DNA from: Candidatus Wolframiiraptor allenii
GTDB taxonomy: Archaea > Thermoproteota > Nitrososphaeria_A > Caldarchaeales > Wolframiiraptoraceae
DNA: 48,674 nt
Direction of reading: 5' to 3'
Assembly: GCA_023539495.1 (NCBI GenBank)
Contig: JAKCEV010000002.1
Span: 1-48,674, forward strand
The position numbers and the translations under genes are program-made. How positions within the stretch are numbered: position 1 is the first letter of the stretch; every line of letters begins with the position of its first letter. Under the pieces are notes generated by a model. That model was not told where the DNA came from, did not search any database, and worked only from the letters and a program-made list of their open reading frames with translations. Shown piece after piece: positions 1 through 48,674 of the stretch.

Positions 1-19
1 CAATACCATCCCAGTACAT

Positions 20-409
20 GCCTGCCCTTATTTCTTGGGGACCCGCCTGAAAATGGAAGACTATTATGATGCCGGAAGCCGGCTAAAAATAGGATTCCAT
101 GGCGATAGAGGGGTCTCAGAGCAGATAATTATAATACTGTTCGGGGAGGGGACGAGGTCAAGTATTTCGTGGTCAGGGGCGTGAGCGAGGGCGACAGGCG
201 CGTAACAAGATGTGATATGGTGAGGGTAATGGACTGAGATCAGCTGATCGATTATCTCGGGGATGTCTGAGAGGAGATGTGGGACGCAGTGCTATTCAAG
301 CTGAAGACCGCCGAGACGAGCACGCCATAAGCATCATAACGCCCCACATTTTTTTATCCCCATTTTTATCTCCCATTTTAGGAGGCCTCCTAAAGAAATA
401 AGGGCAGGC
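20..409. repeat. 17-bp inverted repeats bracketing a decayed gene
   Basis: A perfect 17-base inverted repeat is visible: the left arm at 20-36 is the exact reverse complement of the right arm at 393-409. The arms enclose the decayed gene copy at 53-330. This looks like the ends of a small non-autonomous (MITE-like) element of about 390 bases, but no target-site duplication is obvious. The right arm adjoins an 18-base perfect palindrome at 377-394 centred on GGCC. Confidence 0.5.
53..330 (+). pseudogene. Decayed copy of an unrecognised small gene (copy 1)
   Basis: Translation from ATG at 53 runs open to about 150 and then continues one frame over from 151 to TAA at 328-330, interrupted by TGA at about 232 and 256. 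Residues align along the length with the gene fragment at 13277-13548. Shared patterns include a D-[RK]-x-V-[AS]-E-[HQ] block, FVVRG/LVIRG, and the ending W-D-A-x-L-F-K-L-[KR]-x-A-E. The 3' flank is also shared (CATAAGCAT, CCACATTTTT). One TGA replaces a Trp codon of the other copy. I do not recognise the family. The frame change and two stops make this a relic. Confidence 0.6.
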
Positions 410-442
410 TCTTCATTGCGATCCTAATCCTGGTCTTGGATC

Positions 443-460
443 TTAAAACAAGGGTTTTAA
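443..460. terminator. Short hairpin downstream of tRNA-Arg
   Basis: TTAAAAC at 443-449 pairs perfectly with GTTTTAA at 454-460 around a 4-base loop. It lies just past the 3' end of the leftward tRNA-Arg gene, and the minus strand there also has T-rich runs. It could help end the tRNA transcript. It could equally be a chance AT-rich palindrome. Confidence 0.3.
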
Positions 461-470
461 AGAAGTTTTA

Positions 471-562
471 CGGGCCCGGTGGGATTCGAACCCACGCGAC
501 ACCAGCTTTCCACGCCACCAGCTCCGGAGGCTGGGGGCCTATCCTGGCTAGCCGACGGGCCC
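471..562 (-). tRNA. tRNA-Arg (CCG) with a 16-nt intron
   Basis: On the minus strand, acceptor GGGCCCG pairs with CGGGCCC, followed by discriminator G. The D stem is GGCT/GGCC, the T arm GTGGG-TTCGAAT-CCCAC, and the anticodon stem CCAGC/GCTGG with loop CTCCGGA, giving anticodon CCG. The 3' half of the anticodon stem occurs twice 16 bases apart, which is explained by a 16-nt intron after position 37, the canonical archaeal bulge-helix-bulge site. Mature length is about 76 nt. Confidence 0.9.
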
Positions 563-712
563 CTCAGCAGGCAAGCTCTTTTATCCGCTCTTAATCTTTT
601 CCTCCGGGGTCGCGGCATTTTTGGCCCGGCTCATCCATTAAGCTCGAAGCCCTTCTTGTACCACGCGAGGCTTAAATTTCGCTGGGGATGTTGTGATCGC
701 GAGGGACCGGTT

Positions 713-2248
713 ATTGTTTCGGAGCTTGTCCTCCACTGGCTTGAGAGGGAGGTTGCTAGGGCTTTAAAGCGGGCTGGTAGGCCGCTCACCTTCGAGGAGG
801 CTGCGGAGTTCACTGGAAGGGATGTTGGCTCGATCGCTAAAGCCGCTCTCTGGCTCTCAAGTAAAGGGCTGGTAACTGTTGAAGAATATGAGAGAAAGTT
901 CTATGAACTTGGTGATGAGGGGCGGATCTACGCGGAGCATGGTCTCCCAGAGAGAAGGCTCATAGAGGCGCTCAAGGCGGCTGGCGGAAGGCTCGACCTG
1001 AAGATCTTGGAGAGAGAGCTTGGGGAGAAGGAGTTCAGGATTGGTGTTAGCTGGGCTCGCAGAATGGGATGGATAGAAATTGAGAAGGTCGGCGAGAATG
1101 TTTATGCTAAGCTTGTCTCGGAGCCTGGCGAGCTTCCCGAGGAGCGTCTTCTCAGGATTCTACAGGGTGGCGAGAGGGAGGTCTCGGAGATCCCGGAGGA
1201 CTTGAGGGAGGCTTGTCAGCGGCTTGCCTCGAGGCCCGGTGTGCTCGAGGTTAAGGTCAAGAGGGTTCACGTCTTGAAGCCGAGTGAGGTTCTTCTAAAG
1301 CTCGATGATTCTCTTCTCGAGGTTAGGGAGGTTACTAGGCTCACGCCCAGCATGCTTGTATCGGGCGAGTGGAGGCAGGTGAGGTTTAGCAGGTTCGATG
1401 TGCGGGCTCCGACGCCGCCGGTCTTCGCCGGCAAGACGCATCCACTGAGGGAGCTGATAAGGATCGTGAGAGAGGTGTTTGTCGAGATGGGGTTTGAGGA
1501 GATTAAGGGCCCGCTGGTCGAGCTGGCTTTCTGGAACTTCGATGCCCTCTTCCAGCCCCAAGACCACCCTGCGAGGGAGATGCATGACACGTTCTATCTA
1601 GCTGAGCCTGAGATGGGCGATCTGCCCATGCATCTCGTGGAGCCTGTTAGGCGGGTGCATGAGGATGGGGGTGATACAGGGTCTACGGGATGGGGTTATA
1701 AGTGGAGGGAGGATGAAGCGAGAAAGCTGTTACTGAGAACGCATACAACCGCCACGACGATTAGATGGCTTGCCGACCACCGTGAGCCGCCGGTTAAAGT
1801 ATTCTCGGTTGACAGGATATATAGGAATGAAAGAGTCGACTGGAAGCATCTCGCAGAGTTTCATCAGATCGAAGGAATAGTAATGGGCGAGAACGTGTCC
1901 TTCAGGGATCTACTGGGACTGATAAAGGAGTTCTACGCGAGGCTCGGGCTTAAGAATGTCAGGTTTAGGCCAAGCTACTTCCCGTACACGGAGCCGTCAG
2001 CGGAGGCGATAGCATATCTTGAGGATAAGAAAGTCTGGCTCGAGCTCATAGGCATGGGGGTCTTCAGGCCCGAGGTAACCCGGCCCTTGGGGGTAAAGCA
2101 TAGGGTCCTTGCATGGGGAGGAGGATTGGAAAGGCTTGCCCTCGCGCTCTACAACTTAGATGACATAAGAACATTCTACATGAATGATCTAAACTGGATT
2201 AGGGGTATTCCATTATCGTATCTCAGGAGGAGGATTGGGCTGATCTAG
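713..2248 (+). CDS. pheS: Phenylalanyl-tRNA synthetase alpha subunit
   Basis: Class II synthetase alpha chain; with PheT it charges tRNA-Phe. The N-terminal part is winged-helix-like. The catalytic domain shows motif 1 (GFEEIKGPLVE), motif 2 (FSVDRIYRNERVDWKHLAEFHQ) and motif 3 (AWGGGLERLALAL). The stop at 2246-2248 is clear; the start is not. There is no in-frame ATG, GTG or TTG near the expected N-terminus, where the conserved helix LEREVARALKRAG begins. ATT at 713 would give about 511 aa, usual for archaea. It follows a GAGG at 701-704 and lies about 38 bases after a TATA-like CTTAAATTT at 671-679. The nearest in-frame TTG is at 656, upstream of that TATA element. pheT is not in the window. 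Identity is certain; the start is a best guess. Confidence 0.93.
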   Translation: MVSELVLHWLEREVARALKRAGRPLTFEEAAEFTGRDVGSIAKAALWLSSKGLVTVEEYERKFYELGDEGRIYAEHGLPERRLIEALKAAGGRLDLKILERELGEKEFRIGVSWARRMGWIEIEKVGENVYAKLVSEPGELPEERLLRILQGGEREVSEIPEDLREACQRLASRPGVLEVKVKRVHVLKPSEVLLKLDDSLLEVREVTRLTPSMLVSGEWRQVRFSRFDVRAPTPPVFAGKTHPLRELIRIVREVFVEMGFEEIKGPLVELAFWNFDALFQPQDHPAREMHDTFYLAEPEMGDLPMHLVEPVRRVHEDGGDTGSTGWGYKWREDEARKLLLRTHTTATTIRWLADHREPPVKVFSVDRIYRNERVDWKHLAEFHQIEGIVMGENVSFRDLLGLIKEFYARLGLKNVRFRPSYFPYTEPSAEAIAYLEDKKVWLELIGMGVFRPEVTRPLGVKHRVLAWGGGLERLALALYNLDDIRTFYMNDLNWIRGIPLSYLRRRIGLI

Positions 2249-2250
2249 GG

Positions 2251-2859
2251 CTACTCGTAGGCTGGCGAGATAGGTTTGAGTGATAGTATCCACTCGGCGA
2301 ACTTCTTGGCCGCTCTCGCCCTGTGGGAAAGCTTGTTCTTCTCCTCGCTACTCTGCTCGGCGAATGTCCTCCCATCGCCCTCCGCCGGGATGAATATTGG
2401 GTCGAAACCGAAGCCGCCGGAGCCGCGGGGCTCCATCGCTATGTATCCCTCAACCTCTCCCGTGAATATTTTGACGCCGCCTATCATCGGCGTGTAAAAT
2501 GCTATGACGGATAGGAATCGCGCCCTCCTATCCTCAACATTCTCCATGAGCTTCAGTATCCCCTTTATCCCAATAGTTTTATATGCATAGCTGCTGAAGG
2601 GGCCTGGAAAGCCGTTCAACGTGTTTATGAAGAGACCTGCATCCTCGACTAGAACTGGTTCCCTGAGGATATCATAGGCATAGATCGCGCTCTCCTCAGC
2701 AATTATCCTCAGATCCATCGCCTGTATCTCTGGCGTCTTAATGGGCTCAATCCTGAAGCTTAATTTATACTCGGAGAAGATGTTCTCGAATTCCCTAGCC
2801 TTCCCCGGATTGCTTGTCACTACCACGAATCTAATGCCTCTTTCTCCGCTCCTCAACAT
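2251..2859 (-). CDS. XTP/dITP diphosphatase (HAM1/RdgB family)
   Basis: Hydrolyses non-canonical purine nucleoside triphosphates (XTP, ITP, dITP) to the monophosphate plus pyrophosphate, keeping them out of nucleic acids. Family hallmarks are the N-terminal substrate loop VVTSNPGKAREF, the EDAGLFINTLNGFPGPFSS block with the catalytic acidic residues, and GGFGFDPIFIP followed by EEKNKLSHRARA. Its length, 202 aa, is typical. It is the last gene of a leftward operon Kae1-Bud32-XTPase and overlaps bud32 by 29 bases if M1 at 2859 is used. GTG codons just inside would shorten the overlap. It ends two bases from the pheS stop, tail to tail. Confidence 0.93.
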   Translation of the reverse strand: MLRSGERGIRFVVVTSNPGKAREFENIFSEYKLSFRIEPIKTPEIQAMDLRIIAEESAIYAYDILREPVLVEDAGLFINTLNGFPGPFSSYAYKTIGIKGILKLMENVEDRRARFLSVIAFYTPMIGGVKIFTGEVEGYIAMEPRGSGGFGFDPIFIPAEGDGRTFAEQSSEEKNKLSHRARAAKKFAEWILSLKPISPAYE

Positions 2860-3526
2860 ATCTTCCCCTACTCCTGATCTCCTTAACCTTTTCGATCAAT
2901 GCCTGTAGGAAGTCCATGCCGGCTGCCGTTGCATATCCCTTGAGGAAGCTCCTCATAAACGCCGCTCTTAACCTGTGGTGAACACTCTCTAGGCTTCTAT
3001 CGAGAAGGTGGATGTCCACGGCCAGCTCCTCCAGGTCATCCGTTATCGCGCTTAGGCCGAAGTCTATGAGATAGAGGTTTCCCATTCTGTCGAGCATAAT
3101 ATTTGATGTTGTGAGGTCCCCATGCGCGACGCCGCCTCTATGCATTCTCCCAACCATCCTGCCGAGCTCGTTTGCCAGCCTCTCAACCTCCTCAGCCGGT
3201 AGCGAGTCTAGGACCTTCTTCAGCTCAACCCCCTCGATCAGCTGGAGGTAGAGTGTCGCCTCACTCCTATCCATGAGGAGGATTGCTGGGCATGGTATCC
3301 CAAGCCTCCTCAAGCTAGTGATCACCCTAGCCTCATGCAAGGTTCTCCTATCCCTAATCCACCTATCAAGCTCCGGGAACCTGTAGGGTTTTGGTACACG
3401 ATGCTTTGACACCATCTTAAACCCATTCCACTCGAGCCGGGAGATGATGGCCTCCGCGCCTATCCTAATGACCTCAAGCTTCTCCCCGATCATCATGCCT
3501 CCCTCTATAGGCCTAGCATCCTCCAT
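2831..3526 (-). CDS. bud32: Bud32 kinase/ATPase of the KEOPS complex
   Basis: Small RIO-like kinase that activates Kae1 in the KEOPS complex, which makes the t6A37 modification on ANN-decoding tRNAs. Visible motifs are an RIGAEA nucleotide loop (21-26), K41, catalytic HGDLTTSN (135-142) and the metal-binding IDFG (154-157). At 231 aa it has no extra domains. It overlaps the 3' end of kae1 by 22 bases; ATG codons at residues 11 and 12 are alternative starts. In some Euryarchaeota Kae1 and Bud32 are fused, while here they are separate adjacent genes. Confidence 0.95.
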   Translation of the reverse strand: MEDARPIEGGMMIGEKLEVIRIGAEAIISRLEWNGFKMVSKHRVPKPYRFPELDRWIRDRRTLHEARVITSLRRLGIPCPAILLMDRSEATLYLQLIEGVELKKVLDSLPAEEVERLANELGRMVGRMHRGGVAHGDLTTSNIMLDRMGNLYLIDFGLSAITDDLEELAVDIHLLDRSLESVHHRLRAAFMRSFLKGYATAAGMDFLQALIEKVKEIRSRGRYVEERRKRH

Positions 3527-4512
3527 CTGGCCTCGGCCTCATCTAGCCTGAATCTAGGCCTAACCCTGCTATCCTCAATCCTGAGCGTCTGGCCTGCGAT
3601 GAGCTGGAGGACCCCTGTCCAGGCGATCATCGCGCCGTTATCGCCCGCGTACTCCGGGGGAACTGCGTAGACCTTTGCATCATGGAGTTTCGCCATCTCC
3701 TCGATCATCTCCATCAGCCTCCTACTTCTAGCGAGCCCGCCCACGAGAAGTATCTCCTCCTTCTCAGCATATGCCAGTGCCCTCTCAAGGGTCTCTGTCA
3801 GCATGCTGTAAACAGTCTCGGTTATGCTGAGGCAGAGATCCTCGAGCCTAACCTCTCCGAGGAGCTTCAGGGCCGCTGTCAGGAGGCCTGAGAATGAGAC
3901 GTCCATCCCCTTAACTCGATAGGGAAGTGAGTGAAATCTCTCACCTCTCCTAGCATATTCCTCTGGAGCTGGCATGGGCCCTATGCCAGCCTTTATCCCA
4001 AAGACATCGAGACAGTTTCCAGCAGCTATATCCAAGGTCTCGCCGAGGATCCTATATCTGCCGTCGATGTAGCTTGTGATCATTGTGTTGCCTCCGGCGA
4101 CATAGAGGACGACGGGGTCCTTGCAGCCGGTTATGAGTCTTCCGATCTCGATATGGGCCACGCTATGGTTGACGCCTATCAGGGGCTTGCCGAGCCTGAG
4201 GGCGATGGCGCGTGCCACCGTGGCGCCGACCCTGAGGCATGGCCCCATCCCGGGCCCAATTGAGAACGCTATCCCATCGAGGTCTATGGGCTTTACGCCA
4301 GCCTGCTCAAGGGCCTCCCTCAGCGCCTTTGCTGCTATCCTGCTATGATGCTGAGCTGCCTCCCTTGGATGTATCCCGCCCTCCCTCGGCCGGTAGACAT
4401 AGTTCACGTTGGCCAGTATCTTGCCGGAGCTCGACGCTATCCCGACGCCGAATGTATGAGCTGTGGACTCTATGCCGAGGACCAGCTTCTCATCGAGCTT
4501 TGAGGCCGCCAA
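3505..4512 (-). CDS. kae1: Kae1/TsaD, tRNA threonylcarbamoyladenosine synthase catalytic subunit
   Basis: Catalytic ASKHA-fold subunit of KEOPS; transfers threonylcarbamoyl from TC-AMP to A37 of tRNA. Typical features are GIESTAHTFGVGI at the N-terminus, the metal-binding pair in NHSVAHIEIGR (H116, H120), YVAGGNT, LLVGGLARSRRL and the C-terminal PPEYAGDNGAMIAW. At 335 aa it has the normal single-domain length. It heads a leftward operon with bud32 and the XTP diphosphatase. Confidence 0.96.
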   Translation of the reverse strand: MAASKLDEKLVLGIESTAHTFGVGIASSSGKILANVNYVYRPREGGIHPREAAQHHSRIAAKALREALEQAGVKPIDLDGIAFSIGPGMGPCLRVGATVARAIALRLGKPLIGVNHSVAHIEIGRLITGCKDPVVLYVAGGNTMITSYIDGRYRILGETLDIAAGNCLDVFGIKAGIGPMPAPEEYARRGERFHSLPYRVKGMDVSFSGLLTAALKLLGEVRLEDLCLSITETVYSMLTETLERALAYAEKEEILLVGGLARSRRLMEMIEEMAKLHDAKVYAVPPEYAGDNGAMIAWTGVLQLIAGQTLRIEDSRVRPRFRLDEAEARWRMLGL

Positions 4513-4550
4513 CCCGGCTATAAACTCGGATGGATGGGGCTTTTGAGGGT

Positions 4551-6479
4551 TTAGCCTCCCCAGATGACCTCGGATACGTCGTCGAGCCCGAGCTCCTTCA
4601 GCTTCTCCCTCGTAGGTTTCCCGGTCTTCTTATCCCATCCAAGGGCTTCATATGTTTCGTCGAGCATCATATCTAGGTTCTCGACCTTCTGGCCCTTCGT
4701 GGGTCCTGTTGCGAGGGGTTCCATGAGCCTCTTTGGTAGCCTATCATCCTTCCTGCCAACTCCCTCTCTCACATTGAAACAACGCTTCAGCGTATAGACT
4801 CTATCGGAGATTTTGATCAGGTCCTTGGGGCTGAGATCCCATCCCGTGAGCGCGGAGACGAGGCGTGAGAGTCTTGCTGGCGTGAGTATCTCATCCTCCC
4901 CTCCCTGCATGCTGAACCTACATATCCCGAGTATGCTCGCGAGCTCGCCATAGAGCCAGAGAAGCCTGCATGCCTCACCCCTCCTGACACCAGTCTCCTC
5001 GAACCTGCTCGGCGGCGGCCACGGCAGCCCAAGCTCCCCAAGTCCTAGGCTCGACCTAGAGAAGTCCCACATCGGAGACCATATCGGCTCTATGTGGCAT
5101 GCACCCCTCGGGTTTCCAATAGCATACTGTATTGCGAGCGATTTCGATGTCCCCCGGGTATCATGGGCCGGCACCTCCAGCCCCTTGCCGTGACACGCGA
5201 AGTCCTCTGCGCCTCTCCCAATCTTCTCGGCGGCGCGCTTAACGCCCTCGGCCAAGAGATCACCGATATACTTGCGCTCGATGATGAGCTCGAGGAGCTT
5301 TAGGCATGCATCCGCATCGCCCCATCTCAGCCTGATCCCTCCCGTATCCTCATCGGTTATCAGGCCCTTCTCATAGGCCTCTATCGCGAATGCGATCGCG
5401 TTTCCAGCAGAGATCGTGTCTATGCCGTAAGTGTTACAGAGATAGCTTGCCCTGATGAGGGGCTCAAGAGATCCCATCATGCTCTGGACACCGAGCATGT
5501 CCGTGGTCTCATATTCGGCGCCTTCATGAGGTGGTGTCATATACGGGCCTGATGGAACCCAGACATATCTCCCGCAGCCTATTGGGCATCCCATGCATGC
5601 CCTTCGCTTGAGCAAGTATCTCCGCGCGAGCTCCTCGCCCGACATTTTCTCCGCCTCCTCATAGTAACATGTCTGAAAGTTTTTCGTCGGCAGGGCTCCT
5701 GACTCGTTCAGCCCCAATAATCCGCCAACGGTTCCGAATTGGCCCAGAGACCCCCTGCCCTGCTTGCCCACAGCCTTTATTGCCTCCAGGGCGGCCTCAT
5801 AGAACTCGTCGGGCTTGGCGGCCTCTATATCGTGGTCGCCATCTACCACTATCGCCTTAAGCTTCTTTGAGCCCATCACGGCGCCTCCGCCACATCTCCC
5901 TGCAGCCCGATCATAGTCAACCATTATGCTCGCATACCTGATTAGCTTCTCGCCTCCCGGCCCGATGCATGCGACGGATGCTTGGGGGTCGCCAACCTCC
6001 TCGAGCAGGATGTCGGTTGCCTCATGAACAGTCTTGCCCCATATATGGGATGCATCCCTGATCTCCGGCGAATCATCCACGACGCTGAGGTAGACGGGCT
6101 TATCCGACGCCCCCTCGACTATTATAAAATCGTAGCCAGCATACTTCAGCCTCGGCCCGAAGCTCCCCCCAGCCCTAGTCTGACCAAAGATCCCCGTCAG
6201 CGGCGACTTGAAGGCGAACTCGACGCTGCCAGAGCATGGTGCTAGGGTGCCCGTGAGCGGCCCGGTGCACGCTATCAGCAGGTTCTCAGGGCTAAACGGG
6301 TCCACCCCCCTCTCAAGACTATCCCATAGTATTCTCGCCGCATAGCCCGTTCCGCCTAGATAGAACTTCAGGAGATTGGGCTTAAGCTCTTCCTCCACTA
6401 TCTTGGCCTTCGAAAGGTTAACGCGGAGGATCCTGCCAGCATAGCCGTAAAGCTTCCCACCTGTCATCCGCATGCTCAC
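4551..6479 (-). CDS. aor: Tungsten-containing aldehyde:ferredoxin oxidoreductase
   Basis: AOR-family enzyme oxidising aldehydes to carboxylic acids with a tungsten bis-pyranopterin cofactor and a [4Fe-4S] cluster, normally passing electrons to ferredoxin. Cluster ligands are visible: C295-x2-C298-x3-C302 and C520. The pterin-binding regions GQTRAGGSFGP and DTISAGNAIAF are present. At 642 aa it has usual length. The GTG start at 6479 overlaps the ferredoxin stop as GTGA, indicating translational coupling; ATG codons at residues 3 and 5 are alternatives. The exact substrate cannot be told from sequence. The divergent moaA supplies a pterin-cofactor step. Confidence 0.93.
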   Translation of the reverse strand: MSMRMTGGKLYGYAGRILRVNLSKAKIVEEELKPNLLKFYLGGTGYAARILWDSLERGVDPFSPENLLIACTGPLTGTLAPCSGSVEFAFKSPLTGIFGQTRAGGSFGPRLKYAGYDFIIVEGASDKPVYLSVVDDSPEIRDASHIWGKTVHEATDILLEEVGDPQASVACIGPGGEKLIRYASIMVDYDRAAGRCGGGAVMGSKKLKAIVVDGDHDIEAAKPDEFYEAALEAIKAVGKQGRGSLGQFGTVGGLLGLNESGALPTKNFQTCYYEEAEKMSGEELARRYLLKRRACMGCPIGCGRYVWVPSGPYMTPPHEGAEYETTDMLGVQSMMGSLEPLIRASYLCNTYGIDTISAGNAIAFAIEAYEKGLITDEDTGGIRLRWGDADACLKLLELIIERKYIGDLLAEGVKRAAEKIGRGAEDFACHGKGLEVPAHDTRGTSKSLAIQYAIGNPRGACHIEPIWSPMWDFSRSSLGLGELGLPWPPPSRFEETGVRRGEACRLLWLYGELASILGICRFSMQGGEDEILTPARLSRLVSALTGWDLSPKDLIKISDRVYTLKRCFNVREGVGRKDDRLPKRLMEPLATGPTKGQKVENLDMMLDETYEALGWDKKTGKPTREKLKELGLDDVSEVIWGG

Positions 6480-6961
6480 CTCGCATCGGGCTTTAAGGGT
6501 GTAATCTCCCTCCTCTGGAGCCTTGAGAAAGCCATTCGCTTATACTCGGCCGCGTCATCCGGGTCCAAATAGAGGAGTACGCCCTCTGGACACACCTTAG
6601 CACACTCGGGATCGCCATCGCAGAGATCACATAGAAGGGCTTTATGGGTCTCGGGATCCCTAGAGACGGCACCATATGGGCAGACATGCACACATATACC
6701 GCACCCAGTGCATTTCTCGGGATCAACCTTCACGGCGCCCGTTCTAAGATCTCTTGAGAGGGCGTTGAAGGGACATGCGCTGATGCAGAGGCCGCATTGG
6801 ATGCAGTATATTGGCGAGTCGACGGGTTCATGGGGAAGTCTCACAACCCTGATCCTTGATCTTGCGGGGTTAATCACTTTGAAATGCCTGTAGGAGCATG
6901 CGAGCATGCATATTCTACATCCGGTGCACTTGTCCGGGCTTATGACAAGTGTTCTCGGCAT
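6476..6961 (-). CDS. Polyferredoxin-like subunit with four [4Fe-4S] motifs (AOR partner)
   Basis: Electron-transfer protein of 161 aa resembling DmsB/NrfC-type iron-sulfur subunits. Four Cys clusters are visible: CTGCRICMLAC near the N-terminus, CIQCGLCISACP, CTGCGICVHVCP, and CDLCDGDPECAKVCP. It lies directly upstream of and overlaps the AOR gene by 4 bases, so it is most likely the electron acceptor of that oxidoreductase. No signal peptide, so cytoplasmic. ATG at 6961 lies about 29 bases from the shared TATA element at 6988-6995, consistent with a leaderless transcript. Confidence 0.9.
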   Translation of the reverse strand: MPRTLVISPDKCTGCRICMLACSYRHFKVINPARSRIRVVRLPHEPVDSPIYCIQCGLCISACPFNALSRDLRTGAVKVDPEKCTGCGICVHVCPYGAVSRDPETHKALLCDLCDGDPECAKVCPEGVLLYLDPDDAAEYKRMAFSRLQRREITPLKPDAR

Positions 6962-6987
6962 GTTAAGGACTTCGTTATCCTTGATCC

Positions 6988-6995
6988 CTTTTAAG
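6988..6995. promoter_or_regulatory. Bidirectional TATA element between ferredoxin/aor and moaA
   Basis: CTTTTAAG reads CTTAAAAG on the other strand. Its centre is about 30 bases from both ATG 6961 (leftward) and ATG 7023 (rightward), so one AT-rich core may serve two leaderless transcripts. This would tie tungsto-enzyme expression to cofactor synthesis. Confidence 0.5.
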
Positions 6996-7022
6996 CGTTA
7001 CTCCACGGTGTATCATGGAATT

Positions 7023-8048
7023 ATGCTTAAAAGGGCCATAGATGAATCTCAAGCTGTCATACCATTGGCTCTGATGGATCGTTATGGCAGGCCGGTAGTG
7101 GGTCTCAGGATCTCGGTCACGCCAGCCTGTGATCTAAGATGCTTCTTCTGCCATGGTGAGGGCCTTGACGATAAATCCAATGAACTGATGACCCCTGAAG
7201 AAATTGAGCGCATTGTCAAGGTGGCTATGGAGCTTGGCGTGGATTCTGTAAAGCTCACTGGCGGGGAGCCCATGATGAGACCCGACATACTCGAGATAGT
7301 CTCGAGGCTTGGGGGACTAGGGCTGAGGGATTTCTCCATGACGACGAATGGATTCAGGTTTGCTGAGATAGCGCAGGAGCTCAGGAGACGTGGGTTGAAG
7401 AGAGTTAACATAAGCCTGCATTCTACCAGGCCTGATCGTTATGCCATAATAACCGGGCTGGATCCCGTGGAAGGTGCTAGGAGGCATGCTCAAGTGCTTG
7501 AGGCCATGAGGGCTGCTGTTGAGGCTGGTTTCAATCCTGTCAAGCTCAATGTCGTCATGCTCCGCGGTATAAATGATGACGAGCTCGATGATCTTATTAG
7601 GCTTGCCGAGGAGCTATCCTCATCCAGCGAGATAGTTGTTCAGCTGATAGAGCTCGTGGGATGCGGCCTCGCTGCGGGCCAGAGGCTGGAACATTATTAT
7701 CTCCCGCTTTCAAGTCTCGAGGGAAGGATAGCGCAGACGGCGATAGCGAGGATAACGAGAAGCCTCCATTACAGGAGCAGATATCTAATGCCTAATGGGG
7801 TGTGGGTCGAGTTCATCAGGCCGTCCGGAAACTATCTCTTCTGCATGAATGATACAAGACTTAGGATAACTCATGATGGGAAGTTCAAGCCATGCTTGAT
7901 GAGGAGCGATAACGAGATAGAGTTCCTCAAGGCAATGAGGTCGGGAGCATCGGACGAGGAGCTAAAAAGACTATTCCTAAGAGCAGTTGAGGCAAGAGAG
8001 CCATTCTGGAAGCCCCCGAAAAAAGAAGATAAAATCATGGAGAGGTGA
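7023..8048 (+). CDS. moaA: MoaA-like radical SAM enzyme (GTP 3',8-cyclase family)
   Basis: Radical SAM protein of the MoaA family, first step of molybdopterin/tungstopterin synthesis. The N-terminal cluster is C36-x3-C40-x2-C43, followed by KLTGGEPMMR, MTTNG, and the MoaA-type substrate region with R-x-R-x-T. The C-terminal second cluster keeps C274 and C291 at the right spacing, but the middle ligand (277) is Asp instead of Cys. Start ATG 7023 is chosen for its distance from the TATA at 6988-6995; upstream in-frame codons would run into the promoter. It is 341 aa. It is divergent from the AOR pair, which fits supply of the tungsten cofactor. The Asp substitution leaves some doubt about exact activity. 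Confidence 0.88.
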   Translation: MLKRAIDESQAVIPLALMDRYGRPVVGLRISVTPACDLRCFFCHGEGLDDKSNELMTPEEIERIVKVAMELGVDSVKLTGGEPMMRPDILEIVSRLGGLGLRDFSMTTNGFRFAEIAQELRRRGLKRVNISLHSTRPDRYAIITGLDPVEGARRHAQVLEAMRAAVEAGFNPVKLNVVMLRGINDDELDDLIRLAEELSSSSEIVVQLIELVGCGLAAGQRLEHYYLPLSSLEGRIAQTAIARITRSLHYRSRYLMPNGVWVEFIRPSGNYLFCMNDTRLRITHDGKFKPCLMRSDNEIEFLKAMRSGASDEELKRLFLRAVEAREPFWKPPKKEDKIMER

Positions 8049-8096
8049 TGAAGCATTGCTGGCCTTCGAGGGAATCCATGTCTCGACTATGAGAGC

Positions 8097-8888
8097 GTGT
8101 GGAGAATGAGGCACCCCGGTGGGAGAAGGGGGATCTATTTTTCTAGGCGGCGGAGGCGGAGATGGCCTTGGCTTCTCCTAATACTTGTAATAGCTGCGGT
8201 GATCTTGTCTACTATGATCTACTTTGGGCGCGGCCCTGAGGAATCTCTCCGGATGAGGGCCGTGATCTTGGATGGGTTGGCCACCGACTACCCGAATCAG
8301 ACCTTCATAGAGTCGGCTGTGGAGATTTTGAGAGAGGCGGGCTTCGAGGTTGATGTCTACGGCCCTGAGAATGTGTCGCTGGGTCTTTTAAGAGAGCTTC
8401 CATCGAGAGGTTACAATCTCGTGATTTTTAGGGTTCATGGTGGGAGGATAAGGCAGCCGATAGGATTATTCATTGGAGGCGGGCTTTTCATCGAGAAATG
8501 CGGGCTGGAGTCTTATAGGGATGAGGTTGAGTCGGGCTATCTCCTCCTCGGAAGGCCATTTCTCTCAAACGATACATACTGCGTCGCTCCGCCACACTAT
8601 ATTTCGGAGAAGCTTCATGGAACGTTCAGGGGAGCCGTAATCGTCGCTATGTCCTGCTTTACGGGGGATGATAACGTCATGGCCTCAGCCTTCTTTGAGC
8701 GCGGCGCGGGAGCATACATAGGATTCAGGGGAGAGATCTCGCCGGGCTATGCCGACGCCTTCACAATAAAGTTCCTCAGAAAACTATACTCCGAGAGGCT
8801 CTCAATGCAGAAGGCATTCGATGAGGCATTGAGGGAGCTTGGCTCCGACCCACATTATGAAGGCTCCCCAACCATCTACCTCCCCTAA
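8097..8888 (+). CDS. Membrane-anchored clan CD (caspase/CHAT-like) cysteine protease candidate
   Basis: 263 aa. The N-terminus has a run of six Arg (about 17-22), then a hydrophobic segment at about 24-43, giving a signal anchor with the rest outside the cell. The soluble part shows a clan CD layout: a hydrophobic strand ending in a His-Gly pair (VIFRVHGG, H114) and a second strand ending in Ser-Cys (VIVAMSCFTG, C187). After these come an ERGAGAYIGF block and a final helix A-F-x-x-K-F-L-x-x-L, as in CHAT/caspase-fold proteins. The start is GTG 8097 or ATG 8106. It stands alone between moaA and infB. The fold and active site are inferred from pattern; I know no named family for it. Confidence 0.6.
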   Translation: MWRMRHPGGRRGIYFSRRRRRRWPWLLLILVIAAVILSTMIYFGRGPEESLRMRAVILDGLATDYPNQTFIESAVEILREAGFEVDVYGPENVSLGLLRELPSRGYNLVIFRVHGGRIRQPIGLFIGGGLFIEKCGLESYRDEVESGYLLLGRPFLSNDTYCVAPPHYISEKLHGTFRGAVIVAMSCFTGDDNVMASAFFERGAGAYIGFRGEISPGYADAFTIKFLRKLYSERLSMQKAFDEALRELGSDPHYEGSPTIYLP

Positions 8889-8946
8889 ATCTCTGAGGGA
8901 TACGGTTTTTAGGCTGAGCTGATGGGCTAGAGAATGGTGAGGGCCC

Positions 8947-10731
8947 ATGGCGAGGCTGAGGGCGCCGATAGTCGCTGTGCTTGGCCATGTTGATCACGGC
9001 AAGACAACTCTTCTCGATAAGATGAGGGGGACCCTTGTCGCGGCTAGGGAGGCTGGCGGGATAACACAGCATATTGGGGCGAGCATGTTTCCGCTCGACG
9101 CCATTATCGAGACATGTAAGGCCCTGCTGGGCGAGGTTAAGGTCAAGAGGCTTGAGATACCAGGCCTACTCTTCATAGACACCCCGGGTCACGCCGCCTT
9201 CGCAAACCTTAGGAGGAGGGGTGGATCGCTCGCGGATCTCGCAATCCTAGTCATAGACATAAACGAGGGTGTCCAAGAGCAGACCCGGGAGAGCATAGAG
9301 CTTCTAAGAGCTAGGAAGACTCCATTCGTCGTCGCCGCGACGAAGATAGACCTGATACCAGGTTGGAGGCCGCAGGGAACAGTGCCCCTCCTCAAGGCTC
9401 TCGAGGCCCAACCCGCCCACGTGAGGGAAGAGCTCCAGAACAGGGTATACTTGCTCATGGGCCAGCTATCTACCCATGGTTTCAATTCCGACCTCTACTA
9501 TAAGATAACAGACTTCACGAGGACGCTCGCTATAATCCCTGTAAGCGGGAAGACCGGTGAGGGCGTTCCAGACCTACTCCTAGTCCTCCTCGGGCTTGCT
9601 CAGGCATTCATGAGGGAGCAGCTCACGGTAGGCGATGGGCCGGCCGAGGGGGCGGTACTAGAGGTCTTGGAGGAGGAGGGCCTCGGGACAACGATAAACG
9701 CGATAATCAGCGACGGCATCCTCAGGGTTGGCGACGTGATAGCTCTCATGGGCTTGAACGGCCCCTTCACAACGAGGGTTAGAGCGCTCCTCGTCCCCAA
9801 GCCCCTCGATGAGATGAGGGATCCAAGGGACAGGTTTAACAGGGTTGAGGAGGTTAGGGCCGCGGCTGGCGTGAAGATTGTCGCCGAGGGGTTAGAGGAG
9901 GCCATAGCCGGGTCACCCATCTACGTTGTTGACTCGCCGGCGAGGGAGCAGGAGATACTTGAGAAGATCAGGATGGAGGTCGGCGAGATCATACTCAGCA
10001 CGGATAAGATCGGCGTCGTGGTCAAGGCGGATACACTGGGGACCCTTGAGGCCGCGATCCTCGCCCTCAAGAATAGGGGCATACCCGTTAGGAGGGCTGG
10101 GATAGGTGATGTCTCGAAGAGGGATATTGTGGAGGCAGAGGTCGTGAGGATGAAGGATGAGCTCAAGGGGGTCATCCTCGCATTCAACGTGAGGGTCGAT
10201 CATGACTTGGAGGTCGAGGCGAATAATAAGGGGATCAGGATATTCAGGGAAAAGATACTCTTCAGGCTCATCGAGAACTATCTGAGCTGGGTTGAGGAGG
10301 AGACGACGAAGAGGAGGCTGAGGGCTTTTGAGAACCTGATAAAGCCGGGCAAGATAAGGATACTCGAGGGCTATGTCTTCAGGAGGAGCGAGCCGGCGAT
10401 AGTGGGCGTCGAGGTGCAGGCCGGGCTGATAAAGCCAAGATACCCCATAATGAATGATAAGGGGAAGGTTGTCGGAACCATAGCCCAGATACAGGATAAG
10501 GGACAGAGCATACCAGAGGCAAGGGCTGGAATGAAGGTCGCGATATCCATGAGGGAGCCAGTTGTCGGTAGACACATCCGGGAGGGCGAGATACTATACG
10601 TGGCCGTGCCCGAGAATGATGCGAGGCTCCTCCTAAAAGAATACTATGACATGCTGGATGACAGCTCGAAGAAGGCCCTAGAGGAGATAGTCGAGATAAT
10701 GAGGAAAATGGATCCTCTCTGGGCCCGATGA
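8947..10731 (+). CDS. infB: Translation initiation factor aIF5B
   Basis: GTPase that promotes ribosomal subunit joining and initiator-tRNA binding, archaeal counterpart of eIF5B/IF2. G1 is GHVDHGKT (13-20), switch I lies around GGITQHIGAS, G3 is DTPGH (78-82), and G4 is TKID (132-135) where most family members have NKID. Domain II and later domains follow. At 594 aa it has the archaeal length without the eukaryotic N-terminal extension. First gene of a translation operon with S6e, S24e and S27ae. Confidence 0.97.
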   Translation: MARLRAPIVAVLGHVDHGKTTLLDKMRGTLVAAREAGGITQHIGASMFPLDAIIETCKALLGEVKVKRLEIPGLLFIDTPGHAAFANLRRRGGSLADLAILVIDINEGVQEQTRESIELLRARKTPFVVAATKIDLIPGWRPQGTVPLLKALEAQPAHVREELQNRVYLLMGQLSTHGFNSDLYYKITDFTRTLAIIPVSGKTGEGVPDLLLVLLGLAQAFMREQLTVGDGPAEGAVLEVLEEEGLGTTINAIISDGILRVGDVIALMGLNGPFTTRVRALLVPKPLDEMRDPRDRFNRVEEVRAAAGVKIVAEGLEEAIAGSPIYVVDSPAREQEILEKIRMEVGEIILSTDKIGVVVKADTLGTLEAAILALKNRGIPVRRAGIGDVSKRDIVEAEVVRMKDELKGVILAFNVRVDHDLEVEANNKGIRIFREKILFRLIENYLSWVEEETTKRRLRAFENLIKPGKIRILEGYVFRRSEPAIVGVEVQAGLIKPRYPIMNDKGKVVGTIAQIQDKGQSIPEARAGMKVAISMREPVVGRHIREGEILYVAVPENDARLLLKEYYDMLDDSSKKALEEIVEIMRKMDPLWAR

Positions 10732-10777
10732 AAAGGTAAAAAGGGTTAATAGGACGCCCCTGAAGCCCTCTTGAAGG

Positions 10778-11200
10778 ATGTCAGAGAAAGCCGCTGCACC
10801 GAAGCTCGTCCTCTCGAATCCAGCCGATGGCACTGCCAAGACCATAGCCCTAGACGCGAATATATTCAGGCTCTTCATAGGAAAGAAGATCGGGGATGAG
10901 ATTGATGGCTCAGTCCTAGGCTATAGGGGATATAAGATCAGAATAACCGGCGGGACGGATAAGGACGGCTTCCCCATGAGGCCCGATGTCAGCGGGGCTA
11001 GGAAGGTCAGGATACTGATCACGGCGGGCATAGGCTTCAGGGGCTATGAGAAGCCGCCATCGAAAAAGAAGAAGCGGAGGCAGAGGAGGAGGAAGAAGGG
11101 TCTGAGGAGGAGGCGGACGGTTAGGGGCAATGTGATAAGCGAGGCAATAGCCCAGATAAATGCTGTACTCGTGCCAGCTCAGGAGGCGAAGGCCGCATGA
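10778..11200 (+). CDS. rps6e: Ribosomal protein S6e
   Basis: Small-subunit protein S6e, 140 aa. Recognisable from the GYKIRITGGTDKDGFPMR signature and the following G-x-R-K-V-R-I. It has a very basic tail (KKKKRRQRRRKKGLRRRRT) that binds rRNA. It lies 46 bases after infB and overlaps rps24e by four bases (ATGA at 11197-11200). Confidence 0.96.
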   Translation: MSEKAAAPKLVLSNPADGTAKTIALDANIFRLFIGKKIGDEIDGSVLGYRGYKIRITGGTDKDGFPMRPDVSGARKVRILITAGIGFRGYEKPPSKKKKRRQRRRKKGLRRRRTVRGNVISEAIAQINAVLVPAQEAKAA

Positions 11201-11496
11201 ATCTTGAGATAATCGAGGACAGGAAGAACCCCCTCCTCGGCCGAAGAGAGATAGAGGCGATCATAATCTACGAGTCGGGGACGCCCAAGCGGGATGAGGT
11301 TAGAGAGGAGATCGCAAAAAGATACAACGTGGAGAAGGAGCGCGTGATAATCGAGAAGATGGAGTCGCTCTTCGGGACAAAGAAAGCAAGGGCGCACATC
11401 CACATATACGACTCGGCCGGATATGTGAAAATGTATGAGAGAAAGCATATTCTCAAGAAGCATGGCCTACTTGAGGAGGTGAAGCAAGCTGGGTAG
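11197..11496 (+). CDS. rps24e: Ribosomal protein S24e
   Basis: Small-subunit protein S24e, 99 aa. Typical N-terminus (EIIEDRKNPLLGRREIEAI) and central FGTKKARAHIHIYDS motif. Its start overlaps the S6e stop as ATGA. Its 3' end carries the GGAGGTGA Shine-Dalgarno sequence of the next gene, S27ae. Confidence 0.96.
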   Translation: MNLEIIEDRKNPLLGRREIEAIIIYESGTPKRDEVREEIAKRYNVEKERVIIEKMESLFGTKKARAHIHIYDSAGYVKMYERKHILKKHGLLEEVKQAG

Positions 11497-11662
11497 ACAG
11501 GCACAACTCTGGAAGAAATACAAGGTCGAGGGAGGAAAACTAGTGGCTAACATAATGTTCTGCCCAAGATGTGGGAAAGGATACATAATGGCGGATCATG
11601 GAGACAGATACTACTGCGGAAACTGCCACTACACGCAATTCAAGACACAACAGCAAAAATAG
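11489..11662 (+). CDS. rps27ae: Ribosomal protein S27ae, apparently starting at CTG
   Basis: 57-aa zinc-ribbon protein of the small subunit. It has WKKYKVEGGKLV, then C25-P-R-C28 and C43-G-N-C46, with the family's MADHGDRYYCGNC. No ATG, GTG or TTG lies before the conserved Trp; the first GTG and ATG are inside the conserved region, and TGA at 11480-11482 closes the frame upstream. CTG at 11489 is preceded by GGAGGTGA (about 11475-11482) at a normal spacing of some six to seven bases. It therefore looks like a genuine non-canonical start overlapping the end of rps24e. Confidence 0.88.
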   Translation: MGRQAQLWKKYKVEGGKLVANIMFCPRCGKGYIMADHGDRYYCGNCHYTQFKTQQQK

Positions 11663-11733
11663 CGGGATAAGATAGAGTAAACAAACTTCCATAGAAATAA
11701 CAATCATAGATCATACTCATGTATTTTGGGGTA

Positions 11734-11808
11734 TAGCGGGGGGAGGATTTGAACCTCCGACCTCCGGGTTATGAGCCCGGCGGGCTAACCTGGCTGCCCT
11801 ACCCCGCT
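11734..11808 (-). tRNA. Initiator tRNA-Met (CAT)
   Basis: Minus strand. The acceptor is AGCGGGG/CCCCGCT with A1:U72 and discriminator A. The anticodon stem is CCGGG/CCCGG with the GC-rich pairs typical of initiators, loop CTCATAA, and T arm GGAGG-TTCAAAT-CCTCC. No intron. Length 75. A TATA-like GTATATTAAAAG lies about 30-45 bases upstream (11838-11850). Confidence 0.93.
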
Positions 11809-12041
11809 TTATGCCCCAAAATTCATTTCGTTCACGGCTTTTAATATACTTTTGATAACAAGCTTTTAAGGAAAACGCCAAAATTAGAGGCTCTAAAGAA
11901 ATCATCATCAGTCAATAACACTCGCCTGAGGTTTATAATTATGACGGTCATCAGGATGCCTTTAGCCGGCTATAATTTACGTGAAAACATGAAAAATAGA
12001 CGTGTGCTTGAGATTATGAAAAATTGTGAGGATGTAAGGGT
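11809..12041. other. Intergenic region without a recognisable gene
   Basis: About 230 AT-rich bases upstream of the initiator tRNA and downstream of the orphan gene at 12042-12578. Besides the tRNA promoter I see no ORF, hairpin or convincing box element. Confidence 0.5.
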
Positions 12042-12578
12042 TTAGGAGGGCTGAGCGTTTTCTTGGCTAGCTGCTCCCCCGATGGGTTCTTGGGCGGCTA
12101 TTTTCTCGCAGACCTTGTCCAGGCCCTCCTTCACTAGTAGCGCTGCTGTTAGCGCGATTATCGAGCCAGCTCTAAACTTCGCTGGTATTGCTGGTGCTAT
12201 CTCGGGTGCCAAGTCTCTTATTATCGTTTTGGCGTCCTTGCCGCTGAACTTCTCCTTGTTCTCGGCCCACCATCTACATGCTCGATCAACTATCTTGCTC
12301 CAGCAGCTCTCCACGAATTTCTTGCCCGCGTCCTTTGGCAGCTCGGTCATTATTGGCATGCGTTGGAGTATGAACTCGCGCTTATTTGCTCTTGGAGGTA
12401 TTCTGGCTCGCGCCATCTTTGCAGCCACTTGTATTGCTGCTAGCTGTGAGCCGATTATCGCATAGAGGTCCTCGACATCGTGTTCGAGTAGGCTGGCGGC
12501 TCTACCAGCCTCTCTACGGATAGCTGCTTGAAGCACGTCAGCAGCCCTGCCCCTACCTACAACCCTTCTTCTCGCCAT
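12042..12578 (-). CDS. Unrecognised 178-aa helical protein
   Basis: I do not recognise this protein. It begins with a basic stretch (MARRRVVGRGR) and appears mostly alpha-helical and Ala-rich. It contains a W-W pair near 102, one mildly hydrophobic segment (about 139-155), and a polar Gln/Asn-rich tail. No catalytic motif is visible. ATG at 12578 lies about 29 bases from a TATA element, so a leaderless mRNA is likely, which supports a real gene. It sits in an isolated position between the initiator tRNA and the sRNA/TnpB relic region, consistent with a lineage-specific or acquired gene. Confidence 0.6.
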   Translation of the reverse strand: MARRRVVGRGRAADVLQAAIRREAGRAASLLEHDVEDLYAIIGSQLAAIQVAAKMARARIPPRANKREFILQRMPIMTELPKDAGKKFVESCWSKIVDRACRWWAENKEKFSGKDAKTIIRDLAPEIAPAIPAKFRAGSIIALTAALLVKEGLDKVCEKIAAQEPIGGAASQENAQPS

Positions 12579-12603
12579 AGCATTATTGACGAATGAATGT
12601 GAG

Positions 12604-12652
12604 AAATATAACGTTTTCTTTTAACTAATCTGATTCTTTTAACTAATCTGAT
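12604..12652 (-). promoter_or_regulatory. Promoter of the orphan gene with an 18-bp tandem duplication
   Basis: On the minus strand a TATA element (TTATATTT, 12604-12611) precedes ATG 12578 by about 29 bases. Directly upstream, at 12617-12634 and 12635-12652, is a perfect 18-base tandem repeat placing two copies of an AGTTAAAAGA-type A-rich block in the BRE/activator position. This may be a duplicated regulator or TFB site, or a recent slippage event. Confidence 0.5.
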
Positions 12653-12722
12653 GACGTAATCAAATTAATTGCATCGAGTTAATTGAGCGAAACATCTTTC
12701 ACTAGGATGTTGATGGATTGTT

Positions 12723-12779
12723 TTGGATGATGATGGCCGCAGTCCCTGATTTTGTGATGAGAGCCCGATGTCTGACTTC
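12723..12779 (+). ncRNA. C/D-box sRNA candidate 1
   Basis: All four boxes are present in order: C ATGATGA (12727-12733), a 12-nt guide, D' CTGA (12746-12749), a 4-nt spacer, C' GTGATGA (12754-12760), an 11-nt guide, and D CTGA (12772-12775). The spacing is that of archaeal 2'-O-methylation guides. The terminal stem is weak. The targets of the two guides are not identified here. Confidence 0.68.
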
Positions 12780-12829
12780 TCCTAATTCGTGGCGCTAGAC
12801 TAATATTCGTGATTATTGTATGTCTGTTT

Positions 12830-12897
12830 GGCGATGATGAGGGTCCTATGGCTGCGCCCACCGAATCATGGATGATCGATAGTCCCACCCCTGAGCC
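12830..12897 (+). ncRNA. C/D-box sRNA candidate 2
   Basis: C box ATGATGA at 12834-12840 and D box CTGA at 12891-12894 are flanked by GGC (12830-12832) and GCC (12895-12897), which pair as a terminal stem. Internal boxes are weaker: D' reads CTGC (12852-12855) and C' reads GGATGAT (about 12870-12876). The 61-nt C-to-D span is typical. It begins about 60 bases after candidate 1 on the same strand. Confidence 0.52.
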
Positions 12898-12916
12898 GGA
12901 TAATGTTTGCGAGAGG

Positions 12917-12979
12917 CGCGTCAGCGTCCTGACGTCTCTTCATTCCATCACGGTCGGGCTAGAAACCTTCATCATCCGC
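12917..12979 (-). ncRNA. C/D-box sRNA candidate 3
   Basis: Minus strand: C box ATGATGA (12969-12975) preceded by GCGG, D box CTGA (12921-12924) followed by CGC, so GCG/CGC can form the terminal stem. Internal boxes are CCGA (12954-12957, imperfect D') and GTGATGG (12945-12951, C'). The D guide interval is 20 nt, longer than usual, so this is the weakest of the cluster. Confidence 0.42.
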
Positions 12980-13014
12980 ATATCATGATCTGCTGGCCTA
13001 GATAATATGGGTAA

Positions 13015-13276
13015 TGGAGGAGGAGAGGACAGGAAGCCCCTCTTAAATTACGACCTCCTCCCCATTTGGTGTGGGGGAGGTTTGGGCTACATTCCTCCCT
13101 TTTGGGAGGTTCAGCCCTTGGCCGGGTCTCCGGCCATTACCCCCTCCCCTCTCCGGGGCTCAGGGGTTACTGGCATCATCGAGGTATTATTCGACGTCAC
13201 TATCATTAAAATGTTGCGCGCCGCTATGAGATCAGCGTTAAACACCTTGACCAGCTTCGTGCACTTGAACAATCCT
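13015..13276 (-). mobile_element. Relic of an IS200/IS605-type element: TnpB C-terminus and omegaRNA-like right end
   Basis: The minus-strand frame ending at 13111 encodes a TnpB-like C-terminus (GLFKCTKLVKVFNADLIAARNI), the zinc-knuckle/DNAI region of OrfB proteins, with one Cys changed to Leu. Beyond the stop are three tandem hairpins: 13120-13135, 13094-13109 and 13057-13080. They resemble the structured right end from which TnpB guide RNA derives. A 20-base core (13076-13095) recurs exactly at 35079-35098. The N-terminal nine-tenths of tnpB is absent. The relic stops at about 13275, where the fragment of the copy-2 gene starts. Confidence 0.6.
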
Positions 13277-13548
13277 CGGTATACCCTTATACCGCATCCA
13301 TCAGCAGGGATAAGCCTGTCGCGGAGCACCTGCTCGTGATACCATTCAGGGATGAGGGGTATGAGGATGGCCTCGGATACCTCGTCATAAGGGGGACTAT
13401 GAGCGACGAGGATGGGCAGGTGATGAGCTGCGACGAGGTTAAGGTGATGGGCTTCAGCCAGCTCCTAGAATACCTTGGAGGCGTCTGGGACGAGCTATGG
13501 GACGCCATGTTATTCAAGCTGAGGGCCGCCGAGGCAAGCATATCATAA
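13277..13548 (+). pseudogene. 5'-truncated copy of the unrecognised small gene (copy 2)
   Basis: The frame is open from about 13223 to TAA at 13546-13548, but similarity to copy 1 (53-330) begins near 13277, where the TnpB relic ends. The residues include SISRDKPVAEHLLVIPF, GYLVIRG, VMSCDEVKVMGFSQLLEYLG and the ending WDAMLFKLRAAEAS. An internal ATG at 13336 would give 70 aa if still expressed. Its 3' flank carries the T-rich block CATTTTTATTTTCC that probably acts as TATA for nreA. Function unknown. Probably a gene cut by insertion of the element. Confidence 0.5.
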
Positions 13549-13600
13549 GCATTATAACCCCCACATTTTTATTTTCCATTTTCGTAGGCTATGTTAGCAG

Positions 13601-14821
13601 ATGCCGGGTAACCTTGTGAAGCCTTGCCTGCTTTGTAGGGGGGCTAGGGGGCTATGTGGTGAGAGCCCATGCCCCCTCTTCTCCGTCTGGCGTGTGGTGG
13701 AGGAGGTTAGGGTTCCCAGTAGTAGCCTGGTGGAGGCCCCCTCTCCTCCATCGGTCTTCGTGGGTTGGTCGGGTTATCCCAAGGTTAGGGTTGCCCCATC
13801 CGTCTCTGTTGGCGAAGGTGATGCGCGGGTCTATGATGCTCCCGAGAACTGGCTTGACTTGAGCTTGGATGAGATTCTCAGGATGAGGCTTAGCCTCGTG
13901 AGGGGCTGTATGACTGTTGATGTGAGGAGGCCCGCACTGATAGAGGAGCTGAGGCTTGTCGCGGCCTCAGCTAAATCCGTTGACATGGAGTTGAAGTTCT
14001 CAAAGCCCCCGAGACCCGGGGTTAAGCTTGATCTTAATGCGCCGCCGCTTGGGCCAGCTGGCATAGTTGAGAAGCTCAGGATAGTTGATGAGCCGAGGAT
14101 CGAGAAGCCCGTTGATAGAGTTCTCTCGGATAGTGATTTGAAGGCCTCTGAGGCTGTTCTCCAGCTATATTCAAGCGGCATCCCGGTGTCCCGTATACAG
14201 CGGATATTCTCCGTCGGCGGCCTTGGTGTCGAGGGGCTTAGGAGGATTGTCCCGACGAGGTGGTCCATAACCGCGGTTGACTCGATAATCTCGAAGAGTT
14301 TGATCGAGGACGTGAAGAGGCTCCCAATCATCGACTCCTATCTCTTCTTTGAGAGGAGGGTCTCGAGGAACACGTTCATCGCCGTGATCGCGCCATATGC
14401 ATGGAGCTATGAGTGGATCGAGGCCTGGTTCCCATACACCACTTGGAATCCTGGAGCTGAGGTGGAGGTTGAGGGTGATTGGGAGGATTATAGAGGGAGG
14501 ACGACATACGCGTCGCTTGGCGGATGCTATTATGCTGCGAGGCTCGCAACCGCCGAGTTCATGCTGAGGACTAGGAAGCAGGGGATGGCGATCCTGATCA
14601 GGGAGATCTATGAAGGCTTCTTCCTCCCAATAGGCGTATGGTTCGTTAGGGAGAATCTCAGGAGGATGTTCGAATCGAGGCCCGAAAAGTATGATCAGCT
14701 TGAGGATGTATTAGAGAGGATATCGAGGTCGACGAGGCTCCCCCTCTCTACATGGCTCAATACATCTAGGCTTTTGAGGAGCTTGTTGAGGCAGACTAGA
14801 TTAGAGGTGCGATCGCTCTGA
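13601..14821 (+). CDS. nreA: NreA-family archaeal DNA repair protein
   Basis: Nre proteins are archaeal factors in DNA-damage resistance, thought to work with PCNA and nucleotide-excision-type repair. An N-terminal zinc motif is seen (C9-x2-C12-x6-C19-x4-C24), followed by FVGWSGYPKVRVAPS, the family's GxxGYPKV-type signature. The C-terminal half contains LGGCYYAARLA and FLPIGVWFVREN. The C-terminus (QTRLEVRSL) shows no good PIP box. At 406 aa it has normal length. It is followed, with a stop/start overlap, by a radical SAM gene and then XPF nuclease, a small repair neighbourhood. Confidence 0.9.
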   Translation: MPGNLVKPCLLCRGARGLCGESPCPLFSVWRVVEEVRVPSSSLVEAPSPPSVFVGWSGYPKVRVAPSVSVGEGDARVYDAPENWLDLSLDEILRMRLSLVRGCMTVDVRRPALIEELRLVAASAKSVDMELKFSKPPRPGVKLDLNAPPLGPAGIVEKLRIVDEPRIEKPVDRVLSDSDLKASEAVLQLYSSGIPVSRIQRIFSVGGLGVEGLRRIVPTRWSITAVDSIISKSLIEDVKRLPIIDSYLFFERRVSRNTFIAVIAPYAWSYEWIEAWFPYTTWNPGAEVEVEGDWEDYRGRTTYASLGGCYYAARLATAEFMLRTRKQGMAILIREIYEGFFLPIGVWFVRENLRRMFESRPEKYDQLEDVLERISRSTRLPLSTWLNTSRLLRSLLRQTRLEVRSL

Positions 14822-15651
14822 GCCCCACATATAAGAGGATCCGGGTTTCAAGTGTTTTGTCAAAGACGGGTCTTTACGACCTTGATTACGCTTATAATCC
14901 CTATGCCGGCTGTTATCATGGGTGCCGCTACTGCTATGGGAGAGCCTATACGCGTCATGAAGAGGTGGCCGAGGCATGGGGTGAGATCGTCTACGTGAAG
15001 GAGAACGCTGTGGAGGTTCTTTTGGAGGAGGTTAGGAGGGCGCGTAAAGGTGTTGTTGGCATCTCGACGATAACGGATCCATATCAGCCGATTGAGGCCG
15101 AGGAGCGGTTAACAAGGAGGGGGCTCGAGATCCTCCTCAGCTCGGGCTTCGAGGTCAGTATCCAGACGAAGTCCCCGCTCGTGTTAAGGGATCTCGACTT
15201 CCTTTCCAAGCACAGGCATAAGGTTGATGTCGGGATAACGATAACCACATTGGATCCTGTGGTGGCTAGACTGATAGAGCCGAGGGCTCCCGAGCCGGCG
15301 GCGAGGGCCGAGGCCCTGAGAAAGATATCAGCGGAGGGGATCGATACATGGGTCTTCTTGGGCCCGATAATGAGGGGCGTGAATGACTCGCCAGAGGTCA
15401 TAGGGGGGATAGTGGCCCTAGCGGCTGAGACCGGATCGAGGCTTTACTATGACTTTTTCAGGATGAAGAGGGGCTTAGCAACCTCCATGAGCTTGGTTAA
15501 GGAAAGATATCCAGAGGCCATGAGCACAGAGCATGGCTGGAGGATGAAGGTCGTGGAGATTGTTGAGAAACTTTGTGAGAGGGAGGGCATCCCATATGAG
15601 CCTGCATTCCCGATGAGGGAGAGGAAGAGCAGCCTCCTCGAATACTTCTAA
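14818..15651 (+). CDS. Radical SAM protein, SplB/Rv2578c-like
   Basis: Radical SAM protein related to spore-photoproduct-lyase-like proteins, with the cluster motif CYHGCRYC (C-x3-C-x2-C), NPYAGC before it and TDPYQPIE after it, both typical. The substrate is unknown. The frame is open upstream of TTG 14857, and the residues there (YKRIRVSSVLSKTGL) resemble the N-terminus of homologues. CTG at 14818 overlaps the nreA stop as CTGA and has GAGGTG at 14804-14809, so I choose it (277 aa). TTG 14857 would give 264 aa. It is co-transcribed with nreA, suggesting a role linked to DNA damage, but that is inference. Confidence 0.82.
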   Translation: MSPTYKRIRVSSVLSKTGLYDLDYAYNPYAGCYHGCRYCYGRAYTRHEEVAEAWGEIVYVKENAVEVLLEEVRRARKGVVGISTITDPYQPIEAEERLTRRGLEILLSSGFEVSIQTKSPLVLRDLDFLSKHRHKVDVGITITTLDPVVARLIEPRAPEPAARAEALRKISAEGIDTWVFLGPIMRGVNDSPEVIGGIVALAAETGSRLYYDFFRMKRGLATSMSLVKERYPEAMSTEHGWRMKVVEIVEKLCEREGIPYEPAFPMRERKSSLLEYF

Positions 15652-15653
15652 CT

Positions 15654-15672
15654 CCTCAGATGTTGTCTGAGG
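15654..15672 (+). terminator. Hairpin after the radical SAM gene
   Basis: CCTCAGA (15654-15660) and TCTGAGG (15666-15672) form a perfect 7-bp stem with a 5-nt loop immediately after the stop codon. It is followed by T-rich sequence (GTTTGTTTT), so it is a plausible transcription end for the nreA operon. Confidence 0.45.
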
Positions 15673-15739
15673 CATAGTTTGTTTTCGGCCATGTCTCTAA
15701 ATCCTTAAAACCTGTTTGGGCTGCTGGATTTCTTGGAGG

Positions 15740-16456
15740 ATGATTTTCGTTGATAGTAGGGAGGCTTCTAAGGCTGGCGAGATATATAGGATGCTTGTTA
15801 GCGTTTTTGGCGAGCAGGTTGGGGTTAAGGTTCTCGAGATAGGCGACTACCTCCTCGACGGCTCCGAGGGCGTCGCGGTTATTGAACGCAAGACCATAAC
15901 GGATCTACTAAATTCCATGAAGCCCGATGAGGGTGGGAGGGGCAGGATATGGTCTCAGCTCGATCAGCTTGATGAAGTGGACTCATTCGAGAAGATACTG
16001 GTGATAGAGGGGTGGATGGGCATCGTGAGGAAGTTGACGGAGTGGAATGAGTCGAGCATATACAGGCTCATCGAGGGTATTCAGAGGACGTATGAGGATC
16101 TCGTTGTCATTTTTACGCCCGATTGGAAGGGGACGGGCCATTATCTCATAGCGAAGTATAGGAGCCTGCAGGAGAGGAGGGAGCCTAGGGATCTCAGGCT
16201 AAGGGCGAGCTCTGCATCCAAGACGCTGGAGGAGCAAGCGCTATACGTAATCGAGGGACTCCCAAGAGTTGGCCCGGCGCTCGCCAAGGCCCTCCTGAAG
16301 ACATATGGCTCGGTGAAGGGAGTCATAGACGCGCTGGCCTCAAAGCCATCTGCGATGATAAGGGAGGAGGTCGCGAAGGTCCTCGGAAGAAGGCCGCCAG
16401 AGGAGGTCATCAGGCACGCAAGAGACATCGTGATGAGGAGAATTGAGCTCGACTAG
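15740..16456 (+). CDS. xpf: XPF/Mus81-family structure-specific endonuclease
   Basis: Crenarchaeal-type XPF: an ERCC4 nuclease domain (about 1-140) and a tandem helix-hairpin-helix (about 165-238), with no helicase domain. The nuclease signature ERK-x3-D is at 49-55 (IERKTITDLL); GDYLLDG precedes it, and HhH reads IEGLPRVGPALAKAL. It cuts 3'-flap and branched DNA, usually helped by PCNA; no C-terminal PIP box is visible. ATG 15740 is preferred over TTG 15716 because a TATA-like CTTAAAAC lies at about 15702-15709 and the ERCC4 fold starts at MIFVDSRE. Its stop shares the palindrome CTAG with the convergent next gene. Confidence 0.93.
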   Translation: MIFVDSREASKAGEIYRMLVSVFGEQVGVKVLEIGDYLLDGSEGVAVIERKTITDLLNSMKPDEGGRGRIWSQLDQLDEVDSFEKILVIEGWMGIVRKLTEWNESSIYRLIEGIQRTYEDLVVIFTPDWKGTGHYLIAKYRSLQERREPRDLRLRASSASKTLEEQALYVIEGLPRVGPALAKALLKTYGSVKGVIDALASKPSAMIREEVAKVLGRRPPEEVIRHARDIVMRRIELD

Positions 16457-16776
16457 TCCCTCCCGCGTCCAAGAGCCTTCAGGGCCATCTCAAGGGACCT
16501 AAGCTTATCCTCCATACTCCTTTTCACATCCCTCCTATCATCGATCTTTATCAGCGTGATGACCCTCCTCGCACCTGCCTCGAAGACCGCCTCATGCGCC
16601 ATCCTCACATATCTCAGGGCCTCATCTAGGCTCCCGGCCTCGAGAATGGTCCCCATCGGCGTAGTCACATGCTTGACACCGGCATCCTCTAAAACCTTAA
16701 CAGCTCTCGCCACGAGCCTCGAGACGCTGGCCCCCTCGCCGAGCGGGATAACACTAAACTCAACTATCACAGCCAT
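16453..16776 (-). CDS. MTH1187/YkoF-like (DUF77) thiamine-binding-type protein
   Basis: 107-aa protein of the DUF77/MTH1187 family, a ferredoxin-like fold that forms oligomers and in some members binds thiamine precursors. Family features are VEFSVIPLGEGASVS near the N-terminus, the central T-P-M-G-T-I-L-E block, and RRVITLIKIDDRRD. ATG 16776 (MAVIVEFSV) is preferred over the in-frame start at 16797. The stop codon TAG is the complement of the xpf stop (shared CTAG at 16453-16456). Confidence 0.88.
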   Translation of the reverse strand: MAVIVEFSVIPLGEGASVSRLVARAVKVLEDAGVKHVTTPMGTILEAGSLDEALRYVRMAHEAVFEAGARRVITLIKIDDRRDVKRSMEDKLRSLEMALKALGRGRD

Positions 16777-16813
16777 GATAATACGATGAGCAAGCATTAA
16801 TATGATCTTTAAG

Positions 16814-16880
16814 AGACGTCAGGGCCGCACCAATCTTCATCCCGGCCGAATCCGCCCGGGTCAAGACCTCATCATCCGCC
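16814..16880 (-). ncRNA. C/D-box sRNA candidate 4
   Basis: Minus strand: C box ATGATGA (16869-16875) and D box CTGA (16819-16822) are 57 nt apart end to end. Flanks GGCG (before an unpaired G) and CGTC can pair as a terminal stem. A C'-like GGGATGA lies in the middle; D' is not canonical. An AT-rich block (GCTAATTAG, 16901-16910) is placed like a promoter. Guide targets are not identified. Confidence 0.52.
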
Positions 16881-17107
16881 AAAAACACTTAAGCAAGTCC
16901 AGCTAATTAGCGATTACTCGGCAAAAAGCTATAAGACCCAAGAAACAACATCATAGGCAAGCCCGATGAAGAATACGGGACAGGTTGATCAACACGAGAT
17001 GAATGCAGCTCAGTCCGCGGAGGGCGCTCCTCTTATCAAGTCATGACTAGCTAATTTCCTTTACAATTGTTAGCTCTAGAATGGGATATTACTCACCGTG
17101 GCCAAAC
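16881..17107. other. Intergenic region before the purine operon
   Basis: About 230 bases between the sRNA candidate and the purC promoter region. It contains fragments such as CGATGAAG and AGATGAA that resemble C boxes but no CTGA in the right place on either strand. I see no ORF or strong repeat. Confidence 0.4.
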
Positions 17108-17113
17108 TACACT

Positions 17114-17176
17114 CTATATAAGCCGTTTTTACATAATTTTGTAAAATTACGCGACCAAGTTTATGCAAGTTTATAT
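17114..17176 (+). promoter_or_regulatory. Promoter region of the pur operon with an inverted repeat
   Basis: Two TATA-like elements occur: CTATATAAG at about 17113-17121 and TTTATAT at 17170-17176. The second is 35 bases before ATG 17208. Between them is a perfect inverted repeat, TAATTTT (17134-17140) and AAAATTA (17143-17149) separated by GT. This is an operator-like symmetric site placed to affect either promoter. No regulator gene is adjacent. Confidence 0.5.
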
Positions 17177-17207
17177 GATTGGTGCAATAGCTGATACGTG
17201 AACTCGT

Positions 17208-18209
17208 ATGAGCAGCAGGGTTGCAGAGTATTCTGCGCCCCCTCAGGCATATGTGTATGAACTTATAGAAGATCCCTTCATCGACGGAGCTTACTGTTAT
17301 GCTGTCAGGGAGTCCAGGATATTCGGAGACAGGAATATTCCGAGGAGAGGGAAGGTTAGGGATGTCTACGATCTCGGCCCTGAACTTTTGATCTATCACA
17401 CGGATAGAATTTCTTCCTTTGATGTTATTCTCAGGGATCTTGTCCCCTATAAGGGCATCTATCTCGCCCTCTTATCATCATACTGGTTTAGGTTGAGCAG
17501 AGATGTCTTCCCAAATCACCTGATCGAGCAGGTGAATGAGAGGATGCTGAGAGTCATCAAAGCTCAGAGAATAGATATTGAGTGGGTTGTGAGGGGCTAT
17601 CTCTATGGTTCTGCTTGGAGGGCCTATAAGGCTGGTGTTAAGGAGATATCTGGTGTTAGGCTCCCAAATGGTCTTCAGCTTGCTGAAGAGCTTCCGGAGC
17701 CTATTCTGACCCCTACTACCAAGAGCGATGTGGGCCATGATGAAGAGATCTCGAAAGATGAAGCGCTAAGAAGAGGAATAGTCACGAGGGACGAGTGGGT
17801 GGAGTTAGAGGAGGCTTCAATCAAGCTCTACGAGTTCTATCGGAGGGAGGCTAAGAGCCGAGGAATAATCGTTGCCGATGTTAAGCTTGAATTTGGAAGA
17901 TGTGATGGTGGCCTGATACAGATTGATGAGCCCGCGACACATGATTCGGCAAGGTTATGGTTGGAAAAGTATTATGTTCCTGGGAGATCGCAGGAGGCTT
18001 ACTGTCTCGATAAAGAGTTCCTTAGAGCATGTTTGAGGGCTATGGGGTACAATGGTGAAGGTGACCCACCAAGACTCACGCATGAGATCATAAGACAGAT
18101 TGCTCTGAGGGTTAAGGGAGCATATGAGGTTATAACCGGAATAAGACCTTCACGAGATCTAACCCTGTTAAGCGTTGAGGAGGTTTTAGAGGGACTTAGC
18201 AATGAGTGA
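17208..18209 (+). CDS. purC: SAICAR synthetase
   Basis: Phosphoribosylaminoimidazole-succinocarboxamide synthase, joining CAIR and aspartate with ATP in IMP synthesis. Motifs are RRGKVRDVYDLG (about 46-57), TDRISSFDV, VVRGYLYGSAWR, and the C-terminal VADVKLEFG and IDEPATHDSARLW blocks. At 333 aa it is longer than the usual 240-300 because of an N-terminal extension of some 30-40 residues (MSSRVAEYSAPP...). An internal start is possible, but no ATG lies close to the conserved region. First gene of the purine operon; it overlaps purF by 8 bases. Confidence 0.95.
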   Translation: MSSRVAEYSAPPQAYVYELIEDPFIDGAYCYAVRESRIFGDRNIPRRGKVRDVYDLGPELLIYHTDRISSFDVILRDLVPYKGIYLALLSSYWFRLSRDVFPNHLIEQVNERMLRVIKAQRIDIEWVVRGYLYGSAWRAYKAGVKEISGVRLPNGLQLAEELPEPILTPTTKSDVGHDEEISKDEALRRGIVTRDEWVELEEASIKLYEFYRREAKSRGIIVADVKLEFGRCDGGLIQIDEPATHDSARLWLEKYYVPGRSQEAYCLDKEFLRACLRAMGYNGEGDPPRLTHEIIRQIALRVKGAYEVITGIRPSRDLTLLSVEEVLEGLSNE

Positions 18210-19710
18210 AGTAATGAGTGATGCAATAAGAGAGCACTGCGGTGTTGTCGGTATGATGTGTCGAGATGAGAAGATTGTGTCATGCCTATATTGGTCTCTC
18301 TTAACTCTGAATCATCGCGGTCATGAGTCATATGGTGTCGCAGTTTTAAGCCCTGACGGTCATGTGAGTGTTGAGAAGGGTCTAGGTCTAATTTCGGATT
18401 TAAGCTTGGAGGAGTTTCATGCTTGGGAAAAGGAACTTAGGGGTCGACTCGGGATAGGACATGTCAGGTATGCGACCTCCGGCCAATTATCGAGTAAGGC
18501 TGACCTCTTTGCAGATGCTCAGCCGGTTGCCGATGAGCATCTTGGGAAGAATCTTTGCATCGCCTTTAATGGAAATGTGACGAACCTCCTCCAGGTATCA
18601 GAGGAACTCGCTAGCGGGGCGAGCAAGAGGTCAGATGCTCACGTATTACTACGCGTCCTCTTAGAGGAGTATGTTAAGAATGATGATGTAACCGATGTGC
18701 TCAGGCTGATTTGCGAGAAGCTGGATGGGGCATATGCTATAGTGGGTCTAACTGAAAGCGGAGAGCTGTTCGCATTCAAGGATCCACATGGGATAAGACC
18801 ACTATCGTACGGATTCTCGGATAATGTTGGGATTATTGGGGTTGCATCGGAAAGCCCTGCGCTTGCAGTTAATGGTATTGAGCTGTCGGAGGAGCTTAAG
18901 CCGGGGGAGCTTGTGCTCATCGGCAATGATGGTAGTATTGAAAGAAGGATCATTAAAGGTATGTGTGAATACTTCTGTGCATTTGAGTACGCGTATTTTG
19001 CCAGGCCTGATTCGAAGTTCCAAGGCCGCTATGTCTATGAAGCTAGGAGAGAGCTAGGTAGAAAGCTTGCACAAAGGTATAGCGAAATTGCAAGAAACGT
19101 TGACGTAGTGGTTCCGGTTCCACAGACTGCAGAGGATGCTGCATACGGATTTCACCTTGAGACGGGTAAATCTGTGGAGCCTGTAATTGTTAGGCATAGG
19201 TATCTTAAGCATAGGGCGTTTATAATCCCAGCGGAGCAGAGGAAACTAATATTACTGCATAAATATAATCTCCTGCTTGATAGAGTTCGTGGAAAGAAGG
19301 TTGCCCTAATAGATGATAGCATAGTCAGAGGAGACACGCTGGGTCACATAGTACGAATGCTTAAGGGTGCTGGAGCTAGGGAAGTTCATGTCTTCTCGAC
19401 GTTTCCGAAGATCTCAAGTCCATGTTTCTACGGAATTGATATGGCGACGTTTCAAGAGTTGATAGGGTTCAATAGAGATGAAGAGGAGATAGCAAGGTTA
19501 CTGAGCGCAGATTCTGTGAATTATCAGCTGATAAATGATTTCTGCGATGCTGTTGGGACAAACAATCTCTGCCTTGCATGTATTACGGGGAGTTATCCAA
19601 CACCCTATGCCCAGAAGCTGGCGGAGGAGGGCAGGAGGCTTGCTCTCGAGGGTAAGAGGGCTGAGGGCAGGTTATTCGAGGTAATGGGTGGAGGGAGATG
19701 CCGGGCCTGA
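18202..19710 (+). CDS. purF: Amidophosphoribosyltransferase, glutaminase-competent copy
   Basis: First committed step of purine synthesis: PRPP plus glutamine to phosphoribosylamine. N-terminal Ntn glutaminase with C13 exposed after a 12-residue propeptide (REHCGVVG), LNHRGHESYG, GIGHVRYATSG (R89) and NG at 123-124 for the oxyanion hole. The PRPP-binding loop reads VALIDDSIVRGDT. Cys residues in CEYFCAFEYAYFARPDS, SSPCFYGID and LCLACITG match the [4Fe-4S]-type enzymes. At 502 aa it has normal length. Its 3' end overlaps the second purF-like gene by 13 bases. The PRPP-site flexible loop departs somewhat from the usual G-R-T-F-I pattern. Confidence 0.93.
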   Translation: MSEVMSDAIREHCGVVGMMCRDEKIVSCLYWSLLTLNHRGHESYGVAVLSPDGHVSVEKGLGLISDLSLEEFHAWEKELRGRLGIGHVRYATSGQLSSKADLFADAQPVADEHLGKNLCIAFNGNVTNLLQVSEELASGASKRSDAHVLLRVLLEEYVKNDDVTDVLRLICEKLDGAYAIVGLTESGELFAFKDPHGIRPLSYGFSDNVGIIGVASESPALAVNGIELSEELKPGELVLIGNDGSIERRIIKGMCEYFCAFEYAYFARPDSKFQGRYVYEARRELGRKLAQRYSEIARNVDVVVPVPQTAEDAAYGFHLETGKSVEPVIVRHRYLKHRAFIIPAEQRKLILLHKYNLLLDRVRGKKVALIDDSIVRGDTLGHIVRMLKGAGAREVHVFSTFPKISSPCFYGIDMATFQELIGFNRDEEEIARLLSADSVNYQLINDFCDAVGTNNLCLACITGSYPTPYAQKLAEEGRRLALEGKRAEGRLFEVMGGGRCRA

Positions 19711-20999
19711 TAGGGATCTATCCCTTTGGGCTTGGAAGGGAGAATTGGAGGCTTGCACGCTTTGTCTATTATGGCCTGTTAGCCCTCCAAAATAGAGGTC
19801 AAGAACTCGCGGCGATAATAACGCATGAAGACGAGGGATTCCATAGCCTCTCTGGAGAGGGCTTCGTTGATGAGGTGTTCACTGAGGATGCCTTAAACAC
19901 TATGCCGGGATTCATTGGTATAGGTTATGTTGCGCCGAGTAAGGATCAGCGTCCAATATTCACCGAAACACCTATCCGAATGGTCTTAGTTGGTGATGGT
20001 AAGCCAGACCTTGAGAATGGTGTCCAAGCCTCTTGGAAGGCGTTTGGAGAGCTGCTTGCAGATGAGATCTCGAGATCTGGTGACTCGTTAAAGGCGGCGA
20101 AGCGGGTTATCGAGGAGGTTGACGGCGGCTACTCGTTTGTGGCATTGACGGAGAATCAAGAACTGATAGCAGGCCGAGATATTCATGGGGTTAAGCCCCT
20201 TGAAATCGGGTCTCTCGGATTTGACCTCGGAGCGGTGGTTTCGGAATCATCAGCCCTAGATGTGCTTGGGATGGAGCATGTTGCTCACATTAAGCCTGGA
20301 GAAGTTGTGAGGTTTGATCCATATAGTATAGAAAGGTCTCGGGCGAAGCCCCGCAACAAGCCGAATATGAGTAGGTGTAGCTTTGAGTATGTTTACCTCG
20401 CGAGGCCAGACTCGGTCATAGATGGTATAAGCGTCTACTCGGTTAGAGAGAGGATCGGAATGATATTGGCTAAGGAGAGACCTGCGGAGGCCGATGTTGT
20501 TGTAGGGATTCCTGAGACCGCGATACCATTCTCCCTAGGTTACTCGAGGGTTTCAGGCATTTCCGTCTCTTTAGGTTTCGTGACTACGGGTAGGAAGATT
20601 CGGACAGCGATTAAGCCATCGATATTTGAGAGGTTAATGGGTGTTCAGCTGAAGCTGAACCCGATAAGATGTGTGATAGATGGAAAGGACATCGTGTTGA
20701 TTGATGATAGTGTTGTCCGTGGGACGACCTTGCGGAATACTGTGTGGAATATGAAGAGGAGGGGCGCGAGGAGGATTCACGTGAGAATAGGGAGTCCAGC
20801 GATAATGGCTTCATGTCCTTATGGTATCGAGATACCGCCGCCTGACGAGCTGATAGCGAGAGCGCTTGATGAGAGGGAAATTGCTGAGGTGGTTGGAGCA
20901 GATTCATTCGCGTTCTTGTCAATTGATGGCCTTTGTAGGGCAATAGAGCTTGAGAGAAACGAGCTTTGTCTAAAGTGCTGGGGGTGTGAAAGAGGATGA
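19698..20999 (+). CDS. PurF paralogue lacking glutaminase catalytic residues
   Basis: 433 aa, clearly PurF-related over its whole length (QNRGQELAAI, VLIDDSVVRGTT, LNP-x5-DGK, SCPYGIEI, LCLKCWGC). The Ntn active site is gone: the protein starts MPGLIGIY with Pro where the catalytic Cys should be. The Arg of the G-I-G-H-x-R-Y motif is missing (GIGYVAPSK, 74-82), and the oxyanion Asn is Asp (GDG, 99-101). PRPP-domain motifs and the Fe-S Cys ligands remain. It lies directly after the intact purF with a 13-base overlap and before purD (ATGA overlap). It may pair with the intact copy as a second subunit, use free ammonia, or regulate. The role is inference. Confidence 0.85.
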   Translation: MPGLIGIYPFGLGRENWRLARFVYYGLLALQNRGQELAAIITHEDEGFHSLSGEGFVDEVFTEDALNTMPGFIGIGYVAPSKDQRPIFTETPIRMVLVGDGKPDLENGVQASWKAFGELLADEISRSGDSLKAAKRVIEEVDGGYSFVALTENQELIAGRDIHGVKPLEIGSLGFDLGAVVSESSALDVLGMEHVAHIKPGEVVRFDPYSIERSRAKPRNKPNMSRCSFEYVYLARPDSVIDGISVYSVRERIGMILAKERPAEADVVVGIPETAIPFSLGYSRVSGISVSLGFVTTGRKIRTAIKPSIFERLMGVQLKLNPIRCVIDGKDIVLIDDSVVRGTTLRNTVWNMKRRGARRIHVRIGSPAIMASCPYGIEIPPPDELIARALDEREIAEVVGADSFAFLSIDGLCRAIELERNELCLKCWGCERG

Positions 21000-22549
21000 G
21001 GATAATGGGTGTTGGAGGCGGTTCTAGGGAACATGCTTTAGCCGAGGCGATAGCTAGGAGTGGTCATGAGCCGAGGATCTTCTGGGTGAGTGAGGATAGG
21101 AACCCCGGGATATATAGGCTTGTTAAGGGAACTGGAGGTGAATACGCGCTCACGAGAATAACCGATCCCTTGAAGGTGGCGTCGTTTGCGGAGCAGTGGG
21201 GGGTCGATATGGTCGTGATAGGGCCGGAGGAGCCAAACTTCCACGGTGTTGTCGATGAGGTTGAACGTAGGGGGATACCGTGCATAGGTGCGAGGAAGAG
21301 GCTCTCGATTCTAGAGATGTCGAAGGCAGAGATGAGAAGGATCCAGTGGAGATATGGGATAAGCGGAAAGCTTCTTTTCAAAACATATAGATCTTACATG
21401 GAGGCGATAAAGGATCTTGAGGAGCACTCAGAGCTTCTAAGCTGGCTCCAAAATGTTGCTCTCAAGCCTGCGAGACAGGCTGGCGGCAAGGGTGTAAAGG
21501 TGATTGAGGATGTTCAGGTCTATCTTCACGGCGAGAAGAGCAGGTTCAAGCAGAGGCATATGCGCTGGCTTGAGGACTATATGAGCGGGTACGCAGATAT
21601 TGAGGATAAGATTCTCGTTGAGGAGAAGGTCTGGGGCCCGGAGTACACACTCCAGTGCTTTGTAGATGGGAGGACGGTGATTGGGATGCCTCTCGTGCAG
21701 GACAATAAGCATGCGCATGAGTATGATATAGGGCCTGAGACCGGTGGGATGGGGTCCTACACGGGGAAGGGCTTCCTTCTGCCATTCATAACCCGCGAGG
21801 AGTATGAGCGGAGCCTGAGCATTGTTAAGTCTATGATTGATGCGGTTCAGAAGGAGACTGGTGAGCGTTATCATGGTTTTGTAGCTGGACAGATGATGCT
21901 CACGGAGATCGAAGGGCCGACTCTGATAGAGATGTACTCGAGGCTAGGTGACCCTGAGGGGGTTAATGTGCTCGCTATGCTTGAGACGGATATAATTGAC
22001 ATATTCGAGGCTATAATTGATGAGAGGCTCTCGGCCGTGAAGATACGGTTCTCTGATGTCGCGACGGTCGTGAAGGCGGTTGCCCCGAAGGGGTACCCGG
22101 ATTTCAGGGATCTTGCAAGGGATCATCCAGTTGAGGTGGATGAGGCTCTTATCGAGAAACTTGGCTGCAAGCTCTACTGGGGTTCAGTGCATCTGGATGA
22201 TTCCGGTCAAGTTTTGACGAAGGGGTCAAGGGTTGTGGAGATTCTCGCGTTTGGAGAGACCACGCAAGAGGCATCACAGAAGATAGAAGATTGCCTAGCT
22301 AGAGGTATTGTTAGGCTCTTGGATGGCTGGGGGCTCTTCCACAGGTCGGATATAGGTAGTGAGGAAATGATTAGGAAGCGCATGGAGATGGCTGAGCGTG
22401 TTAGAAGACTATATACTTATCGTGAGAGGATGGGGATCCTCGGGAAGAGAGTGGATTGGATCCCGAGGATCGGGAAGATAGACCCTGTTAAGGAATTGTC
22501 TCACGAACTGTTTTCACGCGTAGGAGGTGGGAGCTATGAGTCAGGTTGA
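20996..22549 (+). CDS. purD: Phosphoribosylamine-glycine ligase
   Basis: GAR synthetase: ATP-dependent joining of glycine to phosphoribosylamine. ATP-grasp fold with the N-terminal nucleotide-binding-like MGVGGGSREHALAEA, GPEEPNFHGVVDE, ALKPARQAGGKGVKV, DIGPETGGMGSYTG and EMYSRLGDPE. At 517 aa it is somewhat longer than bacterial PurD (about 430), as in several archaea. It overlaps the upstream purF-like gene as ATGA and the downstream purT by 14 bases. Confidence 0.95.
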   Translation: MRIMGVGGGSREHALAEAIARSGHEPRIFWVSEDRNPGIYRLVKGTGGEYALTRITDPLKVASFAEQWGVDMVVIGPEEPNFHGVVDEVERRGIPCIGARKRLSILEMSKAEMRRIQWRYGISGKLLFKTYRSYMEAIKDLEEHSELLSWLQNVALKPARQAGGKGVKVIEDVQVYLHGEKSRFKQRHMRWLEDYMSGYADIEDKILVEEKVWGPEYTLQCFVDGRTVIGMPLVQDNKHAHEYDIGPETGGMGSYTGKGFLLPFITREEYERSLSIVKSMIDAVQKETGERYHGFVAGQMMLTEIEGPTLIEMYSRLGDPEGVNVLAMLETDIIDIFEAIIDERLSAVKIRFSDVATVVKAVAPKGYPDFRDLARDHPVEVDEALIEKLGCKLYWGSVHLDDSGQVLTKGSRVVEILAFGETTQEASQKIEDCLARGIVRLLDGWGLFHRSDIGSEEMIRKRMEMAERVRRLYTYRERMGILGKRVDWIPRIGKIDPVKELSHELFSRVGGGSYESG

Positions 22550-23903
22550 AATTAGGGCTAGGATTCTGGAGGAGGCTGCGGAGTTTAGAAAGGAATATGA
22601 GGCAGGGCTTAAGCCGCTGGAGTCGCTTCGCCCCGATGAACCGTTCACCTATATATCGGTCGGCGGGGGAGAGCTGGGAGACTTAGTCATCACCGCGGCG
22701 AAACGGGAGCTCGGTGGAACAAGAGGCGGAATGAGGACCGTGGCCCTTGATAGATATGAAGGCTTCCCGGCACAGGATGCAGCGGATGTAAGTGAGGTGA
22801 TAAACATGTTGGATGGAGACCAGCTCGAGAAGGCGATAAAGAAGTATGTACCGAGCCCTGACAGGCCTCACGCGATATATCTTGAGATTGAGCGATGCGA
22901 TACCATGAGGATTTTCAAGCTTGGAGTTGAGCAAGGATACAGGGTAGTTTCGACACCATATGGCCCATTGATCGGGATGGATAGGCTGATGACTAGGATG
23001 TTCTTCGATAAGATTGGTATCCCGGCAGTGGAGTGGTCCTTTGCGACAAGTGCCGAGGAGCTTAAGAGGGCTGCAAAGGACCTTGGTCTACCTCTTATCA
23101 TCAAGCCAATAATGACTTCTAGCGGACATGGGGCGACAATAGCTAGGACGTGGGATGATATTGAGAGGGCTTACGAGCACTCCTTGAAACATGCTAGGGG
23201 GAGAGGAGACATAGTAATATTAGAGAAGTTCTTAACGGAGCTGAAGGAGAGGGGGACAGAGATAACCCAGCTGGTTCTTAGGCACTTCGACGAGGATGGC
23301 AAAATCGTTACAACGCTGCTCCCACCAATCGAGCATAAGAGGCCAGCAGCGACCTATCATGAGAGCTGGCTCCCGGCCACCATACCAAGCGACGCTGTCA
23401 AAAAATGCCAAGAGTATGCGAGGCGTGTGGCGGAGTATATTGGTGGTCTTGGAATTTTTGCGATCGAACAGTTCGTGATAGGGAATAAGGTCTACAACAG
23501 CGAGTTCGCGAATAGGCCTCATGACACTGGGATGGTGACGAGATGGGCGCTGGAAAGGGATGAGGGGGCCCTACATCTATTAGCATCGATTGGCCTTCCC
23601 CTTACGGAGGATGTGAAGGGTCTAAAGATTAAAGGCGAATATTGTGTCGCGCACGTCATCCTCGCACCTGAGAGGCTGCCGGAAAAAGAAGTTCGCGTGA
23701 AGGCTTGGAAGGCATCCGAGATAAACGCATACATTAGGCGTAAGAAATACAAGGGGATGGTATGGTACTTCGGAAAGCCGGCAGCATATCCAGGGAGGAG
23801 AATGGGGCTGGCAGTAGCGTATCATGAGGACTTAGAGAACGCGAGGAGGACTGCGGAGGACATAGCTCACTTCGCCGAGAAAAGCATAGTTTACGAGGTG
23901 TAG
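22536..23903 (+). CDS. purT: Formate-dependent GAR transformylase (PurT-like ATP-grasp)
   Basis: Folate-independent third step of purine synthesis, making formyl-GAR from GAR, formate and ATP via formyl phosphate. ATP-grasp features are IIKPIMTSSGHGATIA and the PurT hallmark ANRPHDTGMVT (typical family form is SPRPHDTG). About 455 aa against about 390 in bacterial PurT; the N-terminal region differs (SVGGGELGDLVITAAKRE), so the protein is a divergent archaeal member. The start at ATG 22536 is fixed by GGAGGTG at 22523-22529; an in-frame codon at 22527 is unlikely. A PurP/FAICAR synthetase-like role is a conceivable alternative, but the RPHDTGMVT motif favours PurT. Confidence 0.78.
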   Translation: MSQVEIRARILEEAAEFRKEYEAGLKPLESLRPDEPFTYISVGGGELGDLVITAAKRELGGTRGGMRTVALDRYEGFPAQDAADVSEVINMLDGDQLEKAIKKYVPSPDRPHAIYLEIERCDTMRIFKLGVEQGYRVVSTPYGPLIGMDRLMTRMFFDKIGIPAVEWSFATSAEELKRAAKDLGLPLIIKPIMTSSGHGATIARTWDDIERAYEHSLKHARGRGDIVILEKFLTELKERGTEITQLVLRHFDEDGKIVTTLLPPIEHKRPAATYHESWLPATIPSDAVKKCQEYARRVAEYIGGLGIFAIEQFVIGNKVYNSEFANRPHDTGMVTRWALERDEGALHLLASIGLPLTEDVKGLKIKGEYCVAHVILAPERLPEKEVRVKAWKASEINAYIRRKKYKGMVWYFGKPAAYPGRRMGLAVAYHEDLENARRTAEDIAHFAEKSIVYEV

Positions 23904-23911
23904 AGGGGCGG

Positions 23912-24163
23912 ATGCCAATATACGAGGTGGTGGTAGAAGTTTGGCTGAAGGACGGCATAGTCGATGCAGAGGGTAATAGCGTTACTGAGGCTCTCAGGGA
24001 TATGGGGTATCCCGTCAAGGATACTCGCGTCGGGAAGGTCTACCGGATAACAATGGAGGCCGCTTCCAAGGAGGAAGCTGAGAAGCTCGTAGAAGAGATG
24101 TGCAGGAGGCTCCTCGTGAACCCGGTCAAGGACAAATATCTCTTCAGGGTCGAGCAAAGATGA
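23912..24163 (+). CDS. purS: FGAM synthase subunit PurS
   Basis: Small bridging subunit (83 aa) of the three-part PurS/PurL/PurQ FGAM synthase. Typical beginning PIYEVVVEVWLKDGIVDAEGNSV and the conserved V-G-K-x-Y-R-I stretch. It overlaps purL as ATGA (24160-24163), indicating coupled translation of complex subunits. Confidence 0.95.
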   Translation: MPIYEVVVEVWLKDGIVDAEGNSVTEALRDMGYPVKDTRVGKVYRITMEAASKEEAEKLVEEMCRRLLVNPVKDKYLFRVEQR

Positions 24164-26538
24164 AGTATCGGAAACTGCCGTTTCCATTCGAGATCTATGA
24201 AGTGAATCTACTGGGCGCCAACGATAAGATGCTTCTTGAGATTAGCGAAGAAATGGGACTGAGCCTCAACCTTACTGAGATGAAGAACATCAAGGAATAT
24301 TTCAGGAGAAAGGGGAGGAATCCAACGGATATCGAACTTCAATCCTTTGGAGCCCTTTGGTCGGAGCATTGCAGACATAAGGTCTTCAAGGGGATGATCG
24401 TCGACGAAGATGGAAATGTTCTTGCGGATAATATGCTCAAGAACTTTATCGCGAGGGCGACCGAGGAGATAAACCCGCCTTGGATAATATCCTTCCTAGC
24501 TGATAACGCGGGTATAGTTGACTTCGATAGGGGCTATGGTGTGGCTGCTAAAGTTGAGACACATAACCATCCATCAGCGATAGATCCGTTTGGAGGGGCT
24601 GCAACAGGCATAGGTGGCGTGATAAGGGATATTCTGGGCGTATGGGGTGAACCGATAGCCTGCATTGATGTTCTATGCTTCGGCCCGCTCGATTATCCAT
24701 ATGAAAAGCTTCCGAAGGGGGTCAAACATCCCCGTTATCTCTTTAGAGGGGTTGTTGCGGGGATAGGCTATTACGGGAATAACATGGGGATACCGACGGT
24801 CGCGGGGGCAATATACTTCGATGAGGGCTATGTTGGGAACATTATAGTCTATGCCGGCTGCGTGGGGGTGGTTCCAAAAGATAAGTATGTCTTCAGAGTT
24901 AAGCCAGGTGATAAGCTGATCGTTATAGGCAATAAGACTGGGAGGGATGGAATTCATGGCGCGACCTTCGCCTCTGCAGAGCTTCATGAGAAATCGGAGG
25001 AGACCTCAAGACCAGCGGTCCAGATACCTGAACCGATCGAGGAAGAGAAATTGAGAAGGGTGATTCTCGAGATAAGGGATAAAAGCTTAGGATCCGGGGT
25101 AAGTGATCTCGGCGGAGGAGGACTCGCGGTTGGAGCTGTGGAGATGGCTGATAGGGCTGGATGCGGCTTGGAGATCCAGCTTGATAAGCTCCATTTAAGA
25201 GAGCCAAATATTGCTCCGTGGGAGATATGGGTTTCAGAATCTCAAGAGCGCATGCTCATTGCAGCCCCAGCAGAAAACGTTGACAAGATTATGAAGATAA
25301 TCGAGTCTGAGGAGCTCGAGGCATCCATCATCGGAGAATTCACAAATGATAAGCTCCTCAGGATATATTACTCGGGGGCTCAGATAGCTGAGATAGAAGT
25401 AAATTTCTTAACACATCCTCCGAGGTTTGTTGGAAGAGCTATGTGGACGCCGCCTAAGTATGCTGAGCCGGAGCTTCCTGAGCCTGAGGATCTCGCGGCA
25501 GAGTTACTGAAGCTCCTCTCCTCACCAAATATCGCGAGTAAGGAGTGCGTCATAAGGACTTATGATCATGAGGTTCAGGGGAACACATGTGTTAAGCCGC
25601 TTCAAGGGGATCACGCTGGGCCGAATGACGCGGTCGTGATCAAGCCCCTAGATGATAGCTGGATGGGCGTTGTGATATCTGTCGGCCTTAAACCCAGATA
25701 TAGCCTAATAGACCCATACTGGATGGCAGGCTCCAGCATAGAGGAGGCCATTAGGAATAATGTCGCGGTTGGCGGCAGGCGTATCGCGATCCTGGACAAC
25801 TTTACTTGGGGCAATCCCGAGAAGCCGGATAGGCTCGGGGCGCTCTACAGGGCGGTTAAAGCGTGCTATGACTTCGCGAAAGCCTTTGAGACGCCATTTA
25901 TCTCAGGGAAAGATAGCCTCTATAACGAGTCCCCCCTAGGGCCAATACTTCCAACACTCCTAATAACCGGGATAGGCATAATCCCTGATGTGCGAAGAGC
26001 AGTTACCATTGACTTAAAGGATCCCGGAGACCCGATATACCTCTTGGGAGTTACGAGGAAAGAGCTTGGAGGCTCAGAATACCTCAGGCTGAAAGGCTAT
26101 GTAGGAAATAGCGTTCCAAGGGTTTATCCAGAGGAATCGAAAAAGATCTTCGGTTTTATAACCGAGGCGATAGACCGCGGTTATGTCGCCGCCTGCCATG
26201 ATATCTCAGAGGGGGGATTAGGTGTAGCCCTCGCCGAGATGACATTATCCAGCAACCGTGGCATGGAGATATGGCTTGAGAATGCCCTGCATGAAGGCAT
26301 CTCAAGGAATGATTATTTATTATTCTCCGAGAGCAATGGTAGAATGCTCGTTGAAGTTAAGAAGCAATTTGAAGATGAGTTTGTTAAGCTTGCAAATATG
26401 CTCGGTATATCGTTCTCGAGGATAGGCTATGTTAGCCGGGGCTCAAGACTCGTCATTCACGGCTTGAATAGTGAAGCGATTATTGATCTCGAGAACTCCG
26501 AGCTGAGGAGGGCGTGGAAGGGGATCTTGAGGCTATGA
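24160..26538 (+). CDS. purL: FGAM synthase subunit PurL
   Basis: Small-type PurL, 792 aa, the ATP-dependent synthetase that converts FGAR to FGAM with ammonia from PurQ. Visible motifs are LWSEHCRHKVF (substrate/catalytic His), ETHNHPSAIDPFGGAATGIG, GSGVSDLGGGGLAVG, and ISGKDSLYNE and HDISEGGLGVALAEM in the second half. ATG 24160 is chosen because it overlaps the purS stop as ATGA and matches the family N-terminus. The longer frame starting at 24100 lies inside purS. Confidence 0.97.
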   Translation: MKYRKLPFPFEIYEVNLLGANDKMLLEISEEMGLSLNLTEMKNIKEYFRRKGRNPTDIELQSFGALWSEHCRHKVFKGMIVDEDGNVLADNMLKNFIARATEEINPPWIISFLADNAGIVDFDRGYGVAAKVETHNHPSAIDPFGGAATGIGGVIRDILGVWGEPIACIDVLCFGPLDYPYEKLPKGVKHPRYLFRGVVAGIGYYGNNMGIPTVAGAIYFDEGYVGNIIVYAGCVGVVPKDKYVFRVKPGDKLIVIGNKTGRDGIHGATFASAELHEKSEETSRPAVQIPEPIEEEKLRRVILEIRDKSLGSGVSDLGGGGLAVGAVEMADRAGCGLEIQLDKLHLREPNIAPWEIWVSESQERMLIAAPAENVDKIMKIIESEELEASIIGEFTNDKLLRIYYSGAQIAEIEVNFLTHPPRFVGRAMWTPPKYAEPELPEPEDLAAELLKLLSSPNIASKECVIRTYDHEVQGNTCVKPLQGDHAGPNDAVVIKPLDDSWMGVVISVGLKPRYSLIDPYWMAGSSIEEAIRNNVAVGGRRIAILDNFTWGNPEKPDRLGALYRAVKACYDFAKAFETPFISGKDSLYNESPLGPILPTLLITGIGIIPDVRRAVTIDLKDPGDPIYLLGVTRKELGGSEYLRLKGYVGNSVPRVYPEESKKIFGFITEAIDRGYVAACHDISEGGLGVALAEMTLSSNRGMEIWLENALHEGISRNDYLLFSESNGRMLVEVKKQFEDEFVKLANMLGISFSRIGYVSRGSRLVIHGLNSEAIIDLENSELRRAWKGILRL

Positions 26539-27317
26539 TTAGAGTGCTAGTATTAAGAGCTCCGGGCACGAACTGTGATAAGGAGACCGCGCGGGCTGTT
26601 AGAGAGGCTGGCGCGGCCGCCGAGATAATCCACGTGAAAAAGCTTATCGAAGACACTATCGATCTTCTTGATTATGATGGACTCGTGATTCCTGGGGGCT
26701 TCTCGTATGGGGATAGGGTTAGGGCGGGCGCAATATTGTCAGCAAAGATAAAATCAAAGCTCTGGGATAAATTTAAGGAGTTTGCCGAGGATACGAGGCC
26801 GGTTCTCGGAATATGTAACGGCTTTCAAGTCTTGGTTGAGCTTGGATTACTTCCGGGATTAAGCTATGGAGATGAACCGGTGGCGGCTCTAGTGCCGAAT
26901 ACATTAGCGAGGTTCGAGGCGAGATGGGTTTATCTAAAACACGTGAATAGGAATAAGTGTATTTTCACGAGGAGTCTTGAGAATAGAGTCCTCAGGATGC
27001 CGGTGGCCCACGCGGAGGGAAGATTCATGGCGGCAGCAGACATTGTTAAAAGAATAATAGAGAATGATCAGATAGTCTTCGTCTATGTGAAGCCTGATGG
27101 AAGCCTTGCGATGGGGGAGTATCCCTATAACCCAAATGGTTCAATGATGGATATAGCCGCCATATGTAACGAGCGTGGAAATGTTATGGGGCTTATGCCA
27201 CACCCCGAGAGGGCGATATACTCTTGGCAGCTCCCAGAAAAAATTAGCGACGGATATGCTGATGGATTCCCGATATTCAGGGAGATGGTTGATTATATTA
27301 GGGAGAATATCAAGTAG
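26535..27317 (+). CDS. purQ: FGAM synthase glutaminase subunit PurQ
   Basis: Class I glutamine amidotransferase of 260 aa supplying ammonia to PurL. The nucleophile elbow is LGICNGFQ, with the acid/base pair in MPHPERA. IPGGFSYGDRVRAG is the family's oxyanion region. ATG 26535 overlaps the purL stop as ATGA. The gene ends five bases from the convergent purE. Confidence 0.97.
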   Translation: MIRVLVLRAPGTNCDKETARAVREAGAAAEIIHVKKLIEDTIDLLDYDGLVIPGGFSYGDRVRAGAILSAKIKSKLWDKFKEFAEDTRPVLGICNGFQVLVELGLLPGLSYGDEPVAALVPNTLARFEARWVYLKHVNRNKCIFTRSLENRVLRMPVAHAEGRFMAAADIVKRIIENDQIVFVYVKPDGSLAMGEYPYNPNGSMMDIAAICNERGNVMGLMPHPERAIYSWQLPEKISDGYADGFPIFREMVDYIRENIK

Positions 27318-27342
27318 CTTTTTATTCAAGCTTTTTTGTGGC
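27318..27342 (+). terminator. T-rich terminator at the end of the purine operon
   Basis: Two T tracts (CTTTTTATT and CTTTTTTGTGG) follow the purQ stop at once. T runs of this kind end archaeal transcripts. They overlap the 3' end of the convergent purE. Confidence 0.5.
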
Positions 27343-27780
27343 CTCTCTTCTCATATTCTCTCGATATTCCTCGAGTTTCTTCTCGAGCTCGGGATATTTT
27401 AATGCTAGGATTTCTAGTGCTAGGAGGGCGGCATTTGTAGCATTATCGAGGCCGACGCATGCTACGGGCACGCCTGGAGGCATCTGAACGATCGAGAAGA
27501 GCGAGTCTAAGCCCATCAGCTTAACATCTCTTGGGACCCCTATGACGGGCTTTATAGTCATGGAAGCTATCGCTCCCGGGAGGGCTGCAGAGAGCCCTGC
27601 GACCGCGATGAAGACCTCAGCCCGGCTCTCCTTAACATATCTCCGGAGCTCCTCTGGAGCCCTATGAGCGGAGATCACTACATATTCAACCTCGACGCTA
27701 AAGCTCTTCAATAGATCCCTGATTCTATCCCCGATAGGCCGGTCATTCTCGCTTCCAATTATAAGTGAGACTAATGGCAT
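27322..27780 (-). CDS. purE: AIR carboxylase / N5-CAIR mutase PurE
   Basis: 152-aa protein of the PurE family, producing CAIR for PurC. Motifs are IIGSENDRP near the N-terminus, VISAHRAPEEL, AVAGLSAALPG (usual class I form GAGGAAHLPG), PVIGVP and LFSIVQMPPGVPVA. No purK is present in the window, so it may act directly on AIR and bicarbonate (class II-like). The sequence alone does not settle the class. Divergent from purM with 60 bases between the chosen starts. Confidence 0.94.
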   Translation of the reverse strand: MPLVSLIIGSENDRPIGDRIRDLLKSFSVEVEYVVISAHRAPEELRRYVKESRAEVFIAVAGLSAALPGAIASMTIKPVIGVPRDVKLMGLDSLFSIVQMPPGVPVACVGLDNATNAALLALEILALKYPELEKKLEEYRENMRREATKKLE

Positions 27781-27803
27781 GAGTCTTCAATGAATTTATT
27801 CGG

Positions 27804-27815
27804 ATTAATATTTAT
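27804..27815. promoter_or_regulatory. Bidirectional TATA element between purE and purM
   Basis: ATTAATATTTAT is AT-rich and nearly symmetric, about 29 bases from both ATG 27780 (purE, leftward) and ATG 27841 (purM, rightward). This is the spacing expected for two leaderless transcripts from one shared element. Confidence 0.55.
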
Positions 27816-27840
27816 CTCTGGGATGGATCAAAGGCTTTGC

Positions 27841-29013
27841 ATGAGTGACGACTCAAAGTATCTGCGGCTTGGGGTTGATTCGAGGAAGAAGGGTGTCGAG
27901 CTATTTAAGCGCCTCATACCAAATATACTCCCAGGAGCATTCACGCCAGTATGCCGAGATGATGAAAGGATGGATAGGGGCTTAATACTGCACTTGGATG
28001 GGGCCGGAAGCAAACCAATAATCTCATACCTATGTTATCGGGAGCTTGGAGGAAGTAGCTGGTTTGAAGGCCTTTCACAAGATGTCTTAGCAATGAACAT
28101 AAATGACGTGATCGCTGTCGCGGCCCAGCCAATCCTTTTCGCGGACTATATTGCGATAAACCCTTTCCGGATCCCGAAGGATGAGGTAATTGCCGAACTT
28201 GCCAAGGGTTTTAAGAAAACACTCGAGCTGCTCTCAAACTATCAAAAGGACTTCAAGATCACGCCAACCTTCGCAGGAGGGGAGACAGCAGATCTACCTG
28301 ATCAAGTGAGAACACTTGACGTTGTCGGCGCTCTCTTTGGCATTCTCGACATAGAAAAATCCCCGAAGCTTAATAGAATTAGGGCTGGTGACTTGATAAT
28401 CGGCCTTAGGAGTGATGGAAGAGCAGTTTACGAGAATAGGGAGAATAGTGGAATAATGTGCAACGGGATAAGTCTTGCGAGACATGTCCTCTTAAAGCGG
28501 GAATACTATCAACGTTACCCGGAGATCGGGGAGCCAGAGATCGCGGAGAAGTATAGCGGAAGATTTACGCTCGACAGCTTTATGGATGAGCTAGATATGA
28601 GCCTTGCAGAAGCGCTCCTATCACCAACTAGAATCTACGCACCAATCATAGCCGAGATACTCATGAAGAATCCAGAAGAAATCAAGGCCATGTGCCATAA
28701 CACCGGCGGAGGGCTGGCGAAGATAAAGAGAATTGGAAGAGGAGTAAGATATGTAAAGGATAATCTCCCGGAGCCAAGTCCAATATTTGGGCTAATCCAG
28801 AGGGAGGGTAAAATCTCGTGGAGGGAGATGTATGAGACATTTAACATGGGAATAGGGTTTGAGATTATAGTCGAGAAGGATTATGAGGATGAAATAATTC
28901 AGATAGCAGAAAAATATAAGATAACGGCACTAGTTATCGGGAAAATAGACTCCGTGGGAAACCCGGCAAACGAGGTTATAATAAAGAGCAGGCATGGTAT
29001 ATTCATCTATTAG
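27841..29013 (+). CDS. purM: AIR synthase PurM
   Basis: Phosphoribosylformylglycinamidine cyclo-ligase, making AIR from FGAM. Motifs are LHLDGAGSKP (usually DGVGTK), INDVIAVAAQPILFADYIA, TFAGGETADLPD, GLRSDGRAVYENRENSG, and the C-terminal MCHNTGGGLAKI and FNMGIGFEIIV. At 390 aa it is slightly longer than bacterial PurM. ATG 27841 is preferred over the upstream ATG codons (27823, 27790) because it lies at leaderless distance from the TATA at 27804-27815. Confidence 0.95.
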   Translation: MSDDSKYLRLGVDSRKKGVELFKRLIPNILPGAFTPVCRDDERMDRGLILHLDGAGSKPIISYLCYRELGGSSWFEGLSQDVLAMNINDVIAVAAQPILFADYIAINPFRIPKDEVIAELAKGFKKTLELLSNYQKDFKITPTFAGGETADLPDQVRTLDVVGALFGILDIEKSPKLNRIRAGDLIIGLRSDGRAVYENRENSGIMCNGISLARHVLLKREYYQRYPEIGEPEIAEKYSGRFTLDSFMDELDMSLAEALLSPTRIYAPIIAEILMKNPEEIKAMCHNTGGGLAKIKRIGRGVRYVKDNLPEPSPIFGLIQREGKISWREMYETFNMGIGFEIIVEKDYEDEIIQIAEKYKITALVIGKIDSVGNPANEVIIKSRHGIFIY

Positions 29014-29255
29014 GAATCACAACAATAATTTCTGATTCAGTAGGCTATTTACCAAGGGCTCCTCAGTAAGATAAATCTCTCTACAATTTGCTCCACATTT
29101 TGGATCTCAAAGAGAGAGTTGAGGTTTCCGTTTTTTCTCTTAAACTGGAATGTTTCATGGTGAATGCCTAGATAAGTCATTAGATGGAAATGGTTAATAC
29201 TGTCTCTGGAGAAGTTAAAAGCATTTTATCTGGGACATTGATACATAAATAAAAG

Positions 29256-29966
29256 TTGCAGAAGTTATCTATCGTGATCCGTAATCATGTCTTGATCCTT
29301 AGCATTTTACCTCTGATACTTAATTACCTGATCACACCCGTGATTGTTATCTCAGTTATATCTCTGCCGAGATTTCTCGAGGACCCAGCATACTACATCT
29401 ATATGTATGGTTTTATCCTCTGGCCCATATATCACGTCACCCTTGTTGGAATGGCTCTCAGCTTCTTTAGGATGGAAAAGGAGAGTATTAGAGGCATATT
29501 GGGGCCCGTTAGGGATAGGCCATGGTTCACAATATTCATGATAACAGTGCTATTAGGCCTCTCAATCTTGCTTTTCCAGATAATCGAGCCGCGCGTAATA
29601 GACTTAGTTTATGGTCCGGGAGCATGGGAGAAGACATTAATTGGATTCAGGAGCTTACCACCAGTCATAACTATCTATAGCTTAGCAATCACACCACTAA
29701 CAGCAGGGGTCTGTGAGGAGCTTGTCTGGAGAGGATATCTGCAGACAAGATTCGAGCGCCTGTTACATGGCCGAATCTGGGCGGCCATAACGCTACAGGC
29801 AATATTATTCGGCCTCTGGCATGGCATATCAATAATAACACCATTCTCAATGATAATCGGGCTCACATGCGGATACGCCTACGCCAAGACAAAAAGGCTC
29901 ATACCAATTATGATAAGCCACTGGCTTGGAGACATAATAGGTCTCATAACAATATATGCCATTTAA
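29256..29966 (+). CDS. CPBP/CAAX-type intramembrane metalloprotease
   Basis: 236-aa integral membrane protein with about seven hydrophobic segments. The CPBP motifs are complete: EE-x3-R (E154, E155, R159), FGLWHG (H189) and a final SHWLGD (H222, D226). These proteases or protease-like proteins act in the membrane; the substrate is unknown. TTG 29256 is the start, with a TATA-like CATTTTATC some 30 bases upstream. It stands alone after the purine genes. Confidence 0.87.
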   Translation: MQKLSIVIRNHVLILSILPLILNYLITPVIVISVISLPRFLEDPAYYIYMYGFILWPIYHVTLVGMALSFFRMEKESIRGILGPVRDRPWFTIFMITVLLGLSILLFQIIEPRVIDLVYGPGAWEKTLIGFRSLPPVITIYSLAITPLTAGVCEELVWRGYLQTRFERLLHGRIWAAITLQAILFGLWHGISIITPFSMIIGLTCGYAYAKTKRLIPIMISHWLGDIIGLITIYAI

Positions 29967-30078
29967 TACGGATCTTACCGTCATGCATTATGTTGCCTGC
30001 GAGCTCACCTCCAACAATAATCATAAAATCATAAATAGACCAAATCATTAATAGTATGGCTAAATCTTTGTTTATTAA

Positions 30079-30573
30079 TTACTCCTGTGGGGGCGGCACG
30101 ATGACGACTGGTATCTTGGACTTATCTATGAGTGCTTTGGCAACGCTTCCCATCCCGGTTTCTCTGAAGCGTTTGCCACGATATCCAATTACGAGTATGC
30201 CTCCATATTTTTCGGCTTCGCGGAGCAGGATCGAGACCGGGTCGCCCTCTAGAATCATGAACTTCGACTTTACGCCTTTCTCCTGCGCCATCTTGCATAT
30301 TTCTTCTGCGATTAGGCTCACTTCCCTCAGCTCCTCATGGAGGGCCTTATCTGTCACTGGATAGTAGGCTGGGGGCCCTTCCTCGGGCACACTTGCCCTC
30401 ATGTATGTCGCCCTAGATCCGGACAGAACATGGCTGCTGACAACGTAAATCAGGACTAAGTCCCATCCAAGCCCAGCGGCGAGCTTGATGCCCAGCATCC
30501 CAACCGGCCTGCTTAATGGTGATCCATCTATCGCGGCGATGACGCATCGTCTCGCGGACATATTCCCAATCAT
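30079..30573 (-). CDS. Universal stress protein (UspA family)
   Basis: 164-aa single UspA domain. N-terminal VIAAIDGSPLSRPV strand-helix, and the ATP-binding pattern G-x2-G-x9-G-S near the end (GYRGKRFRETGMGSVAK), followed by IPVVIVPPP. It probably binds ATP. It is the second gene of a leftward operon with the MFS transporter: its ATG overlaps the transporter's stop as ATGA (30570-30573). Confidence 0.9.
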   Translation of the reverse strand: MIGNMSARRCVIAAIDGSPLSRPVGMLGIKLAAGLGWDLVLIYVVSSHVLSGSRATYMRASVPEEGPPAYYPVTDKALHEELREVSLIAEEICKMAQEKGVKSKFMILEGDPVSILLREAEKYGGILVIGYRGKRFRETGMGSVAKALIDKSKIPVVIVPPPQE

Positions 30574-31762
30574 TTCCGCCCACCTCTTTCTCCAATCAAC
30601 GTGTAATGGGCTAGTCCCATCCCTAGCCTGCCTATTGCCGAGATGCTATATACGATAAGCATCGCGGCGCTTTGCTGCATCCTCGACTCCAGTAGCTCGA
30701 GTAGGAATCCACCCACTATTGATCCTGCAAAGTATGAGGAACCCGCTAATAGGTTGTAAAAGGCTACGAAGCTCGCTCTTTCCTCCATCGGCGTATTCTC
30801 TACCAAGAATAATAGGACTGCAGTATTTATAAGCGCACTGTTTATGCCGCTGACTATATTTATCCCAAGCAGAAATGGAAATGATGGAGCGAGCCCATAG
30901 ACTATTGGAAGTAGGGTCAAGCTAGACCTGTTGACCATCAACGTTTTGGCGGGCTCCATCCTAGCCACCGTGTTGCTAATGAGAAGTAACCCCACTATTC
31001 CAGCTGTCCCAGACGCCACGGTGAGTATACTTATCTCGAAGAACGAGAGTCCAGCCACCTTGGCTAGGGTTATTGTGAAGAGTGGCCATGCTATGGACAT
31101 GAAGAATCCGAAACCTGCATTCATCATGCAAAACCGCAGGAAGACATTATCCTTAACTATGTGCCTAATCACTGACCTCACGCTTATCTGGCTTGGCGAT
31201 GCATGTCTGCCGCGCGGCACCTTAAAACCGAGCATTATAACTGATGCAAGTAGTCCACTCACCATGGCTATCAGGAACCCAGTCCTGAATCCCGGAAGCC
31301 CCACTAGTGATGCAAGCCCCACACTAAGCGTCGAAACCATAGAGCCAACTTGCGTCCACAAGTTTATTGACGCGGAAACTATAGCCCTGCTTGCTACTGG
31401 TACAACCTCAGCGATTAAGCCTATGAATGAGGGTGCCACCATCGATGGAAAAAAACAGACTGTGCAGCAACAAGCAGTATGATTGTCCCAGGATCTCTCG
31501 CTAATGTGATAAACAGCCATATGATTGAAGAAATGGCTCCGCCAACAATGATAAATGGTAGCTTCATGTTCTTCTTATCGCTTATGTACCCCCAGATAGC
31601 TTGGAAAGCATTCGTGCCTAGATTGAGAAACGAGTGAAGCAGCCCTAACTGGGACGATGAAGCACCCATATTGGCGGCATATATTGGAACATAGGGCGTG
31701 CCTGCGCCATCGGAGATTGAGGCTAGGAGAGCCCTCGCATATAGCCTCTTAATATTATCCAC
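30570..31762 (-). pseudogene. MFS transporter interrupted by a frameshift at a 7-T run
   Basis: Major facilitator permease of about 400 aa, 12 hydrophobic segments. The first part (DNIKRLYARALLASISDG... LLVAAQSVFF) ends in frame one, and the rest (PSMVAPSFIGLIAEVVP... to ERGGRK) lies one frame over. The shift maps to the homopolymer at 31449-31455 (A7 on the plus strand, T7 in the mRNA); one extra T restores a continuous MFS sequence. This could be a sequencing error, a phase-variable or slippery site, or a new pseudogene. The rest is undecayed. GTG 31762 fits a leaderless start 27 bases from the TATA at 31784-31793. Co-transcribed with uspA. Confidence 0.75.
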
Positions 31763-31783
31763 GCGGTAGACGCAGACCATATG

Positions 31784-31848
31784 CCTATAAAAACCTGTTT
31801 ACAGGTAGGGTAACCAAATAATTACCCCTAACTCTGTACATCTGTACA
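31784..31848 (-). promoter_or_regulatory. MFS/uspA promoter with three symmetric operator-like sites
   Basis: The TATA (TTTTTATAGG on the minus strand, 31784-31793) abuts an inverted repeat ACCTGT-TT-ACAGGT (31793-31806). Next come GGGTAA-8 nt-TTACCC (31808-31827) and TGTACA-TC-TGTACA (31835-31848). Three dyads in 56 bases suggest binding of dimeric repressors or activators. Confidence 0.5.
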
Positions 31849-31905
31849 TAAAAGGAAGATAAGCCTCAAAATAATTATGGATAAACAGCTGTTCTGAAGC
31901 TCTCT

Positions 31906-33087
31906 TCAAACCTTACGAATTACTTTAGTAAACCAATATTCTGGCAGGAACTTCAAACTTCTAAAAATGCACCTGAATAACAATTGCCTATAGGAAATTT
32001 TCCCAGAGATTAATGGAAATAGGTAGCCTGCTATAGTCATATCTCTTTTTAGCAAGCTCATACTGAAATTAAGGTGATCATAGAATATGCGGCTGAGATA
32101 AAACGCCGCCTCCATATCCTTCCAAAAGAGCTTTTTACATTTTTCCCAATATTTCCTCAAAAACTGTGCTGTAAACACTCCATTCTGATTAGCCTCGCTT
32201 ATTGTATAGGCAGCTACTTCCCCGCTTAGCATCGCATGGTATATGCCTTCACCTGTCAAAGGGTCCACAAACCCCGCTGCATCACCGATTAAAAGTACTC
32301 GATGTGTGTACACATTATTTTCCCTCCAAATTCCGCCCAGTGGAATCAGGTGCGCATGATATCTTAAATTATCTCGTTTCGCATACTTGGCTTGAACAAA
32401 TTTGAGAAAACGCTCTCTTGGGTTAATGAATTCTGCAAGTCTACCACACAAGCCTATACTTACTACATCCTTCTTGGGGAAAATCCAGCCATATCCAGAA
32501 TACGTATCTCCGAAATATATCCGAATACAACTCTGATCCAAACTTTTCATTAAGGGAAGTGTTGTCTCAAGTGCTAGCCACACTTCGTCAGGTTTCCACC
32601 GCTTTCTTAGATTAGTGAGCTTTGCTACAATGCTATTAACGCCGTCTGCACCTATCAAAGCCTTAGACAAATATCGCCCCCTCGTCGTTACAACCTTCAC
32701 ACCGTCAGATGACACATGTAGCCCCTTAACCTTCTCCCCCTCATTGAACATGGCACCCTCTCTCTCAGCCTTACGTACCAAGGATAGATCGAACTTGGAT
32801 CGATCAACAAGTGTCACTATCTCCTTCTTACAGGTTATTGTAAACTCTATATTCGGCGCAAAAATTTTCATTTCCCTACACTTTCTCTCAACCACATTTT
32901 TATCAAGCAAATCCCTAGCTTCTAAGAAGTCTATGGCCTTGGGTGTAAGACCCCCTCCACAAGGCTTGTAACGCGGCATTATTTCCTTTTCTATCAACAA
33001 CGTCGTCAATCCTAATTTTGCAGCAGTATACGCGGCAACAGAACCTGCTGGCCCGGCTCCTACAATTATCAAATCTAATCTTTCCAT
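31906..33087 (-). CDS. Geranylgeranyl reductase-family FAD-dependent oxidoreductase
   Basis: 393-aa flavoprotein that probably saturates geranylgeranyl chains of archaeal membrane lipids (or a related isoprenoid). The Rossmann motif VGAGPAGSVAAY is at 9-20, the family PCGGGL is at 42-47, the substrate-region motif is TYSGYGWIFPK, and the second FAD motif is IGDAAGFVDPLTGEGI. ATG 33087 follows a TATA (TTTATTTTTAG on the minus strand, 33111-33121) at leaderless distance. AT content looks higher than in neighbouring genes. The final 60 residues are basic and aromatic, possibly membrane-associated. Confidence 0.9.
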   Translation of the reverse strand: MERLDLIIVGAGPAGSVAAYTAAKLGLTTLLIEKEIMPRYKPCGGGLTPKAIDFLEARDLLDKNVVERKCREMKIFAPNIEFTITCKKEIVTLVDRSKFDLSLVRKAEREGAMFNEGEKVKGLHVSSDGVKVVTTRGRYLSKALIGADGVNSIVAKLTNLRKRWKPDEVWLALETTLPLMKSLDQSCIRIYFGDTYSGYGWIFPKKDVVSIGLCGRLAEFINPRERFLKFVQAKYAKRDNLRYHAHLIPLGGIWRENNVYTHRVLLIGDAAGFVDPLTGEGIYHAMLSGEVAAYTISEANQNGVFTAQFLRKYWEKCKKLFWKDMEAAFYLSRIFYDHLNFSMSLLKRDMTIAGYLFPLISGKISYRQLLFRCIFRSLKFLPEYWFTKVIRKV

Positions 33088-33198
33088 GCTACTAAAGCAA
33101 GCCTTTACAACTAAAAATAAACTTCCTCTTCATCCTCTATTCTACTAATAATAATTCTAAGTTGGGGGACAAACGTTACATCCTAAAATGATGAAGAC

Positions 33199-33783
33199 TC
33201 ATGGAAATTCCATATTCTCTAAATCGCGTAACCATTTAGGGGCTAGGCCTCTTTGATTGAGTATTTTTGATAATGTTTTGACGAATGGCCAGTAGCTTTC
33301 CTTGGGCATGCATATCGTATCTACACCTCCACTGTGAAAGACTTGTAGGAAGATGTAGTCGCGTTTCACATATGTGGCTGATGTTGGCAGGGTCTTGCCA
33401 TAGGCATATCCATACATTCCGTATCCTATTACCGGTGTGCTTTCGACCTCGACCTCTTTATAGGACTCGAGCCAGGCCTTCACGTCCCCAATATCCTTCC
33501 ATGGTATGAGCCTCCCGCCGAGGATGAGGCCGTCATCCATCAGCTCCACCCTCGCCGCCCTCTTAAGATACGACCGCGCGATAAAGAATGTCACTGTGAG
33601 GCCAACCAGCAGCGCGATAACAGGTATCGCGTATATTGACCTAGTATATATTAGGAGGAATATGAAGGGTGCCCCCATGGCAAACATGAATACCAGAGCC
33701 AGCAGCAGCGCTATAGCGATATTAGAGAACTTCTCCGCCTCCCCACTGACCACCCGCACGCCCCGGAAACGGATTCCACTCAT
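33199..33783 (-). CDS. Small membrane protein with a PH-like cytoplasmic domain
   Basis: 194 aa with two hydrophobic segments (about 21-46 and 49-70), then a soluble domain. RVELMDDGLILGGRLIPWKDIGDV is reminiscent of bacterial PH-like (bPH) membrane proteins, where a strand pattern 'D-G-L...-I-P-W-x-D-I' is usual. Function unknown. ATG 33783. It lies tail to tail with geranylgeranyl reductase's upstream region and near the divergent zinc-ribbon gene. Confidence 0.6.
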   Translation of the reverse strand: MSGIRFRGVRVVSGEAEKFSNIAIALLLALVFMFAMGAPFIFLLIYTRSIYAIPVIALLVGLTVTFFIARSYLKRAARVELMDDGLILGGRLIPWKDIGDVKAWLESYKEVEVESTPVIGYGMYGYAYGKTLPTSATYVKRDYIFLQVFHSGGVDTICMPKESYWPFVKTLSKILNQRGLAPKWLRDLENMEFP

Positions 33784-33917
33784 TCATGATGTAGAGCTCT
33801 TACATAGGTAATAAGCTTTCTAAGATACTATCCATTTGAGAGTTTTCCTCCTCGTTGAAGCTCTTTTTGGGAACGTATATTCTTCGCCTAGATATATAGG
33901 TGATTTGGAGTGGAGGT

Positions 33918-34178
33918 ATGGGAGCTGCGGCAAAGATATGGGCTGCGCTATGCTTTGTCCTATCTGGCATAGGCGTGGCATTCATTATAACCGGGATACT
34001 TATGTACATATTCAGGGTCGGTAGAAACCCGCTATTAGCAATATTGATCGGAATAGGCTTCAATGTATTATCATATCTCACGGCAAGAAAGCTGCCAAGA
34101 TGTCCCAGATGCGGAAGCACAATAATAATCGACGGAAAATGCGGAGTATGCGATTACAAGCTAAACAAGGATCACTAA
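33918..34178 (+). CDS. Small membrane protein with C-terminal zinc ribbon
   Basis: 86 aa from ATG 33918 (GTG 33900 is also in frame). Two hydrophobic segments (about 6-29 and 36-56) are followed by a zinc-ribbon: C-P-R-C-G and C-G-V-C about nine residues apart. GATATATAGG lies just upstream. Such two-TM zinc-ribbon proteins are common in archaea and have no assigned function. Confidence 0.6.
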   Translation: MGAAAKIWAALCFVLSGIGVAFIITGILMYIFRVGRNPLLAILIGIGFNVLSYLTARKLPRCPRCGSTIIIDGKCGVCDYKLNKDH

Positions 34179-34278
34179 CTGGTTCATCATTTACATTTAT
34201 CCGCATGTGTAAAAGGTTCTTGGCGGTAACAGTGTTACATAAGGCTTTAAATATAATCCTAGTCCGAGATGATTTATT

Positions 34279-34970
34279 ATGGGAATGGAAGTAAAATTTT
34301 GTGGCGCGATAATCAATGTCCTCGACTTTTCACATCCTCATGTTAAATCCTTGTTTGAGGAGGGGCTATGGGTTTTCCCGATAAGCCGGTTAATAGAAAG
34401 AGATGGCAGTTGTTTAAAGAAAGTTGTATTATCCTCATTTATGGCAATTATAACCATAACAAGGGCGTTTACTTAAAAGGTATATTAATGGAAAAATTCG
34501 AAAGCCATGAACCAGTGAAATACTGGATATTGGACAAAAGGGGTTATCCATTACAAATCAGGATTAATATTGAAGGAGAGCTCGAAAATGCTGTTCCTAT
34601 ATTAAAGGGAGAATTGGCGGAGATGGGTGTAAAAATATGCAAAGCGCCATATGATAGATGGTCGCTAATAATCTTCGGGAATTTCAGCGGCGCCACCTAT
34701 CCCTTTGACATATATGAAAAAGTGCTGGAACTATATGACGCGAGAAACAAGAAGATAGAATTAAAGTTCGACCATGATACGATCAAAGAAATAATCCATA
34801 AGCTTGGTATGCTTCAGGGAAAGATTAGTCAAAAAGAGGTTCAGATAGATAATTTTAAGTTGGATGTTGTTTGGCGGCGAATACCCCGCGCTGTTCCTTA
34901 TATGGTGTTTGAAGCTCACGTACATGGAAATCTTGAGGAGGCATTAGCAAAGCTAAAACATGCTAGATGA
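34279..34970 (+). pseudogene. Frameshifted, C-terminally short EVE-like plus nuclease-like protein
   Basis: Two overlapping frames make one protein: 34279-34379 encodes EVKFCGAIINVLDFSHPHVK and SLFEEGLWVFP. A one-base shift in GGTTTTCCCG (34371-34380) then continues as DKPVNRKRWQLFKESCI through KFESHEPVKYW and YPLQIRI. The first 85 residues resemble an EVE/PUA-like modified-base reader. The C-terminal part (IDNFKLDVVW ... YMVFEAHVHGN) has a D...E-x-H pattern like PD-(D/E)xK nucleases and stops at KLKHAR, where homologous patterns would continue. It could be a modification-dependent nuclease remnant. A TATA (CTTTAAATAT, 34245-34254) precedes ATG 34279. Domain assignment is pattern-based. Confidence 0.55.
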
Positions 34971-35040
34971 TAATGTATTTTATACATGATCATCTTATAC
35001 ATGCTACATACGTAATTTATTTCAGTTTAGTTAGATTTTC

Positions 35041-35121
35041 TGACCCCCCTCCCCGCCCTGAAGGGCAAGGGTGGTGCAGGAGGTTTGGGCTACATTCCCC
35101 TTTCTTGGGAGTTTGGCCAGG
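35041..35121 (-). mobile_element. Orphan right end of an IS200/IS605-type element (omegaRNA-like)
   Basis: The 20 bases at 35079-35098 are identical to 13076-13095. As there, three hairpins follow in order: GCCCT-GAA-GGGC (35055-35066), CCCC/GGGAG around 35097-35111, and GGC/GCC around 35115-35125. The GCCCTgaaGGGC hairpin is common at the right ends of tnpB elements. Stem sequences differ while pairing is kept. No tnpB remains beside it. Confidence 0.5.
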
Positions 35122-35229
35122 AGCCGGTTTTCAGTTTGAAGAAACTAAAAAGAAAAGGAAAAATAAACAAAAGAGATGAAATGTCTATCTATATAGAAAA
35201 TATTGAAAATATATTTTATTTACGTGATC

Positions 35230-35236
35230 TATAAAT
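35230..35236 (+). promoter_or_regulatory. TATA box of the pst operon
   Basis: TATAAAT 26 to 32 bases before GTG 35262, consistent with leaderless pstS mRNA. The region 35150-35230 is very AT-rich. No clear Pho-type operator is recognised. Confidence 0.5.
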
Positions 35237-35261
35237 CGGAGCTTAATGTCCTTTAGACGAG

Positions 35262-36452
35262 GTGAAGAGTGTGGGGATGTATACCAAGTATATTATTGTG
35301 ATCGCTGCTGTTGTAATAGTGGCTCTGGTCTCGGCTTTCATGCTGTCATATCTTTGGATGCCAACGGGGGGAATCGGCTCTCGAGGATCTGCGACAACAA
35401 CCCTCACAACTACAAGTCCCGCTACGCGTGTAACCACGACATTGTCTGGCGTGGTTAATGGTGCGGGGGCCACATTCCTTAATCCGCAGATGCAGGCTTG
35501 GGCTTCGAAATTTTATGAACTCACGGGTGGAAGGATTCAAGTGAATTATCAGTCCATTGGCAGCGGGGCTGGACAGGCGAAATTCCGAGAAGGAGTGCTC
35601 GACTTCGCGGGCAGCGATCCACCCCTCAAATCAGACATATACAACGAATTTAAGGCCAAGGGCGGGATAATACAGTTCCCGGTAATAATTGGGACAATAG
35701 TGATCGTATATAATATCCCGGGCGTTGAGTCTGGAAAGTTGAGGCTGACCGGAGAGGTTGTGGCGAAGATCTACCTAGGCGAGATATCCTACTGGGATGA
35801 CCCGGCAATCAAGGCATTAAACCCCGATCTAAACCTCCCCCACGAGAAGATAATCGCCGTGCATCGTTCCGATGGAAGTGGGACGACAAGAGTCTTCACA
35901 GCATATTTGTCCAAGGTCTCAGAGGCTTGGAAGAGTAAGGTAGGCTCGGATTTCACCGTCTCATGGCCGGTTGATGAGCTGGGTAACGGTGTGGGCGGTA
36001 AGGGGAATGAGGGCGTATCAGCCGCCGTAAAACAGAACCCATACTCCATAGGATATGTCGAGACAGCATATGCTTACTCAACAAGCCTAGCAATAGCCTT
36101 AATAATGAATAGAGATGGAAATTATGTTCTACCGACTAAAGAGGCCGTAGCATCCGCGGCTAAAGCATTAGTGAAGGTTCTCCCGAAGGCGGATGAAGAC
36201 TGGTCGAACATATTCCCGGACCAGACTGTTGATCCACCCGGAAAAGAGAGCTACCCAATAACATCCTTCTCATTCGTGATCCTGAGACAGGTGTACGATG
36301 ACCCAGTCAAGGTCGCTATACTCAAGGAGTTCTTCGAATGGGTGTTGACTGATGGCCAGAGGCCCGAGAACATCGTAGAGGGTTATGATCCCCTGCCACC
36401 AGAGGTGGCCGTGATAGGGCTAGATGGGCTAAAGCTGTTGAGAACTGGGTGA
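35262..36452 (+). CDS. pstS: Phosphate ABC transporter substrate-binding protein PstS
   Basis: Extracellular phosphate-binding protein, 396 aa. N-terminal hydrophobic anchor (MYTKYIIVIAAVVIVALVSA), then a Thr/Ser-rich linker (about 44-65) that may be O-glycosylated, then the binding domain. Phosphate ligands lie in NGAGATFLNP, GSGAGQAKF, AGSDPPL and RSDGSGTTRVF. GTG 35262 fits the TATA distance; ATG 35277 is an alternative. No lipobox Cys, so it stays anchored by its N-terminal helix. First gene of pstSCAB-phoU. Confidence 0.95.
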   Translation: MKSVGMYTKYIIVIAAVVIVALVSAFMLSYLWMPTGGIGSRGSATTTLTTTSPATRVTTTLSGVVNGAGATFLNPQMQAWASKFYELTGGRIQVNYQSIGSGAGQAKFREGVLDFAGSDPPLKSDIYNEFKAKGGIIQFPVIIGTIVIVYNIPGVESGKLRLTGEVVAKIYLGEISYWDDPAIKALNPDLNLPHEKIIAVHRSDGSGTTRVFTAYLSKVSEAWKSKVGSDFTVSWPVDELGNGVGGKGNEGVSAAVKQNPYSIGYVETAYAYSTSLAIALIMNRDGNYVLPTKEAVASAAKALVKVLPKADEDWSNIFPDQTVDPPGKESYPITSFSFVILRQVYDDPVKVAILKEFFEWVLTDGQRPENIVEGYDPLPPEVAVIGLDGLKLLRTG

Positions 36453-37363
36453 GAGAAAGAATGATGGACTCCGAGAAAATCTTCCTTCTTTTTTTAATAG
36501 TTTTCGTATCTATTTCACTGCTTATTGTGGCGGGTATCGTAACCTCGTTAATCATTAACTCGTACCCGATATTCCTGAGAGATGGATTCTCCTTCATCTT
36601 TAAGAGTGTGTGGAATCCCGTGAAGGAGGATTACGGGATACTCCCTGCGCTCCTAGGTACGCTCATCTCCTCTGCAATAGCGATTAGCATCGCTATGCCC
36701 CTAGCAATATCCCTCGCAATATTCTCCGCCGAGATCGCTCCAACAAGCGTTAGAGGATTCATCAATAGCGTCTCAGACCTAATGGCGAGCCTCCCCTCAG
36801 TAATATACGGGCTATGGGGGCTATACGTCCTAGCACCAATTCTGAATCAATATATCATGACGCCCCTACACCAGTATCTTGGATTCATCCCATTATTCTC
36901 CACAAAGCCAATACCCACGAACCTCTTCACGGCGGGAGTCCTTCTCGCAATCATGATAACCCCGTTTTCCTCTAGCATAATCCGAGAAGCATACAACGCT
37001 ATACCACATCATCTGAAGGAGGCGGCATACAGCCTGGGAATGACCAGATGGGAGGTCATAAGGACGCTGCTCGGATACATTAAGTCGGCGATCCTAGCTG
37101 GAGCATTCCTAGCCTTGGGGAGGGCTATGGGCGAGACCGTAGCCGTGGCCATGGTCGTCGGGAATACATTCACCCTCCCAAGGAGTTTATTCGACATGGG
37201 GTACACGATATCTAGCCTGATAGCGAATCAGTTCCCGAACGCTGAAGCCTACAGCTACATGATGCCAGCGTTATACAGCGGAGCGCTAGTACTCTTCACG
37301 ATAGGCCTAATCATCAACTTGGCCGGATTATACTGGATAAGGAGGGTGGTGACAAGGGGTTGA
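36449..37363 (+). CDS. pstC: Phosphate ABC transporter permease PstC
   Basis: Membrane permease of the Pst system, 304 aa, six hydrophobic segments. The EAA loop that contacts PstB is ...EAAYSLGMTRWEVIR. GTG 36449 overlaps the pstS stop as GTGA; ATG 36461 is possible. It pairs with PstA. Confidence 0.94.
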   Translation: MRERMMDSEKIFLLFLIVFVSISLLIVAGIVTSLIINSYPIFLRDGFSFIFKSVWNPVKEDYGILPALLGTLISSAIAISIAMPLAISLAIFSAEIAPTSVRGFINSVSDLMASLPSVIYGLWGLYVLAPILNQYIMTPLHQYLGFIPLFSTKPIPTNLFTAGVLLAIMITPFSSSIIREAYNAIPHHLKEAAYSLGMTRWEVIRTLLGYIKSAILAGAFLALGRAMGETVAVAMVVGNTFTLPRSLFDMGYTISSLIANQFPNAEAYSYMMPALYSGALVLFTIGLIINLAGLYWIRRVVTRG

Positions 37364-38199
37364 GACTCAACAAGAGGAAGATTATAGATAGGCTCATGCT
37401 CGGCATAATCTCCGCCCTAGCAATAGCCTCAGCCATACCAATCTTTGCAATAGCGGTAAACGTATACTCCGAGGGAGCTAGATATATCAGCCTCAACTTC
37501 CTAATCGACCTACCACCACCCCCAGTAGGTGGCGGGGGCGGAGGGATAGGGCCGGCCCTAGTTGGCACACTCGTTCTCGTAGCATTAGCGTTGGCCATCG
37601 GCGGGAGCATAGGCTTCTTCACCGGCCTATATCTCTCAGAGTTCTCACATACAAGGCTTGCTCAATACACTCAGATGTTCCTTCAAGTGATGGTCGAGTT
37701 TCCCACGATTATCGTGGGATTATTCGCGTACATGATCCTAGTGGCGCCGCTAAAGAGATTCAACGCCCTAGCTGGAGCAATCGCACTATCAATAGTCATT
37801 ATACCATACATAGCATTGAATGTTAGGGAGGCCTATAAATCGATACCATACACCTTGAAAGAGGCGGCCTTTAGCCTAGGCGTCTCAGCGCCCATAGCAT
37901 ACCTGAGAATATTGTTAAGCGCGGCGAGGCGCGGCGTCCTGACAGCACTACTCATCGGGCTGGCCAAAGCAGCAGGCGAGACAGCCCCGCTACTGCTAAC
38001 AATACTTGGGACAACATTCACATATTTTGGAGGGCTCGATCAGCCCATAAACGCTATACCATTACTGATATACAACTTCGCCCTCTCACCATATGAGAAA
38101 TGGCACCAGGTAGCATGGGGTGCCGCAGCCGTCCTACTAACAATAATTCTTGCAATATTCATAGTTTCAAGGCTGATAGTTAAGGAGGTGAAGGTATGA
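37360..38199 (+). CDS. pstA: Phosphate ABC transporter permease PstA
   Basis: Second permease subunit, 279 aa, about six membrane segments. The EAA loop is [19 protein letters not shown], followed by [13 protein letters not shown] typical of PstA. A Pro/Gly-rich external loop ([17 protein letters not shown]) stands out. TTG 37360 overlaps the pstC stop as TTGA. Confidence 0.94.
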
Positions 38200-38957
38200 G
38201 CTGGGCCATAGAAGTCCAAAACCTAAATGTATGGTATGGCGACAAGCACATAATCAAGAATGTTAGCTTCAGGGTGCCCAAAAACGTGATCTTCGCGATA
38301 ATGGGGCCATCTGGATGCGGCAAAAGCACGCTATTAAGGGCAATGAACAGGCTGCTCGACCTAAACCCCCATGCTAGGGTGGAGGGCCAGGTCAAGATAA
38401 ATGGCATAAACATCTATGGCGACAATGTTGACGTCACATGGGTTCGCAGGCAATTCGGGATGGTCTTCCAGATACCAAATCCATTCCCACACCTATCGAT
38501 ATACGAGAATGTAGCGCTTGGTCCAAAGCTCAACGGCTTGGTGAAGGATAAATCACAGCTTGATGAGCTCGTTAAACAGGCCCTACAAAAGGCATACCTA
38601 TGGGATGAGGTGAAGAATGACCTAAGGAAGCCCGCCTCAATGCTCAGCGGAGGGCAACAGCAGAGGCTGTGCATAGCACGCGCACTAGCATTAAAGCCGA
38701 GGATAATCCTCATGGACGAGCCCACAGCCAACCTAGACCCAGTGGCATCATCCAAGATCGAGGAGTTGCTGCTAGAACTGAAGGAAGATTACACGATAAT
38801 AATCGTCACACATAACCCCCAGCAGGCCGCAAGAGTAAGCGATTACGTGGCATTCCTATATATGGGCGAACTTATCGAGATCGGGGAAACCTCAACAGTA
38901 TTTACTAGGCCGAGCAACATATTAACAGAGAAATACGTTTTAGGGAGGATGGGATAA
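38196..38957 (+). CDS. pstB: Phosphate ABC transporter ATPase PstB
   Basis: ATP-binding subunit, 253 aa. Walker A is [12 protein letters not shown], the Q-loop is FQIPNPFP, the signature is [15 protein letters not shown], Walker B is [11 protein letters not shown], and the H-loop is VTHNPQQA. N-terminal LNVWYGDKH is usual for PstB. ATG 38196 overlaps pstA as ATGA. Confidence 0.97.
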
Positions 38958-38975
38958 TATTGGAGGCCGATTGAC

Positions 38976-39608
38976 ATGAGCTTGAAGAGACCCATAGATT
39001 ATGGCCTAGAGAAGCTCAATGGTATGATAAACGACATGATCGATTTGGCCGGAAAGACCCTCGAGATAAGTATAGAATCGATCCTGACGAGAACGGATAA
39101 CGTCGAGGAAGTCAGGAAGCTATCCGACCAACTAATGTTCATGATGGATGAGACAAGCGAGCTCGCGGTTCAGCTCATAGCAAGATTCCAGCCGGTAGCC
39201 TCAGATCTAAGGGAAATAAAATCGGCAATACAGGTCTCCTACGACTTCTCTAGGATCGGCAGATACGCTGCAAACATAGCGGAGATCGCCAGAATGATCC
39301 CTGAAGAAGGATGCGACTTCACAAGCGTCAGAGAGCTCTCACGGATAGTCTTGGAGATGGTTAGGGAGGCCGGAAAGGCCTATCTAAACAAGGATCTAAA
39401 GAAAGCCGACGAACTGAGGAGCATGGATGATCAAGTAGACAAATTATATGCTGAGAGCATGAAACACCTAATACAGATGGGCGGGAAGATCAATACAGCA
39501 TGCCTACTCTCCATAGCACTAATACTAAGGTACCTCGAGAGAATAGCAGACCACGCATGTTATATCGCAGACGCCACATCATACATGATTACTGGAAGAA
39601 AATACTAA
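38976..39608 (+). CDS. phoU: PhoU-family phosphate regulator
   Basis: 210 aa, two PhoU three-helix repeats. Each has a metal-binding E/D-rich helix (DQLMFMMDETSELAVQLIARF and DELRSMDDQVDKLYAESM) and the R-I-x-R-Y-A-x-N / R-I-A-D-H-x-x pattern. It modulates Pst transport. Last gene of the operon, 18 bases after pstB. Confidence 0.92.
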   Translation: MSLKRPIDYGLEKLNGMINDMIDLAGKTLEISIESILTRTDNVEEVRKLSDQLMFMMDETSELAVQLIARFQPVASDLREIKSAIQVSYDFSRIGRYAANIAEIARMIPEEGCDFTSVRELSRIVLEMVREAGKAYLNKDLKKADELRSMDDQVDKLYAESMKHLIQMGGKINTACLLSIALILRYLERIADHACYIADATSYMITGRKY

Positions 39609-39748
39609 TTCATTGATTTGGCATCGAAGTCCTGAGCCGAATCCTATTCAAAAAGAAGCTATTGTGAAAGTATACCTTAAACTCGAAATAGGGGAAAGAA
39701 TCTTTCCCTCTAAAGATTATTCATTCTTTTGAGAACTTAAGAACAAGC

Positions 39749-39777
39749 TTATAAGTTCCTGTATGCATTTATAAAAG
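39749..39777 (+). promoter_or_regulatory. Tandem TATA elements for the retropepsin-like gene
   Basis: TTATAAG (39749-39755) is 29 bases before the small ORF at 39782. TTTATAAAAG (39768-39777) could start a transcript nearer the 39864 gene. Confidence 0.4.
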
Positions 39778-39781
39778 TAGA

Positions 39782-39898
39782 ATGAAACCAAAGATAGGGC
39801 ATATCTACCAGCTCAGGCGTGGGAGGATAGGGCACATTTACTACTTGAGGTGCGTGGACGAGTATGGCCGTAAGGGTCAAGCTGAGGCTGAGAGCTAG
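39782..39898 (+). CDS. Possible 38-aa leaderless small protein
   Basis: ATG 39782 follows TTATAAG by 29 bases, matching the leaderless pattern of this genome. The product has an internal near-repeat (IGHIYQLRRGR and IGHIYYLR) and ends at TAG 39896-39898, inside the next gene. It might be a real small basic protein or a leader peptide coupling translation. Homologues would be needed to believe it. Confidence 0.35.
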   Translation: MKPKIGHIYQLRRGRIGHIYYLRCVDEYGRKGQAEAES

Positions 39899-40295
39899 AA
39901 CTTCGGGAGAAATCATCGAGGCCTCTGCCCTTGTAAATAGCGGCTTCGAGACTGAGAGCCCCCAACTTTTAATTCCCATAGAGTTGGCAAGACGCATTGC
40001 ACTTTACCCTCCACCTCCCACATCTACTATTATTGAAGTTGGGACGGCGGGCGGCCCATCAAGAGTCTTCTTAGTTAGGGAGGTTATTGAGGTCTGGGTG
40101 GTGACGGACGATAGAGAGGTAGGCCCAAAGGTAGCAGACATCCTAATATCGCCGATAGAAGAAGAGGTACTCATGAACGATAAACTCACTGAGGAGCTTG
40201 GCATAATATTACTCGCAACAGGATCTGGAAAATGGCGGTTTATAGACGACCCGGCTGATAAAATAAGGTATAGCCAAAAACCTCAATATTGGTAA
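39864..40295 (+). CDS. Retropepsin-like (clan AA) protein with Asn in place of catalytic Asp
   Basis: 143 aa with the layout of archaeal aspartyl-protease-like domains. GEIIEASALVNSGFETE is where retropepsins have A-L-V-D-[ST]-G, followed by LLIPIELARRIAL and a second half with VADILISPIEEEVLMND and LGIILL. Position 25 is Asn, so proteolysis is doubtful. Whether related families usually have Asn here I cannot check. Cytoplasmic, no signal. It may be coupled to the small ORF at 39782. Confidence 0.6.
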   Translation: MAVRVKLRLRARTSGEIIEASALVNSGFETESPQLLIPIELARRIALYPPPPTSTIIEVGTAGGPSRVFLVREVIEVWVVTDDREVGPKVADILISPIEEEVLMNDKLTEELGIILLATGSGKWRFIDDPADKIRYSQKPQYW

Positions 40296-40389
40296 GAACT
40301 GACACTTCTACGAATTAAGCCGCAGCCTCGTATAGTCTAGTTCGGCTGTTGGATAATGAATCTAGAAGAACTAATTTCAGAATTGGTGG

Positions 40390-40486
40390 AGCCCCGGGCG
40401 GGCTTTGAACCCGCGGCCTCCCGCTCTCAAGCCCCTCTCACGGGGGATACCAAGCGGGCGCTCTAACCGGGCTGAGCTACCGGGGC
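40390..40486 (-). tRNA. tRNA-Thr (GGT) with a 22-nt intron
   Basis: Minus strand: acceptor GCCCCGG/CCGGGGC with discriminator T, D arm GCTC...GAGC, T arm GCGGG-TTCAAAG-CCCGC, variable loop AGGCC. The anticodon stem is CCCGC/GCGGG with mature loop TTGGTAA, giving anticodon GGT. A 22-nt insertion after position 37 forms its own hairpin (CCCC...GGGG), a canonical archaeal intron. Without removing it the loop would be 29 nt. Confidence 0.9.
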
Positions 40487-40531
40487 ACCTCACCGCTTCC
40501 AAGTATGTCGAAGCTAGAATTTAATGAATTT

Positions 40532-42103
40532 TTATCTCGCGGCGGCTCCGGGTTGCTTCCTCGGATCTGAGATGGCTAAGAAGAGGTCGTCGTTCCTGAA
40601 TATTGCTTGAACAGCGCCGAAGTATATGTCTGTCCCGGGGTGCATTGATACTTCCCTAACCTTTCCAAGCTTCAAGCCGGCTGACGACAAAGTACCCGAG
40701 GCTACATCATCTATCAAGTCCTCTAAGACGACTTTATCACTTCTAACGTGGATCCTGCCTTCCAGTATTGAGGAGAGCGGGTCCACACCTCTTAACAGAT
40801 GGTTTGAGAGGACTTGTATCATGGAGGATATTATCCTCATTCCACCGGAGGCTCCAATTATAATCAATGGGGCGCCTTCCTCGTCAAGGATCATTAGCGG
40901 CGACATGCTGCTTGCAGGTCTCTTGCTTGGGGATATCGAATTTGGGTGGCCGCCCTGGGGTGTGAAGTCATGCATCTCATCATTCAGAAGCACCCCATGC
41001 ACTGTTACCCCGGAACCCATGAAGCACTCAATTGTTTCGGTGAGGGAGACATATGTCCTGCTCTTAGCATCTGCTATGCTTACTTGAGATGTCCCGCCAC
41101 TATCCCTAACCGGGTGATAGGTTATCCTACCCTCTTCGATAAGTCTGAGAGCCTGTTCGACATGATCATCGGAGAGAAGCTTCTCGATGTTAACATTATT
41201 GAAGGATGGATCACATATCAGGGAGCATCTCTCGTCGATTATGTGAAGGAGGAGGCGGGCGAGTCTCGGATAATAACTTTTGGCATCCAAGCGCATCCGA
41301 GTAAGGATCTTGAGAGCCTCCACCACGAGAACCCCGGAGCCGGGTGGCGGCATCGCGGCGAGCCTAAGCTCTCTGCCACCGAGATCGAGCTCGCATATAA
41401 TCGGCCTCCTCCAGACCGGGTTATAGCGCGACAAGTCCACCGATGATAGGAAGCCATTATTGCTTGAGAACACCTTGTCAAGCTCATCAGCGAATTCGCC
41501 CTCATAGAAGTAGTTCACATCATCCCTGACATTTCTCAGGATCTCTAGCAGCCTTGGAAAGGTGATCTCAGAGCCCTCGGGATAAATTCCTCCATCTCTG
41601 AGGAATGTTGCGCGGCTCTCTGGGCAGATCCTGAGCTTATCTAAGGACTTATCCAAGTTGGCCTTCATGCATGTGTTCCATAGCCGCGAGACTTGGCATC
41701 GTCTCATATACTCCATGACAGCCTCGATTATCCTACTCCACCTCATCTCGCCGAGCTCCTGATGGAGCGTCCATAGGCCACTCAGCGTCCCGGGGGTCGC
41801 CACAGCCCTATAGCCAAGCGATAGATCATCCTCGCCCCTATACTCCTCCGGCCTAACCCGAAGCGGCGCGGTCTCACGATAATCTAGTGCCCTGAATCCC
41901 GCATCCTCGGAGTATACCAGCGCGAAGCCGCCGCCTCCTAGGCCGCTCCACCCGGGCTCCAGCGCATTTAGCAGGAGTGATACGGCCACAGCTGCATCAA
42001 TTGCATTACCCTCCCTTTCGATAATCCTGAGAGCTATAGATGATGCCAGGGGCGAGTGGGATGCTATGGCTCTACGGCCTAGAGCATATAGGCCCGCGCT
42101 CAT
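40532..42103 (-). CDS. ggt: Gamma-glutamyltranspeptidase family protein
   Basis: 523-aa Ntn hydrolase that cleaves or transfers gamma-glutamyl groups (glutathione-like compounds, gamma-glutamyl amines). Family features are GNAIDAAVA near the N-terminus, LGGGGFALVY, DYRETAP (R76), the processing nucleophile T338 in GGTSQVSIAD, and GSGVTVHGVLLNDEM and GASGGMRI afterwards. No signal peptide, so probably cytoplasmic, unlike periplasmic bacterial GGT. It follows the metallophosphoesterase by four bases on the same strand. Nearby gamma-glutamyl ligase and permease genes suggest a joint pathway. Confidence 0.92.
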   Translation of the reverse strand: MSAGLYALGRRAIASHSPLASSIALRIIEREGNAIDAAVAVSLLLNALEPGWSGLGGGGFALVYSEDAGFRALDYRETAPLRVRPEEYRGEDDLSLGYRAVATPGTLSGLWTLHQELGEMRWSRIIEAVMEYMRRCQVSRLWNTCMKANLDKSLDKLRICPESRATFLRDGGIYPEGSEITFPRLLEILRNVRDDVNYFYEGEFADELDKVFSSNNGFLSSVDLSRYNPVWRRPIICELDLGGRELRLAAMPPPGSGVLVVEALKILTRMRLDAKSYYPRLARLLLHIIDERCSLICDPSFNNVNIEKLLSDDHVEQALRLIEEGRITYHPVRDSGGTSQVSIADAKSRTYVSLTETIECFMGSGVTVHGVLLNDEMHDFTPQGGHPNSISPSKRPASSMSPLMILDEEGAPLIIIGASGGMRIISSMIQVLSNHLLRGVDPLSSILEGRIHVRSDKVVLEDLIDDVASGTLSSAGLKLGKVREVSMHPGTDIYFGAVQAIFRNDDLFLAISDPRKQPGAAAR

Positions 42104-42107
42104 CCTC

Positions 42108-43058
42108 TCATCCTATGCGATGCCAGCTCCTCAAGCCATCATCATCCAGCTCAAGGATTAATCCTCTAAGTATCCCCGAGGAGTATTCTGAACCCGGGTT
42201 AAACACGATAGTCCCGCCGACCTTATCGTATCCAGGCGACTCGTGTATGTGGCCATGTAGGCCCATCAGCGGTTTATACTTTTCAAAGAACTTCCTCACG
42301 GACTTGCTCCCAACATTCACCTTCTCGATTTCGCCTAGGGAATATACAGGCCTCAGATTCTTATCAAGCTTCGGGGCCACATCTATCATCGTATTATAAG
42401 GCGGTGCATGGAAGCAGCATATAATCCTGCGCCAGTCCCTGTCAACTAGACCGGCCAGCTTCTCAAGCATCTTCCATAGATCCCCCTCACTCGCCTCCCT
42501 CGGCGTATTCCACGGTGTCGGGTTAACGTATTCAAATGATATCATGCCATATCCTAGAGGTAGCTCCACGAGTCTCCCTAGGGGGTAGATGACCCTGCTG
42601 CTCCTCTTTAGCACCGGGTCTATCTCGAATATGTCATCGTTGCCCGGCATGACTATGACCTGCTTATCGCTTGGGATATGTTCCTCTATCATTGAGACCC
42701 ATCTCGCGATATTCTCCGTTATCAGCCTCGAGAACAGCTTGTTAACCTTCTCGGGATCACTCTTCAACTCCTCAACCTCGTCCCTTGTGCAGATGTATGG
42801 GTATATGCCGGAGTTCATAAGTTCGCTCCTCGCCTTCTCCAGCTCCTCGAGCCCGTTGACAATGTTTGTCTTGCCCCTGAAGGTATATTGGTATTGCCCC
42901 CCTCCAAAATCTATTATCGGGATTATCGCCTTCCCGGTCAAGTCTCCTGAGAGAATCATAATATCCACGTCATAGTGCCTCGGGATAGATAGGAACCTCC
43001 TAAACACGAGTTCGCTATTATGTATGTCTGCCATGAAGAAGATCTTGAAGGATTCCAT
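42108..43058 (-). CDS. Calcineurin-like metallophosphoesterase
   Basis: 316 aa with the five metal motifs: DIH (11-13), SGDLTGK, PGNDD, FHAPP and GHIHE. It probably hydrolyses a phosphodiester or phosphomonoester; the substrate is not evident. A TATA (TTTTTATC on the minus strand, about 43083-43092) lies at leaderless distance from ATG 43058. Forms an operon with ggt downstream. Confidence 0.88.
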   Translation of the reverse strand: MESFKIFFMADIHNSELVFRRFLSIPRHYDVDIMILSGDLTGKAIIPIIDFGGGQYQYTFRGKTNIVNGLEELEKARSELMNSGIYPYICTRDEVEELKSDPEKVNKLFSRLITENIARWVSMIEEHIPSDKQVIVMPGNDDIFEIDPVLKRSSRVIYPLGRLVELPLGYGMISFEYVNPTPWNTPREASEGDLWKMLEKLAGLVDRDWRRIICCFHAPPYNTMIDVAPKLDKNLRPVYSLGEIEKVNVGSKSVRKFFEKYKPLMGLHGHIHESPGYDKVGGTIVFNPGSEYSSGILRGLILELDDDGLRSWHRIG

Positions 43059-43122
43059 CGCCCTCTTTCAGCCCGGGGAAGATAAAAATGGGAGGATAAA
43101 AAGCTGGGCCGGTGACAGGCTC

Positions 43123-44781
43123 CTAGGCTGGCGGTATCTCGCTGAATATCTTCCTGACATCTATGCCCTTCTTCTTGTTCGCCCAGCTATAGTAGGCGTA
43201 GAGGGCCACCGCCAGTAGGGTCCAGCCTATCATCCAAAGTGGCGAGATCATCGTCGGGTCCTTAGCGACCTCATGCAAGCCAAGCAGTAGGAGCGCGAAT
43301 GTCGCGACCACTGCCGCTCCTCCAATAATGGATACGACCGGGATCCTTCCAATGGTCCCGGTATAGCCCTCCTTGAATATCTCGGGCCTTCTATACGGCA
43401 TGATCGTGGTGGCTATCGCTGAGAGGAACCACCTGACAGCCACAGCCGTGACCGAGGTTATAGCGTAGAAGAGCGGCCCATATTCTGGCAACGCTAGGAT
43501 GAATATCATTGCTATGGCGCCGGCCATAACTAGGATTATCGACCAGTGTGGTGTCCGGAACCTCTCATTAACCTCGGCGAGCTTTTCTGGGAAGAATCTA
43601 TCGAATGCGAGGGCGAAGGCGATCCTTGATGGCACCATTATGTAGACAGGGATACCGTTCATTACCCAGAGGGGCACGGCTAGGGTTATTATCACGGCGA
43701 GTATTGGGGCCCAGCCGCCGAAGAGTGATGCTATGAACACGGCCCAAGTCGGCGTCTGAACAGGGTTTATTTTGAGCTGACTATAAGCTGCCTCAGTATG
43801 CATCACATAGTTGTAGGCCGAGAAGAACTCCCTAAACCCTAAAAGTGTCAGGGATGAGATTGAGAGATAGTAAGCGAAGACGAGTATGATCGCGCCGACG
43901 ACTCCTAGGAGGAAGTTCCTTTTCGGCCTATCTATCTCGCCAGCCATATAATTGGCGTACTCCAGGCCCCAGAAGGCATATGCCGAGATCACAATGCTTA
44001 TTGAGAGCGTTACTCCGAGCGACCATGGGCCCGGCCAGCCCCATGCAGATGGATTACCAGTAACTGATGCGATATACCCCCTCCAGCCGGTTGCCTCCGC
44101 GACCTTCATTATCTCGTCATAGGCCCCAGCGCCATATGTCATATCCCATAACTGCTTGACCTGAGCGGGTGATAGTGTCGCCGCATATACCGCCCCGGCT
44201 ACCGTGACTATCCCAGCCGCTAGCGCTATCACGAAGAGCGCATTGACTACGTACTTGTAGACCTTGACGCCGAGCAGGCTGATAATCCCAAATACCAGCA
44301 CGTATATGAGCCCGATGACGACGGATGCCGTTGTATCGGTGGAGAGCCATTCTCCCAGCGCGACTAGGCCGCTGTTATGTGTTGCAAGACCTATCTGGAT
44401 TATGGCGCTGCCCCAGAACCATGCCATGAAGAAGGATAAAGCGGCGACAATCCAAATGTGGACGCCGAAGACCAGTAATGCCTCCACGTATCCGAGCAGC
44501 GGGTGGAGCATCCTCGAGATGCCAACATAGTCTGAAGCCGTCCGGGGCATGGCCATAGTTAGCAGGACCACCGCGAAAGCTGCTAAAACCATTATAGTCC
44601 CGCCAATGAGCATCGCCAACGGTATGTTCGCTCCAGGAGCATAGTAGCCCTGCCTAGCGGTGAATAGGTAGAAGCCGTCAGCTATAACATAGTTCGCCGC
44701 CATAGCCATCACGGAGAAGGCACCGATTTCCTTAACCAGCCCCGAAGTTTTCCTAACGAAAACTATCTCGTCGGAGCTCAC
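43123..44781 (-). CDS. APC-family amino acid permease
   Basis: 552 aa with about 12-14 hydrophobic segments. N-terminal FVRKTSGLVKEIGAFSVMAMA is typical of APC-superfamily transporters, followed by YAFWGLEYANYMAGEIDRPKRN in the conserved loop. It takes up amino acids or amines; the substrate is unknown. GTG 44781 is 26 bases from TATATAA (44804-44810), leaderless. Divergent from the glutamine-synthetase-like gene, suggesting uptake of that enzyme's substrate. Confidence 0.88.
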   Translation of the reverse strand: MSSDEIVFVRKTSGLVKEIGAFSVMAMAANYVIADGFYLFTARQGYYAPGANIPLAMLIGGTIMVLAAFAVVLLTMAMPRTASDYVGISRMLHPLLGYVEALLVFGVHIWIVAALSFFMAWFWGSAIIQIGLATHNSGLVALGEWLSTDTTASVVIGLIYVLVFGIISLLGVKVYKYVVNALFVIALAAGIVTVAGAVYAATLSPAQVKQLWDMTYGAGAYDEIMKVAEATGWRGYIASVTGNPSAWGWPGPWSLGVTLSISIVISAYAFWGLEYANYMAGEIDRPKRNFLLGVVGAIILVFAYYLSISSLTLLGFREFFSAYNYVMHTEAAYSQLKINPVQTPTWAVFIASLFGGWAPILAVIITLAVPLWVMNGIPVYIMVPSRIAFALAFDRFFPEKLAEVNERFRTPHWSIILVMAGAIAMIFILALPEYGPLFYAITSVTAVAVRWFLSAIATTIMPYRRPEIFKEGYTGTIGRIPVVSIIGGAAVVATFALLLLGLHEVAKDPTMISPLWMIGWTLLAVALYAYYSWANKKKGIDVRKIFSEIPPA

Positions 44782-44868
44782 GATTCTGAGCCGCCGCCAC
44801 CCATATATAAGAATTTTACAAAAACCTAGCGATTATGAAAGATTCTTCAGCAAAGGATCATTCTCTTT

Positions 44869-44905
44869 AAAAGTTAATTAGCTCGCTGGGAAAAGGTGAA
44901 TCACT
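44869..44905 (+). promoter_or_regulatory. Promoter and ribosome-binding site of the GS-like gene
   Basis: TTTAAAAG (about 44869-44876) is placed for a start near 44899, and AAAGGTGAA lies just before ATG 44906. This is a short-leader rather than leaderless arrangement. Confidence 0.4.
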
Positions 44906-46273
44906 ATGGGTAAGCTGGATGAGGTAATTGAGGCCGCTAGAAGGAATAACATCCAGCTTGTCAGATTCATCTATGTTGGGCTTGATGGCGTCTTGAGGGC
45001 GAAAGCATCATATGTTGATGAGCTTGAGGATCAGCTCGTTCACGGCATAGGTTTGACGATGGCAATGCAATCCTTCACAGCCTTGGACACTATCTTGGCC
45101 GAGCCGAGATTTGGTCCCGAATCAGAGGACATCTTCCTAGTCCCGGATCTCGAGACATTCTCCCCGATACCATACTCCCAGGGGCAGGGTAGAGTAATCT
45201 GCGACATGAGAATGAGGGATGGGAGCGAGTGGGACTTCTGCACACGCAGTCTCCTAAGAAGGCTCCTGAGGAGATATCGGGAAGAGCTTGGGCTAATCTT
45301 CCAGAGCGCCGCCGAGATAGAGTTCTATATATTGAGGCAGGTAGCCTTGGACAGAGTTGAACCTGTGGATTGGGCAAAATGCTTCTCAACGGTTGGATAT
45401 GATACTCTAGGGGACATCGCTCTAGAGATAATTAATGCTCTCAAGGCCTCTGGGATATCGGTCTCAAGGTTCATCAAGGAGTATGGCCCAGGGCAGCTGG
45501 AAATAGTCATGAAGCACAGGGATGCTCTGAGGGCTGCAGACGACGTGGTGGTTTTGAGGGATGCGGCAAAGGGTATAGCGGCCAAGCACGGCCTAGTAGC
45601 CACATTTATTGCGAAGCCATTCGACTGGCATGCGGGAAGTGGGATGCATCTCCACATAAGCGCCCTAGACGAGAAGACTGGGAGAAACATCTTCTACAGC
45701 AAGAACGATGAGAGAGGGCTAAGTCTCTCCAAGACAGCATACCACTTTATAGGCGGAATACTACATCACATGAAGTCCCTATCGGCGATAGTCGCTCCAA
45801 CAGTAAACTCCTACAAGAGGCTGATTCCGGGTTCTTGGGCGCCATCAAACATATGTTATGGATATAATAATAGGTCGGCGGCGATAAGAGTGCCGACCAC
45901 CAAGGCTGGTAAAGAGGAGAGCAACATCAGGATAGAGTTCAGGACTCCGGATCCCGCGGCAAATCCATATCTGGCACTAGCGGCGACGATAGCGGCTGGA
46001 GTGCATGGCGTAAGGGAGGAGATCGACCCGGGAGATCCGGTGAACGTCGACGCCTACAAGCTCCCCGAGGAGGAGAAGGCTAGGAGAAATATAGAGCTCC
46101 TCCCAAGAAGCCTTGACGAGGCGTTATCATACCTCGACCGAGACCACTATCTCAAAGCGGAGCTCGGCCCAGACCTCGTGGACGAGTACATCAAGATCAA
46201 GAAGGTTGAGTGCGACGCGTATAATAAGTATGTGAGCCCATGGGAGATCAGGAACTATGTCCCAGCATTCTAG
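44906..46273 (+). CDS. Glutamine synthetase-family gamma-glutamyl ligase
   Basis: 455 aa of the GlnA fold. Catalytic parts are conserved: AAEIEFYIL, GSGMHLHIS, NSYKRLIPGSWAPSN, NRSAAIRVP, IEFRTPDPAANPYLA. The N-terminal loop where true GS has F-D-G-S-S (ammonium-site Asp50) reads GIGLTMAMQSFTALD (47-61). Loss of the ammonium Asp, plus a permease, GGT and class III aminotransferase around it, favours a gamma-glutamyl-amine or -amide ligase (PuuA-like) over ammonia assimilation. True GS activity is not excluded. It overlaps the next gene by 17 bases. Confidence 0.85.
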   Translation: MGKLDEVIEAARRNNIQLVRFIYVGLDGVLRAKASYVDELEDQLVHGIGLTMAMQSFTALDTILAEPRFGPESEDIFLVPDLETFSPIPYSQGQGRVICDMRMRDGSEWDFCTRSLLRRLLRRYREELGLIFQSAAEIEFYILRQVALDRVEPVDWAKCFSTVGYDTLGDIALEIINALKASGISVSRFIKEYGPGQLEIVMKHRDALRAADDVVVLRDAAKGIAAKHGLVATFIAKPFDWHAGSGMHLHISALDEKTGRNIFYSKNDERGLSLSKTAYHFIGGILHHMKSLSAIVAPTVNSYKRLIPGSWAPSNICYGYNNRSAAIRVPTTKAGKEESNIRIEFRTPDPAANPYLALAATIAAGVHGVREEIDPGDPVNVDAYKLPEEEKARRNIELLPRSLDEALSYLDRDHYLKAELGPDLVDEYIKIKKVECDAYNKYVSPWEIRNYVPAF

Positions 46274-47234
46274 GATTAGAGAAATTCTGAGCACGCTGAA
46301 GGATGTTGATGCTGAGAAGATACTTCGGAACATTGGGGACAGGATTAGGGTGTACCCGACGCCACGTTACCTCGAGGTCCACAAGGAATATGTCAGCGAG
46401 CTTGATCAGAAAGAGAGCCTCTGCGGGGCGTTCGCCGCCGCCTACATCCTGAGAGGCATGGGATACAGGTTTCATAGGGGCGAGGTTGTCGACCAAGATT
46501 ACGTCGCCTACATCGCGAGGGTGAATGTCGATCCCCGGGATCTGGAGAGGCTGAGGAAGCTTAAGCTCGAGGTTGCAAGGCTGCCGAGGGAGCAAGCTGA
46601 GGAAATAGTAAGGAGGAATAGGGATATCTGGTACAGGTTTGATGATCTCCCGACGACGCTGAAGCCGCATGAGCTCGGTGCAAGCCCTGAAGGTGTCATC
46701 CATGCAATACACGAGATAAGCATGTTAGGGCTGAGGACAATCCCCGTGAAAACCGTTAGCAGGGCAGGGGACGAGTTCTTAACGGAGGAAAAAATGATGA
46801 ACCTCCTAGATATTATTAGAAGATCTGAAGAATATGATGCGCAATTCATACTAAACTTGAACACGAGACACTTACTCGACTCGGAGAAGATCCCAAGGCT
46901 CTCGGAGAAGCTCCTCCTAGGAGAGAAGTTCCAGGAGATTTTCAGGGAGAGCGTCGGGCACTATATTGGATGCGGCGGCCTAATCGAGGTTGATGATAAA
47001 TGCTTCCTAATACTCAGGGAGACGTATAGGAAATATGGCGTCCACTTGCAGCCGGCTGAGCATGTGAGAAAGGCACTTCTAAGGGGTGATGGGAGGGAAG
47101 GGGGTGTAATAATCGTGGTCCCCGCGAGCTTAGAGGAGAAGATTAGGGGAATATTGTTGGATAGGGGATTCAGGCTTGAGATATGGGATAATGGGAGCCC
47201 ATTCATCCCATTCACCAGCCAACGAACCTCCTAA
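46257..47234 (+). CDS. Unrecognised 325-aa protein coupled to the GS-like ligase
   Basis: I cannot name the family with confidence; it reminds me of DUF6885-type proteins. A notable N-terminal block is QKESLCGAFAAAYILRGMGY (C56) followed by VVDQDYVAYIARV (D79, D81), which looks like a Cys nucleophile at a helix start. Later come a GHYIGCGGLIEVDD strand block and a conserved-looking VIIVVPASLEEK. No membrane segment. It overlaps the GS-like gene by 17 bases, so the two are translated together and probably function together. It ends convergently, overlapping the aminotransferase 3' end by 23 bases. Confidence 0.65.
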   Translation: MSQHSRIREILSTLKDVDAEKILRNIGDRIRVYPTPRYLEVHKEYVSELDQKESLCGAFAAAYILRGMGYRFHRGEVVDQDYVAYIARVNVDPRDLERLRKLKLEVARLPREQAEEIVRRNRDIWYRFDDLPTTLKPHELGASPEGVIHAIHEISMLGLRTIPVKTVSRAGDEFLTEEKMMNLLDIIRRSEEYDAQFILNLNTRHLLDSEKIPRLSEKLLLGEKFQEIFRESVGHYIGCGGLIEVDDKCFLILRETYRKYGVHLQPAEHVRKALLRGDGREGGVIIVVPASLEEKIRGILLDRGFRLEIWDNGSPFIPFTSQRTS

Positions 47235-48546
47235 CACTCTCCCTATCCACGCGATCCTTCTCAACATCGTCTAGCGCCTTCTCTAGGATCTCAAGCGCCC
47301 TATCTACCTCCTCGATGCCTATGGTTAGGGGCGGCGTGATCTCCACAACATTGGAATATGTTCCCACGTATGTTAAAAGAAGACCGAGCTCATAGGCCCT
47401 GTAGACAAGGGAGGCGGTCTCAAAGGTGGCGGGCATCTTCGCCCTATGATCCTTGACAAGCTCAACACCGAGGATCATCCCCATCCCCCTGACATCGCCT
47501 ATCAATTGATGCTTCTCGGCGATCTCCTTAAGCCTCTCAAGTATGTAGTTGCCCATCTTAGAAGCCCTCTCGAGGAGCTTCTCCCTCCGGATCACGTTTA
47601 TCGTGGCTAGTGATGCCGCGCAGCTAACGGGATGGGCGCTGCTCGTGAAGAGGTGGGCTGCTAGCGCCGCATCCATTATCTCCGCCCTCCCGACCACGGC
47701 GCTGAGCGGGAAGCCAGAGGCCATCGGCTTAGCCATTGAGATAACGTCCGGGGCCACGTCGAAGTGCTCGATGGCGAAGAACCTTCCAGTTCTTCCAAAC
47801 CCAACCTTAACCTCATCCACGACCAGGCTTATCCCCCTATCCCTGCATATCCTGTAAAGCCTTGGGATGAACTCCAAGGGCGGGACGATCACCCCACCGT
47901 CACTTTGCACGGGCTCTATAATCACGGCGGCCAGATCCTCGGCAGGAGCGTTCTCCACAACATTATTCTCCAAGAAGTCTAAGCATAATAATCCACATTC
48001 AGGGTAGGTCTGTTTGAATGGGCACCTGTAACAAAATGGGTAGGGGGCTTTGACAACATTCGGAAACCCGATGAACCTAGTCAGCGCCTTATGCCCTGAC
48101 AAGCTCAATGCCCCCATCGTCTGGCCATGATAAGATCCTTGGAAACCGAGCATTCTCCTCCTCCTAGAGTAGACTGGCATTATCTTGTAGATTAGCTCGT
48201 TCGCGTCAGATCCAGTCAAGCCGAACCACACTTTCTTCTCGAAACTTCCGGGCGTTAGCTCCACGAGCCTCTCAGCAAGCTCTATCGCGACGGTATTTGG
48301 GAAGGTCGTGTGAGAGGAAAATACCAGTCTCTCCAACTGGCTCCTCACAGCCTCAATAACTTCCGGGTGATTATGCCCAAGATTCACCACCGCCCACTGC
48401 GACGAGAAATCAATATACTCCTTGCCATCCACGTCAAAGACCCTAGACCCTAAAGCCCCTTCCACAACAATCGGGTAGAATCTTATGCCGATAATCTTTC
48501 CAATTACGCGCTCCTCCCTTCTAAGATACTCAAGCGCCCTAGACAT
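47212..48546 (-). CDS. Class III PLP aminotransferase (GABA/ornithine type)
   Basis: 444 aa fold-type I enzyme. PLP Lys is K273 (ISMAKPMASGFP), with D244 in VVDEVKVGFGRTG (Lys where Q is usual), FSSHTTFPNT, GLTGSDANE and GSYHGQTMGALS. It carries a four-Cys insertion, C172-x2-C175-x8-C184-x3-C188, seen in an archaeal branch that includes omega-aminotransferases and amino-acid racemases. The substrate is therefore open: GABA, ornithine, or racemisation. ATG 48546 lies 27 bases from the TATA at 48570-48577. Confidence 0.9.
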   Translation of the reverse strand: MSRALEYLRREERVIGKIIGIRFYPIVVEGALGSRVFDVDGKEYIDFSSQWAVVNLGHNHPEVIEAVRSQLERLVFSSHTTFPNTVAIELAERLVELTPGSFEKKVWFGLTGSDANELIYKIMPVYSRRRRMLGFQGSYHGQTMGALSLSGHKALTRFIGFPNVVKAPYPFCYRCPFKQTYPECGLLCLDFLENNVVENAPAEDLAAVIIEPVQSDGGVIVPPLEFIPRLYRICRDRGISLVVDEVKVGFGRTGRFFAIEHFDVAPDVISMAKPMASGFPLSAVVGRAEIMDAALAAHLFTSSAHPVSCAASLATINVIRREKLLERASKMGNYILERLKEIAEKHQLIGDVRGMGMILGVELVKDHRAKMPATFETASLVYRAYELGLLLTYVGTYSNVVEITPPLTIGIEEVDRALEILEKALDDVEKDRVDRESVRRFVGW

Positions 48547-48569
48547 GATAATGGGCTGATCTCTGGGGG

Positions 48570-48577
48570 TATAAATC
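48570..48577. promoter_or_regulatory. TATA element at the right end, possibly bidirectional
   Basis: TATAAATC reads GATTTATA on the minus strand, 27 bases from the aminotransferase ATG (48546) and 22 bases before an open frame at 48595 on the plus strand. Confidence 0.45.
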
Positions 48578-48594
48578 TCTACGAAAAGCTTGAG

Positions 48595-48674
48595 ATGAGG
48601 GTGAGGGGACCTAGAATCGGCTGCTTAAAAGTTAGAAAGGCTGGCTGGGCTCCGCATCACGGCTCTGGCCGCTA
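48595..48674 (+). CDS. Possible 5' end of an unidentified gene, cut by the window edge
   Basis: ATG 48595 starts a frame open to the end of the window (26 codons: MRVRGPRIGCLKVRKAG...). It is placed opposite the aminotransferase around a shared TATA element. Too short to identify. Confidence 0.3.
   Translation, partial: MRVRGPRIGCLKVRKAGWAPHHGSGR

What the first reader, a model, noticed from the sequence alone, without database searches (positions are those of the whole stretch)
19698..20999. Tandem PurF pair: one intact, one with a dead glutaminase domain
The second copy lost Cys (now Pro), the Arg and the oxyanion Asn of the Ntn site but kept the PRPP loop and Fe-S ligands, and is translationally linked to the intact copy. 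A heteromeric PurF with split labour (glutaminase from one, transferase from the other) or an ammonia-using enzyme would be new.
Basis: partly seen in the sequence, partly recalled or inferred. Interest (0 to 1): 0.7.

Follow-up and report, generated by a model that had tools for sequence, protein, structure and literature searches.

The report
Archaeal PurF paired with glutaminase-dead paralogue
Beside its normal first purine-synthesis enzyme, this heat-loving archaeon carries a second, old and well-preserved version that has lost its glutamine-splitting half but kept its sugar-phosphate half; the pair was reported in Crenarchaeota in 2011, yet what the second protein does is still unknown.

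Summary
purF1 (18202-19710) is intact. purF2 (19698-20999), overlapping it by 13 nt, has Pro for the catalytic Cys, Ala for the glutamine-binding Arg and Asp for the oxyanion Asn, but keeps the PRPP loop, flexible-loop Arg/Lys and four Fe-S cysteines. It is not new: Brown et al. 2011 (PMC3261824) described "PurF'" in every Crenarchaeon studied and proposed an ammonia-dependent enzyme; I found no test of it. New here: PurF2 is one clade (49/49 sequences). It occurs in 104 of 397 Thermoproteota genomes (23 families), and I found no convincing genome with PurF2 but no PurF1. Its PRPP residues are near-invariant, dN/dS is low in both domains, and its dead domain has its own conserved motifs (F..W, G-F-D), so it is repurposed, not decaying. 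It is adjacent to purD in 59/73 loci. PurF1 keeps every transferase residue tested, and related archaea manage with PurF1 alone, so strict division of labour is unlikely. PurF1 and PurF2 have different histories, so this is not a recent tandem duplication. Most likely PurF2 is a PRPP-binding, ammonia-using (or sensing) PurF paralogue working with PurF1 and PurD; the mechanism is inferred, not shown.

The parts
18202..19710 (+). purF1: complete glutamine PRPP amidotransferase with a 12-residue propeptide before the catalytic Cys (codon 18238-18240)
   Evidence: TIGR01134 E=3e-97; all glutaminase, PRPP and Fe-S residues present
19698..20999 (+). purF2 (PurF' of Brown et al. 2011): full-length PurF fold, dead glutaminase, preserved PRPP site and Fe-S ligands
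19698..19710 (+). 13-nt overlap of the purF1 stop and purF2 start
19701..19703 (+). Pro codon at the position of the catalytic Cys1 (A/P/T/S/G/M in relatives, never Cys)
19725..19748 (+). PurF2-only motif F10...W17 (F or Y in 48/49, W in 44/49)
20217..20225 (+). PurF2-only motif G174-F175-D176 (49/49, 49/49, D 45 and E 4 of 49)
20601..20660 (+). flexible loop with PurF2 signature R-x-A...ERL-x-GVQLKLN (R302, K319 invariant; N321 in 46/49)
20703..20732 (+). PRPP loop DDSVVRGTTL (D336, D337, S338, G342 invariant)
17208..18209 (+). purC, start of the pur run
20996..22549 (+). purD, overlaps the purF2 stop; adjacent to purF2 in 59/73 loci
22527..23903 (+). purT-like formyltransferase
23912..29013 (+). 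purS, purL, purQ and purM on the + strand (purE-like AIRC at 27322-27780 on the - strand lies inside)

Best explanation
PurF2 is an ancient, functional PurF paralogue whose glutaminase half is dead and repurposed while its phosphoribosyltransferase half stays under strong selection. Most likely it binds PRPP-Mg and forms (or holds) phosphoribosylamine from ammonia that it does not make itself, inside an operon-encoded assembly with PurF1, which does the glutamine-dependent reaction, and PurD, which consumes the labile phosphoribosylamine. Shown: the dead glutamine site, the intact PRPP site, conservation, dependence on PurF1 for occurrence, and linkage to purF1 and purD. Inferred: catalysis, the ammonia source and physical association.
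For: Glutamine side lost in 49/49: Cys1, Arg72 and Tyr73 gone, Asn102->Asp in 36/49. PRPP side kept: R311, K328, D345, D346, S347, G351, P281, T283, R259 and Y242 in 49/49, T353 in 48/49, Cys382/437/440 in 49/49, Cys236 in 46/49. Mutating the three equivalent PRPP-loop residues (Asp432, Asp433, Ser434) of Arabidopsis PurF markedly lowers activity (PMC7056826). PurF2's transferase domain is more conserved than PurF1's (mean column entropy 1.60 vs 1.69) and its glutaminase domain less (2.27 vs 2.16). dN/dS is well below 1 in both domains, mostly 0.03-0.25. PurF2 is in 104 genomes; 102 also show PurF1, and the other two sit at contig edges, one with a purF1 fragment just upstream. PurF2 is adjacent to purF1 in 52/73 and to purD in 59/73 loci; of 21 loci without same-strand adjacent purF1, 13 still abut purD, in family f13 with reversed order. 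PurF1 composition suggests pair genomes are more thermophilic (IVYWREL 0.446 vs 0.406, P=3e-5, not corrected for phylogeny), where phosphoribosylamine should be least stable. Brown et al. note that Aquifex PurF-PurD coupling was too weak in vitro and may need another protein.
Against: No activity or complex has been tested. A non-catalytic sensor could keep the same residues. PRPP-loop Arg350 is Thr in 18/49 and position 352 varies. PurF2 is never found without PurF1, which is odd for a self-sufficient ammonia enzyme. In families f23b and part of f13 it is not beside purD, and in f30 it stands apart from both purF1 and purD; purF-purD adjacency is also common in single-PurF genomes.
Confidence: 0.42

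Rival explanations
1. Regulatory pseudo-subunit: PurF2 joins PurF1 in a mixed tetramer and senses PRPP or purine nucleotides without turning over, tuning PurF1.
For: Needs PurF1 to occur; full PurF fold kept, including the dead domain, under selection; R307 is Gly in 39/49 PurF2 and lost in 12/47 paired PurF1 but in 0/16 single PurF, so this loop has changed only in pair lineages; 38 of 44 pairs lie within 60 nt on one strand, 12 overlapping.
Against: A whole catalysis-type flexible loop with invariant Arg and Lys would not be needed for sensing; PurF1 and PurF2 trees disagree strongly, so no tight long-term co-evolution.
Confidence: 0.33
2. Strict split labour: PurF1 supplies ammonia and only PurF2 does the phosphoribosyl transfer.
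For: Complementary loss in PurF2; overlap of genes.
Against: PurF1 keeps all key transferase residues in 47/47 (apart from D345E in 4) and PurF1-type proteins are the only PurF in most other purF-bearing genomes of the phylum. The ammonia tunnel of PurF runs within one subunit (established knowledge; for the channel).
Confidence: 0.08
3. PurF2 uses PRPP in another reaction, or protects or hands over phosphoribosylamine to PurD without making it.
For: Own invariant motifs in the dead domain; own flexible-loop signature and changes at 279, 307, 313; purD linkage kept after rearrangement.
Against: Always inside or near the pur genes except f30 and G105; residues for PRPP chemistry are standard.
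Confidence: 0.14
4. Decaying duplicate with no function.
For: Glutaminase residues lost; f13 members have a very divergent N-terminal domain, and 3 of 49 PurF2 lack Fe-S ligand Cys236.
Against: Kept in 23 families, one clade, dN/dS well below 1, near-invariant PRPP site, new motifs conserved.
Confidence: 0.03

Closest known systems
PurF' of Crenarchaeota (Brown et al. 2011, Biol Direct 6:63, PMC3261824)
   Same: Second PurF-like protein in the same genome, no N-terminal Cys, own phylogenetic cluster, close to purF and other pur genes; ammonia-dependent role proposed there.
   Different: This window is a Wolframiiraptor-type archaeon. Here the set is extended to 23 Thermoproteota families, with residue-level conservation, PurF2-only motifs, purD linkage and the disagreement of the two trees.
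Glutamine PRPP amidotransferase PurF of B. subtilis / E. coli (PDB 1ao0, 1ecb)
   Same: Two-domain fold (TM 0.84), PRPP loop, flexible-loop Arg/Lys, Fe-S ligands as in B. subtilis.
   Different: No catalytic Cys, no glutamine-binding Arg, Asp for the oxyanion Asn, tunnel aromatics Y73 and F313 replaced, R307 mostly Gly.
Mlab_0150 of Methanocorpusculum labreanum (Brown et al. 2011)
   Same: Extra PurF with the catalytic Cys replaced (Ser).
   Different: A recent duplicate in one species, not an ancient conserved clade.

Membership tests
PurF' (Brown et al. 2011) | PurF-like protein without the N-terminal Cys | tested here: met
   Pro in the window; A/P/T/S/G/M in relatives, no Cys in 49
PurF' (Brown et al. 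2011) | Separate cluster from the intact PurF, one of each per genome | tested here: met
   One clade, support 100; 102 of 104 genomes show both, the other two at contig edges
PurF' (Brown et al. 2011) | Close to purF and other purine genes | tested here: met
PurF, EC 2.4.2.14 (glutamine-dependent), for PurF2 | N-terminal nucleophile Cys and glutamine-binding Arg, Asn, Asp | tested here: not met
   C1, R72, N102 and D127 replaced
PurF, EC 2.4.2.14 (glutamine-dependent), for PurF2 | PRPP loop and flexible loop residues | tested here: met
PurF, EC 2.4.2.14 (glutamine-dependent), for PurF2 | Glutaminase and phosphoribosylamine-forming activity | not testable with these tools
   needs an assay
PurF, EC 2.4.2.14, for PurF1 | All catalytic residues of both domains | tested here: met
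   below the TIGR01134 cut-off of 350 bits (326.6), as is PurF2 (269.5)
Heteromeric PurF with split labour | Transferase lost from the glutaminase-bearing partner | tested here: not met
   PurF1 transferase residues intact
Heteromeric PurF with split labour | Physical PurF1-PurF2 complex | not testable with these tools
   no multimer prediction or experiment available

The most novel reading that the evidence does not exclude
PurF2 is a repurposed PurF subunit that thermophilic archaea use to make or carry phosphoribosylamine directly to PurD, solving the instability of this intermediate at high temperature; its dead glutaminase domain has become a docking or ligand domain marked by the F..W and G-F-D motifs.
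Probability: 0.18. Interest if true: 0.75.

Novelty: new member of a known kind. Interest (0 to 1): 0.4.

Why it matters
The first step of purine synthesis makes a very short-lived intermediate, and how hot-living cells pass it on is not settled. A second PurF that dropped its glutamine half, kept its PRPP half and stayed in the purine operon across 23 families is a concrete, testable candidate for an extra part of that step. The puzzle has been open since 2011, and it can be tested in genetically tractable Sulfolobales if, as Brown et al. report for Crenarchaeota, they carry both genes.

Tried and rejected
Wrong start codon hiding a Cys in PurF2: rejected, no in-frame start upstream. Recent tandem duplication: rejected by the tree and by about 40% identity. 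Decay: rejected. PurF1 of the pair with a broken transferase because of GDT instead of GTT in the PRPP loop: rejected, since unpaired PurFs (G044, G322, G372) share it. PurF2-only genomes: two candidates (G187, G192) are contig-edge cases. The named-genome scan for relatives gave only 3 loci. An RNA search of the operon found nothing. Paper searches for tests of PurF' or its essentiality found none in the held library; subscription journals are mostly absent. Asgard and euryarchaeal genomes could not be sampled with the tools, so distribution outside Thermoproteota rests on Brown et al.

Full report
What is there. The window lies in a genome of the same genus as Candidatus Wolframiiraptor gerlachensis (G003 and L033 show the same contig size, match position and 89% identity in PurF2). 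A purine run purC-purF1-purF2-purD-purT-purS-purL-purQ-purM sits at 17208-29013, with a purE-like gene on the other strand inside it. purF2 starts 13 nt before purF1 ends, and purD starts before purF2 ends.

The residues. On an alignment of 113 archaeal PurF proteins with B. subtilis PurF, purF1 keeps every residue of the glutamine site, PRPP loop, flexible loop and Fe-S cluster that I checked. purF2 has lost Cys1 (Pro), Arg72 (Ala), Tyr73 (Pro), Asn102 (Asp) and Asp127 (Ser) but keeps Arg311, Arg321, Lys328, Asp345, Asp346, Ser347, Arg350, Gly351, Thr353 and the four cysteines. The same holds across 49 PurF2 proteins: no Cys1 in any, no Arg72 in any, and D345/D346/S347/G351/R311/K328 in all. 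Its PurF1 also carries Asp for Thr at position 352, but unpaired PurFs in related archaea do too, so this is not evidence of a broken transferase.

Not new, but unexplained. Brown et al. 2011 (PMC3261824) described exactly this pair in every Crenarchaeon they studied, named the second protein PurF', noted the missing Cys and the clustering with other pur genes, and proposed an ammonia-dependent PRPP aminotransferase, a hypothesis they said would require experimental testing. In the held library I found no later test. One S. solfataricus gene list labels SSO0632 'purF-1'.

Distribution. With a PurF2 profile, 111 of 397 sampled Thermoproteota genomes match at E<=1e-90; seven of these are unpaired PurF1-type proteins, leaving 104 PurF2 genomes in 23 families. 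102 of them show a second, PurF1-type match; G187 has purF2 cut at a contig end and G192 has a purF1 fragment just upstream. Single PurF-like matches occur in 176 genomes (280 with any match minus 104 with two), and the seventeen unpaired ones I read all have Cys1. So PurF1 can live without PurF2 but not, in this sample, the reverse.

History. PurF2 is one clade with full support and is not the sister of its neighbour PurF1 (quick tree). In the PurF2 tree the window's group joins families f2 and f55 (support 99), but forcing the corresponding PurF1s together is rejected (p-AU 5e-47; the group was chosen after seeing the tree). At least one of the two genes was exchanged in one of these lineages. 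This argues against an obligate pair that has co-evolved throughout.

Selection. PurF2's transferase domain is more conserved than PurF1's (mean column entropy 1.60 vs 1.69) and its glutaminase domain less (2.27 vs 2.16). Between close relatives dN/dS is well below 1 in both domains of both proteins. The dead domain carries its own motifs, F/Y-x6-W after the first strand in the window's numbering (F10, W17; most relatives are three residues shorter there) and G-F-D at 174-176, essentially absent from PurF1. The AlphaFold model is confident (pLDDT 92.3), with low confidence mainly in the flexible loop and the C-terminus, and matches B. subtilis PurF (TM 0.84). This is a repurposed domain, not a ruin. 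In family f13 the N-terminal part is very divergent, and the two f13 members read at residue level, G052 and G059, keep the PRPP-loop aspartates.

Neighbourhood. Of 73 purF2 loci in which the neighbours could be read, 52 abut purF1 and 59 abut purD on the same strand. Of the 21 without a same-strand adjacent purF1, 13 still abut purD, and in f13 purD lies on the other side. purF-purD adjacency is also common in single-PurF genomes, so this is suggestive only. Families f23b (purM instead), part of f13 and f30 (isolated) are exceptions. PurF1 amino-acid composition suggests that pair genomes are more thermophilic than single-PurF genomes, without correction for phylogeny.

How it most likely works. 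PurF2 cannot hydrolyse glutamine by the PurF mechanism. Everything needed to bind PRPP-Mg and expel pyrophosphate is kept. The simplest reading is a PRPP-using, ammonia-using PurF that works beside PurF1 and PurD; a sensing subunit that does not turn over is nearly as likely. Strict division of labour is unlikely because PurF1 looks complete and its kind works alone elsewhere in the phylum. I put the catalytic-assembly model at 0.42, the regulatory model at 0.33 and the rest lower. No step of catalysis or assembly was tested.

Verdict.

Noticed in passing
window 17208-29013; G001-G021: The purine run is patchy: of eight sampled genomes of the genus (some incomplete) only G000 and G003 have a PurF pair, and the other family members sampled show at most marginal matches; the nearest PurF2 are in other families (f43 73%, f39 66%, f24 61%) while same-order f2 has 44-50%. 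Horizontal transfer or multiple loss of the whole pathway.
   Followed up: partly
L097, L122 (G088, G226): Two genomes filed in one family (f24) carry very different purine clusters: G226 like the window (61%), G088 of another type with purF1 and purF2 about 6 kb apart.
   Followed up: no
L084-L090 (family f21): In this family PurF1 has lost flexible-loop R307 and Y308 (B. subtilis numbering), kept in all 16 unpaired PurFs; a possible sign that PurF1 itself changes in some pair lineages.
   Followed up: partly
L104, L105, L121, L142-L150 (family f13): PurF2 is shorter, with an N-terminal domain the profile does not match; G052 and G059 have PRPP-loop Ser for Arg350.
   Followed up: partly
L153, L154 (family f30): purF2 stands far from both purF1 and purD with no pur gene detected within about 8 kb on either side.
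   Followed up: no
window 27322-27780 (-): purE-like AIR carboxylase gene on the opposite strand inside the otherwise one-directional purine run.
   Followed up: no
window 40532-46273: Gamma-glutamyltranspeptidase, an amino-acid permease and a glutamine synthetase gene lie close together downstream of the purine run.
   Followed up: no
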